NCBI RefSeq assembly: GCF_021390175.1
Contig: NZ_CP090004.1
Coordinates: forward strand, 3,959,001-4,023,000
Direction: 5' to 3'
Source: Flagellimonas sp. HMM57
GTDB lineage: Bacteria; Bacteroidota; Bacteroidia; Flavobacteriales; Flavobacteriaceae
DNA: 64,000 bases
Below, one piece after another: positions 1 through 64,000 of this stretch (position 1 is the first letter of the stretch; the number at the start of each line of letters is the position of its first letter). The position numbers were made by a program, and so were the translations under genes. Below the pieces are notes generated by a model. That model worked only from the letters and a program-made list of their open reading frames with translations, searched no databases and was not told where the DNA came from.

Positions 1-107
1 TTTTTAGAGAACTCCCAGCTGGAGTTTCTGGAGCATATAAACTTTTTGCAAATATGCTTTCTATAGGAAAAAGTGAAGTTAAAACCGAAACTAATGTCAA
101 AGGATAG
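1..107 (+). CDS. C-terminal end of an unidentified protein (5' end outside window)
   Basis: An open frame enters from the window edge (first full codon at base 3) and ends with TAG at 105-107, giving 34 residues that begin FRELPAGVSGAYKLFANM and finish KTETNVKG. It is followed after one base by the ATG of a tiny membrane peptide and then by a sodium:solute symporter, so it is probably the upstream gene of that operon. The fragment is too short for me to assign a family. The absence of stops up to the edge and the tight spacing to the next ATG are the only support for its being coding. Confidence 0.55.
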   Translation, partial: FRELPAGVSGAYKLFANMLSIGKSEVKTETNVKG

Positions 108-108
108 T

Positions 109-210
109 ATGGAAAATAAAGCGGAATGGAAGAGGGAGTATACCATAGTCCTCTTGCTCAATGTGTTTTATATCCTAATCTTTTACTTCATCATGGTATT
201 AAACAACTAA
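109..210 (+). CDS. 33-residue single-span membrane peptide upstream of the symporter
   Basis: ATG at 109 follows the previous stop by one base, and the TAA at 208-210 lies nine bases before the symporter ATG at 220. The peptide has a charged N-terminus (MENKAEWKREY) and then an unbroken hydrophobic stretch of about 20 residues (TIVLLLNVFYILIFYFIMVL) ending in two Asn. That is the form of a one-helix membrane microprotein. Small membrane partners are encoded next to other SSS-family symporters, including two further examples in this window (31462-31668 and 33491-33751), so it may be an accessory subunit. I know of no named family for it. Its function is inference from position. Confidence 0.6.
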   Translation: MENKAEWKREYTIVLLLNVFYILIFYFIMVLNN

Positions 211-219
211 AAAGCCTTA

Positions 220-1926
220 ATGGGTATATTAGACTGGATTGTTCTTGGCAGTGCATTACTATTTATTGTTGGATATGGGGTTGTGAAAACCCGTGGCAGC
301 AAAAATGTAGAGGATTATGTTCGTGGTGGCAATGACGCAAAATGGTGGACTATTGGGCTCTCCGTTATGGCCACGCAAGCTAGTGCCATTACTTTTTTGT
401 CCACACCCGGCCAAGCTTTTCATGACGGTCTGGGATTTGTACAATTTTATTTTGGGTTGCCACTCGCCATGGTAGCCATCTGTATAATCTTTATTCCCAT
501 ATATAGAAAGCTAAAGGTTTATACCGCATATGAAATGTTGGAGGGCAGGTTTGATTTGAAAACGCGCTCGTTGACTGCTATACTTTTTCTAATTCAACGT
601 GGACTGGCAGCTGGAATTACCATTTTTGCCCCTTCCATTATTTTATCTGCTGTATTGGGTTGGGATTTACGTACGTTAAATATCATCATTGGAATTTTAG
701 TTATCATTTATACCGTATCAGGAGGGACAAAAGCGGTAAACGTAACCCAAAAACAGCAGATGTTCGTCATTATGGTGGGTATGTTCTTTGCCTTCTTTTT
801 TATTCTGGGTTCTTTACCAACCGGTGTATCTTTTGGTGAGGCCCTTAAAATAGCAGGGGCAAACAATAAATTGCAAATTCTTGATTTTAGCCTAGACACC
901 GATAACAGATATACGTTTTGGAGCGGTATCACTGGTGGATTCTTTTTGGCATTGGCTTACTTTGGAACAGATCAGAGTCAAGTACAACGTTACCTTTCGG
1001 GAAAATCGATAAGAGAAAGCCAATTAGGGCTAATATTCAATGGAATTTTTAAGATTCCCATGCAATTTTTCATTCTTTTGGTCGGCGTCATGGTCTTTGT
1101 TTTTTATCAATACAATCCATCTCCCTTAAACTTTAACCCTGCAGCCACACAAGCCGTAATGGAATCGGAATATGTTGATGAATATATAGCATTACAGCAA
1201 GAACACCTGAACCTGGAAAAAGAAAAGAAAATGGCGCAAAATGCCTTTTCCGCTGCTTTGGAACTGAAAGAATATAATGCAGTACAGCAAGCCAAACAGG
1301 ATATTCTAAAAATAAATCAAAAGGAAAGAGCAAGCAGAAATACGGCGAAAACCCTCATTGCCAAAGCTGACGATACCATTGAGACCAATGACAAAGACTA
1401 CGTTTTCATTCATTTTATTTTAGATAATCTACCTACAGGGCTTATTGGATTGCTTTTAGCAGTTATTCTTTCCGCAGCAATGTCTTCTACAGCTTCTGAG
1501 TTAAATGCTCTTGGAACAATTACTGCACTTGACCTTTATAAAAGAAACACTAAAAAGAATCTTGACGAAAACCACTATGTCTTCGTAACGAAGGGATTTA
1601 CCTTACTGTGGGGAATTGTAGCTATTGTTATTGCTTGTGTTGCCAATTTATTTGATAACCTTATACAGCTGGTCAATATTATAGGTTCTATTTTCTATGG
1701 CAATGTATTGGGTATTTTTTTACTGGCATTCTTCTTTAAGTTTGTTAAGGGCAACGCCGTTTTTATTGCTGCTCTAGTAACCCAAATCATAGTAATTATA
1801 GGATGGTACTTAGACTGGATGTCCTATTTATGGTTAAATGCTTTTGGTTGTGTGTTGGTTATAGGTATTGCTTTTATTATTGAGAGCTTTGATAGTTTCT
1901 TAAGAAAACCTCCCATAAAAACATAA
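220..1926 (+). CDS. Sodium:solute symporter (SSS/SLC5 family)
   Basis: This 568-residue polytopic inner-membrane protein starts with a first helix at residues 3-22 followed by a short loop (GSKNVEDYVRGG) and a WWTIGLSVMATQASAITFLSTPGQA segment typical of the SSS fold, in which sodium drives uptake of a small solute. About a dozen hydrophobic helices can be counted. The substrate cannot be read from sequence. Unusual is a hydrophilic, Glu/Lys/Gln/Ala-rich insert at about residues 317-390, predicted helical and perhaps coiled coil, between two membrane segments. The gene lies directly behind a 33-residue membrane peptide and is closed by a hairpin terminator. An overlapping out-of-frame ORF from 126 was rejected as a shadow. 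Confidence 0.9.
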   Translation: MGILDWIVLGSALLFIVGYGVVKTRGSKNVEDYVRGGNDAKWWTIGLSVMATQASAITFLSTPGQAFHDGLGFVQFYFGLPLAMVAICIIFIPIYRKLKVYTAYEMLEGRFDLKTRSLTAILFLIQRGLAAGITIFAPSIILSAVLGWDLRTLNIIIGILVIIYTVSGGTKAVNVTQKQQMFVIMVGMFFAFFFILGSLPTGVSFGEALKIAGANNKLQILDFSLDTDNRYTFWSGITGGFFLALAYFGTDQSQVQRYLSGKSIRESQLGLIFNGIFKIPMQFFILLVGVMVFVFYQYNPSPLNFNPAATQAVMESEYVDEYIALQQEHLNLEKEKKMAQNAFSAALELKEYNAVQQAKQDILKINQKERASRNTAKTLIAKADDTIETNDKDYVFIHFILDNLPTGLIGLLLAVILSAAMSSTASELNALGTITALDLYKRNTKKNLDENHYVFVTKGFTLLWGIVAIVIACVANLFDNLIQLVNIIGSIFYGNVLGIFLLAFFFKFVKGNAVFIAALVTQIIVIIGWYLDWMSYLWLNAFGCVLVIGIAFIIESFDSFLRKPPIKT

Positions 1927-1930
1927 AAAA

Positions 1931-1955
1931 CCCACGATGAAACGTGGGTCTTATT
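1931..1955. terminator. Intrinsic terminator between convergent genes
   Basis: The hairpin CCCACG-atgaaa-CGTGGG (1931-1936 with 1943-1948) is preceded by a run of A and followed by TCTTATT. It sits between the stop of the symporter (1926) and the stop of the convergent DUF2911 gene (1973). The A-run on the left gives a U-run for minus-strand transcripts, so it probably serves both directions. Confidence 0.75.
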
Positions 1956-1972
1956 AGTTATAAAAGCGAAAG

Positions 1973-2818
1973 CTATTTTGCTCCCCACTCTTTTAAAGAA
2001 TCCTTGTTCATTTTTACATAATCAGCGTTTCCTGCTTCTTCAGCAGCAGCAAGTGATTTTTTAGCAGTTTCTATTGCTGCTTTTTTATCTCCGGCTTTTG
2101 CATAAATTAAGGACTGCTGGCGAAGCTGCCAAAATCTTGGCTCTTTTGTCATGGACATTGCTTTGTCCATCCATTCTTTAGCCTTAGCGATATCTTTATC
2201 TTCATTTAAATAATAAACCGCAGCGGTATAATAATCTCCGGCGCTTGGTCCTGCCATGGTAGCTTCAATGTCTTTCATGACTGTAACGTCCGCTGGAACT
2301 CCGAAAGGAACTGCCAGATATGTTTTTTCCCACATGATTCCTAAATTGGCACCATTGTTCGTTAAATCGTCAATAGTAATAGTAAATGTCTCTACGTTAA
2401 CCGGCATTTGAAAAGTTTCGACAGTAGCTTTAGCTACAACTTTACTGTCATCCCAATCTCTTGGGGTTCCACCACCTTGCGTATCCGTGTAAAAGAATAC
2501 TTCCCAATTGGAAGCTGTTGGCTTCGTGAAAATGGAATACGTTCCAGCCTCTACTTCTTGACCAGCTATAGTCACATCGGTACTAAAGCTAATCGTAGTG
2601 TAAGCATTTGCACCTGTACGCCATAGTTTATCAAAAGGAACCAAATTTCCAAAAATTGTTCTACCACGCATAGAAGGTCTTGAGTAATCTACCTTTACAT
2701 CGGTCAAACCTACCTTTTGTTCCAGTTTGGAAGCAGGACTAGGTGCAGGTGTTGTAATCTGCGATTGCATAGCAAAGGAAACCGAAACAACGCATAAGAA
2801 AATGAGTAATTTTTTCAT
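1973..2818 (-). CDS. Secreted DUF2911 protein
   Basis: This 281-residue protein has a clear signal peptide (MKKLLIFLCVVSVSFAMQSQ; cleavage probably after SFA or nearby). Residues about 30-175 match the DUF2911 pattern I recognise: KVDYSRPSMRGRTIFG, then LWRTGANAYTTISFSTD and a GTYSIFTKP strand. The C-terminal 90 residues are helical and repeat-like (YYLNEDKDIAKAKEWMDKAM, then AKAGDKKAAIETAKKSL), resembling one or two TPR units. DUF2911 has no established biochemical role; it is common in Bacteroidota as an exported protein. It is transcribed alone, convergent with the symporter. Confidence 0.85.
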   Translation of the reverse strand: MKKLLIFLCVVSVSFAMQSQITTPAPSPASKLEQKVGLTDVKVDYSRPSMRGRTIFGNLVPFDKLWRTGANAYTTISFSTDVTIAGQEVEAGTYSIFTKPTASNWEVFFYTDTQGGGTPRDWDDSKVVAKATVETFQMPVNVETFTITIDDLTNNGANLGIMWEKTYLAVPFGVPADVTVMKDIEATMAGPSAGDYYTAAVYYLNEDKDIAKAKEWMDKAMSMTKEPRFWQLRQQSLIYAKAGDKKAAIETAKKSLAAAEEAGNADYVKMNKDSLKEWGAK

Positions 2819-2906
2819 TTTGAAAGTGTTTTAGATTGTTAGTGAAGCAAAACTAAAGATAAAGCCATATCAGATTTGTTAAGGGATTCTTAAAAGAAAA
2901 CGACGG

Positions 2907-4052
2907 TCAGCGAATAACAAACGGTCTTGAAAGTATCCCCCTTTTTAAGTAAAACGATAAAAAATAAACTGAGGGTCGCAATGAAGAAGTGTCCACTTCC
3001 CCATCTTTAAGCGCAACATTGGAGTTGTAAAAAATTCGCTTGCCCGTCATATCAAAGATGGCTTGTTCAAAACCTGTATCTTCTGTAGTCAATTGATAAC
3101 TTAATGAAGTGGACCCATTGGGCTGAAACAACAATAATCCACTTTCAGTTTTTATACTTTGGGGAGCTATTTTTGGTTCGAGTTCAAAAAAAAATAAGCG
3201 GGACAGAGATACAATCTGAAATGAGGTATTGGTATAATTTTCACATGTAAAAAAGTATCTGTTTTCTGAATGTGCAATGGATTCTACTTGTGCTATGCCC
3301 GTATTCAAAGGTGCTTTAGAAATCGTACCTGAAAAGATGGATGTATCGTTCATACCCGATACTTCAACGAAAAAAGGTAATAATAAACGGGAATAGCCAA
3401 CCAATACCAACTGTTGTTTTGATTCATTATACGTTGCACCGGTAATCAGACCTTCAACTTGATAACTATCCAGTCGCTGAGCAATATGGTTTCCCGACAG
3501 TTTGGGAAGCTTATATGCAACCGTTCCCGCACTTTTCCACTGCTTTGTCAAGACCACCAACTCATCTTTATAAGCAAAAAGCGCTTCCGCATCCCAATCA
3601 CTATTGGGTCCAGCTGCAAAATCCGATTGGTCTTCATAAGTAAATTCAATGACCTCTGCCGTGATAGCATCCGAGACCAAATACGCTTCTTTAGATATTT
3701 TATAGATGCGTAAATCTGTCCTGTTTCCATTAAAATTTCCAAAATCCCCAATATAAATATGGTCTTCATCTTGGGCCAGGTCTTCCCAATCCGTATTCAA
3801 CGCATTTGTTATTTGAACGATTCTTAAAATTTCTCCGTTAGTTGGATCAATTTCAAAAAGTTCTGGGGTATTTCCAGAGTCATTATGGGTTATCAATTTA
3901 TCATCAAAATAAATGAGCCCAGATGTCTCTCCTATCCGTTCCTCCAAATTACCAATTTCGATAGCTTCGGTCTGCGCAAAAATTGATGAGCCCAAGAAAA
4001 AACATAAAAACCATATGCTTTTATGAGCTATGTTATTGATAATCTTAAACAT
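2907..4052 (-). CDS. Secreted beta-propeller-like protein with T9SS sorting tail
   Basis: An in-frame ATG exists at 4094, but I prefer the ATG at 4052 because it gives a normal signal peptide (MFKIINNIAHKSIWFLCFFLGSSIFAQ). The mature part has repeated short strand motifs (GLIYFDDKLITHNDSG, DHIYIGDFGNFNGNRTDLRIY, YKDELVVLTKQW) resembling a propeller of the SdiA-regulated or esterase-like type, though no catalytic residues can be assigned. The last 75 residues (FEQAIFDMTGKRIFYNSN, then SLRPSVYFLSF) match the form of a type A T9SS sorting domain, so export to the cell surface or medium is likely. The gldFG genes in the same window fit a T9SS host. Confidence 0.7.
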   Translation of the reverse strand: MFKIINNIAHKSIWFLCFFLGSSIFAQTEAIEIGNLEERIGETSGLIYFDDKLITHNDSGNTPELFEIDPTNGEILRIVQITNALNTDWEDLAQDEDHIYIGDFGNFNGNRTDLRIYKISKEAYLVSDAITAEVIEFTYEDQSDFAAGPNSDWDAEALFAYKDELVVLTKQWKSAGTVAYKLPKLSGNHIAQRLDSYQVEGLITGATYNESKQQLVLVGYSRLLLPFFVEVSGMNDTSIFSGTISKAPLNTGIAQVESIAHSENRYFFTCENYTNTSFQIVSLSRLFFFELEPKIAPQSIKTESGLLLFQPNGSTSLSYQLTTEDTGFEQAIFDMTGKRIFYNSNVALKDGEVDTSSLRPSVYFLSFYLKRGILSRPFVIR

Positions 4053-4134
4053 GATGCTCAAAATAGTAATAAAACATGTAACTCTATTCATCATTACATT
4101 GCAAAAATCAATTATGTTTAACCTTTAAAGTTTT

Positions 4135-4161
4135 TTGTTAAACAAATTGAAGGTATATTTG
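4135..4161 (+). promoter_or_regulatory. Probable promoter of the SRPBCC-SDR-photolyase operon
   Basis: A perfect Bacteroidota -7 element TATATTTG lies at 4154-4161, with a TTG at 4135-4137. The spacer is only 16 bases, shorter than the usual 17-23, so the -33 part is doubtful. Transcription would begin near 4168, leaving a very short leader before the ATG at 4175. Confidence 0.4.
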
Positions 4162-4174
4162 TAAAAACAGTTTT

Positions 4175-4672
4175 ATGAAGTTATACCAACTACATGCAAA
4201 GCAACAATTACCTATATCCAAATCTGATGCATGGGATTTCTTATCCAACCCAAAAAATCTTAAGGTAATTACACCGGAAAAGATGGGGTTTCAGATAGTT
4301 TCAGGAGCTGAAAGACCAATGTTTCCTGGTCAAATTATCCAATACAAAGTATCTCCATTTCCAGGTTTTAAAACAAAATGGGTGTCAGAAATCACTCATG
4401 TTAAGCAAGGAGAGTATTTCGTAGATGCCCAGTTATTCGGTCCTTATGAACTATGGCATCACAAGCATTTTATTTCAGAAATTGAAGGTGGTGTGGAGAT
4501 GGAGGATATCATAGACTATAAAATTCCTTTTGGTATTTTGGGACAAATAGCACACCCTATATTGGTAAAAGGTCAATTAGCATCAATTTTTAAATTTAGA
4601 GAGCAAAAATTAACAGAATTATTTGGTTCTATTGAAGGCTCCCAAACAGAAATACATTTTAAATCGTTTTAA
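4175..4672 (+). CDS. SRPBCC-family (START/Bet v1 fold) ligand-binding protein
   Basis: This 165-residue protein has the SRPBCC layout: an N-terminal strand and helix (LPISKSDAWDFLSNPKNLKVITP), a central GQIIQYKVSPFPGFKTKWVSEI strand pair, HHKHFISEIEGGVEMEDIIDYKIPFG, and a long C-terminal helix. Such proteins bind hydrophobic ligands in a cavity; the ligand is unknown. Homologues are sometimes labelled cell division inhibitor on weak evidence. It is the first gene of a tight operon with an SDR protein (3-base gap) and a photolyase (1-base gap). That arrangement suggests a role tied to light or photo-damage, but this is inference. Confidence 0.85.
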   Translation: MKLYQLHAKQQLPISKSDAWDFLSNPKNLKVITPEKMGFQIVSGAERPMFPGQIIQYKVSPFPGFKTKWVSEITHVKQGEYFVDAQLFGPYELWHHKHFISEIEGGVEMEDIIDYKIPFGILGQIAHPILVKGQLASIFKFREQKLTELFGSIEGSQTEIHFKSF

Positions 4673-4675
4673 ATT

Positions 4676-5368
4676 ATGAGCAAGAATATTCTTTTAATAG
4701 GGGGTTCACATGGCATTGGTTTAGCAATGGCTGAACAATTGCAAAAAGACCACAATGTCTTTATCGCTTCGCGTACAAGTGAGGAGTTGGGCAGTTTAAA
4801 TGTAACGCACATTCCGTTTGATGCCACTACGGACAAGCTTGATACTTCGGTATTACCCGATGAAATACACGGATTTGCATACTGCCCGGGGAGCATCAAT
4901 CTAAAACCTTTTAAAATGATGAGTACGGATACATTCCAGGAAGATATGCAGCTTAACTTCTTTGGATTGGTGAAAACGGTAAAAGAAGTCATAGGCAAAA
5001 TGGTCGAAGGCAGTAGTATGGTATTTTTCAGTACTGTTGCCGTTGGCACGGGAATGCCCTTTCATACCAGTGTTGCTGCTGCGAAGGGGGCCATAGAAGG
5101 GTTTGCAAAATCTATGGCTGCCGAGTATGCGCCAAAAATAAGAGTGAACGTTGTAGCACCATCTTTGGTTGATACTCCCTTGGCAAAACGACTGCTCAGC
5201 AATGATAGAAAAATGGAAATGATGTCGCAACGGCATCCCTTAAAAAGAGTGGGGACTGTAAATGATATTGCCAGCATTGCCCTGTTCTTACTCAGTGACG
5301 ACAGTACCTGGATGACGGGACAAATTGTAGGTGTTGATGGTGGAATGTCTACATTGAACATAAGCTAG
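4676..5368 (+). CDS. SDR-family protein lacking the catalytic tyrosine
   Basis: This 230-residue short-chain dehydrogenase/reductase fold protein has the nucleotide-binding glycine motif near the N-terminus (LLIGGSHGIGLAMAE) and the C-terminal PSLVDTPLAKRLLSN and TGQIVGVDGGMSTL segments of the classical family. The active site is unusual: the lysine is present (K137, AAAKGAIEG), but the position four residues before it, normally Tyr of YxxxK, is Val133. Ser119 or Thr120 could occupy the serine site. It may therefore bind NAD(P) without ordinary dehydrogenase activity, or use another acid. It sits between the SRPBCC and photolyase genes in one operon. Confidence 0.85.
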   Translation: MSKNILLIGGSHGIGLAMAEQLQKDHNVFIASRTSEELGSLNVTHIPFDATTDKLDTSVLPDEIHGFAYCPGSINLKPFKMMSTDTFQEDMQLNFFGLVKTVKEVIGKMVEGSSMVFFSTVAVGTGMPFHTSVAAAKGAIEGFAKSMAAEYAPKIRVNVVAPSLVDTPLAKRLLSNDRKMEMMSQRHPLKRVGTVNDIASIALFLLSDDSTWMTGQIVGVDGGMSTLNIS

Positions 5369-5369
5369 A

Positions 5370-6677
5370 ATGAACAAAGAAGTTTCGGTTTTTTGGTTTA
5401 GAAGAGATTTGCGCTTAGACGATAATGTCGGTTTTTTAGAAGCGCTGAAAGGCGATTATCCCATATTGCCCATTTTCATTTTTGATTCTGATATTTTGGA
5501 TAAACTTCCAACAGATGATGCGCGTGTGACCTTTTTACATGAAACGCTGCAAAAAATGCGAACTGAGCTTCAGGAAAATCATGGCAGTTCCATTGCAATG
5601 TACCACGGCAAACCCGAAGCTGTTTTTGGGAAACTAAGTAAAGATTTCAATATAAAACAAGTATACACCAACCATGATTATGAACCGTATGCCAGAGAAC
5701 GTGATGAACAGATAAAACAACTACTTTCCGAAAAAGATATAGCGTTTAAGACCTTTAAAGACCAAGTCATCTTTGAAAAGGATGAGGTGGTAAAGGACGA
5801 TGGTGACCCTTATGTAGTATATACGCCGTATAAAAATAGATGGAAATCCATCTTTAAGGAAGAATATGTAAAGCCCCATGATACAAATGAGCATTTAGGC
5901 AATCTAGTACAAAATCCGGAATTGCCCAATCTTTCACTTTCGGAAATGGGTTTTAAGGCTGCTTCCATAAAAGTGCCCGATTATACCGTAACCCCGTCGC
6001 TGATTCAGAATTATGAGGACACCCGAAACTTTCCCGCTAAGGAAAACGGAACTTCTCGCTTAGGACCGCACTTGCGTTTTGGTACAGTCTCCATCCGAAA
6101 CATGATCAAAAAAGCGATAGCAGAACAAAATGAGGTGTTTTGGAGCGAACTCATTTGGCGTGAATTCTTCATGCAGATTCTCTGGCATTTCCCTCATACT
6201 AAGGATAGCGCTTTTAGACCAAAGTATGACCGAATCGAATGGCGTAACAACGAAGATGAATTCGAAAAATGGAAAAATGGGGAAACTGGTTATGCATTGG
6301 TTGATGCAGGAATGCGGGAATTGAACCAAACCGGATATATGCACAACAGGGTTCGAATGCTGGTGGCCAGTTTCCTCTGTAAGCACCTTTTAATAGATTG
6401 GAGATGGGGTGAAGCTTATTTTGCAGAAAAGTTATTGGATTACGACATGAGTTCCAATGTTGGTAACTGGCAATGGGCAGCAGGCAGCGGTGTAGATGCA
6501 GCACCCTACTTTAGAATATTCAATCCCATGACACAAATAGACAAGTTCGATAAACAAAAAGAATACATCAACAGATGGGTCACGGATCTTCAGGAATTTA
6601 CGTACCCAGATAAAATGGTAGACCATAAAATGGCACGGGAACGTTGTTTAAAGGTATACAAAGAGGCTGTAAGTTAA
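5370..6677 (+). CDS. phrB: Deoxyribodipyrimidine photolyase (class I, cryptochrome/photolyase family)
   Basis: This 435-residue protein repairs cyclobutane pyrimidine dimers with blue light and FAD. The N-terminal antenna domain opens with VFWFRRDLRLDDN. The FAD domain has TSRLGPHLRFGTVSIR, WSELIWREFFMQILWHFP, and the diagnostic block DYDMSSNVGNWQWAAGSG followed by DAAPYFRIFNPM near residues 352-390, which matches true class I photolyases. Length is normal for the family. The ATG at 5370 is one base after the SDR stop, so it is the last gene of the SRPBCC-SDR-photolyase operon. The antenna chromophore cannot be read from sequence. Confidence 0.93.
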   Translation: MNKEVSVFWFRRDLRLDDNVGFLEALKGDYPILPIFIFDSDILDKLPTDDARVTFLHETLQKMRTELQENHGSSIAMYHGKPEAVFGKLSKDFNIKQVYTNHDYEPYARERDEQIKQLLSEKDIAFKTFKDQVIFEKDEVVKDDGDPYVVYTPYKNRWKSIFKEEYVKPHDTNEHLGNLVQNPELPNLSLSEMGFKAASIKVPDYTVTPSLIQNYEDTRNFPAKENGTSRLGPHLRFGTVSIRNMIKKAIAEQNEVFWSELIWREFFMQILWHFPHTKDSAFRPKYDRIEWRNNEDEFEKWKNGETGYALVDAGMRELNQTGYMHNRVRMLVASFLCKHLLIDWRWGEAYFAEKLLDYDMSSNVGNWQWAAGSGVDAAPYFRIFNPMTQIDKFDKQKEYINRWVTDLQEFTYPDKMVDHKMARERCLKVYKEAVS

Positions 6678-6779
6678 CTCTTTTTCAGTATTTTAGTAAT
6701 AAAGTATTTATATCTGCCCTTGAGATATTTTTGGGCTGCGAACTTAAGACTAATCCATACTAACCTTTCAAACTTCAAA

Positions 6780-8207
6780 ATGAAAAAACTGATTACCCTA
6801 TTGATTTTAAGCTTACTCTCGGTAAGCCTTTATCCACAGAAGATAAGCAAAAACAAAAAAGCGGTTATTGCCTCCGTCGAAAACCACAAAGAGAATCTTA
6901 TTAAAATAAGTGACTCTATTTGGACATTTGCCGAAACTGCATTCAATGAATCTAAATCTGCCGAAGTATTGGCTAAATACGCTGAAAAAAACGGGCTGAC
7001 CGTAACGCGTGGTGTCGCAGATATCCCAACAGCTTTTACGGCTACCTATGGTTCAGGAAAGCCTGTAATCAGCATTTTGGGGGAATTTGATGCCTTACCT
7101 GGATTGTCGCAAAACACAGTACCTACAAAAGACCCGCGTATCGAAGGAGCACCAGGACATGGCTGTGGTCACAACATGTTCGGTGCAGCCAGTTTGGGTG
7201 CTGCAATCGCCATTAAAGAACAAATTGAAGCTGGAAAGTTAAAAGGGACGGTTAAATTTTTAGGGACGCCAGCGGAAGAAAAATATTTTGCAAAAGTCTG
7301 GATGGTAAAAGCAGGGCTTTGGGATGATGTGGATGTAAACATTAGCTGGCACCCAAGCTCTAAAATAGAGGCAGATGTACAGAGCGGACTTTCTTTAATA
7401 GATTTTATAGTTGAATTTACAGGTCAGGCGGCACACGCTTCAGCAGACCCTTGGAACGGACGTAGCGCATCGGATGCTTTGGAGCTCTATACAACAGGAA
7501 TTAATTATTACCGTGAGCATATACGTCCTACCTCGCGTATTCATTACCACATTCAAGATGGAGGTCAGGTTGTCAATGTTGTACCCGATTATTCCAAAAT
7601 ATGGGTACGCGTACGTGATCCAAAACGAAAAATAATGCTTCCCACCTATGAACAGGTCAAGAAAATGGCAGAAGGTGCTGCAATTATGGCCAATGTTGAT
7701 TATAAGATATCGTTGGTTTCTGGAATTTATGAAACTTTGGTGAATCGTTCCGGAGGTGAGATCATGCAAAAAAACTTGGAACTTTTAGGTCCGATTACTT
7801 ATACCGAAGAAGAAACAGTTTTTGGAAAAGCCATACAAAAAGCCACTGGAAAACCAGAAATTGGTATGGATAGTGGAATTAAACCTTTGCGGGAAACAGA
7901 AGAGAATCCTGGTGGCGGTTCAACTGATGTTGGAGACGTAAGTTGGAACGTACCTAATATCAATTTAGGAGTAACCGTAGCACCCAAAGATACCCCTTGG
8001 CATTCTTGGGCAGTGGTTGCATGCGGTGCCATGAGTATTGGTCACAAAGGGATGGTCTATGCTTCAAAAGCCATGGCAATGACCATGACAGATCTTTTTG
8101 AGAATCCGAAATTGGTCGAAAAAGTAAAAGAAGAATACAAAACCCGAAAAGGTGACGAGAAATACGAAGCTATGATCGATGGTCCACCACCTATTGGAGG
8201 GAATTAA
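6780..8207 (+). CDS. Exported M20-family amidohydrolase (AbgB-like)
   Basis: The ATG at 6780 is preferred over an upstream in-frame ATG at 6720 because it begins a signal peptide (MKKLITLLILSLLSVSLYPQ), giving 475 residues. The enzyme is a zinc or manganese amidohydrolase of the M20D/AbgB type that cleaves N-acyl or aminobenzoyl amino acids. Visible metal-site motifs are GEFDALPGLSQ and GAPGHGCGHNMFGA, with catalytic TPAEEKYFAKVWM. The dimerisation domain holds GQAAHASADPWNGRSASDAL. The C-terminal part has STDVGDVSW and a final histidine segment (DTPWHSWAV). A periplasmic location is predicted. It appears monocistronic. Confidence 0.88.
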   Translation: MKKLITLLILSLLSVSLYPQKISKNKKAVIASVENHKENLIKISDSIWTFAETAFNESKSAEVLAKYAEKNGLTVTRGVADIPTAFTATYGSGKPVISILGEFDALPGLSQNTVPTKDPRIEGAPGHGCGHNMFGAASLGAAIAIKEQIEAGKLKGTVKFLGTPAEEKYFAKVWMVKAGLWDDVDVNISWHPSSKIEADVQSGLSLIDFIVEFTGQAAHASADPWNGRSASDALELYTTGINYYREHIRPTSRIHYHIQDGGQVVNVVPDYSKIWVRVRDPKRKIMLPTYEQVKKMAEGAAIMANVDYKISLVSGIYETLVNRSGGEIMQKNLELLGPITYTEEETVFGKAIQKATGKPEIGMDSGIKPLRETEENPGGGSTDVGDVSWNVPNINLGVTVAPKDTPWHSWAVVACGAMSIGHKGMVYASKAMAMTMTDLFENPKLVEKVKEEYKTRKGDEKYEAMIDGPPPIGGN

Positions 8208-8313
8208 CAAAATATAGATATACAAATTCAAGTATCATAAATACCTTTTTTGAGCACACGGGTTGACACAAATCATAAAAGAAATAATAACTGTCAATCC
8301 TCTTAATCAAACG

Positions 8314-9198
8314 ATGAAGAATACTATATTACTATTGGCTTTAGGATTATTTACTATATCCCATGGTCAACAAAATAAGCTTGATTTTTTTGATAACCTT
8401 ATTAATAAGAATTGGCAGGCCGAAGGCAATTGGACAGATGGTTCAAAGTTTAAACAGGAAATCAAGTTTCAATATAGCTTGGACAGTACTTTGGTTCTTG
8501 CCAAATCCAAAGGATTTACCAACAAAGAGCAGACCAATTATGGAGATCGAAATCATGGTATACGTAAATATGATGCAAATTCAGATACGATAAGATTTTG
8601 GGAGTTTGATGTTTTTGGCGGAATTACTGAAGGTAGCGTCACCACAAAGGGCAAAGATATCATCTATTCCTACACGTATGGTGAAACTACAGTAACCGAT
8701 TACTGGGAATATGTAGATACCGACACCTACAATTTTACCGTTGGTGATTATGTGGATGGTGGATGGAAACAAATTTATTTGAACACACGGTTTAAGGCAG
8801 CTAAAGATCTCGATATCGCCTTTACCTTTGACCATCAATCTTTGGTAGTCACCAACCTAATGAAAACGGGAGATTTTTATGAAAGAGTCTTTGGATTCAA
8901 AGAAATACCACATCCAGAGAAAAAACCAGGGTTTAGATGGTTCAATATGTATGGAAATGCCCAACTGCACCTTATAAAAAAAGACGCTATCGAATTTAAA
9001 AAAGACAAAAGCATACACTTATGCCTTGCTGTTGGGAATTTGGAAAAATTTATTGGCCATCTCATTACCAATGATATAGACTTTTATGATTGGCCCGGCA
9101 ACAAAGGTTCTGTGACAGACAGGGCAGATGGCGTAAAACAAATCTATATTCAAGACCCAGAGGGGTATTGGATTGAAATTAATACAGCAAAACATTGA
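8314..9198 (+). CDS. Secreted two-domain protein: lipocalin-like domain plus VOC/glyoxalase domain
   Basis: The start was set at 8314, where a signal peptide begins (MKNTILLLALGLFTISHGQ); the in-frame codon at 8263 adds no plausible N-terminus. This gives 294 residues. Residues about 22-165 form a strand-rich domain (NWQAEGNWTDGSKFKQEI, DTIRFWEFDVFGGITEG, YGETTVTDYWEY) like exported DUF1579/lipocalin-type domains. Residues about 172-292 are a vicinal-oxygen-chelate fold (TFDHQSLVVTNLMKTGDFYERVFGF ... IYIQDPEGYWIEI), with a potential His and Glu metal ligand in FDHQS and WIEIN. The fusion of an exported barrel with a VOC domain is uncommon. The reaction is unknown. Pirin follows at once. Confidence 0.75.
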   Translation: MKNTILLLALGLFTISHGQQNKLDFFDNLINKNWQAEGNWTDGSKFKQEIKFQYSLDSTLVLAKSKGFTNKEQTNYGDRNHGIRKYDANSDTIRFWEFDVFGGITEGSVTTKGKDIIYSYTYGETTVTDYWEYVDTDTYNFTVGDYVDGGWKQIYLNTRFKAAKDLDIAFTFDHQSLVVTNLMKTGDFYERVFGFKEIPHPEKKPGFRWFNMYGNAQLHLIKKDAIEFKKDKSIHLCLAVGNLEKFIGHLITNDIDFYDWPGNKGSVTDRADGVKQIYIQDPEGYWIEINTAKH

Positions 9199-9200
9199 TT

Positions 9201-10202
9201 ATGAGCAACGCAATTCTTCAAACCATTCCTTTGGGCTTTCCTTGGCAAACGCAGGATCCTTTTCTGTTTTGCGTGTATCACCTGGATCATTATCCTAAAG
9301 GAAATGAAGACATGGGGCCGGACCCTATTCTTCTTGAAGGTAGAAACTTGGGCAATGATTTTACCATAAAGGATGGTTGGCGCATGTACCACGGCCAGAC
9401 CATACCTGGATTTCCATACCACCCACATCGTGGTTTTGAAACCATTACCATTGTAAACAAGGGATACTGCGACCATTCGGATTCCCTAGGTGCTGCAGGA
9501 AGGTTTGGTGAAGGCGATACCCAATGGATGACAGCGGGAAGAGGTGTTCAACACTCTGAAATGTTTCCATTACTTAACACGGATAATGACAATCCTTTAG
9601 AGCTTTTTCAGATTTGGCTCAACCTTCCCAAAGCTGATAAATTTGTAGAGCCTCACTTTAAAATGTTATGGCACGAAGACATCCCTGTAATCGATGAAGG
9701 TAATGCTCAGATAAAGGTGATAGCGGGAAATTACAGAGGAACCCAAGCCAATGAACCTGCACCTAATTCATGGGCGACCAATCCAGAAAATGAAGTCGCC
9801 ATTTGGAACATTCATGTAGACGCCAATAGTGAATTTAAAGTACCAAAAGCAAATTCGGAAGTAAGCAGGACACTCTATTTTTATGAAGGTTCCGAAATCT
9901 ACTTTGGTGACCGAAAAATCAACCCTAATTTTGGGATTCTATTGAATGCATCACAGGATGTTACCATTAAAATTGGGGAAAAGAAGGCTCATTTTCTTAT
10001 GTTACAGGGAAAGCCAATCGATGAGCCTGTTGCCAAATACGGACCTTTTGTAATGAATACACAAGCAGAGATACAACAAGCTATGGAAGAATACCAACTT
10101 ACCCAATTTGGTGGATGGCCATGGCCCCATGCTGACAATGTTCATGATAAAGAAAAAGGACGTTTTGCTAAATATCCAGATGGAACATTAGTTGAAAAAT
10201 AA
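9201..10202 (+). CDS. Pirin-family cupin protein
   Basis: The ATG at 9201 lies two bases after the previous stop; a TTG at 9195 is also in frame but ATG is preferred. The 334-residue bicupin has the pirin iron-site pattern in the N-terminal domain: FPYHPHRGFETITIV with two histidines, then WMTAGRGVQHSEMF supplying the third His and the Glu. The C-terminal cupin (NIHVDANSEFKVPKANSEVSRTLYFYEG) lacks such ligands, as usual. Pirins are iron proteins; some have quercetinase activity and others act in regulation, and sequence does not decide. It is coupled to three small membrane genes downstream (TAA at 10200-10202, ATG at 10203). Confidence 0.9.
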   Translation: MSNAILQTIPLGFPWQTQDPFLFCVYHLDHYPKGNEDMGPDPILLEGRNLGNDFTIKDGWRMYHGQTIPGFPYHPHRGFETITIVNKGYCDHSDSLGAAGRFGEGDTQWMTAGRGVQHSEMFPLLNTDNDNPLELFQIWLNLPKADKFVEPHFKMLWHEDIPVIDEGNAQIKVIAGNYRGTQANEPAPNSWATNPENEVAIWNIHVDANSEFKVPKANSEVSRTLYFYEGSEIYFGDRKINPNFGILLNASQDVTIKIGEKKAHFLMLQGKPIDEPVAKYGPFVMNTQAEIQQAMEEYQLTQFGGWPWPHADNVHDKEKGRFAKYPDGTLVEK

Positions 10203-10586
10203 ATGAAACTTACGCTAAAATTGGCTGCAATCTATAATGTGATTTGGGGTGCTTGGGTCGTTTTATTCCCGAATCATTTCTTTGAGCTCGTAGGCATGGA
10301 ACCACTTAATCATCCTATGGTGTGGCAAGGCATGGGCATGGTAATAGGGGTTTACGGATTAGGCTATTGGTGGGCTTCCTATGATCTTATGCGACATTGG
10401 CCTATCGTAGCTGTTGGATTTCTTGGTAAAATATTCGGGCCTTTGGGATTTCTGTTCAACTATATCCAAGACATCGTCCCTTTTGAGTTCATTTATACCC
10501 TCATAACCAATGATTTTATCTGGTGGATTCCTTTCTTTCTAATTTTGAAAAAAGTTCATACAGATTACAAGTGGAAGCTAACGTAA
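10203..10586 (+). CDS. Small four-helix membrane protein
   Basis: This 127-residue protein contains about four hydrophobic helices (AAIYNVIWGAWVVLFP, GMGMVIGVYGLGYWWAS, PIVAVGFLGKIFGPLGFLF, FIWWIPFFLILKK). No family name is certain to me; similar short proteins occur in flavobacterial operons with DoxX-like proteins. It starts immediately at the end of the pirin gene, and its stop TAA overlaps the next start (TAATG at 10584-10588), so the four genes from 8314 or 9201 onward are probably co-transcribed. Confidence 0.75.
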   Translation: MKLTLKLAAIYNVIWGAWVVLFPNHFFELVGMEPLNHPMVWQGMGMVIGVYGLGYWWASYDLMRHWPIVAVGFLGKIFGPLGFLFNYIQDIVPFEFIYTLITNDFIWWIPFFLILKKVHTDYKWKLT

Positions 10587-10972
10587 TGAAAAGGATTTTC
10601 TTCTATGCATTTGTTGTTTTCTATTTCCTCGCAGGTATCTATCATTTTGTAAATCCTGAATTTTATTACAGCCTTATTCCAGATTATCTTCCTTTTCCCA
10701 AGTTGTTGAATGCTGTAAGTGGCCTTTCAGAAATAACCTTTGGAGTTTTAGTCCTGTTTTCCAAAACAAGAAAAATTGGGGGTTATGTAATTATACTACT
10801 TCTTTTGCTATTTATACCTTCACACATTTATTTCATACAAACAGGTTCCTGTGCTGATAACAGTTTGTGCGTTTCACCTTGGATTTCATGGTCGAGATTA
10901 TTAATAATACATCCCTTGCTCCTATTTTGGGCCTGGTGGATTTCTCAATTAAAACTACATAATGAAATTTGA
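10586..10972 (+). CDS. DoxX-like membrane protein
   Basis: The ATG at 10586 overlaps the preceding TAA and begins a membrane helix (MKRIFFYAFVVFYFLAGIYHFVNPEFY); the longer in-frame start at 10523 lies inside the previous gene and is unlikely. The 128-residue protein has four helices and the FYFLAGIYHFVNPEFY ... SGLSEITFGVLVLF pattern of DoxX/MauE-like proteins, which in other bacteria act in quinone-linked or thiol redox processes in the membrane. No cysteine pair of a redox motif stands out beyond CADNSLC in a loop. Its end overlaps the next gene by 11 bases. Confidence 0.75.
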   Translation: MKRIFFYAFVVFYFLAGIYHFVNPEFYYSLIPDYLPFPKLLNAVSGLSEITFGVLVLFSKTRKIGGYVIILLLLLFIPSHIYFIQTGSCADNSLCVSPWISWSRLLIIHPLLLFWAWWISQLKLHNEI

Positions 10973-11381
10973 ATTGATACGTCTATTATTCGATTTTGGT
11001 TTGCTCGTACTCATTTGGATGGTACAGCTCATTATCTATCCTAGTTTCATTTTTTATGAGAAAACGGACTTGATTAAATGGCATCAAGTCTATGTTAAAC
11101 GTATTTCGTATGTAGTGATTCCCTTACTATTTGGGCAATTGTTTGTTAGCCTATGGCAGATTTATACGTTTGCGTCCATATACACCTTTGGGAGTTTTGC
11201 TTTAATAATTTTTGCATGGATTTCCACATTTACGCAGTTTGTGCCAATGCATAACAAAATCTCATCAGCAAAATTCGATGAGAAGCTTTTACAACGTCTT
11301 AAAAATTGGAATTGGTTGCGAACGGCACTATGGTCTTGCGTTTTCTTCTGGACCGCAATAGAAGTTTTTATACACGCGTAA
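10962..11381 (+). CDS. Four-helix membrane protein (DUF1772-like)
   Basis: This 139-residue protein has four hydrophobic segments and a polar WHQVYVKRISYVVIPLLFG stretch; the central TFTQFVPMHNKISS and LKNWNWLRTALWSC segments resemble the DUF1772/anthrone-oxygenase-like membrane fold. The match is only by eye and the function is unknown. It is the last gene of the pirin operon. Its 3' end overlaps the 3' end of murA on the other strand by 14 bases. Confidence 0.7.
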   Translation: MKFELIRLLFDFGLLVLIWMVQLIIYPSFIFYEKTDLIKWHQVYVKRISYVVIPLLFGQLFVSLWQIYTFASIYTFGSFALIIFAWISTFTQFVPMHNKISSAKFDEKLLQRLKNWNWLRTALWSCVFFWTAIEVFIHA

Positions 11382-12675
11382 TATCTGCCCCAATCGCTCT
11401 TAAACGTTCATCTATATTCTCATAACCTCGGTCAATCTGCTCAATATTATGAATGGTGGAGACACCCTTCGCAGAAAGTGCTGCTATTAAAAGGGAAACC
11501 CCTGCCCTAATATCTGGCGATACCATTGTGGTCGCCTTCAAGGTAGACTTAAAATTATGGCCTATCACTGTAGCACGGTGGGGATCGCATAAAATAATCT
11601 TTGCGCCCATGTCTATCAACTTATCTACAAAAAAGAGTCGGCTTTCGAACATTTTTTGGTGAATGACGACTTCTCCTTTAGCTTGAATGGCCACAACTAG
11701 CAAAATACTCAATAAGTCCGGTGTTAATCCAGGCCAAGGCGCATCTGCAATAGTGAGTATAGAACCATCTATATAATTCTGCACCTCATATCCTTTCTCA
11801 TGCATGGGGATATAAATATCGTCTCCCTTTCGCTCTATTTGTATTCCCAGTTTTTGAAACGCATTGGGTATTTGTCCCAAATCGTCCCAACTTGCGTTTT
11901 TAATGGTCAGTTCGCTTCGGGTCATTGCCGCCAACCCGATCCAGCTACCGATTTCAATCATATCCGGTAACATGGTATGGGTTGTCCCACCTAATGATTC
12001 CACTCCTTCAATGGTCAAGAGGTTAGAACCGATTCCAGTGATTTTTGCCCCCATCCTATTCAACATCTTACATAGTTGTTGCAGATAAGGTTCACAGGCG
12101 GCGTTATAAATTGTCGTTGTTCCCTCTGCCAATACAGCTGCCATTAGTATGTTCGCCGTTCCCGTGACCGAAGCTTCGTCCAAAAGCATATAAGTACCTT
12201 TCAGCTTTTCCGCTTCTACACCATAAAAGTATTCTTCCCTATTGTATCTAAACTTTGCCCCAAGTTTTATAAAACCTTCAAAATGGGTATCTAAACGCCT
12301 TCGGCCTATTTTATCGCCACCCGGTTTTGGAATGTAGCCTTTCCCAAATCGAGCTAACAGAGGGCCTACCAACATAATGGAACCTCTAAGTCCTCGACCA
12401 TCTTGTTTAAACTGGTCAGATTGTAAATAGTCCAAATTGACATCATCCGCTTTGAAAGTATAGGAACCTTTTCCTTTCTTTTGAATTTTGACCCCCAAAT
12501 CTTCCAATAGGGCAATCAATTTATTCACATCTATGATATCTGGAATATTATTGATCGTAATCTCTTCGCTTGAAAGTAATACGGCACAAAGAATCTGTAG
12601 TGCTTCGTTCTTTGCTCCCTGAGGTGTAATTTCACCGTGTAACTGGTGACCACCCTCTATCCGAAATGTTCCCAT
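11368..12675 (-). CDS. murA: UDP-N-acetylglucosamine 1-carboxyvinyltransferase with Asp at the fosfomycin site
   Basis: This 435-residue enzyme transfers enolpyruvate from PEP to UDP-GlcNAc, the first committed step of peptidoglycan synthesis in the cytoplasm. The N-terminal region has PQGAKNEALQILCAVLL with the conserved Lys and Asn. The active-site loop reads PKPGGDKIGRRRLDTHF, where E. coli MurA has Cys115 in PGGCAIG. The residue here is Asp121 (codon at 12313-12315). An Asp at this place is known to retain activity but prevent fosfomycin alkylation, as in mycobacterial and chlamydial MurA. The gene follows DUF4290 by 15 bases, a common flavobacterial pairing. Confidence 0.95.
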   Translation of the reverse strand: MGTFRIEGGHQLHGEITPQGAKNEALQILCAVLLSSEEITINNIPDIIDVNKLIALLEDLGVKIQKKGKGSYTFKADDVNLDYLQSDQFKQDGRGLRGSIMLVGPLLARFGKGYIPKPGGDKIGRRRLDTHFEGFIKLGAKFRYNREEYFYGVEAEKLKGTYMLLDEASVTGTANILMAAVLAEGTTTIYNAACEPYLQQLCKMLNRMGAKITGIGSNLLTIEGVESLGGTTHTMLPDMIEIGSWIGLAAMTRSELTIKNASWDDLGQIPNAFQKLGIQIERKGDDIYIPMHEKGYEVQNYIDGSILTIADAPWPGLTPDLLSILLVVAIQAKGEVVIHQKMFESRLFFVDKLIDMGAKIILCDPHRATVIGHNFKSTLKATTMVSPDIRAGVSLLIAALSAKGVSTIHNIEQIDRGYENIDERLRAIGADITRV

Positions 12676-12690
12676 GTATTCCTTTGGAAT

Positions 12691-13350
12691 TTAATACCTT
12701 TTTTTACCTCTGTTGTTACGTTGTCCCTTTTTATTATGACTACCACCACCACTTCTATTGGATTTAGCGAGGCGATTCTTAAGAAATTGTCCACTATCGG
12801 TCAAACTCTCGCCTTTTGGGGCAAGGTCTATTTCCCCGTCGCTCAATTCTTTTAAGTGCGCAAAAATCGCTGAATCTTCAACTGTGTCCTTGTTCCAATT
12901 CAGGTAACACTTTTTCATGTGGTTGGCAATGGCATATTCCAATCCAGAGCGCATATCTCCTTTTTCCCATTTAATGGCAACATCTATCATTCGTTTGATG
13001 TTGTTTCCATAAAACCGATACTTTGGATGGTTTTGCGGATATTCCAAAGGTTCAGGTCGCTGCTGTAAAACTTCTTGTGGTGTAATAGGGAATGGTGAAT
13101 CAACATCCAATTTAAAATCGGACATAATAAAAAGTTGATCCCACAACTTGTGCTGAAAATCCGCAACATCACGCAAATGGGGCTGTAGATTGCCCATTAC
13201 ACTGATAATGGATTGCGCAACTTTGTTTCGTTCTTCTTTATCGGCTATGGAAACAGCATGGTCTACCATTTTCTGGAAATGGCGTCCGTATTCAGGAATT
13301 ATAAGCTTGGGCCGCTCCGTATTATATTCTAAATTTTCTACTAGATTCAA
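12691..13350 (-). CDS. DUF4290 protein
   Basis: This 219-residue protein matches the DUF4290 family of Bacteroidota. Visible features are an N-terminal LEYNTERPKLIIPEYGRHFQ, a helical middle (DVADFQHKLWDQLFIMSDFKLDVDSP), YRFYGNNIKRMIDVAIKWE, and a lysine/arginine/glycine-rich tail (GGGSHNKKGQRNNRGKKRY) that may contact nucleic acid. No activity is known. It lies directly upstream of murA, with which it probably forms an operon. Confidence 0.85.
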   Translation of the reverse strand: MNLVENLEYNTERPKLIIPEYGRHFQKMVDHAVSIADKEERNKVAQSIISVMGNLQPHLRDVADFQHKLWDQLFIMSDFKLDVDSPFPITPQEVLQQRPEPLEYPQNHPKYRFYGNNIKRMIDVAIKWEKGDMRSGLEYAIANHMKKCYLNWNKDTVEDSAIFAHLKELSDGEIDLAPKGESLTDSGQFLKNRLAKSNRSGGGSHNKKGQRNNRGKKRY

Positions 13351-13436
13351 ATTAAAAAGGGTTTATTGAAATTAAATTAATGGGAAGTCTTTCCACTAAC
13401 GCGTGCAAAATACTAAAATTATGGCAATTGTAGGTT

Positions 13437-13724
13437 TTATAAGGAAATTACTCCTTCAACACCGGAAACTTCTTTGTACTTGGCAATAACCTCATCTGGA
13501 CTATTTAGAAGTACCGTAATCGAAACACTCGTGTACGTACCTTTTTTGGATTGTTTTGATTCTATGACCGCTCCGGCCATATTAAATATGTTGGTGATTT
13601 GGTCAATTTTCTCTTTATCCGTTGGCACGATAAACTTGTACAGATAATTGGAAGGCCATTTTGTATTCTCTAATAACTGTTCTTTAAGCCTAGCATAAAA
13701 TGCATCGGATTCTTCCTTCTCCAT
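13437..13724 (-). CDS. DUF493 family protein
   Basis: This 95-residue protein has the DUF493 (YbeD-like) alpha-beta sandwich pattern: WPSNYLYKFIVPTDKEKIDQITNIF, a central basic segment with KQSKKGTYTSVSITVLLNSPDEVIAKYKEV, and a final GVEGVISL. The fold resembles ACT-like regulatory domains, but no ligand is known. It is divergent from the ATPase gene at 13813, and a TATATTTG -7 element on the minus strand sits just upstream. Confidence 0.85.
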   Translation of the reverse strand: MEKEESDAFYARLKEQLLENTKWPSNYLYKFIVPTDKEKIDQITNIFNMAGAVIESKQSKKGTYTSVSITVLLNSPDEVIAKYKEVSGVEGVISL

Positions 13725-13738
13725 ACGTTTGTTTTGTA

Positions 13739-13746
13739 CAAATATA
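13739..13746 (-). promoter_or_regulatory. Probable -7 element for the DUF493 gene
   Basis: Read on the minus strand, bases 13746 to 13739 are TATATTTG, a perfect TAnnTTTG element, about 15 bases before the start codon at 13724. No TTG was found at the usual 17-23 base spacing upstream, so only half of the promoter is supported. Confidence 0.35.
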
Positions 13747-13812
13747 TGGGTTAGCGTACAATTTTTTTTCCTTCTGTGTATTTCATTACTTTGTGTTGAT
13801 AAATATTAACGG

Positions 13813-14376
13813 TTGAGCACAAAAAAAGTAGTAATTACGGGAGCGCCCGGAACCGGAAAAACCTCAATAATCAATGATTTGGAAAGTAAGGGTTTTCACT
13901 GCTTCCATGAGATTATACGAGATATGACTTCTGAAGCGAAAATGAACGGTGAATCCAATGAATTCATATCCAATCCATTGTTGTTTGTTGATGATGCCAT
14001 GCAGTTTAACAAGGACTTATTATACGGAAGAGCCAAACACCATGAAGAATCACAGCGCCTAAACGTTACTTTGAGTTTTTTTGACCGTGGCGTTCCAGAT
14101 GTTCTGGCCTATATGGATTTTTTTGAACAGGCCTATAGGGAAGATTTTGTTGCCGTATGTAAAAAGCATCGTTACGATGCTATTTTCATTGTCCCGCCAT
14201 GGAAGGAAATCTATATTTCGGATAATGAACGTTTGGAAACCTTTGAAGAAGCTGAAAAAATTCATGATGCCCTCATGAAAACCTACACTCGGTTCGAGTA
14301 TGAGCCCATAATTGTACCAAAAAAACCTGTTTCACAACGAACGGCATTTGTCCTAGAAACTCTTAAAAGCAATTAG
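13813..14376 (+). CDS. P-loop ATPase (AAA/NadR-like kinase fold)
   Basis: This 187-residue protein begins with TTG at 13813; no ATG lies closer to the P-loop, so the alternative start is accepted. Walker A is VVITGAPGTGKTSIIND at residues 6-22, and a DRGVPDVLAYMDFF segment (about 93-106) supplies the Asp-Arg pair of thymidylate-kinase-like P-loop enzymes. This fits the small ATP-binding proteins distantly like NadR kinase domains. The substrate is unknown. The stop TAG overlaps the GTG start of recQ by one base, so the two are translated together. It is divergent from the DUF493 gene. Confidence 0.8.
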   Translation: MSTKKVVITGAPGTGKTSIINDLESKGFHCFHEIIRDMTSEAKMNGESNEFISNPLLFVDDAMQFNKDLLYGRAKHHEESQRLNVTLSFFDRGVPDVLAYMDFFEQAYREDFVAVCKKHRYDAIFIVPPWKEIYISDNERLETFEEAEKIHDALMKTYTRFEYEPIIVPKKPVSQRTAFVLETLKSN

Positions 14377-16268
14377 TGCAGAAAAAAGCCATAGTAGTTT
14401 TAAAAGAAGTTTGGGGTTTTGATGTTTTTAGGGGCTCTCAAAAAAAAATCATCGATGCTGTTATCGCTGGAAAAGATGTTTTAGCATTACTACCTACTGG
14501 AGGGGGAAAATCCATTTGTTATCAAGTTCCTGCCTTGGTCAACGAAGGTATCTGTATCGTTGTTTCGCCACTGGTCGCTTTGATTCAAGACCAAGTAAAT
14601 CGTTTAAAATCAAAAGGTATTAAAGCGGTTGCACTTACCGGAGGCATAACTTTTGAAGAGCTCAACAATCTTTTGGACAACTGTCTTTACGGCAATTATA
14701 AATTCCTGTATCTATCGCCAGAGCGTTTACAGCAATCCATCGTCCAACAAAGAATTCAAGAGATGAACGTAAACCTTATTGCCATAGACGAAGCGCATTG
14801 CATATCGCAATGGGGCAATGACTTTAGACCAGCTTATCTGGAATGTGCAGTCTTGAGAGAACTTGCGCCAAATTCACAAATGATCGCACTTACGGCAACT
14901 GCAACGCCAAAAGTCATAGAAGATATCTTGGAAAATCTTGAATTGAAAAATCCTAAAATTGTTAAAGATTCATTTTCCAGGTCCAACATCATTTTTAAGG
15001 TTAAAAAAACGGAAGACAAGCTATACCAGCTAAAAAAGCTTGTGAATACTATCCCCGGTAGTGCCATTGTTTACGTTAGGTCACGTAAAATGTCTTTATT
15101 TCTTGCTGAATTCTTAAATAAAAATGGATGTAAAGCTTCCTTTTTCCATGGAGGAATTTCCAGGGAAGAGAAAAAAGAAAAGTTGGGTTTATGGCTTGAT
15201 GATAATGTAGAAATCATGGTAGCCACCAATGCCTTTGGAATGGGTGTGGACAAACCAGATGTTCGACTCGTAGTGCATTATCAGATTCCGGATAGTTTGG
15301 AAAGCTATTTTCAAGAAGCGGGCCGTGCAGGGAGAGATGGGAGAACAGCCACAGCAGTTCTGTTAAATACAAGAGAAGATGAAGCATTGGCAAGAAAACA
15401 GTTCGTTGCTTCCTTACCTAACGTTGATTTCGTTAAAAATCTTTATGCAAGGTTGAACAGTTATTTTCAAATTTCATACGGAGAATCAACATTGGAAACA
15501 TTTCCTTTAAAGTTTAATTCGTTTTGCAAGCGTTACGATTTTAACCCAAACATGGCATACCATGGCCTGCGCATTCTTGACCAAAATTCCGTCATTGACC
15601 TGTCCGATACCTATAGCGAGAAGACCACGCTTAAATTCATTGCTTCCAAAACGGGTATTTTTGAGTATCTGAACAATAACCGTAAGACTGCTCCTGTGAT
15701 ACAAACGATTCTGCGCACATATGGTGGAATCACGGATTATGACACCAGCATAAACATCAACTTGATTTCAAAAAAAACAGGAGAACATGAGAAATCAATA
15801 AAGAAAATATTGGAACAGTTGCAAACCGACGGTATTGCGGAATATAGGAATACAGCTAGCGACTTGGAAATCAATTTTCTGATTCCAAGAGAAGATGAAC
15901 GGACCATAAATACCTTTGCAAACAAAATCAGAGACTTTAACAAGGTCAAACAAAGCAATATGGATGCCATGTTGGGCTACATAAATAACAACAGCTTATG
16001 CCGCAGCAACTTTATATTAAAATATTTTGGAGAGATAGTAAAAGAAAAATGTGGGACTTGCGATATTTGCACGGAAACGAATGGCCATAGTTCTTTTGAT
16101 ATCAAATCAGAAATAGTCCGATTGTTAAAGGTGAGTCCAAAAACCTCTAGAAAACTTGCGGAAGTATTAGCAGTTGATGAAAAGATAATTTTAAAAACAC
16201 TAACAATACTCCTTGAAGACGAAGTGGTACTATTAAATCATAAAAATGAGTATGTCATCAATACATAA
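14376..16268 (+). CDS. recQ: RecQ-family ATP-dependent DNA helicase
   Basis: This 630-residue 3'-5' helicase starts at GTG 14376, overlapping the preceding TAG. Helicase motifs are in order: FRGSQKKIIDAVIAGKD, Walker A LLPTGGGKSICYQVP (about residues 39-53), DEAHCISQWGNDFRPAY, ALTATATPKV, VYVRSRKMS, ATNAFGMGVDKPDVR and QEAGRAGRDGR. The RecQ zinc cluster is visible as CRSNFILKYFGE followed by CGTCDIC. The C-terminus is a short winged-helix-like region rather than a clear HRDC domain. The role is DNA repair and recombination. Its 3' end overlaps fmt by 23 bases. Confidence 0.92.
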   Translation: MQKKAIVVLKEVWGFDVFRGSQKKIIDAVIAGKDVLALLPTGGGKSICYQVPALVNEGICIVVSPLVALIQDQVNRLKSKGIKAVALTGGITFEELNNLLDNCLYGNYKFLYLSPERLQQSIVQQRIQEMNVNLIAIDEAHCISQWGNDFRPAYLECAVLRELAPNSQMIALTATATPKVIEDILENLELKNPKIVKDSFSRSNIIFKVKKTEDKLYQLKKLVNTIPGSAIVYVRSRKMSLFLAEFLNKNGCKASFFHGGISREEKKEKLGLWLDDNVEIMVATNAFGMGVDKPDVRLVVHYQIPDSLESYFQEAGRAGRDGRTATAVLLNTREDEALARKQFVASLPNVDFVKNLYARLNSYFQISYGESTLETFPLKFNSFCKRYDFNPNMAYHGLRILDQNSVIDLSDTYSEKTTLKFIASKTGIFEYLNNNRKTAPVIQTILRTYGGITDYDTSININLISKKTGEHEKSIKKILEQLQTDGIAEYRNTASDLEINFLIPREDERTINTFANKIRDFNKVKQSNMDAMLGYINNNSLCRSNFILKYFGEIVKEKCGTCDICTETNGHSSFDIKSEIVRLLKVSPKTSRKLAEVLAVDEKIILKTLTILLEDEVVLLNHKNEYVINT

Positions 16269-17214
16269 AAATTCCCTTCGAATTGTGTTTATGGGAACAC
16301 CAGATTTTGCTGTTGGAAGCCTAAAGGAGATTTTGGATGCAGGCTTTAAAGTGGTGAGTGTAATTACCGCACCAGATAGACCAGCAGGTAGAGGAAGAAA
16401 GATTCAGGAATCTGCGGTAAAACAATTCGCAACAGCACAAAACTTAAAGATATTACAACCCACAAATTTAAAAAGTGAAGAATTTTTAGGGGAACTTAAA
16501 AATCTGGGGGCAAACCTTCATGTTGTTGTCGCCTTTAGAATGCTACCCAAGGCCGTTTGGCAGATGCCCAAATTTGGCACGTTTAACCTTCATGCTTCTT
16601 TACTTCCCCAATATCGAGGAGCTGCTCCCATTAATTGGGCCGTAATCAATGGAGAGACCAAAACAGGTGTAACTACTTTTTTTATTGATGAAAAAATCGA
16701 TACAGGCAACATTATACTTCAAAAGGAAGAAGAAATCCGATCAGAGGATACCGCAGGTACACTTCATGATAAGCTAATGATATTAGGTGCTGAACTTGTT
16801 GTGGCTACATGCCAACAGATTTCCGAAGGTAAAGTTTCCAGTACGACGCAGAAACATTTTGGGGATTTAAAACCTGCTCCTAAACTCCACAAAGAGAATT
16901 GTAAAATAAATTGGGAAGCTTCTCTGGAAAACATCCATAACCTTGTTCGAGGTTTAAGCCCCTACCCTTCTGCATGGTGTTGTTTTTTGAATGGAGAAAA
17001 AGAGGAAAGTATCAAGATTTATAAAACCCGTATGGAGCCAGAAAAGCATGATTTCAAAGTAGGAAAGCTTCTTGCGGATAAAAAGACACTAAGGGTTGCC
17101 ACCAAAGAAGGATATTTACAACTTCTGGAAATACAACTTTCGGGAAAGCGAAAAATGAACGTTTCTGAAATTCTAAACGGCCTAAATCTACATAAAAACG
17201 CATGTCTTCGCTGA
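16246..17214 (+). CDS. fmt: Methionyl-tRNA formyltransferase
   Basis: This 322-residue enzyme formylates initiator Met-tRNA using 10-formyltetrahydrofolate. Signature motifs are RIVFMGTPDFAVGSL at the N-terminus and NLHASLLPQYRGAAPINWAVINGE, which holds the catalytic Asn-His and the SLLPxYRG loop, followed by TGVTTFFIDEKIDTGNI. The C-terminal domain has INWEASLENIHNLVRGLSPYPSAWC. Start choice between 16246 and 16252 (both ATG) is uncertain; either lies inside the end of recQ, so translational coupling is likely. Confidence 0.95.
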   Translation: MSMSSIHKNSLRIVFMGTPDFAVGSLKEILDAGFKVVSVITAPDRPAGRGRKIQESAVKQFATAQNLKILQPTNLKSEEFLGELKNLGANLHVVVAFRMLPKAVWQMPKFGTFNLHASLLPQYRGAAPINWAVINGETKTGVTTFFIDEKIDTGNIILQKEEEIRSEDTAGTLHDKLMILGAELVVATCQQISEGKVSSTTQKHFGDLKPAPKLHKENCKINWEASLENIHNLVRGLSPYPSAWCCFLNGEKEESIKIYKTRMEPEKHDFKVGKLLADKKTLRVATKEGYLQLLEIQLSGKRKMNVSEILNGLNLHKNACLR

Positions 17215-17316
17215 AGCCTTACTATGACTAGGCTTGCAATTGGTCGATTTTTTTTTCTACTTTATCAACAAACGTTTCAAGTTATCAACAAAAAACCCTA
17301 TTTCCCTTGGTTTTAC

Positions 17317-17346
17317 TTGCGTTAAAAGCAAATCCATATAAATTTG
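17317..17346 (+). promoter_or_regulatory. Consensus Bacteroidota promoter for the HU gene
   Basis: TTG at 17317-17319, a 19-base spacer and TAAATTTG at 17339-17346 match the TTG-N19-TAnnTTTG consensus exactly. The start site would fall near 17353, leaving about 38 bases of AT-rich leader without a Shine-Dalgarno sequence before the ATG at 17391. Confidence 0.8.
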
Positions 17347-17390
17347 TTCAGCATTAAAATTATTTTAACAACAATTAATTTAATTCCATT

Positions 17391-17663
17391 ATGAACAAAA
17401 CAGAATTAATCGATGCCATGGCAGCTGATGCTGGCATCACTAAGGCAGCAGCTAAAAAGGCATTGGAATCTTTCTTAGGAAACGTAGAAGGATCTCTTAA
17501 AAAAGGAAACAGGGTTTCTTTAGTAGGTTTTGGCTCTTGGTCAGTATCCAAGAGAAATGCAAGAGAAGGTAGAAATCCACAAACTGGGGCAACTATCAAA
17601 ATCGCAGCTAAGAACGTAGTAAAGTTCAAAGCGGGAGCAGAATTGAGCGGTGCAGTAAACTAA
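17391..17663 (+). CDS. HU-family DNA-binding protein
   Basis: This 90-residue nucleoid protein has the complete HU fold: MNKTELIDAMAADAGITKAAAKKALESF (dimerising helices), VSLVGFGSWSVSKRNAREGRNPQTG (the GF.G.F-like strand turn and DNA-binding arm, with the conserved RNPQTG), and the closing KNVVKFKAGAEL. It bends and compacts DNA. It has its own promoter and a strong terminator, so it is monocistronic, as expected for an abundant protein. Confidence 0.95.
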   Translation: MNKTELIDAMAADAGITKAAAKKALESFLGNVEGSLKKGNRVSLVGFGSWSVSKRNAREGRNPQTGATIKIAAKNVVKFKAGAELSGAVN

Positions 17664-17689
17664 TCAATTTCAATTTGAAATATATCAAG

Positions 17690-17717
17690 GCACTTCTTTA
17701 TAGAGAAGTGCTTTTTT
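17690..17717 (+). terminator. Intrinsic terminator of the HU gene
   Basis: GCACTTCT (17690-17697) pairs with AGAAGTGC (17704-17711) around a six-base loop, followed at once by six T. It is a textbook hairpin 27 bases behind the HU stop codon. Confidence 0.88.
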
Positions 17718-17793
17718 ATTTTCTGCATCTTCCAGTGTTTTTTGTAATTATGATATATTATGTTACATTTAAGAATAAGAATCTAAAATTACT

Positions 17794-18354
17794 ATGGTTA
17801 GCCTTAAACCTAAAAAAGGAAAACTACTGGTTGCCGAACCAACATTAACAGGTGATGTTTCTTTTAACAGATCGGTAGTTTTGCTTGCTGAACATAACAA
17901 TGAGGGGTCTGTAGGTTTTATTCTAAACAAGCCTTTGGATTATACCATAAACGACCTTATTTCGGAAATTACGGTACCCTTCAAAGTTTTTAACGGAGGC
18001 CCCGTAGAACAGGACAATCTTTATTTCATACATAAGGTACCCCATCTTATCCAGGATAGTATTGAAATTTCTGATGGTATATTCTGGGGTGGTGATTTTG
18101 AAAAAACCGTAGAGCTCATCAATAATAAGACCATTACCGCCCAGGACATACGATTTTTTTTAGGATATTCTGGTTGGGATTCAAGTCAGCTGGACCAAGA
18201 ACTTTCTTCAAAATCGTGGATCGTGGTGCGGAATGAATATGAAAGCGGAATCCTAGAAAAGTCTTCCAATGCTTTTTGGAAGGAAAAAATGGTGGAACTT
18301 GGCGGAGACTATCTATTGTGGTCCAATGCCCCTGAAAACCCTTCTTTAAATTAG
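17794..18354 (+). CDS. YqgE/AlgH family protein
   Basis: This 186-residue cytoplasmic protein matches the YqgE/AlgH (DUF179) family: GKLLVAEPTLTGDVSFNRSVVLLAEHN near the N-terminus, GSVGFILNKPLDYTINDL, FNGGPVEQDNLYFIH, and FFLGYSGWDSSQLDQEL. The biochemical function of the family is unsettled. It converges with a class IV aminotransferase gene whose stop begins one base away, an arrangement I associate with flavobacterial genomes. Confidence 0.92.
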   Translation: MVSLKPKKGKLLVAEPTLTGDVSFNRSVVLLAEHNNEGSVGFILNKPLDYTINDLISEITVPFKVFNGGPVEQDNLYFIHKVPHLIQDSIEISDGIFWGGDFEKTVELINNKTITAQDIRFFLGYSGWDSSQLDQELSSKSWIVVRNEYESGILEKSSNAFWKEKMVELGGDYLLWSNAPENPSLN

Positions 18355-18355
18355 G

Positions 18356-19201
18356 CTAACCAATCCTGGCCTTTGCATTCAGTTTCCCTATTAGACTTTT
18401 ACTGACACTATTGGAATATTCTTTTTTCCGATACTTACTTATAGGTCGTATACCATCAATACTATTGGTTATAAAAAGTTCATCTGCTTTTTGAAGCTCA
18501 AACGGTGAAATGGATTCTTCCAACAGCTCAAAATCTTGTGTTGCCGCTATAATCTCCAGTAGTTTTTTCCTAATGATACCATCCAAACTACCATCGCCCA
18601 GAGGGGGTGTTTTAATGACCTTATCCTTGACCAAAAAAAGATTGCCATTGATAACCTCGACGACCTGTTTGTTGTTATTGATGAGAATGCAGTTTTCATA
18701 TCCGTTCTCTTTGGCATAAACACTGGCTACAACATTTAAAATTTTATTGGTCGTCTTTAGATTGGACAACATGTCTTTGTTGACGTAATAGTCTTTAAAA
18801 AGCTCTACTTCGTAATGTTCTTCATTAACAAGATAAAACGGCGATTTTAATTCACTTGTTTCAATAATATAAGAAACTTCCTTGGTTTTAGGACTATATA
18901 GCCCACCACCATTTCTAAAAACGGTTAACCGCACTCTGGCCGAATTGGTATCCAATCCATTTTCACCAACAGTTTTTAGAATCTGTTCTTCCAAGAATTC
19001 CAATGTAAACTCCATGGGTATTTCCATCCTTAGGATACGCATGGAAGACATCAATCTAAAATAGTGGTCCTCCCAAAAGAAAACGGTACCGTTAACACAA
19101 CGAACCGTCTCAAAAAGAGCATCCCCATACTTTAATCCCCTATTATCGTAGTTTAAAATATCCTTGTCCTTGGAAAGGAGTCTACCATTAAAATTGACCA
19201 T
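18356..19201 (-). CDS. Class IV PLP-dependent aminotransferase
   Basis: This 281-residue enzyme belongs to the fold-type IV group that includes branched-chain aminotransferase, D-amino-acid aminotransferase and aminodeoxychorismate lyase. Motifs are the N-terminal GLKYGDALFETVRCVNG and HYFRLMSSMRIL, the PLP-lysine region DMLSNLKTTNKILNVVA, and NGNLFLVKDKVIKTPP followed by GSLDGIIRKKLLE, the usual phosphate-binding turn. Which of the three reactions it performs cannot be decided by eye. A terminator-like hairpin ends directly at its start codon, which is unusual and may matter for its expression. Confidence 0.88.
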   Translation of the reverse strand: MVNFNGRLLSKDKDILNYDNRGLKYGDALFETVRCVNGTVFFWEDHYFRLMSSMRILRMEIPMEFTLEFLEEQILKTVGENGLDTNSARVRLTVFRNGGGLYSPKTKEVSYIIETSELKSPFYLVNEEHYEVELFKDYYVNKDMLSNLKTTNKILNVVASVYAKENGYENCILINNNKQVVEVINGNLFLVKDKVIKTPPLGDGSLDGIIRKKLLEIIAATQDFELLEESISPFELQKADELFITNSIDGIRPISKYRKKEYSNSVSKSLIGKLNAKARIG

Positions 19202-19226
19202 AAAAAAAGCCTTGAAAAATCAAGGC
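19202..19226 (-). terminator. Terminator-like hairpin abutting the aminotransferase start codon
   Basis: On the minus strand GCCTTGA (19226-19220) pairs with TCAAGGC (19215-19209) around a four-base loop, followed by seven T that run straight into the ATG at 19201-19199. It can end transcripts of the START-like gene upstream, but it also lies where the 5' leader of the aminotransferase should be. Confidence 0.65.
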
Positions 19227-19254
19227 CAAATATACGTTTTAGTTGAGAATACTG

Positions 19255-19638
19255 CTATTTAGAGCCAAGTACTTGTTTTAAATCCGATACTTGGTTTTCC
19301 CATAGCATTTTAGCTTCATCCACTTCGTCTTCTTCGGCAAAGTCGGTTATGAACAAAGAAACATCTTTAGTAATCTCATCTACAATAATCTTCATCTCAA
19401 AAAAGGTGTCATCATCGTTTTCTTCCCAAGAAAACTTAACAAATTCGTCACTCTTTCGCTTCAACATTTTTGCACTTTCTTCGGATCCATCCCATATAAA
19501 AGTAAACAACTCACTACGGGAATTTACGTTATCGGCATACCATTCAGATAGGCCTGAAGGAGTAGAAATATATTGGTAAAGCAACTGTGGAGAAGCTTGA
19601 ATAACAAATTCTATTTCAAATTTAATCTTATCGCTCAT
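19255..19638 (-). CDS. START-like domain protein of Bacteroidota
   Basis: This 127-residue protein is an SRPBCC/AHSA1-like fold: KFEIEFVIQASPQLLYQYISTPSGLSEWYADNV at the N-terminus is the family hallmark, followed by FTFIWDGSEESAKMLKRKSDEFVKFSWEENDD and a C-terminal acidic helix. It is widespread in Bacteroidota beside class IV aminotransferases. The ligand is unknown. A hairpin terminator lies between it and the aminotransferase, so the two may not be one transcript. Confidence 0.88.
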   Translation of the reverse strand: MSDKIKFEIEFVIQASPQLLYQYISTPSGLSEWYADNVNSRSELFTFIWDGSEESAKMLKRKSDEFVKFSWEENDDDTFFEMKIIVDEITKDVSLFITDFAEEDEVDEAKMLWENQVSDLKQVLGSK

Positions 19639-19724
19639 TATACTGTTCAGTTTTTCCTTTCAACAATTGATATAGTTTGGGAAGATATAAAAATAAATAT
19701 CAAATAATAAATTAATAATGAATT

Positions 19725-19755
19725 TTGATTGGGCAAAAATTAAACTTTATATTTG
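19725..19755 (+). promoter_or_regulatory. Promoter of the tRNA-Met gene
   Basis: TTG at 19725-19727, a 20-base spacer and TATATTTG at 19748-19755 match the Bacteroidota consensus. Transcription would start near 19762, about 12 bases before the mature tRNA. Confidence 0.75.
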
Positions 19756-19773
19756 CAGCCGCTAAAAAGGCAT

Positions 19774-19847
19774 GGCGAGGTAGCTCAGCTGGTTAGAGCG
19801 TCGGATTCATAACCCGGAGGCCGAGGGTTCAAGTCCCTCTCTCGCTA
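19774..19847 (+). tRNA. tRNA-Met (anticodon CAT)
   Basis: A full cloverleaf can be drawn. The acceptor GGCGAGG (19774-19780) pairs with TCTCGCT (19840-19846) with two G-U pairs, and the discriminator is A at 19847. The D stem is GCTC/GAGC, and the anticodon loop TTCATAA holds CAT at 19808-19810. The T arm is GAGGG-TTCAAGT-CCCTC (19823-19839). CCA is not encoded. The wobble first pair and the lack of three G-C pairs in the anticodon stem favour elongator Met over initiator; a tRNA-Ile2 with modified CAT cannot be excluded by eye. Confidence 0.93.
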
Positions 19848-19859
19848 CAGTAAAACAGG

Positions 19860-19887
19860 AAAAACCCCAAGACAAAAGTCTTGGGGT
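19860..19887 (-). terminator. Strong hairpin terminator between tRNA-Met and the convergent membrane gene
   Basis: ACCCCAAGAC (19864-19873) pairs perfectly with GTCTTGGGGT (19878-19887) around an AAAA loop. The run of A at 19860-19864 gives a U-tract for minus-strand transcripts from the gene ending at 19913. On the plus strand only CTT follows, so it may end the tRNA transcript less efficiently. Confidence 0.8.
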
Positions 19888-19912
19888 CTTAGATAAATCC
19901 CAACAGGATTTA

Positions 19913-20572
19913 TTAAAACATATTCTTTACCATTTCGACAGCCTCTCCTTTTATCAACCATGAAATTCCAAAAGGAACTAAGGCAACTACCTCAAGCCAA
20001 AAGACAAAATTGTCCAATTTTAAATCCAAAAGAAAGTACAATACCAATATGGCTATTGCACACCACGTTATAATACCACAAGCCCTGTACCACATGTATT
20101 GCCATTTACCTTGCTGATTACGGGAAAACTTTACAAATGACATCCATCCCATTAAGAAAACGAAAACCGCAGCGCTTACTAAATGAATATCATCTGTAAA
20201 ATTGTCATCGTGACCAAACAGAGGAAGAATTCCTTTTCTACAGATAACTTGAATAGTGGCGTTTCCACTTTCCGAACAAGAGGTAGGAACTAAAACAACT
20301 ATAAGGGCAGCGAATCCAGCAAGATTTGTTATCCAATCGTCTGTAATAAGTTCATCACTGTCCTTCTCGTATCCCTTATATGATATAAGCACCAGTGCCA
20401 ATGCAGAAAGTACAATGATAAAATACAAAGAAGGTGCAGTCAAATAATAATAGTGGCTAATCGATGAAATTACATCTAAATCGGCCAACAAAGGAAGTGC
20501 AAGTGGTAACGACAATCCTAGAATGCCAACCAATTTTCTAATCCTGTAATCTGAAGGTCTTATTTCTCCCAT
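19913..20572 (-). CDS. Six-helix membrane protein of unknown function
   Basis: This 219-residue protein has about six membrane helices (GILGLSLPLALPLLADL, TAPSLYFIIVLSALALVLI, WITNLAGFAALIVVLVP, IHLVSAAVFVFLMGWMSFV, ACGIITWCAIAILVLYFLL, VVALVPFGISWLIKG). A DDIHLVSA segment after the third helix carries His and Asp at a membrane edge, reminiscent of DUF998-like proteins, but I cannot name the family securely. It follows the outer-membrane-type gene on the same strand with a three-base gap, so the two are probably one operon. Confidence 0.7.
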   Translation of the reverse strand: MGEIRPSDYRIRKLVGILGLSLPLALPLLADLDVISSISHYYYLTAPSLYFIIVLSALALVLISYKGYEKDSDELITDDWITNLAGFAALIVVLVPTSCSESGNATIQVICRKGILPLFGHDDNFTDDIHLVSAAVFVFLMGWMSFVKFSRNQQGKWQYMWYRACGIITWCAIAILVLYFLLDLKLDNFVFWLEVVALVPFGISWLIKGEAVEMVKNMF

Positions 20573-20575
20573 GGT

Positions 20576-21673
20576 TTATAATTTAAAAATATCATAGCCT
20601 AGACCTATTCCAATCCAGGGACGATTGTCATAGTTCCAAGTATTGGATACTGAACCTACCCCGAAATCAAATCCAAAAAATGCACCGATAGCAAACTTAT
20701 TCCTGCTGTATACATAACCAAAACCCGTGGAAAGAAGTCCTATGCTAAATTCGTCCGAGCCTTTCGGTGCTTCTGAAGTACCATCAGTATTATTAGCGGA
20801 CAAAGTTTCAGTTCCTGTTCCTAACAGCCCTCCAATTGTATGTTTATTTACAATGGTCCTATTGCCCACTTTTTTACGATAGTGAAATCTAGTGGTTCCC
20901 CAAGTATATCCCCCAAAAATGGAAACATTGATTCCAGAGGTAAATGTTTCAGGTACACTTTTTTCTATAATAGTTGTCTCCATCATATCGTTTATTTCCT
21001 CAAACAATATCGGATCGTCCTTAAATCTATATTTAAGAGGCAAGACCAAAGTGGATATAGTGATCTCTTGAAAATTAAGCCTAGCAGTTTGACCATCAGA
21101 TAATTGATAGTATAAAGTCTCTTTATCGTCCTTAAAAGGACTATCGGTAAAGTTCCAGATGTTTACAAACAACTTATCTTTTTCGAAAAGTACATTGGCC
21201 TTGTATTTATAATTTTGACCTGTACTGTAGAAATCGGGTTGTGAGGTAGTTTTAACTGCGATATGTTCGAGTAAATCTGGATTCTTTGCTTCCTTTTCAG
21301 TAATCGTAATTTTTTTACCATTTAAATCAAATAATTCAGTTGAATTGACAATACTGTTTGCAACCAAAGCTATCTGTTTATCCACTTTTTCTCTTCGCGA
21401 ATCATTACTCGCCAAAGATTTATATTTAACATAGGAATCTTTGACAAGATATCCTTCTCCAATTGAAGAAGTGAGAATGGGCCTTTCAAAAGACACCAAT
21501 TTCGGTAATCCTTCAAACGCAAACTGTGCAATAGTTCTCGGTTGAAAAGCTAAATCATATTTTTTCGTTTTTAAACTTAGTTTAGGTCTAACCCTGTATC
21601 TTTTTTTCAAAATCTCCTGAGAATGGATTTGCAGACAAAAAATCAAACAGAACAATGATACGAGTATTCTCAT
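20576..21673 (-). CDS. Exported envelope protein of unknown function
   Basis: This 365-residue protein has a signal peptide (MRILVSLFCLIFCLQIHSQ). The middle is mixed strand and helix (LNFQEITISTLVLPLKYRFK). From about residue 245 the sequence becomes glycine- and aromatic-rich with alternating strands (NVSIFGGYTWGTTRFHYRKK, IGLLSTGFGYVYSRNKFAIGAFFGFDFGVG, WIGIGLGYDIFKL), as in a small outer-membrane barrel with a C-terminal hydrophobic end. Whether it is a barrel or a periplasmic protein with a barrel-like end cannot be settled here. It is coupled to the six-helix membrane gene. Confidence 0.65.
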   Translation of the reverse strand: MRILVSLFCLIFCLQIHSQEILKKRYRVRPKLSLKTKKYDLAFQPRTIAQFAFEGLPKLVSFERPILTSSIGEGYLVKDSYVKYKSLASNDSRREKVDKQIALVANSIVNSTELFDLNGKKITITEKEAKNPDLLEHIAVKTTSQPDFYSTGQNYKYKANVLFEKDKLFVNIWNFTDSPFKDDKETLYYQLSDGQTARLNFQEITISTLVLPLKYRFKDDPILFEEINDMMETTIIEKSVPETFTSGINVSIFGGYTWGTTRFHYRKKVGNRTIVNKHTIGGLLGTGTETLSANNTDGTSEAPKGSDEFSIGLLSTGFGYVYSRNKFAIGAFFGFDFGVGSVSNTWNYDNRPWIGIGLGYDIFKL

Positions 21674-21831
21674 ATTGGTTTGGTTTTAGTTGGTGAATAA
21701 GGTATAGGGGAGTGCTTACAAGTTATTTCATTTCCAAATAATCCCGTTGCAGTAAAACCTCAAAAATTCTATGGATTTCCTACAAATCAGAATTGGGAAA
21801 TCCAACTATACTTTCATATCTAAAAAACTAA
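21674..21831. other. Intergenic region without recognised feature
   Basis: Between the envelope-protein gene and a possible gene remnant I see AT-rich sequence with one inverted repeat (GGATTTCC at 21773-21780 with GGAAATCC at 21796-21803, 15-base loop). No T-run follows, so it is not a clear terminator. Confidence 0.4.
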
Positions 21832-21930
21832 ACATGCAACATTGGCAGAACAATCTTAGATAAGCTAAATGAAGTTGAAAATGAGGACTATCCCATGACA
21901 AAAAATGAGAATAATTTTGAATTAGCTTGA
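21832..21930 (+). pseudogene. Possible short remnant of a lost gene
   Basis: A 32-codon stretch closed by TGA at 21928-21930 reads NIGRTILDKLNEVENEDYP followed by MTKNENNFELA. Its composition looks like genuine protein C-terminus rather than random AT-rich translation. There is an in-frame TAA just upstream (21829-21831) and no start codon except an internal ATG. The family is not recognised, and a chance open frame is quite possible. Confidence 0.2.
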
Positions 21931-21950
21931 TATTGAATTGTAAAAATAGA

Positions 21951-23723
21951 CTATGTAATATCCATCTTCCGCAACAAAAACGAGGCATTCATATTCTTGC
22001 AAACGCCTTCTTTTAACTTATAGTCAAAATAGAGCTCGTCGTTCTCGATTTCTGTTTCAAAAAAGTAGTTTTTTACGTTGTCCAAGCTATTTACTATTGT
22101 ACAAAGACTGAGATCATGCGTGGCAATAATTCCGGGAACGCCCATACCTACCAATTTTTCTATAAGCTTTTTGGAGCCCGCTGCCTTGTCCACACTATTG
22201 GTGCCCTTTAAGATTTCATCAAGTATCACCAAATAGGAATCCTTTTGAAGGTGCTCCATAATAAACTGCAACCGCGTCAATTCAGAGAAGAAATACGAGC
22301 TGTTATCCGTTAGGGAATCGCTCGTACGCATACTTGTTATCAGCTTTATAGGGCTGTACGAACTACGCGCCGCACATATAGGCAGTCCCACATTGGACAT
22401 CAGAACAAACAACGATACCGACCTTAAAAATGTACTCTTACCGGCCATATTGGCACCTGTAATAATCAAGAAGTCAGTATCCGCCAGGAAAAAATCGCTA
22501 TCCACTCTTTCCATTTTTGGGATAAGAGGGTGCCCCATTGATTCCGCTTTGATAAGTGCAGTATCGGAACTGATCAAATCTGGATAGATAAAACTTGGAT
22601 GGTTGTAGGCAAAAGTTGCCAAAGTATTGAACGCATCAAAGAATGCAACGGTTTCAAACCAGTGATCCACTACCTCACGGTTTTCGAGTATCCATTTTTC
22701 AATACGTAAGGAACAGCGTAAATCCCATAAAAAAAGACCATTGCCCAAAAGTGCGATAATTAAGTTGTTTCGATTGTCCAAAGCATCCAAGGCAGCAGAA
22801 AAAGTTTTGAAAATTTGCGAAGCCTTTGCTTTTCTAGATTCAATTTTCGCCTTTTCCGATTGTAACAGTGATGACTTGAACTCCATTTGTTCAATTTCAT
22901 CCAACAATAGGGCGTATTGCTGGACGGTCTCTTTGATTCGGCTGGTCTTTGCACTCAGATCATTGACCCTTTTTACAAAGAACAAGGTTACTGCCAAACC
23001 CAACAAAAACCAGTACAAAACAAACTGAACACCAATAAGTTTTAAGCTTGAAGCAGCTATAACACCGATTGAAATGATACCAAAAACGGTGACAATCCAT
23101 GTAAAGGCACTCGGGATAAAAGGTTGATACCCACTGAGCCAACTGGATATCGACTTGCAAGAAGTCTCGCTTTTTATAATTCGGGCAATTGCCGTATACT
23201 TTTGCCTCCATTCGGTAAACCCAGAAAGTTCCTTTACCGCTTCTTGCCGTTCTTTAATACCCGTAATGTCATTGGCAGTCAGTAAATCGACCAAGTATTG
23301 TGTCCCTTCCTTTAGTCCCGTTCTGTTCAGGTATTGAAATAGCGACCCTCTTCCGAACAAATCAATATCAGAACTAAAAAAATGGGTAGGTTCATTGAAT
23401 ACTTCACCGTCATACCTATCCAAATATGTCCCGTTCCCTATTGCTATCTCTTCCTCATTGATTGTTTTTAATGCTTTGTTCAAGGTCTGTTCCGCTTTGT
23501 GCGCTACATATTTCTTCAATAAAAAGAGAAAGACCGAAATACCTACAATGGCAAGTATAGCGGCCAAGGATGCATGATTAAAAAAAAGATATACCAAGAA
23601 ACCCGTTGCTACAAAGACCAGCAATCGGAGCATACTTAAGAAATACAACGTTTTTTTGTTCTTTTGAAGCAAAGCTTCGAACATATCCTTACGCTCTTTA
23701 TAAAGAGAAATGGGGTCTATCAT
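21951..23723 (-). CDS. Membrane-anchored MutS-like ATPase
   Basis: This 590-residue protein carries the MutS ATPase domain at its C-terminus: Walker A FLIITGANMAGKSTFLRSVSLFVLM, the DSLTDNSSYFFSELTRLQ block, Walker B YLVILDEILKGTNSVD, and GIIATHDLSLC. There is no mismatch-recognition or Smr domain. The N-terminus instead has two membrane helices (LSMLRLLVFVATGFLVYLFF, and SLAAILAIVGISVFLFLLKKYV), and a further hydrophobic pair occurs near residues 210-250. This is the flavobacterial MutS-related protein type; a role in mismatch repair is doubtful given the membrane anchor. It appears monocistronic. Confidence 0.85.
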   Translation of the reverse strand: MIDPISLYKERKDMFEALLQKNKKTLYFLSMLRLLVFVATGFLVYLFFNHASLAAILAIVGISVFLFLLKKYVAHKAEQTLNKALKTINEEEIAIGNGTYLDRYDGEVFNEPTHFFSSDIDLFGRGSLFQYLNRTGLKEGTQYLVDLLTANDITGIKERQEAVKELSGFTEWRQKYTAIARIIKSETSCKSISSWLSGYQPFIPSAFTWIVTVFGIISIGVIAASSLKLIGVQFVLYWFLLGLAVTLFFVKRVNDLSAKTSRIKETVQQYALLLDEIEQMEFKSSLLQSEKAKIESRKAKASQIFKTFSAALDALDNRNNLIIALLGNGLFLWDLRCSLRIEKWILENREVVDHWFETVAFFDAFNTLATFAYNHPSFIYPDLISSDTALIKAESMGHPLIPKMERVDSDFFLADTDFLIITGANMAGKSTFLRSVSLFVLMSNVGLPICAARSSYSPIKLITSMRTSDSLTDNSSYFFSELTRLQFIMEHLQKDSYLVILDEILKGTNSVDKAAGSKKLIEKLVGMGVPGIIATHDLSLCTIVNSLDNVKNYFFETEIENDELYFDYKLKEGVCKNMNASFLLRKMDIT

Positions 23724-23862
23724 AAAAATGTATTACGGGATAGCGTTAGAGTTACAAACCAAACTTATAAATATTTCGGTGCGCTAAGATAAAATCTATA
23801 TCCTAACCTTTTCAGTTTTGTTTCAATATTCATTTTAGATGGATTAGACCTAAATTTACAGT

Positions 23863-25782
23863 ATGAAGAACACAATTTCTGAGAGGGTCTCCGATTTTTT
23901 GAAGCACTATCCACCTTTTAATATTCTGGAGCCGGAACAACTTGAAAAGTTATCCTGTGAAGTGGCTATTAGCTATAAAGAAAACAATAGCATCATTTTT
24001 ACCGAAGAAGAAGTTCCGCACGATTGTTTCTACATCGTACACAAAGGAGCCGTGGCACTTGCCAAAAAAGGTTCAAACGCTATTATGGATATCTGTGATG
24101 AGGGCGATATTTTTGGCCTACGACCATTAATGGCAAACGAGAATTACAAATTGGAAGCAAAGGCCCACGAAGAAAGCATACTCTACGCCATTCCCATAAA
24201 GGAATTTAAGCCCCTGGCACTGGAAAATATACAAGTTGGTAATTTTTTAATAGAAAGCTTTGCCTCCAACACACGTAACCCCTACTCCCAAAAGCATAGG
24301 GGTCAGCTTTATGGTGTTACCGATTCAACAGAAAACAATACGGAGCGTACATTATTGGACTTACAACCGGTCCAATATTCCACCAACTTGGTCACCTGTT
24401 CGGAAAACACTCCTATCACGGATTTGGCAAATACCATGACTACCAATAACGTAGGATGTATTTTAGTAGTAAAAGATGACGTGGCAATAGGGATAATCAC
24501 CGATAAAGATTTAAGGAACAAAGTGTTCACTGGTCAAGTTCCCATTACCGCCACCGCAAAGGAAGTAATGACCGCCCCAGTAATCACCTACCCAAAAAAT
24601 CTGACCATCACACAAGCACAGATGGCCATGATGAAAAGCAATATTAGCCATCTATGTCTTACCGAAGATGGAACGCCAGATACACCTGCGGTCGGCATCC
24701 TGTCCAAACATGATGTCATGCTTGCTATGGGAAACAATCCTGCCGTATTGATGCGAGCCATTAAAAGAGCTAGAAGTATAAAAACATTACGGACCATTCG
24801 CCGCGGCGTAACGAATTTGCTGCGCGGTTACTTGGACCAGAACATTCCGTTACGACTGGTTTCCAAAATTGTATCGGAACTGAATGATGCAACCATCAAA
24901 CAGGTGATTAAAATAACACTTAGAGGGATGGAGCAAAAACCTCCTGTCAAGTTCACCTGGTTGACCATGGGCAGTCAGGGAAGAGCTGAGCAACTACTGA
25001 ACACAGATCAGGACAATGCCATCTTATTTGAAAATGTACCTGCTGCAAAACTAAAAGAGACCCATGCCTATTTTTTGGAATTGGGAAACCGGGTTACCAA
25101 AGAACTGAATACCATAGGATATGAATATTGTCCTGCCGAGATGATGGCCTCAAACCCTTTATGGTGCCATAGTCTTGACGAATGGAAAAAAGTCACATCT
25201 TTTTGGATAGGCAATCCCGGACCCGATGAGGTACTCTTATCATCCATATTTTTTGATTACACTGTAACCTATGGGGATAAAACACTGGTCGATGAGCTTT
25301 CTTCCCATATTTTTAAAAATATTGAAAAGCATCCTCTGTTTTTGGTTCATCTGGCAAGCGGAGCATTACAAAACCCTTCTCCCACAGGTTTCTTCCGAAG
25401 CTTTTTGGTGGAACAAGATGGCGAGCATAAAGACTTTTTCGATTTAAAACTACGTGCATTGATGCCCATGATAGATGCTGCACGGGTTCTTATCCTATCA
25501 CACGCCATAAAATCAATAAACAATACGGCAGAACGTTACGAGAAGTTGGCAGAGCTAGAGCCCCAAAACAAAGAATTGTACCTATCATGCTCTTACGCTA
25601 GCAAGGCGTTATTAAAATTTAGGACCATACAGGGTCTGTTGCACAATGATTCGGGCAGGTTTATTGCTTTGGATAAATTGAACAAGGAAGAAAAAATAAA
25701 ACTAAAACGAACTTTTAAGACCATCAAAGAAATACAGGAACTCTTGCAGGTACGCTTTCAGGTAAAAACGATTTTGGGATGA
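23863..25782 (+). CDS. DUF294 nucleotidyltransferase-like protein with cNMP and CBS domains
   Basis: This 639-residue protein has a cyclic-nucleotide-binding-like domain (residues about 15-135), a pair of CBS domains (about 170-305; VGCILVVKDDVAIGIITDKDLR is typical), a DUF294 nucleotidyltransferase-like domain with GSQGRAEQLLNTDQDNAILFE (about 370-390, carrying the GS...D.D metal motif), and the DUF294 C-terminal helical domain. The architecture is GlnD-like and suggests adenine-nucleotide sensing coupled to nucleotidyl transfer. It overlaps the exonuclease gene by four bases and sits tail to tail with acs, a linkage seen in several bacterial groups that use acetate. Confidence 0.88.
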   Translation: MKNTISERVSDFLKHYPPFNILEPEQLEKLSCEVAISYKENNSIIFTEEEVPHDCFYIVHKGAVALAKKGSNAIMDICDEGDIFGLRPLMANENYKLEAKAHEESILYAIPIKEFKPLALENIQVGNFLIESFASNTRNPYSQKHRGQLYGVTDSTENNTERTLLDLQPVQYSTNLVTCSENTPITDLANTMTTNNVGCILVVKDDVAIGIITDKDLRNKVFTGQVPITATAKEVMTAPVITYPKNLTITQAQMAMMKSNISHLCLTEDGTPDTPAVGILSKHDVMLAMGNNPAVLMRAIKRARSIKTLRTIRRGVTNLLRGYLDQNIPLRLVSKIVSELNDATIKQVIKITLRGMEQKPPVKFTWLTMGSQGRAEQLLNTDQDNAILFENVPAAKLKETHAYFLELGNRVTKELNTIGYEYCPAEMMASNPLWCHSLDEWKKVTSFWIGNPGPDEVLLSSIFFDYTVTYGDKTLVDELSSHIFKNIEKHPLFLVHLASGALQNPSPTGFFRSFLVEQDGEHKDFFDLKLRALMPMIDAARVLILSHAIKSINNTAERYEKLAELEPQNKELYLSCSYASKALLKFRTIQGLLHNDSGRFIALDKLNKEEKIKLKRTFKTIKEIQELLQVRFQVKTILG

Positions 25783-26459
25783 TGCGCTTCTTTAAAAAGA
25801 AAAAACCTATCGACCTTCCCAATTTTTGGAAAGATTATGCCACTCTTTTTGAAAAGCCTTTTCCTTCCGATTTAAAGGATGTGCGATATGTTGTGCTGGA
25901 TACCGAAACAACGGGTTTCAATTACGAGCAGGATCGTATGCTATGTATAGGTGCGGTGAAACTGTTTCATAAAAATATTGCGGTGAAAGAAAGTTTTGAG
26001 GTCTATCTCTCTCAAAATCATTACGATGTGGAAAGCGCAGAAATCCACGGAATATTGAAAAAGGAAAATGTGGAATACATTACCGAACTTGAAGCATTAC
26101 AACAGTTCTTGGGCTATGTCAAAAATGATGTCATCGTGGGTCACCATGTGATGTTCGATGTCAACATGATCAATGCTGCATTGGAACGACACGAACTTCC
26201 CAAGTTGAAAAACCAAACATTGGATACTGGATTGCTTTACCGAAGAACGTTGCTCAACACTACGGTACTCCAAAAAAAAGAACACTATTCCTTGGATGAT
26301 TTGGCCGAGAAATTCAGCATCTCCAAAAAAGACAGACATACTGCTTTAGGAGATGCGTTGATTACGGCCATAGCCTTGCTTCACATTATCGATAAGCTTA
26401 AACCAGAAGACCTCAAGGATCTTATTAAAAAACAACGACCTTTAAAATATGGCTTCTAA
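25779..26459 (+). CDS. DnaQ-like 3'-5' exonuclease
   Basis: This 226-residue DEDD exonuclease has ExoI VVLDTETTGFNYEQDRMLCIGAV (Asp and Glu metal ligands), ExoII GHHVMFDVNMINAAL and ExoIII DRHTALGDALITA (His...Asp, DEDDh type). The first ATG overlaps the DUF294 stop (ATGA), with a second ATG three bases later. It is the partner gene of the DUF294/CBS/cNMP protein. Its natural substrate in that context is unknown; homologues are often called DNA polymerase III epsilon-like. Three bases separate its stop from the convergent acs. Confidence 0.88.
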   Translation: MMRFFKKKKPIDLPNFWKDYATLFEKPFPSDLKDVRYVVLDTETTGFNYEQDRMLCIGAVKLFHKNIAVKESFEVYLSQNHYDVESAEIHGILKKENVEYITELEALQQFLGYVKNDVIVGHHVMFDVNMINAALERHELPKLKNQTLDTGLLYRRTLLNTTVLQKKEHYSLDDLAEKFSISKKDRHTALGDALITAIALLHIIDKLKPEDLKDLIKKQRPLKYGF

Positions 26460-26462
26460 GCG

Positions 26463-28370
26463 CTATAAACTCTCCTTCATAATGGCATCCACTACTTCAG
26501 GGTTTAGTAATGTCGAAGTATCGCCTAGATTACTGGTTTCCTTAGAGGCAATTTTCCTTAGAATACGGCGCATAATCTTTCCACTTCGTGTTTTTGGAAG
26601 CCCTATAACAAATTGAATCTTATCCAATTTGGCAATTGGTCCGATATGTTCCGTAATAACCTGATTTATTTCCTTTTTAAGATTGTCACGATCACGGGAT
26701 TCCCCTGTTTCCTTTAAGGTCACGTAGCCATATAGTGCATTTCCTTTGATATCATGGGGAAAGCCTACTATTGCTGACTCCGCAACGGCAGGATGCTCAT
26801 TAATGGCATCTTCAATAGGTGCCGTACCCAAATTATGTCCAGAAACAATGATCACATCATCTACCCTACCCGTAATCCTATAATAACCTACCTCATCACG
26901 GAGCGCACCATCACCTGTAAAATACATTCCCTTAAAAGCACTAAAATAGGTATCCTTGTAGCGTTGATGATCTCCCCAAATGGTCCTGGCGATAGAGGGC
27001 CAAGGAAACCTAATACAAAGCCTTCCGTCAACCTGGTTCCCTTTAATTTCTTTTCCGTTCTCATCCATTAAAACAGGCTGCACACCGGGCATGGGCAATG
27101 TCGCATAGGTGGGTTTGGTAGGGGTCGCGAACGGTATTGGTGAAATTAATACCCCACCTGTTTCGGTTTGCCACCAAGTATCTACAATAGGACACTTTTT
27201 TTCACCGACCTGTTCATTATACCAATGCCATGCTTCCTCATTAATGGGTTCACCAACAGTACCCAATACTTTTAAACTAGAGAGATCATGCTCCGTTATA
27301 AAATCAAGGTTTTCCTTTGCTAAGGCCCTGATTGCCGTTGGTGCAGTATAAAAATGGGTGATTTTATGCTTTTGGACCACATCCCAAAACCGACCAAAAT
27401 CAGGATAAGAGGGTACTCCTTCGAACATAACGGTAGTGGCTCCATTGGCCAAGGGGCCATAAACGATATAAGAGTGGCCCGTGATCCAACCAATATCAGC
27501 CGTACACCAGTAGATATCGTCTTCACGGTATTGGAATACATTTTTAAACGTATAGGCCGTGTAGACCATATAGCCTCCAATGGTATGCACCATACCTTTA
27601 GGTTTGCCCGTTGAACCTGAGGTGTACAGGATAAACAATGGGTCTTCCGCATCCATGATATCCGCTGTATAATCGGCGTACGCTTTATCCAACAAAGGTT
27701 GCAACCATTTGTCCCTACCTTTTTTCATATTGATGTTGGATTTTATCCGTTTAGCTACCAAAACCGTTTCAACATCAGGACATTTTTCCAAAGCTTCATC
27801 TACAATTCCTTTTAAGTCGATGGTTTTTGCACCACGGTACGAACCATCTGATGTGATGACCATTTTTGCACCACAATCATTGATTCGAGTTCCCAACGCA
27901 GTAGAGGAAAAACCAGCAAAAACTACAGAGTGGATTGCGCCAACACGTGCACAGGCCAATAGTGAAATTGCCAATTCCGGAATCATGGGCAAATAAATAA
28001 CTACCCTATCCCCTTTTTCAATACCATTGTCCTTTAGTACATTGGCGAACTTGCACACTTTTTCGTGAAGTTGTTTATATGTAATGTGCTGTGCTTCTTC
28101 TTTTGGGTCATTGGGTTCAAACAGGATTGCTGTTTTGTCTCCCCTAACTGGTAAATGGCGGTCAAGGCAATTCTCCGTTATGTTCAGTTTTGCACCTTTG
28201 AACCAATTGATCTCTGGTTTGGAAAAATCCCATTCCAAGACGCTGTCCCATCTTTTACGCCAAACAAAGTGCTCTTCGGCAACCTCTTCCCAGAAACTCT
28301 CTGGATTTCTGACGGATTTACGATAGACTTGATAGTATTCCTCAAAATGTTTTATGTGATAATTACTCAT
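26463..28370 (-). CDS. acs: Acetate-CoA ligase (AMP-forming)
   Basis: This 635-residue enzyme activates acetate to acetyl-CoA through acetyl-AMP. Recognisable motifs are DPLFILYTSGSTGKPKGMVH (phosphate loop), IYWCTADIGWITGHSYIVYGPL, VDTWWQTETGGVLISP, YFTGDGALRDEVGYYRITGRVDDVI, and the C-terminal LPKTRSGKIMRR, whose lysine before IMRR is the site of regulatory acetylation in well-studied Acs. It is the last gene of a minus-strand run that includes a two-component system and an ActP-like symporter, consistent with acetate scavenging. Confidence 0.96.
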   Translation of the reverse strand: MSNYHIKHFEEYYQVYRKSVRNPESFWEEVAEEHFVWRKRWDSVLEWDFSKPEINWFKGAKLNITENCLDRHLPVRGDKTAILFEPNDPKEEAQHITYKQLHEKVCKFANVLKDNGIEKGDRVVIYLPMIPELAISLLACARVGAIHSVVFAGFSSTALGTRINDCGAKMVITSDGSYRGAKTIDLKGIVDEALEKCPDVETVLVAKRIKSNINMKKGRDKWLQPLLDKAYADYTADIMDAEDPLFILYTSGSTGKPKGMVHTIGGYMVYTAYTFKNVFQYREDDIYWCTADIGWITGHSYIVYGPLANGATTVMFEGVPSYPDFGRFWDVVQKHKITHFYTAPTAIRALAKENLDFITEHDLSSLKVLGTVGEPINEEAWHWYNEQVGEKKCPIVDTWWQTETGGVLISPIPFATPTKPTYATLPMPGVQPVLMDENGKEIKGNQVDGRLCIRFPWPSIARTIWGDHQRYKDTYFSAFKGMYFTGDGALRDEVGYYRITGRVDDVIIVSGHNLGTAPIEDAINEHPAVAESAIVGFPHDIKGNALYGYVTLKETGESRDRDNLKKEINQVITEHIGPIAKLDKIQFVIGLPKTRSGKIMRRILRKIASKETSNLGDTSTLLNPEVVDAIMKESL

Positions 28371-28416
28371 GATCTTTTCGTTTAAGTTATATTTATTTCA
28401 GTGTCTGTTTATTTAG

Positions 28417-28785
28417 TTATGCTATCAATTGCTCTACATCCTTGACTATTTTTTTAATGGAAAAAGGTTTGGTCATATAGCCGTCCGCTCCCAACTTCAT
28501 TCCTTTTTCCACATCCGCCAGTTTACTTTTGGCAGATAAAAAGATAATCTTGGTCTCTTTCAATTCTTTGTTTTCCTTTATTTTCTGAAGGGTTTCATAG
28601 CCATCCATTTGTGGCATCATGATATCAAGTAGGATAATATGGGGCGTTTGTTTGTCGGCAATTTCCAATGCCTCTTTTCCATCCCTTGCAATAAACACCT
28701 CAAAGTCCTTTTTCTTGAAGGCATACTCCAAGGACATTACGATATTGGGTTCATCATCTACAATCAGTATTTTTTTCACGCTCAT
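28417..28785 (-). CDS. Single-domain response regulator
   Basis: This 122-residue receiver-only protein has the acidic pair in LIVDDEPN, the phosphoacceptor Asp54 in HIILLDIMMPQMDGYE, and the conserved Lys in IIFLSAKSK. There is no output domain, so it must signal through a partner. Its start overlaps the stop of the symporter-histidine kinase gene by four bases, so it is the obvious phosphorylation partner of that kinase. How an isolated receiver would control acs or actP expression is not shown by the sequence. Confidence 0.93.
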   Translation of the reverse strand: MSVKKILIVDDEPNIVMSLEYAFKKKDFEVFIARDGKEALEIADKQTPHIILLDIMMPQMDGYETLQKIKENKELKETKIIFLSAKSKLADVEKGMKLGADGYMTKPFSIKKIVKDVEQLIA

Positions 28786-31469
28786 TTTAATTTAGGAATA
28801 GTAAAAACCATTCGGGCACCATTGGTATATGAAGCATCCGCCCATATACTTCCTTTGTGGCTTTCTATAATTTTTTTACAGATGGCCAATCCAAACCCAC
28901 TGCCCTGTGGTTTTTTGGTATTCTGGTTTTTTGACTGATAAAACTTTTCAAAAATATAGTTGTGCTCTTCTTTGGGAATCCCTTTTCCGTTATCCTCAAC
29001 AGCAACTTCTATGGTTTCATTGGTTTCTTCCAATAGAATTTTGATGACGCCCTTGTTTTCCTCGGTAAACTTTAAGGAATTTGATAACAGATTGGTAAAT
29101 ACCTGAAGAATTCGGTCTTCATCATAAAGACCAATCAAAAGGATATCGTTTTCAAACAGCACTTTCACTCCCCTTTTATTTGCTATTTGTGCAATACCAT
29201 TGATAGCTTTTTTGATGGTGTTGTTGATCTTATGGCTCTTTACGTCCAATTCAGCACGATCACTTGATAATTTTTCAAGGTCAAGAATATTGTGTATCAG
29301 AACAGCTAAACGGTCCGTATCCTTGCTTATATTTTTAAGAAAGCGTTTTCGAAGTTCAGAGGGCATTTCTTCATCCTCCAAAACTTCGGAAGCAGCTTTT
29401 ATTGAGGTAATAGGTGTTTTAAGTTCATGGGCCACAGTATCTAGAAAATCATCCTTTTGTTTATCCTGATTCCTCAGTTCTTGATTTACTATTTTTAACT
29501 GATTTGCCATATTGGATAGCTCGGCCGACTTTTCTACCAACAGTTTATTATTCGCCTTGGTTTCTTTTGTATCCTCCAATATGTTCAAGACCTCAACAAG
29601 ACTAATGGGTTTTTCTTTGGAAACCGATGATAACAAAATCTTGGCAGAGGCGCTACCAATACTACCCGTTAGAAGTTTTTCGGAAAAGTTGATCAGTCTT
29701 GCATCCGCCTTTTCTTCAGTTTCCGATATGTTGTACTTCCGATTAAAAATATTGAATGCCCTATTGGTTCGTTGCTCACCCAAAAAGCGGTATAACAGTT
29801 CTTTAATGTCCGTGACGTAAGCTTCGCCCTTCCAAACAAAAGCACCTTCTTGTAAGTTTTCGTAATTTTCGTTGTGAACAAAAATTTCTGCATAATTACG
29901 TTCCCGGTAATTCCCTTTCGATAACACAGAAATTGAAACAAATCCCAATAAATTAAAACTCAAACTCCATAAAAAGGTATTGCTCTCCGGTGTCAAATAA
30001 TCAATTCCGAACAATTGCGATGGCCTTAACCATGTTGCTCCAAAAGGTCCACGTGTCGCAAACACACTACTTATGTTCATTGAATCAACTATTATTGGTG
30101 AAATCAATGTATACACTACCACAAGAAGACCAATTACTATTCCCGCTTTTGCAGCCTTTGCAGTACCCCTTCGCCAAAACAGCCCAAAAAAGAAGGATGG
30201 TGCCAATTGCGAAATGACCACAAAAGAAATTAGGCCAATGGAATACAGCGACAATTGGTTCGAAAAATTAATGTAAAAGAAATAGGCAAAAATAATGAGG
30301 GTAAAAACTGCTATTCTCCGAATGTTCTTGATGTTTTTTGAATTTGCCTCAGGATTACCCTCGACCATTTTCTTTAGAAATCCGTACGGGATTATCACAT
30401 TGTTGCTGACCATGGTAGAAAGTGCCAATGTAGACACCACGATCATGGAAATTACCGCAGAAAATCCACCTATAAATACCAAACCAGATAGAAAGACGTT
30501 GCCCTCTTGCAAGGGTAGTAGCAACGTGTAATAATCTGGGTTTACATTTCCCGAAAGCCTTATGTTTCCTGCCCATGCAATGAAAATCACAAAAATATTG
30601 AACAGCAACAAGTATAGCGGAAACAACCAGATAGCTTTCTTTAAGTGACGTTCCTTTTCATTTTCGACCACTGCAACGTGAAATTGACGTGGTAGCAGGA
30701 AAATGGCAAAAAAGGAAAGACAAATGGTAAACAGCCAGTTAAAGCCATTCTCCAATCCGCCAAATGATGATAATCGTTCAAAATTTTCCGTTTGTAATGC
30801 CTGTTCGTAAACATCTCCGGTACCATTGAAAAGATAAAACGTTACATAGATTCCTACTATCAAAAAGAATACTAGTTTCAAAATAGATTCAAGAGCAACT
30901 GTAGCTATAATACCTTTCTTGCGTTGCGATGCATCTGTTGAAAGTGTCCCAAAAAATGCTACAAAAATTGCTATCAATAAGGCGATGTAAAATGTAGAAT
31001 CATCTAAAATACCTGTTGTGCTATAGCTTTGGTCAGAAGTAATAATTTCAAAAGTTTCCGATACTGCTTTTAACTGTAATGAGATATAGGGTATCGTTGC
31101 CAAAAGACAGGTTACGGTGACCAAAGCTCCTAAAAGGCGATTGTTCCCATAGCGCATCGAAATAAAATCGGCAATACTCGAAATCTTTTGCTGCTTGGAG
31201 ATACGAATGATTTTCCGCATGATGACAATCCATAACGGCAATGCAATTACGGGACCAAGATAAATGGTAAGAAAGCTTATACCCGACTTTGAAGCAATGC
31301 CCACACTACCATAGTAGGTCCAAGCGGTACAGTATACCGCTAAAGAAAGTACATAAATATAGGGATTGTTGACCCACTTGCTTTTCCGGTTTTTTTCTGC
31401 GTAGTAGGCTATGAAAAACAAAAAAGCCAGGTAACAAACGATAATCAATATGAGCAAATAGTTACTCAT
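28782..31469 (-). CDS. Sodium:solute symporter-fused sensor histidine kinase (CbrA-like)
   Basis: This 895-residue protein joins an SSS-type transporter domain (residues about 1-520, some 13 helices) to a cytoplasmic linker and a histidine kinase. The kinase half has the H-box DDFLDTVAHELKTPITSIKA, an N-box with NLLSNSLKFTEEN, and G-boxes EDNGKGIPKEEHNYIFEKFYQ and GSGFGLAICKKIIESHKG. Such proteins (CbrA, CrbS) sense or transport a solute; in gamma-proteobacteria CrbS/CrbR controls acetate switching through acs. Here the receiver gene directly follows, and acs and actP are neighbours, so acetate control is a reasonable inference. Confidence 0.93.
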   Translation of the reverse strand: MSNYLLILIIVCYLAFLFFIAYYAEKNRKSKWVNNPYIYVLSLAVYCTAWTYYGSVGIASKSGISFLTIYLGPVIALPLWIVIMRKIIRISKQQKISSIADFISMRYGNNRLLGALVTVTCLLATIPYISLQLKAVSETFEIITSDQSYSTTGILDDSTFYIALLIAIFVAFFGTLSTDASQRKKGIIATVALESILKLVFFLIVGIYVTFYLFNGTGDVYEQALQTENFERLSSFGGLENGFNWLFTICLSFFAIFLLPRQFHVAVVENEKERHLKKAIWLFPLYLLLFNIFVIFIAWAGNIRLSGNVNPDYYTLLLPLQEGNVFLSGLVFIGGFSAVISMIVVSTLALSTMVSNNVIIPYGFLKKMVEGNPEANSKNIKNIRRIAVFTLIIFAYFFYINFSNQLSLYSIGLISFVVISQLAPSFFFGLFWRRGTAKAAKAGIVIGLLVVVYTLISPIIVDSMNISSVFATRGPFGATWLRPSQLFGIDYLTPESNTFLWSLSFNLLGFVSISVLSKGNYRERNYAEIFVHNENYENLQEGAFVWKGEAYVTDIKELLYRFLGEQRTNRAFNIFNRKYNISETEEKADARLINFSEKLLTGSIGSASAKILLSSVSKEKPISLVEVLNILEDTKETKANNKLLVEKSAELSNMANQLKIVNQELRNQDKQKDDFLDTVAHELKTPITSIKAASEVLEDEEMPSELRKRFLKNISKDTDRLAVLIHNILDLEKLSSDRAELDVKSHKINNTIKKAINGIAQIANKRGVKVLFENDILLIGLYDEDRILQVFTNLLSNSLKFTEENKGVIKILLEETNETIEVAVEDNGKGIPKEEHNYIFEKFYQSKNQNTKKPQGSGFGLAICKKIIESHKGSIWADASYTNGARMVFTIPKLK

Positions 31470-31668
31470 AGTACTTTTTCAGGATTAAAAATGAAACTAT
31501 AATTGCAACAAACCAGCTTAAAAAAATAAAGACGTAAAATATGGGGAAACCGAACAGTTGTGCATCACCATCAAAAATGGTTACAAAAGGAACATTCCAT
31601 AAAAAGAATAGCAGTACGGCCAGTACCACTAATTTTTGCTGATGTCTTTTCTTCATTTTCATTTTCAA
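31462..31668 (-). CDS. Small two-helix membrane protein
   Basis: This protein of up to 68 residues has three in-frame ATG codons at its beginning (31668, 31662, 31656), a basic N-terminus, and two hydrophobic helices (LVVLAVLLFFLWNVPFVTIF and FYVFIFLSWFVAIIVSFLIL). It overlaps the start of the histidine kinase gene by eight bases. Small proteins of this shape (DUF3311-like) accompany SSS transporters, so it may be a subunit of the transporter domain of the kinase or of the ActP-like symporter upstream. Confidence 0.75.
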   Translation of the reverse strand: MKMKMKKRHQQKLVVLAVLLFFLWNVPFVTIFDGDAQLFGFPIFYVFIFLSWFVAIIVSFLILKKYYE

Positions 31669-31750
31669 GAGGTGCTTTTGTTGAAATTACAAAAAACGGT
31701 GCGGCAGTCGTTCGCCAGCACCGCTTTTTTAACAATCAACTAATTTAATA

Positions 31751-33466
31751 TTAGTGAGATGACGCTTCGCCAGCTCCACTGGGTATTCGTATATCCTCAA
31801 CAATTTGCTGAACATTCTCTGGCGGTGCTTTTGTGAATCTATTGACCACTAAGGAAACTGCAAAGTTTACCAGCATGGCGATAGTACCAAAACCTTCAGG
31901 TGAAATGCCAAACCACCAAGATGCTTTAAGACCTTCTACTGCTGACTTGCCTCCATCAAAAATGCCGAACTTAAATTTCAACATGTAGAAAAGCATCAAT
32001 AAAATACCGACTACCATTCCCGCAACAGCACCTTCCTTGTTCATTTTCTTGTAAAAAATCCCTAATACAATGGCAGGGAAAAATGAGGCCGCAGCAAGTC
32101 CAAATGCCAATGCTACTACGGCAGCGACAAAGCCTGGCGGGTTTATTCCAAAATAACCAGCAATTACGACCGCAACCGTAGCGGCACCACGAGCAGCCCA
32201 TAGTTCTCCTTTTTCAGAAATATTAGGAACAAAGATTTTCTTTACCAAATCGTGGGATACCGATGATGAAATCACCAACAGAAGGCCAGCAGCCGTAGAA
32301 AGTGCGGCAGCAAGACCACCTGCAGCTACGAGCGCAATGACCCAAGCGGGTAGATTTGCAATCTCGGGATTGGCCAATACCATAATGTCCCTATCCACGG
32401 TCAATTCATTTTTAGCTTTATCCGCCACGTATTGAATTTTTCCATCCTTATTTTTATCATCAAACGCGAGGAGCCCCGTACCTTCCCAGTTTTTAAACCA
32501 TTCAGGCATAGATGAATATTCTTTGTCGCTCACCGTTTCGATCATATTGGTTCTTGCAAATACAGCAACTGCCGGTGCTGTAGTATAAAGTATAGCGATA
32601 AGCAACAATGCCAATCCAGCTGACTTACGGGCATCTTTCACTCTTTTTACGGTAAAAAACCGAACAATCACGTGTGGAAGTCCAGCAGTTCCTACCATTA
32701 ATGCCAAGGTAATTGCAAATACATCTACTAAACTTTTAGAGCCGGACGTATACTCTGCAAATCCAAGCTCTGTGGATAACCCGTTCAATTTTTCCAATAA
32801 ATAAACCCCAGAACCATCATTTACAGTGCTTCCCATTCCCAATTGTGGAATAGGATTCCCGGTCATTTGTATGGAGATAAAAATTGCTGGGACCATGAAG
32901 GCGAATATCAAAACACAGTATTGTGCCACCTGGGTATAGGTAATCCCTTTCATTCCACCTAAAACGGCATAGAAAAGCACAATCACCATCCCAATAATGA
33001 CCCCGGTATTGATATCAACTTCCAAGAATCTGGAAAAAACGACTCCCACCCCACGCATTTGTCCTGCTACATAGGTGAAGGACACCAGCAAAGCACAAAA
33101 AACGGCTACCATTCTAGCAGTATTGGAATAGTAGCGATCTCCGATAAAATCAGGTACCGTAAACTTACCAAACTTTCGTAGGTAGGGTGCTAATAAAAGT
33201 GCCAATAGTACATAGCCTCCGGTCCATCCCATCAAATATACTGATCCATCATATCCTGCAAAGGCAATGATACCTGCCATGGAAATAAAGGATGCAGCGG
33301 ACATCCAATCTGCAGCTGTGGCCATGGCATTGGCCAATGGGGAAACGCCTCCTCCAGCAACATAAAATTCTTTTGTAGATCCTGCCCTGGACCAAATTGC
33401 TATTCCTATATAAAGACCAAAGGTTAGGGCAACCAACACATAGGTCCAAATTTGAACATCGTTCAT
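31751..33466 (-). CDS. actP: Cation/acetate symporter (ActP-like SSS)
   Basis: This 571-residue SSS protein has the ActP-type opening: SRAGSTKEFYVAGGGVSPLANAMATAADWMSAASFI, then GWTGGYVLLALLLAPYLRKFGKFTVPDFIGDRYY, and AGLPHVIVRFFTVKRVKDARKSAG. A charged insert of about 60 residues (near 320-385, including DDKNKDGKIQ, which resembles a calcium loop) interrupts the helices. It probably takes up acetate or other short carboxylates with sodium. The DUF4212 small subunit gene lies just upstream and acs downstream, which supports the assignment. Confidence 0.85.
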   Translation of the reverse strand: MNDVQIWTYVLVALTFGLYIGIAIWSRAGSTKEFYVAGGGVSPLANAMATAADWMSAASFISMAGIIAFAGYDGSVYLMGWTGGYVLLALLLAPYLRKFGKFTVPDFIGDRYYSNTARMVAVFCALLVSFTYVAGQMRGVGVVFSRFLEVDINTGVIIGMVIVLFYAVLGGMKGITYTQVAQYCVLIFAFMVPAIFISIQMTGNPIPQLGMGSTVNDGSGVYLLEKLNGLSTELGFAEYTSGSKSLVDVFAITLALMVGTAGLPHVIVRFFTVKRVKDARKSAGLALLLIAILYTTAPAVAVFARTNMIETVSDKEYSSMPEWFKNWEGTGLLAFDDKNKDGKIQYVADKAKNELTVDRDIMVLANPEIANLPAWVIALVAAGGLAAALSTAAGLLLVISSSVSHDLVKKIFVPNISEKGELWAARGAATVAVVIAGYFGINPPGFVAAVVALAFGLAAASFFPAIVLGIFYKKMNKEGAVAGMVVGILLMLFYMLKFKFGIFDGGKSAVEGLKASWWFGISPEGFGTIAMLVNFAVSLVVNRFTKAPPENVQQIVEDIRIPSGAGEASSH

Positions 33467-33490
33467 ATCGTAGTATTTTTTAGTTAGTTA

Positions 33491-33751
33491 TTACTCGTCG
33501 TAGCCGTATTTTTTATCCAGCTTGTTCATTAATCGCACATAGACGAAAATCAAGATTACAAATGTGTAGATCGATCCTTGTTGCGCAAACCAAAATCCTA
33601 GTTTAAAACCACCAATTTGAATGGTATTGAGTGCATCTTTAAAAATAATGGCAGCTCCATAGGAAACAGCGAACCAAATGGTTAAGAGGATGAAAAGATA
33701 TCTAAGGTTCTCTTTCCAGTAGGCGGATGCTTTTTGTTGTTTTTCTGACAT
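33491..33751 (-). CDS. DUF4212 small subunit of a sodium:solute symporter
   Basis: This 86-residue membrane protein matches DUF4212: KASAYWKENLRYLFILLTIWFAVSYGAAIIF, then LGFWFAQQGSIYTFVILIFVYVRLMNKLDKKYG. It has two helices and is encoded 24 bases before the ActP-like gene. DUF4212 proteins are regularly found in this position and are thought to be a small symporter subunit; direct proof is limited. Confidence 0.92.
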   Translation of the reverse strand: MSEKQQKASAYWKENLRYLFILLTIWFAVSYGAAIIFKDALNTIQIGGFKLGFWFAQQGSIYTFVILIFVYVRLMNKLDKKYGYDE

Positions 33752-33763
33752 AATTCGTTCGTT

Positions 33764-34993
33764 TTATAAATAAATCATTGCTTGAACAGTGAATATTCCA
33801 TTGCTATCACCATCTCCATATTTGAAGTTGGAATATTCAAAAGATAGTTTGGAATGGTGTCCGGTAAAGTAAATGTTCCCTCCAACTCCAAATCGATTTG
33901 CTGAATCATCAATAGCGTCTACGCTTCTGTTTTGATAAGAAAGATAGGGCTGAAAGCGAGTTTTGTCCGTTTCACCGGCCAGTAGATAACCTACATGCCC
34001 ATATATCATGTTCCCAGAATCATACGTTGTTCCCAAGGCAAAATCACGGCCATAATCATTAGTTTGGAATTTAGCATAGGCTGTAATCGCACTGCCGTCA
34101 TTTCCCAGAGGAGTATCATAAAAAGCATCCACTGCAAAGATTGAAACGTCTTCTCCCGACAATTCTCCAGCTGTATTGGCAACTACAGAGCCATTGGGAT
34201 GCACCAAAAAGCCAGCACCAATATTGAACACTTTTTTGCTCCCCAAATAAGTACCTACTTTATAGGGAAGGAAATTCGATTCTTGATCCAAGAAATTATA
34301 TGAAAAATACCCTTGCACCAGTTTTCCTGCATCTCGGGAGCCCAACAATCTTCTCCCTGCATATATTGCCGAGCCGTCCGGGGTTGGTGCTACATCTGCC
34401 TGAAGATTATTTGTACCTGCTTCATCCAAAGAAAGATTATAGAACAGTCTGCCAAATTTTCCTTTGATGTATACACCGATGTGCCTTGCAAATTGGTCGG
34501 AAAGCCCCAAAACTGCCCACGACTGTCGGTTGTTGTCCAAAGTCATAAAGTTTAGGGTACTGGCACTGTTCAATCTAGAAATTCCATTCCAATAGTGCAA
34601 TCCAGCTCCTATTTGATGATTATCGTCATAAGACCATTCTCCCCAAAAATCGTGAAAGAACAATTGGGAGTTTGCCCCAGTACCTATGGCACTCTGATTT
34701 CCACCATTTAATGAATTTAAACCCAAATGGGTCAAAATCATAAATTTTTTATTTAACTGTGTATAGGTGAGCAATCGGGCCCTACGTACACTAAGATTAA
34801 ATTTGCTCGCATCGTCTGCGACATTGTCATTATATTGTGCCCAAAACTGACCCCATGCAATTATTCTAAAATATTTAGAGCCATCTTCATTCAGTTTTAC
34901 TTTGTAACCTCCGTCATATTCAGTGCTACCTTGTGAATGAACTACCTGTATGACCAGCAAGGCAAGTGCCAGTCCAAAGACTACTTTTTTCAT
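33764..34993 (-). CDS. Outer-membrane porin (OprO/OprP-like barrel)
   Basis: This 409-residue protein has a signal peptide (MKKVVFGLALALLVIQVVHSQ) followed by a barrel with regular alternating strands: KYFRIIAWGQFWAQYND, SVRRARLLTYTQLNKKFMILTHLG, FHDFWGEWSYDDNHQIGAGLHYWNG, GDGDSNGIFTVQAMIYL at the end. The RRARL motif after the second strand is common in phosphate-selective porin O/P-type proteins. It heads the DUF4212-symporter-kinase-acs run (12-base gap to DUF4212), so it may supply the outer-membrane step of carboxylate uptake. Confidence 0.8.
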   Translation of the reverse strand: MKKVVFGLALALLVIQVVHSQGSTEYDGGYKVKLNEDGSKYFRIIAWGQFWAQYNDNVADDASKFNLSVRRARLLTYTQLNKKFMILTHLGLNSLNGGNQSAIGTGANSQLFFHDFWGEWSYDDNHQIGAGLHYWNGISRLNSASTLNFMTLDNNRQSWAVLGLSDQFARHIGVYIKGKFGRLFYNLSLDEAGTNNLQADVAPTPDGSAIYAGRRLLGSRDAGKLVQGYFSYNFLDQESNFLPYKVGTYLGSKKVFNIGAGFLVHPNGSVVANTAGELSGEDVSIFAVDAFYDTPLGNDGSAITAYAKFQTNDYGRDFALGTTYDSGNMIYGHVGYLLAGETDKTRFQPYLSYQNRSVDAIDDSANRFGVGGNIYFTGHHSKLSFEYSNFKYGDGDSNGIFTVQAMIYL

Positions 34994-35092
34994 TTTCAGT
35001 TGTTATTTAGTGATTTGTTGCATGCACTACGAACATCCAAAAAAAACAGTGTGAAAGAAAACTTAATATACTTTAGTGGTAATTAAGTATAG

Positions 35093-35506
35093 TTATTCCC
35101 TGAAACGTTCCCATTTAATCAACATAAACTTGTCACCAAGCTCCGTAACCAAAACTCCTGCCCCTTTAATATTCGATGGACTTTGGAAATAAGTTTTTAA
35201 CTCTTTTTCATTAAGGATTTTATAGGTTGGATGGTAATTTGTTTTATAAGGACGCTTTATGTTGTATTTCCGAACCCAGTTCATTATGGATACATGGGAA
35301 ACCCCTAAAATTCTTTCGATTTCCCTATAGGTCAAACCTTCTAGATATAGCTGTAGTGCCTTATTGACATAGTAATCATCTATTTGCTTGCCTAGCTTTC
35401 CGACAGTAAAAAAATAATTACAGGATTTACATTTATAACGTTGTCTTTGATTTACGATTCCAGCTTTTGTAAATTTTGTTGAAGCACAATTAGGGCAGGC
35501 ATCCAT
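35093..35506 (-). CDS. Zinc-ribbon and helix-turn-helix protein (IS1 InsA-like), possible regulator
   Basis: The ATG at 35506 was chosen over 35539 because the conserved domain begins MDACPNCASTKFTK. The 137-residue protein has a CPNC...CKSC zinc ribbon (residues about 4-34), then an HTH region (LEGLTYREIERILGVSHVSIMNWVRKYN, about 57-85), like InsA of IS1-type elements. The C-terminal 50 residues (GAGVLVTELGDKFMLIKWERF) are not transposase-like. There is no InsB partner and I see no flanking inverted repeats. A domesticated DNA-binding protein is likely, possibly a regulator of the divergent or adjacent acetate genes. Confidence 0.75.
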   Translation of the reverse strand: MDACPNCASTKFTKAGIVNQRQRYKCKSCNYFFTVGKLGKQIDDYYVNKALQLYLEGLTYREIERILGVSHVSIMNWVRKYNIKRPYKTNYHPTYKILNEKELKTYFQSPSNIKGAGVLVTELGDKFMLIKWERFRE

Positions 35507-35646
35507 AATAGCTATAGTATTTTTGCATAAATATATCAATTTAGCAAAATATATAGTAAATGTTTAAGGTTTTAAGGATTATTTTAAAAAAAGCTGTCTT
35601 TCAACTTAAAATATTCATTCTCAGCTTTGTCAATAAATAGAACTAT

Positions 35647-36600
35647 CTAAAGAGATTTTAAGTAATTGGAAATATTAAGTGAAATACGCTCCTGTAGATT
35701 AGAGACTTCGGCTTTTAGAAAAGGCTCTCCCATAATACTTTCATAGAGCTCAATATAACGTTCTGAGACCGATGTTATATAGTCATCGCTCATTTCAGGA
35801 ACATCTTGACCTTCAAGACCTTGAAAACCATTGGAGATAAGCCATTGTCGAACAAACTCTTTTGACAATTGCTTTTGGGCTTCTCCTTTAGCCTGACGTT
35901 CTTCATATCCATCGGCATAAAAATAGCGTGAAGAATCTGGCGTATGAATTTCATCTATCAGGACGATTTCACCATCTTGTGTCTTACCAAATTCATATTT
36001 GGTATCAACAAGAATCAATCCACGTTTAGCAGCGATTTCTGTACCTCGCTGGAACAGGTCTCTGGTATACTTTTCCAATACTTCATAATCAGTTTTAGAA
36101 ACAATTCCCTTGCTCAGTATTTCAGCTTTGGATATATCCTCGTCATGGTCACCTTTTTCTGCTTTTGTCGCGGGGGTAATTATAGGATTAGGGAATTTAT
36201 CATTCTCTTTCATACCCTCAGGCATAGGCTCTCCACATATGGTACGCCTGCCTGCTTTATACTCTCTTGCAGCGTGCCCCGATAAGTATCCCCTGATCAC
36301 CATCTCAACCTTAAAGGGCTCACAAGCTTTACCAATCGCTACATTTGGATCTGGCGTCGCCATTAACCAATTAGGCACAATATCCTCAGTTGCCTTCATC
36401 ATTTTAGTAGCAATCTGGTTGAGGATTTGTCCTTTATAGGGTATTCCCTTTGGCATGACCACATCAAAAGCGGATAATCTATCCGTAGCGACCATAACCA
36501 AAATATCGTTGTTAAGGGTATAGACTTCCCGTACTTTTCCTTTGTAGACCGATTTTTGTCCAGCAAAGTGAAAATTAGTGTCCATCAAGGTGTTTTTCAT
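35647..36600 (-). CDS. purC: Phosphoribosylaminoimidazole-succinocarboxamide synthase
   Basis: This 317-residue enzyme joins aspartate to CAIR in purine synthesis. Family motifs are [76 protein letters not shown] and [30 protein letters not shown]. The length is of the longer class without PurE fusion. Start may be at 36600 or at the ATG at 36585. It is transcribed alone, downstream of phoH on the same strand. Confidence 0.95.
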
Positions 36601-36702
36601 GGTGTATTCTTATGGAAAATTATGAGAAAGTTTCAACCTGATACAAATTTGACGAAGATTTTAATAGTTTGCATTTCGTACTTCCAATCTCATACTTCTA
36701 AC

Positions 36703-37656
36703 TTAATTATGATGCTCAATATTTTTATAGGCGTCAATAACCTTTTTGACCAATTTGTGACGGATTACATCTTTATCATCTAAATAAATCATGCTTATCC
36801 CCTCAACATTCTGTAGTACCAAAAGCGCTTCTTTTAAACCAGAAATTACCCGTCTTGGCAAATCGATCTGTCCTGGGTCGCCCGTTAATAAAAACTTTGC
36901 GTTCTTTCCCATTCTGGTGAGGAACATCTTCATTTGTGCATGGGTCGTGTTCTGGGCTTCATCCAAAATAACAAAGGCGTTATCCAAGGTTCTACCGCGC
37001 ATAAAGGCCATAGGTGCAATCTGAATAGTACCGTCCTCAATATATTTATCCAGCTTTTCAGGTGCGATCATATCCCGCAACGCATCATATAGCGGCTGCA
37101 TATATGGATCTAATTTTTCCTTTAAGTCCCCTGGCAAAAAACCTAAATTCTCTCCAGCTTCCACTGCAGGGCGAGTCAAAATAATACGGCGTACTTCTTT
37201 TTCCTTCAACGCTTTTACGGCCAAAGCAACACCAGTGTAGGTCTTACCGGTACCAGCAGGCCCTATTGCAAAAACCATATCATCTTTTTTGCATGCATCC
37301 ACCAGACGTCTCTGATTCGCCGTCTGTGCCTTTATCAGCTTACCACTAACACCATGTACCAGCACATCACCACTACTTTTAGACGATGTATAATCCTCTT
37401 TCCCATTACTGGTAAGTACGCGCTCTATCATATTCTCGTCCAGCTTGTTGTACTTGGCAAAATGGTTGGTGAGCATATCAAAACGCTTGTCGAATTCCTC
37501 CAAAAGCGCTTCGTCACCATATACCTTTATTTTGCTGCCACGGGCAACAATTTTAAGTTTGGGAAAATACTTTTTTAGTAATTCGATGTTTTCATTGCGT
37601 TGCCCAAAAAAATCCTGTGGGCTGATCTCCGTAAGTTCTATGATTAATTCGTTCAA
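36703..37656 (-). CDS. PhoH-family ATPase
   Basis: This 317-residue protein has an N-terminal KH-like region (residues 1-75) and the PhoH ATPase domain: Walker A MVFAIGPAGTGKTYTGVALAV, GENLGFLPGDLKEKLDPYMQPLYDAL, Walker B-like NAFVILDEAQNTTHAQMKMFLTRMG, and KFLLTGDPGQIDLP. It belongs to the PhoH/YbeZ group, which is linked to RNA metabolism and often paired with YbeY; no ybeY gene is seen beside it here. Confidence 0.92.
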   Translation of the reverse strand: MNELIIELTEISPQDFFGQRNENIELLKKYFPKLKIVARGSKIKVYGDEALLEEFDKRFDMLTNHFAKYNKLDENMIERVLTSNGKEDYTSSKSSGDVLVHGVSGKLIKAQTANQRRLVDACKKDDMVFAIGPAGTGKTYTGVALAVKALKEKEVRRIILTRPAVEAGENLGFLPGDLKEKLDPYMQPLYDALRDMIAPEKLDKYIEDGTIQIAPMAFMRGRTLDNAFVILDEAQNTTHAQMKMFLTRMGKNAKFLLTGDPGQIDLPRRVISGLKEALLVLQNVEGISMIYLDDKDVIRHKLVKKVIDAYKNIEHHN

Positions 37657-37778
37657 AAAGAGAGGGATGTTTTAAGGTTATTTTTGCGGCGTTCTTATTC
37701 GTTCTTTTTATTTAATTTTATCGCACAAACTTAACCAAAAATCGATTTGAGCGGGGAAAAACATATCAACAGTATTGC

Positions 37779-38609
37779 ATGGCAATCATAACATTAACTA
37801 CAGATTTTGGGTATAAAGACCATTTTGTAGGTGCTATAAAGGGAACTATACTAAATAACCTGCCAGAAACCACAGTTGTTGATATTTCGCATGCCATCAG
37901 TCCGTTCAATATTCAGGAGTGTGCCTATATCCTAAAAAATGCATATCGGTCGTTTCCAGAGGGCACGGTCCATGTTGTTGGTGTAGACTCAGAGTTATCC
38001 ATTGAAAACCAACATATTGCAGTCCACGTTGACGGGCATTATTTTGTTAGTGCCAACAACGGGGTAATTTCTTTGATCACCTCAGAAATAAATCCGAATA
38101 AAATTGTTGAAATAAACATTCCAAATTCAAATGCAGGTTCTTTTCCTGTTTTTAACATATTTGCGCAAGTCGCCTGTCATATTGCTAGGGGAGGAAAATT
38201 GGAGGTCATTGGGAAACCATTCGATGATTTAAAAGAATTGAAGGAATTTGAACCCCGAATCATCAATAACGGAAAAAGTATAACGGGAAATGTTATATAT
38301 ATTGATAACTATGGCAATGTAATCACCAATATACAAAAGAATCTTTTTGAAGCCTATCGCAATGGACGTGATTTTGAGGTAATCGCAAGAACCAATAAGC
38401 TCAAGACCATTCATGAAACATATAACGGAATCATAGATTTTGATTTGGACAAGGTGAACCGCAAAGGTCCTGGTGATGCATTGGCTCTATTTAATTCTGC
38501 CGGTTATATTGAACTCGCCATCTACAAGAGTGACCTGAAGACGGTTGGGGGTGCCTCTACCTTACTGGGTCTAAATTATAGGGATACTGTAACCATAAAT
38601 TTTCTGTAA
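37779..38609 (+). CDS. SAM hydroxide adenosyltransferase (DUF62 family)
   Basis: This 276-residue protein matches the SAM hydroxide hydrolase family related to fluorinase and chlorinase. The N-terminus is IITLTTDFGYKDHFVGAIKG (DFG.D motif), followed by VVDISHAISPFNIQECAYIL, GTVHVVGVDSELS, FVSANNGVISL and, in the C-terminal domain, NVIYIDNYGNVITNI and GPGDALALFNSAGYIELAI. It hydrolyses SAM to adenosine and methionine in characterised members. A halogenase-specific insertion is not apparent. It is coupled to the monooxygenase gene that starts on the next base. Confidence 0.92.
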   Translation: MAIITLTTDFGYKDHFVGAIKGTILNNLPETTVVDISHAISPFNIQECAYILKNAYRSFPEGTVHVVGVDSELSIENQHIAVHVDGHYFVSANNGVISLITSEINPNKIVEINIPNSNAGSFPVFNIFAQVACHIARGGKLEVIGKPFDDLKELKEFEPRIINNGKSITGNVIYIDNYGNVITNIQKNLFEAYRNGRDFEVIARTNKLKTIHETYNGIIDFDLDKVNRKGPGDALALFNSAGYIELAIYKSDLKTVGGASTLLGLNYRDTVTINFL

Positions 38610-38900
38610 ATGCTCATTCGCATCGTAAAACTCACTTTTAAAAGCGAAAATATTGCTAGTTTTAAGCAAATTTTTGAAACAACCAAATCCGGAATACTCA
38701 CCTTTGAAGGGTGTACGCTAGTGGAATTGTATCAAGACCTTAAAAATCCCTGTATTTTTTTCACCTATAGTTTTTGGGAAAAAGAATCTGATTTGGAAAA
38801 CTATCGGAAATCCGATTTTTTTAAAGGTGTTTGGGGCAATACCAAAACATTATTTTCGGAAAAACCAGAAGCATGGAGTGTTGAAAAAGTTGATGGTTGA
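38610..38900 (+). CDS. Antibiotic biosynthesis monooxygenase-like (ABM) protein
   Basis: This 96-residue dimeric ferredoxin-like protein fits the ABM/YgiN pattern: MLIRIVKLTFKSENIASFKQIFETTK, GCTLVELYQDLKNPCIFFTYSFWEKESDLENYRKSDFF. Members act as cofactor-free monooxygenases on quinols or as heme-related enzymes; the substrate here is unknown. The last three codons and the stop (GTT GAT GGT TGA) are supplied by the first units of a heptamer tandem repeat, so the C-terminus is fixed whatever the repeat number, as long as two units remain. Confidence 0.85.
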   Translation: MLIRIVKLTFKSENIASFKQIFETTKSGILTFEGCTLVELYQDLKNPCIFFTYSFWEKESDLENYRKSDFFKGVWGNTKTLFSEKPEAWSVEKVDG

Positions 38901-39000
38901 TGGTTGATGGTTGATGGTTGATGGTTGATGGTTGATGGTTGATGGTTGATGGTTGATGGTTGATGGTTGATGGTTGATGGTTGATGGTTGATGGTTGATG
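38889..39000. repeat. Tandem repeat: 16 perfect copies of the heptamer GTTGATG
   Basis: Bases 38889-39000 are exactly 16 contiguous identical 7-base units. The tract begins inside the 3' end of the monooxygenase gene and ends 107 bases before the gldF start codon. Perfect identity across 112 bases indicates recent expansion by slippage. The minus-strand reading gives a false repetitive ORF and should not be annotated. Confidence 0.98.
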
Positions 39001-39069
39001 ATAAGAAAAAATAATTAGCTTATAAAGTATTGAATATGAACAAAAAAGTATTAACAAATACGGATTACC

Positions 39070-39090
39070 GCCAACTGCCAACTGTAAACT
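39070..39090. repeat. Short second heptamer array (GCCAACT, GCCAACT, GTAAACT)
   Basis: Three 7-base units, two identical and one with two changes, lie 17 bases before gldF. The period equals that of the large GTTGATG array 70 bases upstream, but the unit differs. Confidence 0.7.
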
Positions 39091-39107
39091 GATAACCTTT
39101 TCAAAAT

Positions 39108-39839
39108 ATGTTTGCAATTTTTAAGCGGGAAGTACAATCCTTTTTTACAGCACCGATCGGTTACTTGATCGTAGGGTTGTTTTTATTGCTGAACGGACTT
39201 TTCTTATGGGTATTTAAAGGCAGCTTCAATATTTTTGATTATGGCTTTGCCGATCTTGGCAACCTCTTTTATCTAGCTCCATGGATTTTTATCTTTTTAG
39301 TACCTGCCATAACCATGAAAAGTTTTTCTGAAGAACGCAAAGTGGGTACTTTGGAATTACTATTGATAAAACCTATATCTGTCTGGAGACTGGTTTTGGG
39401 AAAGTTTTGGGGCGCTGTCCTCCTATGTGCCATTGCCGTACTGCCAACGATTATTTATGTGCTTGCAATTTCAGATTTGGGGATTACCGAAGGAAATTAT
39501 GATTTGGGCGTAGTTTTGGGCTCTTATTTTGGGTTGTTTTTCTTGATTGCAACATATACCTCAATAGGACTTTTTTCCTCCACCTTGTCCGACAATCAAA
39601 TTGTGGCTTTTATCATTGGGATTCTTATATGTTTTTTGTTGTTCAATGGGTTTGAGGCGGTTTCATCTCTTTTTTCTGATGGGGAAACGCAACAACTTAT
39701 CAAAAATATAGGGATGAGCGCACATTTTGATAGTATTGCAAGAGGTGTAGTCGATACTCGGGATTTAGCGTATTTTATCTCTTTTACACTATTCTTTTTA
39801 TTTGCAACCTTACTTCGAATTAAACAATTGCCAAGATGA
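39108..39839 (+). CDS. gldF: Gliding motility ABC transporter permease GldF
   Basis: This 243-residue inner-membrane protein has six helices and the ABC-2 permease signature of GldF: FKREVQSFFTAPIGYLIVGLFLLLNGLFLWVF at the N-terminus, PAITMKSFSEERKVGTLELLLIKPISVWRLVLGKFWGA in the cytoplasmic loop, and LFSSTLSDNQIVAFIIG. GldF with GldG and GldA forms an ABC transporter associated with gliding in Flavobacterium; gldA is not in this window. The ATG of gldG overlaps the gldF stop (ATGA). A heptamer repeat tract lies in its upstream region. Confidence 0.93.
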   Translation: MFAIFKREVQSFFTAPIGYLIVGLFLLLNGLFLWVFKGSFNIFDYGFADLGNLFYLAPWIFIFLVPAITMKSFSEERKVGTLELLLIKPISVWRLVLGKFWGAVLLCAIAVLPTIIYVLAISDLGITEGNYDLGVVLGSYFGLFFLIATYTSIGLFSSTLSDNQIVAFIIGILICFLLFNGFEAVSSLFSDGETQQLIKNIGMSAHFDSIARGVVDTRDLAYFISFTLFFLFATLLRIKQLPR

Positions 39840-41503
39840 CAAGAACGTTTTCAATTTCAATTCTCGTAGCAATTGTTGTAGTTATATTGATAAATGTGCT
39901 AGGTAGTTTCTTTAATACAAGATTCGACCTTACCGAAGATAAAAGATTTACCTTATCCGAACCCGCTATTGAAACAGTCAAGAAATTCGATGCTCCGGTA
40001 GTTATCGATATTCTTTTGGACGGTGATATTCCCCCTGAATTTTCCAGACTTAAAACAGAGACATTACAATTATTGGAATCCTTTATTTCCGAAAACACCA
40101 ATATTGAATACAATTTGGTGAATCCGTTGGAGGATGAAACCCAAGCACAACAAACCATTACGGATTTGCAACGCCTTGGTCTTACTCCTGCAAATATTAC
40201 CGTAGAAGAAAACAGTAAGGTTTCCCAAGAGCTCGTCTTTCCATGGGCCATGGTCAATTATAAAGACCATACCGTAAAAGTGCCCCTACTCAAAAACAAA
40301 TTGGGTTCAACTACGGAGGACCGTGTCAACAATTCCGTGCAGCAATTGGAATATGCTTTTGCAGATGCTTTTACCAAACTGACCATAGACGAAAAAAAAC
40401 GGGTCGCTGTCATCAAAGGGAACGGAGAACTGGAAGATATTTATATCGCTGATTTTCTGACCTCGATTCAAGAGTATTATAATATTGGTGCCATTACGCT
40501 GGATTCAGTTGCCAAGAATCCCCAACGTGTACTGGAGCAATTAAAAGAGTTTGACCTCGCGTTGATCGCCAAACCAACAGAAGCTTTTTCAGATGGCGAA
40601 AAATATATCATGGACCAGTTTATTGTAAACGGTGGCAGGTCTATTTGGTTAATGGATAAAGTGGCCATAGAAATAGACAGCATTTTTAAAGGCGGGGGAA
40701 GTGCTTTGGCAATGCAGCGCAACTTAAGCCTCAACGATTTTTTCTTCAAATATGGGGTACGTATCAATCCCGTGTTGGTTAACGACCTCTATTTTACCCA
40801 AATTGTTTTAGCTTCGGGAGAAGGTAACGATTCACAATACAATCCAGTTCCGTGGTACTATAACCCCATGGTATTTTCTAGAAACGACCATCCCATCAAT
40901 ACCAATATTGAAGCTGTACGCTATCAGTTTGCAAATACTATGGATGTATTGGAAAATGACTATAAAAAAACAGTTTTGTTAAGGAGTTCTCCCCTATCCA
41001 AAACAGAGGGAACACCCAAACAGATTGGGCTGGATATTTTGAACACCCCACCGGATAGGGAATCTTATATAGATGGAAATCAACCCTTGGCGGTATTGAT
41101 AGAAGGAGCATTCAATTCAACATTCAAAAATAGGGTCAAACCAATTAAACTATCAAATACGTTGGAACAGGGACCTGACAATAAAATGATAGTCATCTCT
41201 GATGGCGATGTCATAAAGAACCAATTGCGGAATGGCAGACCTTTGGATCTAGGTTATGACAAATGGACCAATAGCACGTATGGTAACAAAGAATTTCTGG
41301 TGAATTGCATGAACTACCTTTTGGATGATACTGGACTTATAAACATTAGAAATAAAAAAGTTTCCATCCCTTTACTGGATGTTGAGAAAATCGCGGCAAA
41401 AAAAACAAAATGGCAGCTTATAAACGTTGGACTCCCAGTACTTTTAACCTTTGTAATAGGCATTTTCTTTAGTGTATTCAGAAAACGAAAGTTTGCAGGA
41501 TAA
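39836..41503 (+). CDS. gldG: Gliding motility-associated ABC transporter substrate-binding protein GldG
   Basis: This 555-residue protein has an N-terminal membrane anchor (ISILVAIVVVILINVLGSFF), the GldG-type start NTRFDLTEDKRFTLSEPAIETVKKFDAPVVIDILLDGDIPPEFSRLK, an ABC-type uncharacterised periplasmic region (QELVFPWAMVNYKDHTVKVPLL), and a C-terminal membrane helix (LINVGLPVLLTFVIGIFFSVF). It is the partner of GldF, translated with it. The transported substrate of the complex is unknown. Confidence 0.93.
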   Translation: MTRTFSISILVAIVVVILINVLGSFFNTRFDLTEDKRFTLSEPAIETVKKFDAPVVIDILLDGDIPPEFSRLKTETLQLLESFISENTNIEYNLVNPLEDETQAQQTITDLQRLGLTPANITVEENSKVSQELVFPWAMVNYKDHTVKVPLLKNKLGSTTEDRVNNSVQQLEYAFADAFTKLTIDEKKRVAVIKGNGELEDIYIADFLTSIQEYYNIGAITLDSVAKNPQRVLEQLKEFDLALIAKPTEAFSDGEKYIMDQFIVNGGRSIWLMDKVAIEIDSIFKGGGSALAMQRNLSLNDFFFKYGVRINPVLVNDLYFTQIVLASGEGNDSQYNPVPWYYNPMVFSRNDHPINTNIEAVRYQFANTMDVLENDYKKTVLLRSSPLSKTEGTPKQIGLDILNTPPDRESYIDGNQPLAVLIEGAFNSTFKNRVKPIKLSNTLEQGPDNKMIVISDGDVIKNQLRNGRPLDLGYDKWTNSTYGNKEFLVNCMNYLLDDTGLINIRNKKVSIPLLDVEKIAAKKTKWQLINVGLPVLLTFVIGIFFSVFRKRKFAG

Positions 41504-41542
41504 GTGTTGATAAATTTGTTTCATTACTATCGTGTTTTAAGA

Positions 41543-41550
41543 TATATTTG
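41543..41550 (+). promoter_or_regulatory. Probable -7 element of the dnaN promoter
   Basis: TATATTTG at 41543-41550 fits TAnnTTTG, and a second such element (TAAATTTG) occurs at 41511-41518. Neither has a TTG at 17-23 bases upstream (nearest spacers are 24 and 15), so the assignment is tentative. Confidence 0.35.
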
Positions 41551-41623
41551 TTTCTATTGATTTTTTGTGTTTTGCCAACACATGATTTATGGCAAACACT
41601 ATGCTAAATAAAGAGTTCACTTA

Positions 41624-42742
41624 ATGAAATTTATAGTATCCAGTACATATTTATTAAAACAACTTCAGATTTTAGGAGGTGTAATCAACAACAGTAACAC
41701 GCTCCCGATTCTAGATAATTTTCTTTTCGATTTAAAACAAAGTAAATTAACGGTTTCCGCTTCCGATTTGGAAACTACAATGAGCTCTGTCCTGGAGGTC
41801 GATTCTGATGCAGAGGGTACCATTGCTGTTCCCGCAAGGTTATTGTTGGATACATTGAAGACTTTTCCAGAACAACCATTAACGTTTGTTGTAGAGGATA
41901 ACAATACTGTTGAAATAAGCTCAAACCATGGTAAATATGCTTTGGCATATGCCGATGGAGCTGAATTCCCAAAAGCTGTGGAAGTTACAAATCCAAGCTC
42001 CACTACCCTACTTGGCGATATCTTGGCAACGGCCATTAACAAAACTATTTTTGCTGCTGGGAATGATGATTTACGTCCAGTGATGAGCGGTGTGTTTTTT
42101 CAATTCTCAACAGAAAACCTAACATTCGTTGCTACGGATGCCCATAAATTGGTCAAATATCAGCGTAATGACGTAACTGCTTCCGAAGTTGCCGAATTTA
42201 TAATGCCCAAAAAGCCATTAACACTTTTGAAAGGTATTCTATCCGGGTCTGAATCTGAGGTCACCATTGAATATAATGACAGTAATGCCAAATTTATTTT
42301 TGACGATTCAGAACTGATCTGTAGACTTATAGATGGAAAATACCCAAACTACGAAGCGGTAATTCCAAAAGAAAATCCAAATAAATTATCCATAGCCAGA
42401 AATCAATTCCTGAGTTCTGTGCGCAGGGTGTCCATATTTTCAAATAAAACCACGCATCAAATCCGATTGAAGATTGCTGGTGCCGAATTGAATATCTCAG
42501 CAGAAGACGTAGATTATAGCAACAAGGCAGAAGAACGGCTTTCTTGCGCTTATCAAGGTGATGATATGCAGATTGGTTTTAATTCCAGATTTTTAGTAGA
42601 AATGCTGAATAACCTGACTTCAGATGAAGTTTCATTGGAAATGAGCCTGCCCAATAGAGCAGGAATATTAACCCCTGTTGACGGATTGGATGAAGGCGAA
42701 CTTGTTACCATGCTTGTAATGCCTGTTATGTTGAACAACTAA
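41624..42742 (+). CDS. dnaN: DNA polymerase III sliding clamp (beta subunit)
   Basis: This 372-residue protein matches the beta clamp with its three repeated domains: MKFIVSSTYLLKQLQILGGVINNSNTLPILDNFLF, TLLGDILATAINKTIFAAGNDDLRPVMSGVFF, and ISIARNQFLSSVRRVSIFSNKTTHQIRL. It ends EGELVTMLVMPVML, the conserved MPMRL-like C-terminus. It tethers the replicative polymerase to DNA. It is not beside dnaA here, which is usual in Bacteroidota. It is closed by a strong bidirectional terminator. Confidence 0.96.
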   Translation: MKFIVSSTYLLKQLQILGGVINNSNTLPILDNFLFDLKQSKLTVSASDLETTMSSVLEVDSDAEGTIAVPARLLLDTLKTFPEQPLTFVVEDNNTVEISSNHGKYALAYADGAEFPKAVEVTNPSSTTLLGDILATAINKTIFAAGNDDLRPVMSGVFFQFSTENLTFVATDAHKLVKYQRNDVTASEVAEFIMPKKPLTLLKGILSGSESEVTIEYNDSNAKFIFDDSELICRLIDGKYPNYEAVIPKENPNKLSIARNQFLSSVRRVSIFSNKTTHQIRLKIAGAELNISAEDVDYSNKAEERLSCAYQGDDMQIGFNSRFLVEMLNNLTSDEVSLEMSLPNRAGILTPVDGLDEGELVTMLVMPVMLNN

Positions 42743-42763
42743 TTACCCATACCTAAATACTGG

Positions 42764-42795
42764 AAAAGCTAGCGTAAATTGCGCTAGCTTTTTTC
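42764..42795. terminator. Bidirectional intrinsic terminator between dnaN and the DUF4870 gene
   Basis: AGCTAGCG (42767-42774) pairs with CGCTAGCT (42782-42789) around a seven-base loop, with AAA before and TTTTT after. It serves dnaN on the plus strand and the DUF4870 gene, whose stop is at 42798, on the minus strand. Confidence 0.88.
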
Positions 42796-42797
42796 TT

Positions 42798-43157
42798 TTA
42801 AACAAAAGGAATAGTCATAAAATAAGAAGGTGATTCGCCATTAGCGGCCTTTACTGCATTAACAATAGGAAGTACAAAGCCTAAAATAGCAACCCCTATC
42901 AGTCCTAAGATTCCCAATCCCAGTAACAAAATTGCAGGAACACTTATAATAATGTAGAGCAATAAACTTAACTGTAGATTGATTACAGCTTTTCCATGTT
43001 CGCTCATTCCCTCAACGGTACGTCTGGAAGATAGCCAGATAATCAGCGGAACAATAAATCCTCCAAATCCTGTTACATAATGCAATAATTGTGATAAATG
43101 TGTAATCGCCAAAAGTGTATTGTCCTTTCTGATTACATTTTGATTGATGATTTCCAT
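42798..43157 (-). CDS. DUF4870 membrane protein
   Basis: This 119-residue protein has the DUF4870 pattern: an amphipathic start, LLAITHLSQLLHYVTGFGGFIVPLIIWLSSRRTVEGMSEHGKAVINLQLSLLLYIIISVPAILLLG split over three helices, and a final helix ILGFVLPIVNAVKAANGE. The HGKAVINLQLS block is the family hallmark. Function is unknown. It is monocistronic. Confidence 0.9.
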   Translation of the reverse strand: MEIINQNVIRKDNTLLAITHLSQLLHYVTGFGGFIVPLIIWLSSRRTVEGMSEHGKAVINLQLSLLLYIIISVPAILLLGLGILGLIGVAILGFVLPIVNAVKAANGESPSYFMTIPFV

Positions 43158-43245
43158 TTTTGATTGATTTTTTGATGATGTACCATATAGGTATACATTT
43201 TTAGAGAAATGTTACAGGAGTTACGTAATTTGTATTTTTGTCAAT

Positions 43246-44616
43246 ATGTTAAATGTAGATACTATAATTGCTTTAGCGACTCCATCGGGTATCGGTGCCA
43301 TTGCGGTAATACGGGTTTCTGGACCTGATTCCATTACGATTTCGGATACCGTTTTTAAATCCATAAAAGGAAAAAAACTAGTTCAGCAAAAAAGCCACAC
43401 CATTCATTTAGGTCACATCGTAGAAAACGATAAAATTCTGGACAAAGTTTTAGTATCCATATTTAAGACGCCCCACTCCTACACCGGTGAAAATATTGTG
43501 GAGATTTCTTGTCACGGTTCACCCTATATTCAGCAACAAGTGATTCAACTATTTTTGCGAAAAGGGTGCAGGACAGCTACTGCAGGCGAGTTCACCTTAC
43601 GAGCTTTTTTAAATGGAAAAATGGACCTTAGCCAAGCGGAGGCGGTTGCAGACCTTATTGCAAGCGATAGTGCCGCTGCACACGAAGTCGCCATACAACA
43701 GATGCGAGGTGGCTTCAGCAATGAAATACAACAACTACGTGAAGAGCTATTAAACTTTGCCTCATTGATCGAGCTGGAGCTGGATTTTTCACAAGAAGAT
43801 GTAGAATTCGCCGACCGCGGTGAATTCAATACCTTATTGAATCGTATAAGTGAGGTCTTAAAAAAGTTGATAGATTCCTTTGCTTTAGGCAATGTCGTAA
43901 AAAATGGTATCCCAGTAGCAATAGTCGGAGAGCCCAATGTTGGTAAATCAACACTCTTAAATACGCTTTTGAACGAAGAGCGAGCAATCGTAAGCGATAT
44001 AGCGGGTACCACCCGCGATACTGTTGAGGACCAAATTAGTGTGGGTGGTATCAATTTTAGGTTCATTGATACCGCGGGCATCAGAAAGACAAAAGATGTA
44101 GTTGAGCAAATAGGAATTCAACGAACCTTTGAGAAAATAGAAAAGGCCAGATTGATCATCTTTATTTTTGATAGTCCGGATTTTGATAGGTCTGAATTGA
44201 AAAGTATACAGAAGATGTACCCCACTAAAGAAATACTGCCAATCTGTAATAAAGTCGATGCCCTGAACGATCAACAAGTTGATATACTCAAACAAGAAGT
44301 TCCCGGTGTGATGTTTTTGTCGGCCAAACATGGAACCGGAATATTAAGTTTGGAAGAAAAACTATTATCACTCGTCGATTCAGGTGCTTTGAGCGGTGAC
44401 CAGACCATTGTCACCAACAACAGGCATTACGATGCCCTGATCAAAGCATTGGAGGAAATTCAAAAAGTAAAAGAAGGAATGGAAATTGGGTTGGCCAGCG
44501 ATTTAATGGCCATAGACATTAGACAGGCCCTTTTTCATTTGGGTGAAATTACAGGAAGCGTGACTACAGATGATTTACTGGGAAATATTTTTTCTAATTT
44601 TTGTATCGGGAAGTAA
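43246..44616 (+). CDS. mnmE: tRNA uridine-5-carboxymethylaminomethyl modification GTPase
   Basis: This 456-residue enzyme, with MnmG, modifies the wobble uridine of several tRNAs. The N-terminal folate-binding domain has DTIIALATPSGIGAIAVIRVSGPDS and HTIHLGHI. The GTPase domain has G1 IVGEPNVGKSTLLNTLLNEERAIVSDIAGTTRDTVEDQI with G3 DTAGIR and G4 NKVD. The C-terminus ends LLGNIFSNFCIGK with the conserved FCxGK motif. It is the last core gene before the natural-product locus. Confidence 0.96.
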   Translation: MLNVDTIIALATPSGIGAIAVIRVSGPDSITISDTVFKSIKGKKLVQQKSHTIHLGHIVENDKILDKVLVSIFKTPHSYTGENIVEISCHGSPYIQQQVIQLFLRKGCRTATAGEFTLRAFLNGKMDLSQAEAVADLIASDSAAAHEVAIQQMRGGFSNEIQQLREELLNFASLIELELDFSQEDVEFADRGEFNTLLNRISEVLKKLIDSFALGNVVKNGIPVAIVGEPNVGKSTLLNTLLNEERAIVSDIAGTTRDTVEDQISVGGINFRFIDTAGIRKTKDVVEQIGIQRTFEKIEKARLIIFIFDSPDFDRSELKSIQKMYPTKEILPICNKVDALNDQQVDILKQEVPGVMFLSAKHGTGILSLEEKLLSLVDSGALSGDQTIVTNNRHYDALIKALEEIQKVKEGMEIGLASDLMAIDIRQALFHLGEITGSVTTDDLLGNIFSNFCIGK

Positions 44617-44783
44617 GCCTGATTCTTTCATTATTTATTCATTGGGACATTAGGTATTTTAATCGATTTTTTATAACAATCAACTGATTTCTTTGAACAT
44701 TAGCCAGATACCAATTTTATTGTATCAAATCAATATTGCCCCATGCTACTATACTGAATGTTTTTTAACCTTTTAAACAATGA

Positions 44784-45665
44784 ATGGTTTATGAGGAAAG
44801 TAAATCAATGAAAAATAAAATTCGAAGTAAAATAGTAAATTTCTTATCTTCTACTGTTGGTGCATTCCTTGTATATATTGCACCCTCTAAAGCTAAAGAA
44901 TTAGCTTCAAAAGGGATGACTTTGGTAATGGATAAAGATTTAACCATTTTGGAAAAGTTAATGCGTAGGGCAATCCTTCGAAAACTAGAAAAAAATGGAA
45001 ATTTTGACACTTTGGCGGATTTTCATCAAAACTTTTGGGTGGAAAAAGGAGACAACTTCTTTACGGCCAATGACAGTCAATTGGAAAATGTATTTATACC
45101 GAGTTGCGATTTTATTTTTGATCTCCTGAAAAATCAACTGACTAAGGAAACTGAAAAATTCACGACAATTGTGGAAATTGGAACAGGAAATGGTACCGTT
45201 TTGAATCATTTATCCCATAAGTTTTCACAAATGGATAAGCTTATCGGAATCGATTTAAACAAAACACAAACCCTTAAAAACAAAGAAAAGTACAAAAATA
45301 ACCCAAGGCTTGAGTTTGTTGCTGGTGATGGTTTTGATTGGCTTGAAAAAAATGGAAAAAGCCATACAATTTTCTTGACCTTTATGGGAGTTTTAGAATA
45401 TTTTACAGAGAATAGACTACAGGCATTTTTTGAAGCGGCAAATAACCTTGGTAAGATTATATTTATTGCGATTGAACCAAATGACTCTAATCACGATTTA
45501 GAATTAAATCCTAGATCCAAAGTTTATGGACCCGAAAGTTCCTTTTCGCACAACTATCCCAATTTACTAAAAAAAGCCGGTTTTAACCTTTGGCATTATT
45601 CAAAAAAGACCTTTGAAGGAGACACAAATTATATTGTATTCGTAGGAGCAAAAAACTGGACTTAG
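44784..45665 (+). CDS. SAM-dependent methyltransferase at the head of the NRPS-PKS locus
   Basis: This protein of up to 293 residues (an alternative ATG at 44808 gives 285) has a class I methyltransferase domain. Motif I is TTIVEIGTGNGTVLNHLS, followed by KLIGIDLNKTQTLKNKEKY and RLEFVAGDGFDWL (motif II-like acidic). The N-terminal 90 residues form a helical lead (FLSSTVGAFLVYIAPSKAKELASKGM). The substrate is unknown. It sits just after mnmE and before the JmjC-like oxygenase. A fragment homologous to its C-terminus (YGPESSFSHNY here) is found after that oxygenase gene, so this gene family was once duplicated in the locus. Confidence 0.85.
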   Translation: MVYEESKSMKNKIRSKIVNFLSSTVGAFLVYIAPSKAKELASKGMTLVMDKDLTILEKLMRRAILRKLEKNGNFDTLADFHQNFWVEKGDNFFTANDSQLENVFIPSCDFIFDLLKNQLTKETEKFTTIVEIGTGNGTVLNHLSHKFSQMDKLIGIDLNKTQTLKNKEKYKNNPRLEFVAGDGFDWLEKNGKSHTIFLTFMGVLEYFTENRLQAFFEAANNLGKIIFIAIEPNDSNHDLELNPRSKVYGPESSFSHNYPNLLKKAGFNLWHYSKKTFEGDTNYIVFVGAKNWT

Positions 45666-45788
45666 CAACTGGACAAAGCCATTTTTGTTTTACTCAATTG
45701 TTAAAACAGTAACAAGAAATGCTGGTAGAAATCAAATATTATATCAAAAGTCTTTTAAAAAAACTGAATCCTTATATCCAAAACAAAA

Positions 45789-46652
45789 ATGGAATCAACT
45801 ATTAAAATAAACAAGATTGACAGATGTAAAGGACTTTCAAAAAAGGAATTTTACGATAAATATGTAAAAAAGTCATTGCCTGTAGTAGTTACTGATAAAA
45901 GTGAATGGACATCGTTGGAAAAATTTACACCGGAATACTTCAAATCCAATTATGATCATGTTACCAATACTATTGATGGCAAAACTTACAAACTATCGCA
46001 AATAATTGATTTGTGTATGGCTTCAACTCCCGAAAATAAAGCTCCCTACCCCAATATATATGATATAACACAACATTTCCCAGAATATGTTAAGGTCATA
46101 CCTGATTTGCAATATGGAAAATCCAACAGGATTTTTAGTCGAATACTACCAAGATTAATTGCAAGTCGTAACAATCAACAAGAACTATTTTTTGGGGGAA
46201 AAGGGTGTTCATTTCCAAAGCTACATATTGATTTAAATTGGGTGCATACTCAAATCACCCAGATAATTGGAGAGAAAGAGTTTATTTTATATCCTCCTAG
46301 CGATACCCCTTTCTTATATCCCGACAAAACACTGCCCAATTACAGTAATGTCAATATCATGAACCCTGACTATGATGCACATCCATTGTTCAAAAAAGCT
46401 AAAGCCTTAAGAATAAGACTTAATCCTGGCGAAACCATTTTTATCCCATCGGGCTGGTGGCATACAACATATATCCACGATTTTAATCTTACATACGCGG
46501 TTGATCATGTGAATTCATTTAATTGGAATACCTTCATGGATCAGAATTACCAATCCGCAAAAAAACATTATCCAAACATCGCCTGGACACTCAAAGTATA
46601 TAAGCTAATTATGGGTAAAGTATTCAATTTTAAAGAAGCGATATTTAATTGA
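45789..46652 (+). CDS. JmjC/cupin-8-like Fe(II)/2-oxoglutarate oxygenase
   Basis: This 287-residue protein matches cupin-like domain 8 (FIH/JmjC type). N-terminal KKEFYDKYVKKSLPVVVTDKSEW is the usual lead-in. The iron site reads KLHIDLNWVHTQITQIIGEKEFILYPPSD with His146 and Asp148 (HxD), and the distal His225 is in FIPSGWWHTTYIHDFNLTYAV. Lys in EKEFILYPP is the expected oxoglutarate contact. In other clusters such enzymes hydroxylate amino-acid side chains of peptides, free or carrier-bound. Here it probably acts on the NRPS-PKS substrate or product, by position only. Confidence 0.85.
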   Translation: MESTIKINKIDRCKGLSKKEFYDKYVKKSLPVVVTDKSEWTSLEKFTPEYFKSNYDHVTNTIDGKTYKLSQIIDLCMASTPENKAPYPNIYDITQHFPEYVKVIPDLQYGKSNRIFSRILPRLIASRNNQQELFFGGKGCSFPKLHIDLNWVHTQITQIIGEKEFILYPPSDTPFLYPDKTLPNYSNVNIMNPDYDAHPLFKKAKALRIRLNPGETIFIPSGWWHTTYIHDFNLTYAVDHVNSFNWNTFMDQNYQSAKKHYPNIAWTLKVYKLIMGKVFNFKEAIFN

Positions 46653-46659
46653 TTCATAA

Positions 46660-46923
46660 TCAAAATCGTATGGATTTGAACGATCCTTCTCCCATAATTA
46701 TGTAAAGCTATTTGAAGAATCCAACTTCAAGATTAGCACTATTCCAAAAAATGATCGATGGGAACAATGGCATCATCAGTTTTATTGGGCCAATAAAATG
46801 ATTTTAAAAGAGATATTCTTTGAATATTTTTCGTACAACTATAGTTCTGGTCCATTCAACGATTATCTTAATAGTTCGTTAAAAATCATTATTAAATTGC
46901 TATTAATCAGAATACTTTTTTAG
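46660..46923 (+). pseudogene. C-terminal remnant of a second methyltransferase gene
   Basis: An 87-codon frame bounded by an in-frame TAA (46657-46659) and TAG (46921-46923) begins SKSYGFERSFSHNYVKLFEE. This aligns with SKVYGPESSFSHNYPNLLKK near the C-terminus of the methyltransferase at 44784-45665. After that the two diverge; the remnant continues RWEQWHHQFYWANKMILKE and ends in a hydrophobic stretch. There is no start codon and no methyltransferase core, so it is a truncated relic. The nucleotide sequences differ at many third positions, so the duplication is old. Confidence 0.7.
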
Positions 46924-47042
46924 AGTACGTTCCCTCACTAATATTGATTTATTTTTTGAAACCAGAATTATAGTCTTATGGAACCACATGACTAATCATT
47001 CTGTTTGTATACCAACTTAGACCATTTTGATCGTTTATTAGT
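46924..47042. other. Leader region of the NRPS-PKS genes
   Basis: These 119 AT-rich bases lie between the methyltransferase relic and the NRPS-PKS start codon. I find no TAnnTTTG element with a correctly spaced TTG and no hairpin terminator. The promoter of the assembly-line genes may lie further upstream, perhaps before the methyltransferase at 44784. Confidence 0.4.
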
Positions 47043-50000
47043 ATGAAAAAAAAGCAATTGACCTCAAACGACAAAAAACTACTTGACGCGTTTAATGATA
47101 CGAGTTTTGATTTTCCCAATAATCTTACAATTGTAGACCTATTTCAACAGCAAGTTGATAAAACACCTGAAAACATCGCCGTTGTTTTTAAAGATTCGGT
47201 ATTGACATACCTACAATTAAATGAACTCTCAAATAAGTTTGCAAATTTTTTAGGGCAAAATTACGACCTAAAAAAGGGAGATTTTATAGGACTGATGCTA
47301 GAACGAAGCGAATATCTAATAATCAGTATTCTAGGGATTCTTAAAACAGGATGTGCCTACGTACCCATTGATATTGAAGCTCCCCTAAAAAGAAAAGAAT
47401 ATGTTCAAAATGATAGTTCTTGTAAAATTACTGTTGATGAAGTCCTACTTGGGAAATTTAAGACACGTGAAGACCACTATTCCAGTAAAGTGGATGTCTC
47501 CCCTGTAAAAACAAAAGATTTAGCTTACATAATATATACTTCTGGAACCACGGGTAACCCCAAAGGAGTAATGGTAGAGCATGCTTCTGTAGTAAATCTG
47601 ATTTTTTCTTTGACACAGTTCTTTCAAATTGATTCATCAGACAAAACACTTCTTTTTTCAAACTATTTTTTTGACGCTTCCATAGAACAAATGTTTCTCG
47701 CTTTGCTAAATGGGGGCGAATTAGTCGTAATCGATAAAAAAGATATTAAAGATCATATTTTACCTTCTATAATAGAAAAATATGCAATTACGCATCTTAA
47801 TGCCACACCTAGCTATTTGGATACATTGCCTGATCTTTCCCATTTGAAATCACTGAAGCTAATCGTCACTGGAGGGGAAGTTTGTTCCTTGAAGTTAGCA
47901 AATAGGATGGCTGGTTATTGTAATTTGTATAATACCTATGGGCCTACAGAAAATACGGTTACCTCAACAGTGTTAAAATACTCTGAAAGACTTCTAAATG
48001 AAAAATCATTCCCCATAGGTAAGCCTATCCATAATACCAAAGCCTACGTGCTTTCAGAAAACCTAGATATATTGCCAGTTGGGGAGGTAGGAGAATTGTG
48101 CTTGGCAGGAAGTGGGTTGGCTAGAGGGTATTTGAACAATGAAAAATTGACAGCTGAAAAATTTATAGATAATCCTTTTGAGCCGGGAAATAAAATGTAC
48201 AGAACCGGTGATTTTGCAAAATGGAAAAAAGATGGAACGCTAGAATTTTTAGGGCGAAAGGATGATCAGGTAAAAATTAGAGGGTATAGAATAGAGTTAG
48301 GTGAGATAGAAACAGTACTAAACGCAATAAAAGGCATTAAAAAGGCAATAGTACTTGCCAGCAATCATTTTGGAACAGAGCCTTCTTTAATATCATATTT
48401 ACAGGCTACTGAAGATAAGTTATCTACCCAATCAATTAAAGAAGAAATTTCCAAGACGCTGCCAGTTTACATGATACCTACTATTTTTATGTGGATTGAG
48501 GAGTTTCCCATCAATAGAAATGGAAAAGTGGACAAGACCAAATTACCCGTTCCAGCGTATCAAAGACCAGATTCAGCACCTATCTATCGTAAACCGCGCA
48601 CCAAAACTGAAAAACAGATTGCACAGATTTGGAGCGAAACATTATCTATACCAAAGATAGGGCTTGATGATAATTTTTTTGAACTGGGCGGCACTTCATT
48701 ACTTACACAAAAACTAGCTACGGTACTGACAGAAAATTTGGATACTAAAGTACCTGTTACTAAAATTTATCAAAACCCTACCATATCACAATTGGTTGAA
48801 TTCTTGGAAAAGGATAAAAACAAAATACCAATGGATACTAAAAGAAGGAGAAGACCTTCTTCCAGAGAAGTTGCCATAATTGGTATGGCAGGAAGGTTTC
48901 CAGGTGCAAATACAATCGACGAACTTTGGAAAGTACTTGAACATGGAAAAGAGACCATCTCGTTCTTTTCAAAACAAGAACTGGATAAGAGTATTCCAGA
49001 GTCATTACGCAATGACCCTCTTTATGTGGGTGCTAGGGGGATTGTTCCATCTGCTAAAGAGTTTGATGCCAGATTTTTTGGAATGAGTCCGAAATTGGCA
49101 GAAGCAATGGATCCACAACAACGCTTATTTTTAGAAATTGCATGGGAGGCTTTAGAACAATCTGGTTATTTGCCCAAACATTATGATGGTACAATTGGAG
49201 TTTATGCAGGCGCAGGCGGAAATACATACTACACAAACAATGTACTCCCAAACCAAGAATTACTGAATCAAGTAGGCAGTTTTCAAGCTAATACGGTAAA
49301 TGATAAAGATTATATAGCAACTAGAACCGCTTATCACTTAGATTTAAAAGGACCGGCCGTTAATGTCTATTCTGCATGCTCTACATCTTTACTTGCAATT
49401 GCAGAAGCCGTAGAGGCAATACGAAGTGGTAGGTGCGAAATAGCATTGGCAGGTGCAGCGAGTGTAACCGCACCAATGTACAGTGGCCATCTATATCAGG
49501 AAGGATCTATGTTAAGTTCTGACGGTCATTGTCGTCCTTTTGATATTGATGCTAAAGGAACTGTATTTAGCGATGGTGCAGGTGTCGTTTTGCTTAAAGA
49601 TTTGGCGGATGCAAAAAAAGATGGTGATATTATACATGGTATCATCAAGGGTATAGGGGTCAATAACGATGGTGGAAATAAAGGTAGTTTTACTGCCCCA
49701 AGCATACAAGGACAAGCAGGTGCTATTAGCAGTGCTCTCGCAGATGCTCGCATTACCCCAGATAAGATTAGCTACGTAGAAGCACACGGTACGGCAACAC
49801 CATTAGGAGATCCCATAGAAATAGAAGGCCTACATATGGTTTTTGGCAAAAAAGCAGAGAACAAGCATTGTGCAATCGGTTCAATTAAGAGTAATATGGG
49901 ACACTTGACTTCGGCAGCGGGTGTTGCAGGATTAATAAAGACCTTATTGGCCATGAAGCATAATAAAATACCTCCTTCAATTGGTTTCGAAGAACCTAAC

Positions 50001-53000
50001 CCGGCCATCGATTTCAAAAACAGTCCCTTTTATGTGAACCAAAAATTGAATGATTGGAAATCAAACGGCACAAAAAAAGCAGGAATCAGTTCTTTCGGTG
50101 TAGGTGGCACAAACGTGCATATCATTGTAGAGGAGCATGCCGATCAAAAACAAGTATCTAACGGTAATGAAAGACCAATACAGTTTTTACCCTGGTCAGC
50201 TAAAACGAAAGAAAGTTTATTGGCCTATCAAAAAGCATTAGGTACCCATTTAAAAGAAATGTCCAAACCTACGCTGTCGGATATAGCTTTCTCTTTATCT
50301 ACAACTAGAGATCTTTTCAGCCACAGGAGCTTTGTCTTGTCAAATGATAAAAATGATTTGGCAAATATGCTTCTGCTCAAAGAAGAAAACGATATCAAAT
50401 CCAATGTCGTAAAGGTAATGCCCAGCGAATTAGTATTTCTTTTTCCGGGTCAAGGTTCCCAATATCCACAAATGGGGCGAGCACTTTATGAAAACGAACC
50501 TGTATTTAGGGAAGCAGTAACCCGTTGTGCAAAGTTGCTACAAAATGTATTAGAACTGGACATAAGAGAAGTTATTTATCCTGAGCTTGATACTCTGGAA
50601 ACAAAAAATAGACTAAAGGATACAAAATATACCCAACCTGCTTTATTTGTTGTTGAATATGCTCTGGCACAACTATGGGTTAGTTGGGGCGTAAAACCGA
50701 CGGTACTCTGCGGTCATAGCATTGGTGAGTTTGTTGCGGCCCATCTGGCCGGTGTTTTTAGCTTAGAAGACGCGCTAAGATTGATAACAATACGTGGAAA
50801 ATTAATAAGCGGGTTACCCGGAGGAAGCATGCTTTCCGTTCGCATGGACGCTGAAAACATCACCAAATTATTGCCAGAAACACTTTCAATAGCTGCAATA
50901 AACTCGGATCAGTTATGTGTTGTTTCAGGCCCTGATAAGATTATTGAACAATTTGCTTCACAATTAAAAGAAAAAGGAATTGCATGCATGATTTTAGCAA
51001 CGAGTCATGCATTTCACTCCAATATGATGAATCCAATTTTAGATTCCTTTAAAATTGAGGTTGAAAAGGTGTCTTTAAATATCCCGCGTTTACCTATGGT
51101 ATCCACAGTTAGCGGTACATGGTTGAGCGATGCGGAAGCAACCGATCCAGAATATTGGACCAATCATTTAAGGAAATCTGTTCGCTTCTCAGATGCTCTG
51201 GAAACCATGTTGGCTACAGAAGATACGATTCTCTTGGAGGTTGGACCTGGTCGTGCGCTGACAACGTTATCAAATCAAAAAAAGGGGTTAAAGTCATTGG
51301 TTTCACTAAGTAGCTTACCAACTCCCAAAGCAGGATATAGTGCCTACAATTCAATATTAATAGCATTGGGAAATTTATGGCTAAACGGAATAGAACCCAA
51401 TTGGAGGGAATTCTACAAAGACCAGACTAGGCAAAAAGTACTATTGCCCTCATACGTTTTTGATAAAAAACCTTGCTGGATCGAACCTTTAGCCATGGAA
51501 AGCAATAAAAATACCCTTGTTCAAGATCCAAATACATCTAAGCCCGAAATCAATCAAAATTCTACTGTTATGAGAGAGGAAATTATTCTAGAAAAAATTT
51601 CAGACATAATAACAAATACGTCAGGTATTGAATTGGAAACTTCCGAATACAATCTGAACTTTCTTGAACTAGGATTGGATTCTTTAGTGTTAACACAAAT
51701 GGCACTGACTTGTAAAAATGAGTTCAAACTTCCAATAACTTTTCGGCAATTAAACGATAGTTTTAATTCCCCTACTCTATTGGCCAAATATCTGGATGAA
51801 AATCTTCCAAAAGATATGTACGCTCACGAAATTGATAACAACCAAAATACAGCCCCAATACAAAACATAGATTCCAGCAAAGAAAATCTTTCGTTTGCCA
51901 CTAACGGGAATCAAGACTCCGCATTGAGCCTTATAGCACAGCAGATCCAACTTCTTGGAAAACAAATAGAGCTGATGCAGGGAAATGAAAGCAAAGAAAG
52001 TTATATACAAAAACCCAAGTCTGAAGTCCCCATACCCAAGATACCCACTGCAAACGATTTATCTGAAGACGAGAAAAGAGATCTTAAAAAACCTTTTGGG
52101 GCATCTCCGCGGATCGAAAGAAACTCGACCGGTCTAAATCCCTCACAGGCTGATTTTTTAAAGGATTTAATTAGTAATTACAATAAAAAAACGGCTAAAA
52201 GTAAATCGAATACACAACATAACCGCAGGCATATGGCCGACCCTAGGGTTGTATCAGGTTTTAAACCTTTGACCAAGGAACTTGTTTATCCAATTATAAT
52301 CGAAAAATCGTTGGGCAATAAGTTATGGGATTTAGATGGCAATGAATATCTTGATACTGTAAACGGTTTTGGCTCTTGTTTTTTTGGTTATCAACCAGAT
52401 TTTATAACAGAAGTTCTTCATAAACAAATAGATACTGGTTTTGAGGTAGGCCCGCAGCACCCATTGGCAGGTGAGGTTTGTGAACTTTTGTGTGAATTTA
52501 CTGGTCACGAACGGGCAGGTCTTTGCAATACCGGTTCTGAGGCAGTTTTAGGCGCAATGCGTATTGCCAGAACAGTTACCGGTCGCTCTTTAATCGTTGC
52601 TTTCAAAGGATCCTATCATGGTATAAACGATGAGGCATTGGTACGAGGCTCTAAAAAACTAAAGACTTTCCCAGCAGCTGCAGGTGTATTACCAAGTGCA
52701 GTTCAAAATGTTTTAATATTGGATTATGGTACGCAAAAGAGCTTGGATATCATTAAAAATAGAGCTAATGAGCTAGCGGCTGTTTTGGTCGAACCCGTAC
52801 AAAGTAGAAGACCAGAGTTTCAACCTGTGGAATTCTTAAAAGAGGTCCGTGAGATAACCAAAGCTTCTGAAACTGTCTTAATTTTCGACGAAATCATTAC
52901 TGGTTTTAGGATGCACCCTGGAGGCGCCCAGGCATTATTTGATATAAAAGCGGATGTTGCCACCTACGGAAAAGTAATCGGAGGAGGTATTTCCATAGGT

Positions 53001-53642
53001 GCAATTTTAGGGGACAAAAAGTATATGGACGCCTTAGATGGTGGATTTTGGAACTATGGTGATGATTCTTTTCCAGAAGTAGGTGTCACCTATTTTGCTG
53101 GTACTTTTGTACGGCACCCTTTAGCTTTGGCATCGGCTAAAGCTTCTTTGACGTTTATGAAACAACAAGGTGGTAATTTACAAAACCGCTTGAATGAAAT
53201 GACCAAAAATTTTGCTTTGGATATGAACAGTTCGTTCAAAACCAAGGGCCTTCCGCTTGAAATAACATATTTTGGCTCTTTATGGCGTCTAACATTTTTA
53301 GAAGAAATGCCTTATTCAGAATTACTATTTGTTCTGCTAAGAAAAAATGGCATCCATATTTTAGATGGATTCTCTTGTTTTGTTACCAATGCGTATACCA
53401 TTGATGATATGCAAAAAATCAAGAAAGAGTTATTATCAGCTTTAGAAGAATTGGCAAACGTAAATTTTTTACCTAATCACGTTAAAAATTCTTCTATCGA
53501 ATCCAATGAAGTACTTACAGCAAAAAAAATAAACACGCCACCTCTTGAAGGAGCAAAACTCGGGATTGACGAAGATGGGAACCCGGCTTGGTATGTTGTG
53601 GACAAAACAAATCAAGGAGAATATCTTAAAATTGATTTGTAA
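47043..53642 (+). CDS. Hybrid NRPS-PKS: A-PCP-KS-AT-ACP-aminotransferase
   Basis: 2199 residues in one frame. Adenylation domain about 20-500 (YIIYTSGTTGNPKG; FDASIEQMF at 210-218; NTYGPTE; NRNGKVDK). Carrier protein with Ser552 (ELGGTSL). Ketosynthase about 606-1030 with Cys779 (YSACSTS), His915 (EAHGTATPLGDP) and His954 (NMGHLTSAAG), all intact. Acyltransferase about 1130-1440 with Ser1226 (GHSIGEF) and HAFHS at 1322-1326, the malonyl-CoA type. ACP with Ser1547 (LGLDSL). Class III aminotransferase about 1720-2150 of the glutamate-semialdehyde type, PLP Lys1977 (TYGKVIGGG). No KR, DH, ER or TE. It should load an amino acid, extend it once and transaminate the beta-ketone, like the in-line aminotransferases of mycosubtilin and microcystin synthases. 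Pocket residues read D-A-E-N-V-G-T-V-T-K by eye, perhaps a basic amino acid. Confidence 0.93.
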   Translation: MKKKQLTSNDKKLLDAFNDTSFDFPNNLTIVDLFQQQVDKTPENIAVVFKDSVLTYLQLNELSNKFANFLGQNYDLKKGDFIGLMLERSEYLIISILGILKTGCAYVPIDIEAPLKRKEYVQNDSSCKITVDEVLLGKFKTREDHYSSKVDVSPVKTKDLAYIIYTSGTTGNPKGVMVEHASVVNLIFSLTQFFQIDSSDKTLLFSNYFFDASIEQMFLALLNGGELVVIDKKDIKDHILPSIIEKYAITHLNATPSYLDTLPDLSHLKSLKLIVTGGEVCSLKLANRMAGYCNLYNTYGPTENTVTSTVLKYSERLLNEKSFPIGKPIHNTKAYVLSENLDILPVGEVGELCLAGSGLARGYLNNEKLTAEKFIDNPFEPGNKMYRTGDFAKWKKDGTLEFLGRKDDQVKIRGYRIELGEIETVLNAIKGIKKAIVLASNHFGTEPSLISYLQATEDKLSTQSIKEEISKTLPVYMIPTIFMWIEEFPINRNGKVDKTKLPVPAYQRPDSAPIYRKPRTKTEKQIAQIWSETLSIPKIGLDDNFFELGGTSLLTQKLATVLTENLDTKVPVTKIYQNPTISQLVEFLEKDKNKIPMDTKRRRRPSSREVAIIGMAGRFPGANTIDELWKVLEHGKETISFFSKQELDKSIPESLRNDPLYVGARGIVPSAKEFDARFFGMSPKLAEAMDPQQRLFLEIAWEALEQSGYLPKHYDGTIGVYAGAGGNTYYTNNVLPNQELLNQVGSFQANTVNDKDYIATRTAYHLDLKGPAVNVYSACSTSLLAIAEAVEAIRSGRCEIALAGAASVTAPMYSGHLYQEGSMLSSDGHCRPFDIDAKGTVFSDGAGVVLLKDLADAKKDGDIIHGIIKGIGVNNDGGNKGSFTAPSIQGQAGAISSALADARITPDKISYVEAHGTATPLGDPIEIEGLHMVFGKKAENKHCAIGSIKSNMGHLTSAAGVAGLIKTLLAMKHNKIPPSIGFEEPNPAIDFKNSPFYVNQKLNDWKSNGTKKAGISSFGVGGTNVHIIVEEHADQKQVSNGNERPIQFLPWSAKTKESLLAYQKALGTHLKEMSKPTLSDIAFSLSTTRDLFSHRSFVLSNDKNDLANMLLLKEENDIKSNVVKVMPSELVFLFPGQGSQYPQMGRALYENEPVFREAVTRCAKLLQNVLELDIREVIYPELDTLETKNRLKDTKYTQPALFVVEYALAQLWVSWGVKPTVLCGHSIGEFVAAHLAGVFSLEDALRLITIRGKLISGLPGGSMLSVRMDAENITKLLPETLSIAAINSDQLCVVSGPDKIIEQFASQLKEKGIACMILATSHAFHSNMMNPILDSFKIEVEKVSLNIPRLPMVSTVSGTWLSDAEATDPEYWTNHLRKSVRFSDALETMLATEDTILLEVGPGRALTTLSNQKKGLKSLVSLSSLPTPKAGYSAYNSILIALGNLWLNGIEPNWREFYKDQTRQKVLLPSYVFDKKPCWIEPLAMESNKNTLVQDPNTSKPEINQNSTVMREEIILEKISDIITNTSGIELETSEYNLNFLELGLDSLVLTQMALTCKNEFKLPITFRQLNDSFNSPTLLAKYLDENLPKDMYAHEIDNNQNTAPIQNIDSSKENLSFATNGNQDSALSLIAQQIQLLGKQIELMQGNESKESYIQKPKSEVPIPKIPTANDLSEDEKRDLKKPFGASPRIERNSTGLNPSQADFLKDLISNYNKKTAKSKSNTQHNRRHMADPRVVSGFKPLTKELVYPIIIEKSLGNKLWDLDGNEYLDTVNGFGSCFFGYQPDFITEVLHKQIDTGFEVGPQHPLAGEVCELLCEFTGHERAGLCNTGSEAVLGAMRIARTVTGRSLIVAFKGSYHGINDEALVRGSKKLKTFPAAAGVLPSAVQNVLILDYGTQKSLDIIKNRANELAAVLVEPVQSRRPEFQPVEFLKEVREITKASETVLIFDEIITGFRMHPGGAQALFDIKADVATYGKVIGGGISIGAILGDKKYMDALDGGFWNYGDDSFPEVGVTYFAGTFVRHPLALASAKASLTFMKQQGGNLQNRLNEMTKNFALDMNSSFKTKGLPLEITYFGSLWRLTFLEEMPYSELLFVLLRKNGIHILDGFSCFVTNAYTIDDMQKIKKELLSALEELANVNFLPNHVKNSSIESNEVLTAKKINTPPLEGAKLGIDEDGNPAWYVVDKTNQGEYLKIDL

Positions 53643-53690
53643 ATATGTTCCTCAAATTAAAATGCATCGTCTTGTAATTATTGAACGTTA

Positions 53691-56600
53691 ATGAATTCTA
53701 CCTTAAAACAAAAAGCCTCCACCCCGTTCAATCCATTCGCTGGACCTACATTGGAGCGTGTAATACCCATTACAGCATCTCAATCAGAAATATGGACCGC
53801 ATGTAAATTTGGCGGTGAAGCAGCTAACAAAGCCTATAACGATTCTATTTCCCTTTTCTTAAAAGGCAATCTTCACCGTAACTTCTTGGAAGATGGTATA
53901 AAAGAAATAATAGAAAGGCATGAATCACTAAGAGCGACCTTTAGTGCAAATGGGCTTTTTATGAATGTATTCGAAGAAAATCCCATAAAAATACATTATC
54001 AAGATATTACGGCATTCAATATTGAAGACCAGCATAAAGCTATTGAAAAATACTTATCGGAAGATGCCAGTTTTGTTTTCGATTTGGTGAAAGGCCCTTT
54101 GTTAAGAGTGGGATTAATCAAGATTAATGATTTTGAACATCATTTGGTCATTACAGCCCATCACATTATATGTGATGGTTGGTCCACAGGAATAATTTTG
54201 GAAGAACTTGGCACACTTTATTCTAGCTATGTCAACAACAAGATTGCCATACTTCCCAAACAAGAAAGCTTTTCGGATTATGCCGATGACCAACAAGAAT
54301 TCATCCACAGTGCCACTTACAAAGAAATTGAGAACTTTTGGTTGAGGCAATATGCAGACTCTATACCGCAGGTGACATTACCTACAGATTTTCCAAGACC
54401 TGAACTAAGAACCTTTAAAAGTAACCGTAAAGATTTTTATTTAGATAGCGAACTATTGGCTTCTTTAAAAAAAGTAGGCGTTCAATCTGGGTGCAGCCTA
54501 GTGACTACTTTAATTTCCGTTTTTGAAGTTTTTCTATATCAACAAACCGGTCAAAATGATCTTGTTTTGGGCCTCCCCTCTTCTAACCAGTCTTTTACGG
54601 GAAAAAATCAATTAATAGGTCATTGTGTAAACCTGTTACCATTACGTACCAGACTTTCCACAAAAACTACATTTACCGATTACCTAAGACAACGTAAATC
54701 TTACCTCTTCGATGCTTACGAACATCAATCCCTTAGTTTTGGACAGCTATTACAAAAACTGCCCATTCCAAGAGATGCATCTCGTGTTCCATTGGTACCG
54801 ATCATGTTCAATTTTGATACTGAGATGACAAGCCAGGTAGCATTTGCCGACTTGACCTACGAGCTAAAAACCAACCCAAGGGAATTTGAGGCCTTTGAGC
54901 TTTTTTTGAATGCAGGCGGCACTGAGGACAATTTACTTTTTGAATGGTCCTATAACTCATCTCTTTTTAAACAATCGACAATAACACAGATGATGAATTC
55001 ATTTGTGGAAATATTGAAAAGAGTTGTAGATAACCCAAACAGCAGTATCGGTAATCTTGTTAGGGCAAATGATACGCTTTATCAAAAATTAAACGCTACA
55101 CAAACTTCCTATTCACCATCACCTCTCAGTGAATTGATTTTAAGACAAGCACAAAAAACACCAAAGAGACTTGCTGTTGAATATGGCGAAAAACAAATTT
55201 TTTATGACGATTTCCAAGATCAGGTCAATGCTTTGACACATCAACTTATCGAACAGGGGGTTTGTCCTGGGGATTTTGTGGGCGTTTCATTGTATAGATC
55301 GGAAAAGCTCCCTATTCTATTACTCGCGATACTTCAATCTGGCGCCGCTTACCTTCCTTTAGACCCTAATTTTCCATCTAAACGATTGGGCTATATGCTA
55401 GAGGACTCTAATGCACGTTTTTTAGTCACCACTAAAGAAATATTGACCAAAGTAAAGGGAAGTTCCAAAACAATACTGTTGGAAGATTTGTTTTCGAGCG
55501 TAAAAAAATATCCGACAACAGCTCCAAATATCAAAATAGCCAATACTTCATTGGCTTATTTGCTGTATACCTCGGGTTCCACAGGACAGCCCAAAGGGGT
55601 ACCCATTACCCATAAAAACTTGGTCAATTTTCTTTCTGGTATGGCCCTTGAACCTGGCATAAAGGAAACGGACAGGTTATTATCCATTACCACTATATCT
55701 TTTGACATAGCTGGTCTGGAACTTTTCTTGCCATTACTAACAGGTGCCACTTTGGTGTTGACCGATGACGAAACCACTAAAGACCCTCGAATGCTTATGG
55801 AAGTCCTCAGGGATAAGAATATTACCATGCTACAGGCAACACCTACAACTTGGCAAATGCTATTGGATTCTGGTTGGGAAGACCCTTTGCCGATCAAAGC
55901 ATTATCTGGAGGTGAAGCCTTGCCACTTAGTTTAGCTAAAAAAATAGCCGAGCGGACAACTGAGCTATGGAATATGTATGGACCTACGGAGACAACCATT
56001 TGGTCCTCGGTACAAAAAATAAGCGTTCATGATGAATCGATAACTATAGGACATCCTATAGCGAACACACAACTTTACGTTTTAAATGAGAACGGTTTTC
56101 CGGTCAACCCAGGGATTATAGGGGAAATAGCCATTGGCGGGGATGGTGTTGCCAATGGCTATTGGAAAAGGGAAGCATTGACCGCCGAGAAGTTTTTGTT
56201 TAATCCTGTCCTTAATAAAACCCTTTATAGTACAGGAGATTTGGGCAAACTTCTTCCAAATGGTGAAATTCAATGCTTGGGACGCAAAGACCAACAGGTT
56301 AAAATACGTGGCCATCGAATTGAACTAGAAGAAATTGAGGAAGCGTTAGGTACTATTGCGGAAATACACAATGCTGTTGTTGCAGTAAAAAACAATACGC
56401 TAATAGCACATGTTGTTCTTAACAGAAACGAAGTTGCTCAACAATACAACTACAATGATTGGGAAAAAGAATTAGCTGAACGGCTTCCCGACTATATGGT
56501 GCCTAGACAGTTTAACATTCTATCGGAGTTTCCAACTACACTTAATGGAAAAATTGACCGTAATACATTATCGATAAATTTTCGGCCACAAGAAAAAAAT

Positions 56601-57674
56601 ACGCATACGATTTCCATCACAACAAAGAATGAAGAAATAGTAGCCGACGTTTGGAAGGAGTGCCTTAAGCTTTCCAGCGTGAACCGTAACGATAACTTTT
56701 TCGAATTAGGGGGCCATTCTATGGTCGCAATTAAAGTTATGACCTTGTTAGAGAAAAAGACAGACAAAAGATTACCTCTTTCCTCCCTTTTGCAATACCC
56801 CACTATTAAGCAACTGGCATCATTGTTAGATAAAGAAAATCCTTCATCTAACTGGAAATCTTTGGTCCCCATGAAACCTGAGGGTCATAAACCACCATTG
56901 TTTATTGTGCATGGAGCCAATTACAATGTCCTGGTTTTTGAAAAGTTAGCGCAATGCCTTGACGAAGACCAGCCAGTTTATGGCTTACAGGCAAAGGGTA
57001 TTGACGGAACCGATGAGCCTGACGATACAGTGGAAACAATGGCTGCTAATTTCATTGCGGAAATGAAAACGGTCTATCCTGAAGGTCCTTACTCTATTGC
57101 AGGTTTTTCTTTTGGTGGTATTATTGCTTTTGAAATGTACAAACAACTAAAAGCTGAAGAAATAAAGGTAAAGATATTGGCATTATTTGATAGCTACGTT
57201 TATCCAAACTACTATTATTCAAATATTTCTAAGAAAAAGCGATTATACAAATATTACCAACTAAGACAGTTGGTCTTTGTCTCCTTAAACATGTTCAGCA
57301 GCAAGAAAAATTTCAACAGAAGGGTAAATCTATTGAAACTGGCGCTCAATGGATTGTATTTGAGATTTAAATACGGACAAGAAAAACAGGTCAAGATGCA
57401 ATTCAATCGTTCAAGCCTTATCGATAAGTTCCATAGCGATGCTTTCTTACGGTATACTATAGAACCACAAGATATTAAGGTTGATTTATTTAGAGCATCG
57501 GAAAATGTATATTTCGCACATGATTTTAAGTTTCTTGGCTGGACTGGTCTTGCAACGAAAGGAATTAGAAAACATAAAATACCAGGTAACCACAATGATA
57601 TGTTCTTACCTCCCAATGTCGAAAAATTTGCAGAGATTTTACAGCATACACTAGACAATCATGATTCAGAATAA
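53691..57674 (+). CDS. NRPS termination module: C-A-PCP-TE, predicted glycine-specific
   Basis: 1327 residues, 48 bases behind the hybrid synthase. Condensation domain about 20-450 with an intact HHIICDG (His157, His158, Asp162). Adenylation domain about 470-980 (YLLYTSGSTGQPKG, FDIAGLELF from 671, NMYGPTE, LNGKIDR). Carrier protein with Ser1010 (ELGGHSM). Type I thioesterase about 1070-1320 with Ser1140 (AGFSFGG), Asp1167 (LFDSY) and His1301 (GNHNDM), a full triad. Aligning by eye to GrsA PheA, the pocket residues are D-I-L-Q-L-G-M-I-W-K, one change from the usual glycine code. It should accept the beta-aminoacyl-ACP from the upstream protein, join glycine and release the product by hydrolysis or cyclisation. 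No epimerase or second module follows. Confidence 0.94.
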   Translation: MNSTLKQKASTPFNPFAGPTLERVIPITASQSEIWTACKFGGEAANKAYNDSISLFLKGNLHRNFLEDGIKEIIERHESLRATFSANGLFMNVFEENPIKIHYQDITAFNIEDQHKAIEKYLSEDASFVFDLVKGPLLRVGLIKINDFEHHLVITAHHIICDGWSTGIILEELGTLYSSYVNNKIAILPKQESFSDYADDQQEFIHSATYKEIENFWLRQYADSIPQVTLPTDFPRPELRTFKSNRKDFYLDSELLASLKKVGVQSGCSLVTTLISVFEVFLYQQTGQNDLVLGLPSSNQSFTGKNQLIGHCVNLLPLRTRLSTKTTFTDYLRQRKSYLFDAYEHQSLSFGQLLQKLPIPRDASRVPLVPIMFNFDTEMTSQVAFADLTYELKTNPREFEAFELFLNAGGTEDNLLFEWSYNSSLFKQSTITQMMNSFVEILKRVVDNPNSSIGNLVRANDTLYQKLNATQTSYSPSPLSELILRQAQKTPKRLAVEYGEKQIFYDDFQDQVNALTHQLIEQGVCPGDFVGVSLYRSEKLPILLLAILQSGAAYLPLDPNFPSKRLGYMLEDSNARFLVTTKEILTKVKGSSKTILLEDLFSSVKKYPTTAPNIKIANTSLAYLLYTSGSTGQPKGVPITHKNLVNFLSGMALEPGIKETDRLLSITTISFDIAGLELFLPLLTGATLVLTDDETTKDPRMLMEVLRDKNITMLQATPTTWQMLLDSGWEDPLPIKALSGGEALPLSLAKKIAERTTELWNMYGPTETTIWSSVQKISVHDESITIGHPIANTQLYVLNENGFPVNPGIIGEIAIGGDGVANGYWKREALTAEKFLFNPVLNKTLYSTGDLGKLLPNGEIQCLGRKDQQVKIRGHRIELEEIEEALGTIAEIHNAVVAVKNNTLIAHVVLNRNEVAQQYNYNDWEKELAERLPDYMVPRQFNILSEFPTTLNGKIDRNTLSINFRPQEKNTHTISITTKNEEIVADVWKECLKLSSVNRNDNFFELGGHSMVAIKVMTLLEKKTDKRLPLSSLLQYPTIKQLASLLDKENPSSNWKSLVPMKPEGHKPPLFIVHGANYNVLVFEKLAQCLDEDQPVYGLQAKGIDGTDEPDDTVETMAANFIAEMKTVYPEGPYSIAGFSFGGIIAFEMYKQLKAEEIKVKILALFDSYVYPNYYYSNISKKKRLYKYYQLRQLVFVSLNMFSSKKNFNRRVNLLKLALNGLYLRFKYGQEKQVKMQFNRSSLIDKFHSDAFLRYTIEPQDIKVDLFRASENVYFAHDFKFLGWTGLATKGIRKHKIPGNHNDMFLPPNVEKFAEILQHTLDNHDSE

Positions 57675-58428
57675 GCAATCTCAGATAGTATGTTCCGAAT
57701 CAAAAATTATCTTTTACGATTATTCCCAGTTGAATTGGAATAGTCGTAAACTAAAATTCTTCAAGATAGATATCTCTGACTTTGAACATGAAGTTCATCG
57801 CCTGACCCATTTTCTTGAGCCTCATGAATTATTACGTTCTCAACGGTATCGTTTTAAAAAAGATTGCAATAGATTTATAATAAGCAGGACCATACTCAAA
57901 ATCTTATTGGCAAAACAAACAGGCACATCTGTCGAAAATATTAGCTTAAAAAAGGATGAAAGGAAGAAACCCTATTTACCCTTGAATCCATCGGTTTTTT
58001 TTAATCTTTCCCATTCTGGAAACTGTATTTTAATAGCTATAAGTGAAGTGCCAGTAGGTATTGATGTTGAAAAAATTGATGAAAGCTTTGATTTTACACC
58101 CCTTCTTTCCCAAATATTCAATACCACGGAAATTAAAAAACTCAATAACGCTGATCAGCCTCTAAGAACATTTTACACTTTTTGGACACGTAAGGAGGCT
58201 ATTGTCAAAGCAACCGGAAAAGGAATTACTGACAATTTCATTGCAATACCCTCAATAAATGGGCTTCACCAAATACAATCATGTTTAATTGGAACAACTA
58301 CAAAATTACAAGTAAACAGCTTTAATATTGATAATGAATATATTGGGGCTATTGCATTGACCGACGAGACTCCGACCTCAAAGAATATTCCATGTTACAA
58401 ATTATATTCCAATCCAATACACCATTAA
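57661..58428 (+). CDS. 4'-phosphopantetheinyl transferase (Sfp type)
   Basis: This 255-residue enzyme converts apo carrier proteins to holo form. Motifs are RYRFKKDCNRFIISRTILKILLA, KKPYLPLNPSVFFNLSHSGN, VGIDVEKIDE (Mg-binding Asp and Glu) and FWTRKEAIVKATGKGI, the last being the classic (W/F)xxKE(A/S)xxK signature. The start codon lies inside the last 14 bases of the NRPS gene, so translation is coupled and it is dedicated to the three carrier domains of this locus. It is the last gene before a nested inverted repeat. Confidence 0.95.
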   Translation: MIQNKQSQIVCSESKIIFYDYSQLNWNSRKLKFFKIDISDFEHEVHRLTHFLEPHELLRSQRYRFKKDCNRFIISRTILKILLAKQTGTSVENISLKKDERKKPYLPLNPSVFFNLSHSGNCILIAISEVPVGIDVEKIDESFDFTPLLSQIFNTTEIKKLNNADQPLRTFYTFWTRKEAIVKATGKGITDNFIAIPSINGLHQIQSCLIGTTTKLQVNSFNIDNEYIGAIALTDETPTSKNIPCYKLYSNPIHH

Positions 58429-58500
58429 AAATGATGTAACGTAAGCTTTTACAAAAAGTTAGAATTCTAATTGGTAAACCAAAAAAGCTTCATTTTTAAT
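58424..58500. repeat. Nested inverted repeat behind the NRPS-PKS locus
   Basis: ATTAAAAATGA (58424-58434, which contains the PPTase stop) is complementary to TCATTTTTAAT (58490-58500). Inside it AAGCTTTT (58443-58450) pairs with AAAAGCTT (58483-58490), and at the centre lies the 12-base palindrome TTAGAATTCTAA (58459-58470). There is no clean GC stem with U-tract, so it may be a weak terminator, a transcript-end stabiliser or a remnant of a mobile element end. Confidence 0.6.
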
Positions 58501-58522
58501 GATCCAAAAACAATTTGTCCAC

Positions 58523-58530
58523 TATATTTG
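58523..58530 (+). promoter_or_regulatory. Probable -7 element of the PAP2 gene
   Basis: TATATTTG fits TAnnTTTG and lies 13 bases before the start codon at 58544. No TTG at the proper distance was found, so only the -7 part is supported. Confidence 0.35.
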
Positions 58531-58543
58531 ACCATAAAAGTTA

Positions 58544-59410
58544 ATGGTACCCAAAAGATTTTATGTTATACTTAAAACATTAATTTTTGTTTTCCTGCTC
58601 GCCTTTTACAGTAATGAAGGTTATGGTCAAAAAAACGACTCTGCTGATTCTTCTAAAACAACTTGGCAGTTGTTCAAGTATGATATAGGCAATGTCTTAG
58701 GAAGTATCGGATACTCCTACACCAGACCTTTCCATTGGAAAGGCAAACAATGGGGAACATTCGGAGCTGTTACCGCTGGTACTGGTTTGCTCTACCTTTT
58801 TGACGAGCAGATATCTGAGTTTTCAATAAACCAAAAACAAGGAGTTCCCCCTTTTATCCGTAATTACGGTACAAGAATTGGAAAACCTCAGTATAATTAT
58901 ATGCTTACCGGCGGAGTATATTTATCTGGTTTATTCGTAAAAAATGAAAAATTGAGACGTACCGGTGTCTTATTATTGGCTTCGGCTTCCTCTGCGGGAT
59001 TTTTGCAGCAAGTTACAAAGTCCCTAATTGGAAGGGCACGTCCGGTTAGTGATAAAGGCAAAGATACCTTCGACCCATTCAACTCAAACAGAAATTTTCA
59101 TTCTTTTCCTTCTGGACACGCCATCCTTGCGTTTACCAATGCCTACGCCATAGGAAAGCAATTTAAAAATCCTTGGGTAAAAACAGGGATTTATATTGTA
59201 GGGCTTGTTCCCGGAATATCCAGATTATGGGAAGGACAGCACTGGTTTACCGATGTTGCCCTAGGTGTCGCCATAAGTATCTTCACAGTAGAGTCTATTG
59301 ACAAGTACCTTGACAAAAAATATGACCAAAAATATAATCACCATGATAAGAAAGTAAGCTGGAATATGCACTTTGGACCGGGCCAGATAGGCTTCTCTGC
59401 TCACTTTTAA
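58544..59410 (+). CDS. Exported PAP2-superfamily phosphatase
   Basis: This 288-residue protein has an N-terminal hydrophobic export signal (FYVILKTLIFVFLLAFYSNEGYGQ) and the three PAP2 phosphatase motifs: KSLIGRARP, FHSFPSGHAILAF and SRLWEGQHWFTDVALG. These form the acid phosphatase active site with a phospho-histidine intermediate. Substrates in the family are lipid phosphates or undecaprenyl diphosphate. It follows the biosynthetic locus but shares a probable own promoter, so membership in the cluster is doubtful. Confidence 0.9.
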   Translation: MVPKRFYVILKTLIFVFLLAFYSNEGYGQKNDSADSSKTTWQLFKYDIGNVLGSIGYSYTRPFHWKGKQWGTFGAVTAGTGLLYLFDEQISEFSINQKQGVPPFIRNYGTRIGKPQYNYMLTGGVYLSGLFVKNEKLRRTGVLLLASASSAGFLQQVTKSLIGRARPVSDKGKDTFDPFNSNRNFHSFPSGHAILAFTNAYAIGKQFKNPWVKTGIYIVGLVPGISRLWEGQHWFTDVALGVAISIFTVESIDKYLDKKYDQKYNHHDKKVSWNMHFGPGQIGFSAHF

Positions 59411-59479
59411 TTATATTGGCCAGAAGCTATTTACCAATATTTTAGGCTTATTGACCATTGTCACACCTACACATTATCT

Positions 59480-60049
59480 ATGTTAGAAGAATTGATAAAA
59501 GTCGATAAAGAAATATTTCTATACCTAAATGGATTGGGGACACCTTTATGGGACGGTTTTTGGATGTATCTATCGCGTACCATAAGTCTTATTACTATAC
59601 CAATTTGTCTCTTTGTATTTTTTTATTCCTATCAGATTTTTGGACCAAAAAAAACTATGCTCGTATTGTTCACAGTAGCCTTACTGATTATCTGTACTGA
59701 ACAACTATCCATTCTTTTTAAAAATGGGATAACAAGATTAAGACCCTGCCATGATGATGAAATCATGAATATCATGAGACATGTTAAAGAATATTGTGGT
59801 GGTAGGTTTGGTTACTTTTCCGCTCACGCAGCAAATTCTTCCGCATTTGCAAGTTTCTTTGGTATCCTTTTCGTTAAAAGGAACAGGTTTCTACTTATTT
59901 TGTTAATGCTATGGGCATTGCTGGTAGGCTATAGCCGTATATACATTGGTGTCCATTTTCCTTTGGATGTTTTAACCGGAGTTATTATAGGTATTTTCTT
60001 AGGATGGTTGTTTTCGACTATATTTTTCACCTTTACGAATAGTAGATAA
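59480..60049 (+). CDS. PAP2-family undecaprenyl-diphosphatase-like membrane protein
   Basis: This 189-residue inner-membrane protein has about five helices. PAP2 motifs are [28 protein letters not shown] (the usual PSGH appears as FSAH, common in this subgroup) and [22 protein letters not shown]. It begins [21 protein letters not shown], typical for bacterial lipid A or undecaprenyl-diphosphate phosphatases. It may recycle the lipid carrier for the polysaccharide genes that follow. Confidence 0.9.
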
Positions 60050-60175
60050 CTGTTTTTTTTGAATTGTACGGATTGCTTATTAAATATCTTACCAAACAGT
60101 TGAAAACTAAGTGTAAGAAAAATAATGCTTTCAAAAATTCTTATAGTATATCTTTGTGCCCATCAAATAGGAGGT

Positions 60176-60919
60176 ATGTTCAGTTTTTTTCAAAAAAAAA
60201 TCTTCTTGATTGATCATCTTCATGGATTGGTCGATATACATAATCATATTCTGCCAGGTATCGACGATGGTGCAAAGACCATAGATGAATCGGTTGACTT
60301 AATCAAAGGATTTTCTGAATTCGGGATTAAAAACTTTGTTTTTACTCCTCATATTATGAACAACTATTATCCCAACACTCCGACTACCATAAAAAATTCT
60401 TTCGCCAAACTGCAAAAGGAACTTAACATTCAAAATATTGATAACATATACTTAGATTATTCAGCGGAGCATATGATTGACGATAATTTTGAAGCCATTC
60501 TTAATGGTGATAAGGTTATGCCATTAAAAAAGAGTTATTTACTCATTGAAATGTCATATTTACAGCCTTCCCTGAACTTTGATCAAGCAATTTCAAAAAT
60601 AGCGAGTCGACGCTACTTTCCTATTTTAGCACATCCTGAAAGATATTTGTTCTTTCATCAGAAATATAAAAAGTATGCAAGTTTAAAATCTCAAGGAATT
60701 CTGTTTCAACTAAATCTACTCTCTCTTTGCAGTGATTTTTATGGAAAAGAAGTAAGCAAAATAGCAAGCAAATTGTTGGATGATAATCTCATCGATTATG
60801 TAGCATCAGATGTTCACAACATGAAACAATTGAATACCATTAAAGATGCAACAATATCAAGTAAAACGTTGGACCAAATTCTTCCAATAGTAGAAAATAC
60901 GATAGATACTTTTTTTTAG
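60176..60919 (+). CDS. Tyrosine-protein phosphatase of the CpsB/YwqE type
   Basis: The ATG at 60176 is chosen over 60125 because the family begins with a short MFSFF-K-K lead before the metal motif. The 247-residue PHP-domain enzyme has LVDIHNHILPGIDDGAKTIDES (metal-binding His, His and Asp), FTPHIMNNYYPNT, LIEMSYLQPSL, ILAHPERYLF and VASDVHNMK. It dephosphorylates tyrosine autokinases of polysaccharide export. It converges with the Wzc-like kinase, their stops separated by four bases, so the regulator pair is tail to tail. Confidence 0.92.
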   Translation: MFSFFQKKIFLIDHLHGLVDIHNHILPGIDDGAKTIDESVDLIKGFSEFGIKNFVFTPHIMNNYYPNTPTTIKNSFAKLQKELNIQNIDNIYLDYSAEHMIDDNFEAILNGDKVMPLKKSYLLIEMSYLQPSLNFDQAISKIASRRYFPILAHPERYLFFHQKYKKYASLKSQGILFQLNLLSLCSDFYGKEVSKIASKLLDDNLIDYVASDVHNMKQLNTIKDATISSKTLDQILPIVENTIDTFF

Positions 60920-60923
60920 GGGA

Positions 60924-63314
60924 CTAGAATTTCCACCATTTCTTTAATGTTTTATTGTATCCGTATCCATATTTTCCACCGTATCCCAAATCCAATGTTT
61001 TAACGTCGTTTACAACAAAAGATAAGCCCTTTAACTTTCCTTCTTTTTTAAGTTTCAATGGAAAATCAAGCACTTTTTCTTCTGTAAAACCAGCCCTGGT
61101 CACATATAGGGTATGATCAGCGTACTCGCTTATAAGCAATGTATCTGTGACGACCATTAATGGTGCAGTGTCCACAACAACATAATCATATTTTTCTGAA
61201 ACTTCCGAAAAAAGTTCCTTCATCCTGCTGCTCATCAATAATTCGGAAGGATTTGGTGGAATCTTACCCGAGTAAATGATGTCTACTTCATTTTCGTTTA
61301 CAAGCATCGTATTCACAATATCTTTAGTACCCAAGGTATCATCCACAAGATATTCCGTAAGTCCGGCATTATTACTCCTTTTTGGCTTACTCAAGACATC
61401 GGACTCTTTACCTGAAAAAAAGGTATACAATTTTGGGTTTCTAATGTCAGCTCCAATAAGTAAAACCTTTTTATTGCTACTGGCAAATACCATGCAAAGG
61501 TTAGAGGAAATAAATGTTTTACCTTCCCCTGAAACACTGGAAGTTATGAAAATTAAATTCTTCTTTCCTGCACCTTTATTGGATTTTATAATGTAATCCA
61601 AATTGGTTCTTAGAATACGTAACGATTCCGCTAATACCGATCTATCTTCATTATAGATCAATTTGTTCTCTTTCTTGGATAGCTTGGGAAGCTCAGCTAG
61701 GACCGGAGTATCATCTACTATTTTCTCCAGACCAATTTTGTTATGAACCTTATTGTCCAATAAATCTGTTACATAAATAATTGAGAAAGGCAAGAACAGA
61801 CCTAAAAACAGAGCGGCGACATATACAATTCGTTTTTGTGGGTATACTGGAGCACTGCTAGAGCTATATGCACTATCTATTATTTTGGATTTTGGGGAAG
61901 AGGAAGCAAAAGCTATTTGAGATTCTTCCCTTTTTTGTAATAAGTATAAATATAGAGATTCGGTAGTTTGTTGTTGACGTGTAATATCTCTTAGCGCTCG
62001 TTCATTCTTAGGGGCTGAATAAATTCTAGAGTTAATCTTGGATTGTTGACTACTGAGGCTATTGACTTGTAGACTCAAATTATTGGTCATGCTATTTAAA
62101 CTGGATTGCATGTTCCGTTTCAAACCGGATAATTGCTGGTCTAAATTGACAATTATGGGGTTCTTTTCGTTGGCGTTTTTTAAAAGCCGTTTTCTTTCAG
62201 CAACCAATTCGTTGTAGCGAGCTGTTGTATTGGCAATGGACGGGTCGGACAGCCCTATATTGGATGGTAATATTTCATAGCCATCTTGGTTGTCGACAAT
62301 ATCCTTCATAGAAGAAGCAATATTCAATTGCAATGTAGAGTTCTGTAATTCTTGATTTGTGGCAACACCAACATTTAAATTTATGTTGGCTTCAGAAGCA
62401 ATGTCCGTTATTCCCCTACCTGTCTTAAAGTCCTCGGCACTCTGGTCAACAGACGATAAGTTGGAATAAATACTGGTTATCCGGTCATTGATAAATTCCG
62501 AAGTTCTATCAGCAACTTCTTTCTTATCCGCTATGGTATTCTTATTGTAAACCGTTATTAAACTGTTTATAACATCTTGTGCTTTTTTTTGAATAGGGTC
62601 TTCTAGATAAAGTGATACAATATTTGAGGATTTATCGGTAGGGACTATACTAATAGTGCTACGATAAAACTCTGCTACCGACTCCACCCTATTTATTATT
62701 ACCTGATACTTTTTACCCTTTAATCCAGCTAAATTATCACCATTTGTAGGTAATAAAACAATATCCCCTACCGGCGTGGCAATATTTTGCCCAAAAGCAT
62801 ATTCTTTTTCTGGAGCTTCTTCGTCAGTGGCAAAACCAAACTTCGTTGAATCTGTGATACTAATAAAAAAGTCCGTGTAGGAATTATAAACAACGGAATC
62901 CGGCTCTATAAAATTTATCTTAAAAGGTGCGGTGCCGTAGAGTTCAGAATCTAGTATATTCCCACGTGCTATGATATTTATATTAAGTCCTAAATCTTTG
63001 ACAATTTGTATAAAATTAGATCTAGACTTCATCACCTCTATTTCATCTTGAACGAGACTACTATTACCACCAGAAAAAACTTCCAAATCTTGAAAAACAC
63101 CAAGTTCAGAACTTGAATTTCTATCGTCAAGTATTATAATTTTTCCTTGGGCGGCATACTCTGAAGGCGTATATCTTAAATATACATAAGCTAAGGATAG
63201 GGCAAAAATTGCTGAAAGGGCAAACCACTTCCAATTTCTTGTGTATGTTTTTACAAAGCTGTTTAAGTCAAAGCCTTCAGAAGAAGGTACCTTTGTTTCT
63301 GAGTTTACTATCAC
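60924..63314 (-). CDS. Polysaccharide biosynthesis tyrosine autokinase (Wzc-like)
   Basis: This 796-residue inner-membrane protein has an N-terminal helix (KWFALSAIFALSLAYVYLRY), a Wzz-type periplasmic region with coiled-coil segments (about 30-500), a second helix (RIVYVAALFLGLFLPFSIIYV), and a BY-kinase domain. The kinase shows Walker A NLIFITSSVSGEGKTFISSNL, the A' motif KVLLIGADIRNPK and Walker B YDYVVVDTAPLMVVTD. The tail holds a tyrosine cluster (GYGGKYGYGYN), the autophosphorylation site. With the Wza-like gene behind it, it controls polymerisation and export of exopolysaccharide. Confidence 0.93.
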   Translation of the reverse strand: MIVNSETKVPSSEGFDLNSFVKTYTRNWKWFALSAIFALSLAYVYLRYTPSEYAAQGKIIILDDRNSSSELGVFQDLEVFSGGNSSLVQDEIEVMKSRSNFIQIVKDLGLNINIIARGNILDSELYGTAPFKINFIEPDSVVYNSYTDFFISITDSTKFGFATDEEAPEKEYAFGQNIATPVGDIVLLPTNGDNLAGLKGKKYQVIINRVESVAEFYRSTISIVPTDKSSNIVSLYLEDPIQKKAQDVINSLITVYNKNTIADKKEVADRTSEFINDRITSIYSNLSSVDQSAEDFKTGRGITDIASEANINLNVGVATNQELQNSTLQLNIASSMKDIVDNQDGYEILPSNIGLSDPSIANTTARYNELVAERKRLLKNANEKNPIIVNLDQQLSGLKRNMQSSLNSMTNNLSLQVNSLSSQQSKINSRIYSAPKNERALRDITRQQQTTESLYLYLLQKREESQIAFASSSPKSKIIDSAYSSSSAPVYPQKRIVYVAALFLGLFLPFSIIYVTDLLDNKVHNKIGLEKIVDDTPVLAELPKLSKKENKLIYNEDRSVLAESLRILRTNLDYIIKSNKGAGKKNLIFITSSVSGEGKTFISSNLCMVFASSNKKVLLIGADIRNPKLYTFFSGKESDVLSKPKRSNNAGLTEYLVDDTLGTKDIVNTMLVNENEVDIIYSGKIPPNPSELLMSSRMKELFSEVSEKYDYVVVDTAPLMVVTDTLLISEYADHTLYVTRAGFTEEKVLDFPLKLKKEGKLKGLSFVVNDVKTLDLGYGGKYGYGYNKTLKKWWKF

Positions 63315-63329
63315 AATAGCACCTATTAG

Positions 63330-64000
63330 TTATCTATTAGCGGTCACGATAAGAGTAGCAGCACCCAATACCAAACCTACAAGAGACAAGGTTATCGTAA
63401 GGCCTGCTGTGGAGGCAGAAGCATCTACGGCCGCCTTGTTAGGTTCCACATAAACTACATCGTTTTGTGTCAAATAATACACAGGGGACTTCATTGCTTC
63501 CTTGCTCGTCAAATCTATTCTGTTATACACTTTCGTTCCATCAAAATCCCTTATGACCAGTATATTTTTTCGCATACCCCTAATATTAAGATCCCCGGCT
63601 AGACCTAACGCTTCCAATATAGTGATTTGCTCTCCGATTACCGGATACGTGCCCGGTCTGTTTACCTCACCTAAAATCGTTACCGTAAAATTCAAGATTC
63701 TAATGTTTATAATGGGATCTTTAAGATAATCGGACAATAAACTCCTTAGTTTTACCCGAAGATCTTCTTGCGAAAGTCCTTCCACTTTTACTTTTCCCAA
63801 CACTGGAAAATCAATATTGCCATCTTTATCCACCAAATAGCTAACTTGTGACCCTCCACCACCGGCATTGTTATTCGCTCCTACATCATCTGAAACTCCA
63901 ACAACCAGATTAAAAGGAGCACTTGCTTCAGGATTTAAGGTGGATACGTGTATACTTATCAAGTCATCTACCTTAAAAGTAGGTGAAAAATTGTTGTCAT
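63330..64000 (-). CDS. Polysaccharide export outer-membrane protein (Wza-like), 5' end outside window
   Basis: The frame is open to the window edge, so the true start is beyond 64000; a TTG at 63962 is not the start. The visible part reads NNFSPTFKVDDLISIHVSTL at the edge, then the export domain YLVDKDGNIDFPVLGKVKVEGLSQEDLRVKL and a SLBB domain (VTILGEVNRPGTYPVIGEQITILEALGLAGDL). A final membrane helix (ITLSLVGLVLGAATLIVTA) follows TQNDVVYVEPNKAAVD. It forms the outer-membrane exit of the capsule or exopolysaccharide system and lies 15 bases upstream of the Wzc-like gene. Confidence 0.92.
   Translation of the reverse strand, partial: DNNFSPTFKVDDLISIHVSTLNPEASAPFNLVVGVSDDVGANNNAGGGGSQVSYLVDKDGNIDFPVLGKVKVEGLSQEDLRVKLRSLLSDYLKDPIINIRILNFTVTILGEVNRPGTYPVIGEQITILEALGLAGDLNIRGMRKNILVIRDFDGTKVYNRIDLTSKEAMKSPVYYLTQNDVVYVEPNKAAVDASASTAGLTITLSLVGLVLGAATLIVTANR

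Follow-up and report, generated by a model that had tools for sequence, protein, structure and literature searches.

The window analysed here is a stretch of 64,000 nucleotides from the genome of Flagellimonas sp. HMM57, which consists of one contig of 4.16 Mb. Between mnmE (43246-44616) and a PAP2 gene (58544) it carries five genes on the forward strand:

44784..45665, + strand: SAM-dependent methyltransferase, probable tailoring enzyme (Pfam Methyltransf_25, 38 bits; model pLDDT 90)
45789..46652, + strand: Cupin_8/JmjC Fe(II)/2-oxoglutarate oxygenase, possible tailoring hydroxylase (Pfam Cupin_8, 103 bits)
47043..53642, + strand: A-PCP-KS-AT-ACP-AMT megasynthase, 2199 aa (Pfam and NCBIfam domains; A1 code DAENVGTVTK)
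53691..57674, + strand: C-A-PCP-TE synthetase, 1327 aa (Pfam and NCBIfam domains; A2 code DILQLGMIWK)
57661..58428, + strand: Sfp-type 4'-phosphopantetheinyl transferase, PPTase (Pfam ACPS and AASDHPPT_N)

The interval of the biosynthetic line also includes the methyltransferase (44784-45665) and the Cupin_8/JmjC protein (45789-46652). According to the Pfam and NCBIfam domains, the two synthetase genes are indeed the adjacent A-PCP-KS-AT-ACP-AMT and C-A-PCP-TE genes of the initial annotation, with a gap of 48 bases. The overlap of the PPTase gene with the second synthetase gene, likewise described there, amounts to 14 bases. Against the NCBIfam model 4PPT_HetI the PPTase reaches 96 bits, below the cut-off of 370. 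The A domain of the first synthetase is of the amino-acid type, scoring 411 bits with TIGR01733, above the cut-off, and the line holds one further module. No match to the KR, DH or ER models of Pfam was found in the window line (for KR at E 0.001), in agreement with the proposed lack of a ketoreductase. The count of two carrier steps has to be corrected, as the line contains three carrier domains.

The catalytic residues, also claimed to be intact, are so both in the window and in the alignment of relatives. In the first synthetase we find the P-loop Lys174 and Lys495 of the A domain, Ser552 of the PCP, Cys779, His915 and His954 of the KS, Ser1226 and HAFH of the AT, Ser1547 of the ACP, and the PLP residues Asp1949 and Lys1977 of the AMT. 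We take the AT motif HAFH to be of the malonyl type. The second synthetase has the HHxxxDG motif of the C domain, Ser1010 of the PCP, and Ser1140, the presumed Asp1167 and His1301 of the TE. Across an alignment of 82 first proteins, the window among them, every one of the 11 checked sites is conserved in all rows or in 80-81 of them, the remainder being gaps in truncated rows; for the two AMT residues the figure is 81 of 82, and the remaining row is a gap in a truncated sequence. Each of seven sites is kept in 73/73 aligned second proteins (>1200 aa, window included), an alignment made without the two-module and fused partners and without the 3 of 76 second proteins that are shorter than 1200 aa. 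The window line is real, intact and probably functional.

A protein search, in which 7998 candidates were scored and 7574 kept, returned at least 119 relatives, among the matches listed, that cover at least 98% of the query at 56-75% identity. The relatives studied further are the best 80 of 181 from a scan with one genome per species, and these belong to Flavobacteriaceae, Sphingobacteriaceae, Spirosomataceae, Cytophagaceae and Chitinophagaceae, with two lacking a family name and one Corallococcus. The collected relatives (n=81) comprise 80 Bacteroidota and the Corallococcus. They are 43-75% identical over nearly the full length, a few truncated loci apart, and the cassette has a common ancestry along its full length. 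Within the window genus, 2 of 71 genomes, one of them that of the window, have the line at E 1e-200. A threshold of E 1e-250 was passed by 23 of 395 genomes of a family sample and by 30 of 392 of a phylum sample, several of these matches being partial or ending before the AMT. Matches above 2800 bits that extend to the last positions of the model number 15/395 and 13/392, respectively, as read from the tables, with the window in both; one of the 15 (G303), which lies at a contig end, starts at position 310. Because of these genus, family and phylum counts, we describe the line as widespread but patchy.

The domain order A-T-KS-AT-T-AMT is seen in 79 of 83 rows, one of which is the window again; of the other four, one has an extra C domain, one is fused and two are truncated. 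Gene neighbourhoods were compared in the 75 loci with adequate flank, i.e. the 83 less L001 (the window again) and L009, L024, L027, L035, L044, L058 and L089, which have short flanks. Among these 75, the first protein has a partner ending in C-A-PCP-TE in 72 and a PPTase homologue in 59 (window included), and a complete adjacent second synthetase is missing in three (L056, L057, L084). In the two Fibrella loci L056 and L057, the first synthetase stands without any second synthetase within about 10 kb. Six Maribacter loci have the C-A-T-TE gene upstream and without a glycine code, and their first protein is longer, at about 2460 aa; an extra Condensation domain is assigned by Pfam to these long first proteins, whereas the domain scan detects one in a single Maribacter locus. 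In a Chitinophagaceae MAG (L086:9989-20299) the whole line is fused into a single protein of 3437 aa with the order A-T-KS-AT-T-AMT-C-A-T-TE. At L013:16691-25120, two C-A-T-TE genes follow one first synthetase in succession, both with the code DILQLGMIWK.

The Aminotran_3 domain of the window line follows immediately on KS-AT-ACP, within one protein. Its nearest solved relative is the AMT of MycA (structures 6kfu and 6kfm, 385 bits) and not a stand-alone glutamate-1-semialdehyde aminomutase (GSAM), the best of which reaches 156 bits. The AMT of MycA is described as taking an amine from Gln and passing it to a beta-ketothioester bound to the ACP (PMC3870968). The line is an NRPS-PKS of two proteins and of the beta-aminating AMT type, with a predicted mechanism of known type. 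By analogy with MycA, the AMT would convert a 4-amino-3-oxoacyl into a 3,4-diamino acyl chain. Could the domain act instead as an in-line aminomutase, moving the amine from C4 to C3 via the vicinal diamine and giving a 3-amino-4-oxo acyl chain? The domain matches and PMC3870968 place the AMT in the GSA aminomutase-related Aminotran_3 group, and the substrate to be expected is an alpha-aminoketone, as in GSAM, because an amino-acid-type A domain precedes the AMT in all rows except those that a contig end truncates. On the other hand, the difference between 385 and 156 bits sets the window AMT far nearer to MycA, and 25 of 82 aligned rows combine an unchanged AMT with a proline-like A1 code, a class of our own making in which one member, L086, reads DAEFMAQV; the ring nitrogen of such a starter cannot migrate. 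We therefore regard an aminomutase as highly improbable and retain amination of the ketone.

The A-domain codes were taken from an alignment, in PheA numbering. The A1 code DAENVGTVTK is shared by the window and L009 only, while DAENVGAVTK occurs in five Winogradskyella loci (L010, L016, L045, L063, L067). In all five, a GNAT gene and a gene resembling the ornithine racemase Orr lie directly upstream of the first synthetase (L010:7982-9583); the racemase of L010 reaches 253 bits with the Orr model, below the cut-off of 480, and the other four copies were assigned by clustering. Among the 75 loci with adequate flank, no Orr-like racemase is found beside the line outside these five, and a search of the window's own genome, a single genome run without a positive control, gave none. 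Taken together, the window code and the Orr-like gene beside loci of nearly identical code suggest that the A1 substrate is a basic amino acid of the ornithine or lysine type. Glu at position 239, which also occurs in Lys, Orn and Dab codes, and the racemase linked to the five loci that deviate from the window code by a single residue both speak against a neutral polar residue (Thr, Gln or Asn), which would lead to a 3,4-diamino acyl glycine with a neutral side chain. For such a residue one may cite Asn at position 278, also present in the Thr code (DFWNIGMVHK), and the fact that L009 is the sole other locus with the exact window code. A signature code may mislead when it comes from an unstudied A domain of Bacteroidota; all the same, we consider a neutral starter unlikely and proceed with the basic one. 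For the second synthetase, we take DILQLGMIWK to be a glycine code; 40 of the 73 aligned second proteins begin with DILQ, and 14 of them have exactly DILQLGMIWK.

We infer the following route. The first A domain would load a basic amino acid of the ornithine/lysine type onto the PCP, and its amine would stay free because there is no C domain in front of A1. KS-AT-ACP would then add one malonyl unit to give a 4-amino-3-oxoacyl thioester, whose ketone the AMT would replace by an amine. The resulting 3,4-diamino acyl chain would be 3,4,7-triaminoheptanoyl if the starter is ornithine. The second synthetase would couple glycine and the TE release an acid or a ring, and the methyltransferase, perhaps also the oxygenase, would modify the product. 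As a whole, from basic starter to tailoring, this route is our preferred explanation, and we hold it with somewhat more confidence than doubt. Its core of malonyl extension, in-line beta-amination, glycine addition and TE release, as predicted in the initial annotation, fits everything tested at the level of sequence and is in part supported overall. We speculate that the beta-amine, the nucleophile common to all variants, could close a seven-membered ring with glycine; as a counterpoint, the gamma-amino thioester could lactamise by itself ahead of the glycine step.

The likeness to the MycA/iturin family lies in the in-line AMT after KS-AT-ACP and in the AMT match of 385 bits. MycA starts with a fatty acyl ligase and yields a beta-amino fatty acid, and the iturin/mycosubtilin line makes a seven-residue peptide. 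Neither a fatty acyl ligase starter nor a seven-residue line, the features of that type, is found in the window. Here the line stops after one further module, and its amino acid starter would lead to a 3,4-diamino acid. The AMT modules of microcystin McyE, puwainaphycin and zeamine likewise carry out beta-amination by KS-AT-ACP-AMT inside NRPS-PKS lines; these lines are longer and use starters other than an amino acid. Statine-type modules have the order A-PCP-KS-AT-KR-ACP and convert an amino acid and malonyl into a beta-substituted gamma-amino acid. Compared to them, the window line has no KR, and the AMT would give an amine in place of the hydroxyl, i.e. an aminostatine-like unit.

The same domain order was tabulated in 2013 for Pedobacter heparinus C6XWU5, as A-CP-KS-AT-CP-Aminotran_3 of the class Nrps-t1pks with the predicted product Nrp-Mal-Gly-Pk (PMC3870968, Table 2, entry 4). 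C6XWU5 is an uncharacterised table entry, likened to the window line by its domain order; in their best segment, 14 Pedobacter relatives share 47-51% identity with the window protein. The idea that the line is unlike known pathways is weakened: its architecture has been in print since that table (PMC3870968) and relatives exist in many Bacteroidota genera. Within the open-licence literature, the scope of our search (subscription papers lie outside it), we found no characterised product of such a line. The word aminotransferase does not occur in the main texts of PMC10734526, PMC12181424, PMC9248904 and PMC10609062. The first of these infers 88.6% of the BGCs studied in Flavobacteriaceae and their kin to be likely novel and reports PKS/NRPS hybrid groups that are exclusive to Winogradskyella, among others (PMC10734526).

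Counting the window, 31 of the 75 loci with sufficient flank have a methyltransferase homologue near the line, the named ones all being Flavobacteriaceae. The enzyme is found with A1 codes of each of the proline-like, DAE and DAMW types and, for this reason, probably acts on the common core. Its top rows in Foldseek are a mixture of METTL6, N-terminal methyltransferases of the NTMT1 type and C- and O-methyltransferases, with a TM to the query of about 0.4-0.56; a profile search gave a maximum of 28 bits, with entries resembling FPP methyltransferase and plantazolicin BamL. The Cupin_8 protein is JMJD5/JMJD6-like by sequence and fold, and its residues H146, D148 and H225 are invariant in 12/12 sequences. 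Homologues are present in 11 of the 75 loci (window included). Because the nearest copies, L020 (64%) and L029 (69%), accompany proline-like A1 codes, a basic side chain would be dispensable for the enzyme. The nearest relative of the window, L009, has its methyltransferase gene immediately next to the first synthetase, without an intervening Cupin_8 gene, and we therefore regard the oxygenase as the least certain part of the pathway. The best solved relative of the C domain of the second synthetase is that of TycC, with 208 bits.

The first A domain and the remainder of the first protein differ in their conservation. In many flavobacterial relatives the part from KS to AMT is 64-68% identical to the window, with an A1 core of only 37-43%. 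A1 cores of flavobacterial DAE-type loci are 54-77% identical to that of the window, those of Pedobacter DAE-type loci about 40%. The gap between A1 core and chassis fades near residue 400, and the later A-subdomain and the PCP track the chassis. On a chassis tree (FastTree, 79 rows, L024, L027 and L044 left out), a fast tree with some long branches, the A1 class changes at least 13 times when five coarse classes are used and the 10 rows classed as 'other' are set aside. If 'other' is counted as a sixth class, the minimum rises to 19 changes, compared to a mean of 47 after shuffling; the A1 class is therefore clustered on the tree but not of single origin. Class changes need not be exchanges, and the low A-core identities lead us to favour an exchange of A cores. 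Four further relatives have A-PCP-KS-AT-ACP without an AMT, beside C-A-PCP-TE:

L090:5140-14535, AMT-less relative
L091:4514-13782, AMT-less relative
L092:5149-14568, AMT-less relative
L093:4887-14301, AMT-less relative

Presence and absence of the AMT require three changes on a KS-AT tree, which is likewise a fast tree with some long branches. As these four were chosen for matches that end before the AMT, they give no frequency of its absence.

Downstream of the line, at 58544-63962, the window encodes two PAP2 phosphatases, CpsB/CapC, a Wzc-like kinase and a Poly_export protein. This succession of genes would suit a line that makes a precursor linked to surface polysaccharide or exported together with it; alternatively, the line may be silent. 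A Poly_export gene lies within 20 kb in 6 of 26 genomes, compared to 0.76 expected (Poisson P 1.4e-4), and in 5 of 25 with the window left out (P 1e-3). Of 27 genomes picked by the line alone, G303, with a gene truncated by a contig end, was set aside, which leaves the 26; the distances were read by hand. Because the 20 kb limit was chosen after the distances were known and the genomes are related, we treat this proximity as a lead only. The neighbour is missing in 20 of the 26 genomes, the place of the line may merely reflect a shared variable island, and the conserved catalytic residues of the relatives oppose decay. Surface attachment or a silent line is accordingly improbable, and a released dipeptide product is kept as the working model.

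If this model is right, one compact and recurrent cassette makes vicinal-diamine peptides, a class for which we found no product in print, and the relatives record a natural exchange of A cores ahead of a PKS/AMT chassis that stays constant. Variants of the line with another first residue or without the AMT would form a ready comparative set for structure assignment by LC-MS. The interest lies in the breadth and testability of the line and not in a new principle. More tentatively, and with more doubt than belief, we put forward a phylum-wide class of aminostatine-like (3,4-diamino acid)-glycine dipeptides in Bacteroidota, in which A1 cores are exchanged on a constant chassis and some lineages lack the AMT, so that related strains would make matched amine and ketone versions. 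The window member would be a triamino compound (ornithine or lysine), methylated and perhaps hydroxylated, with a biological role that is possibly peptidase-binding or surface-linked.

A gene for a small membrane protein lies near the line at L010:6242-7039 and in 20 further loci, i.e. 21/75, and is not found beside the line of the window. The L010 copy has a Rce1-like Pfam match just at the cut-off, and the protein could serve in immunity or tailoring.
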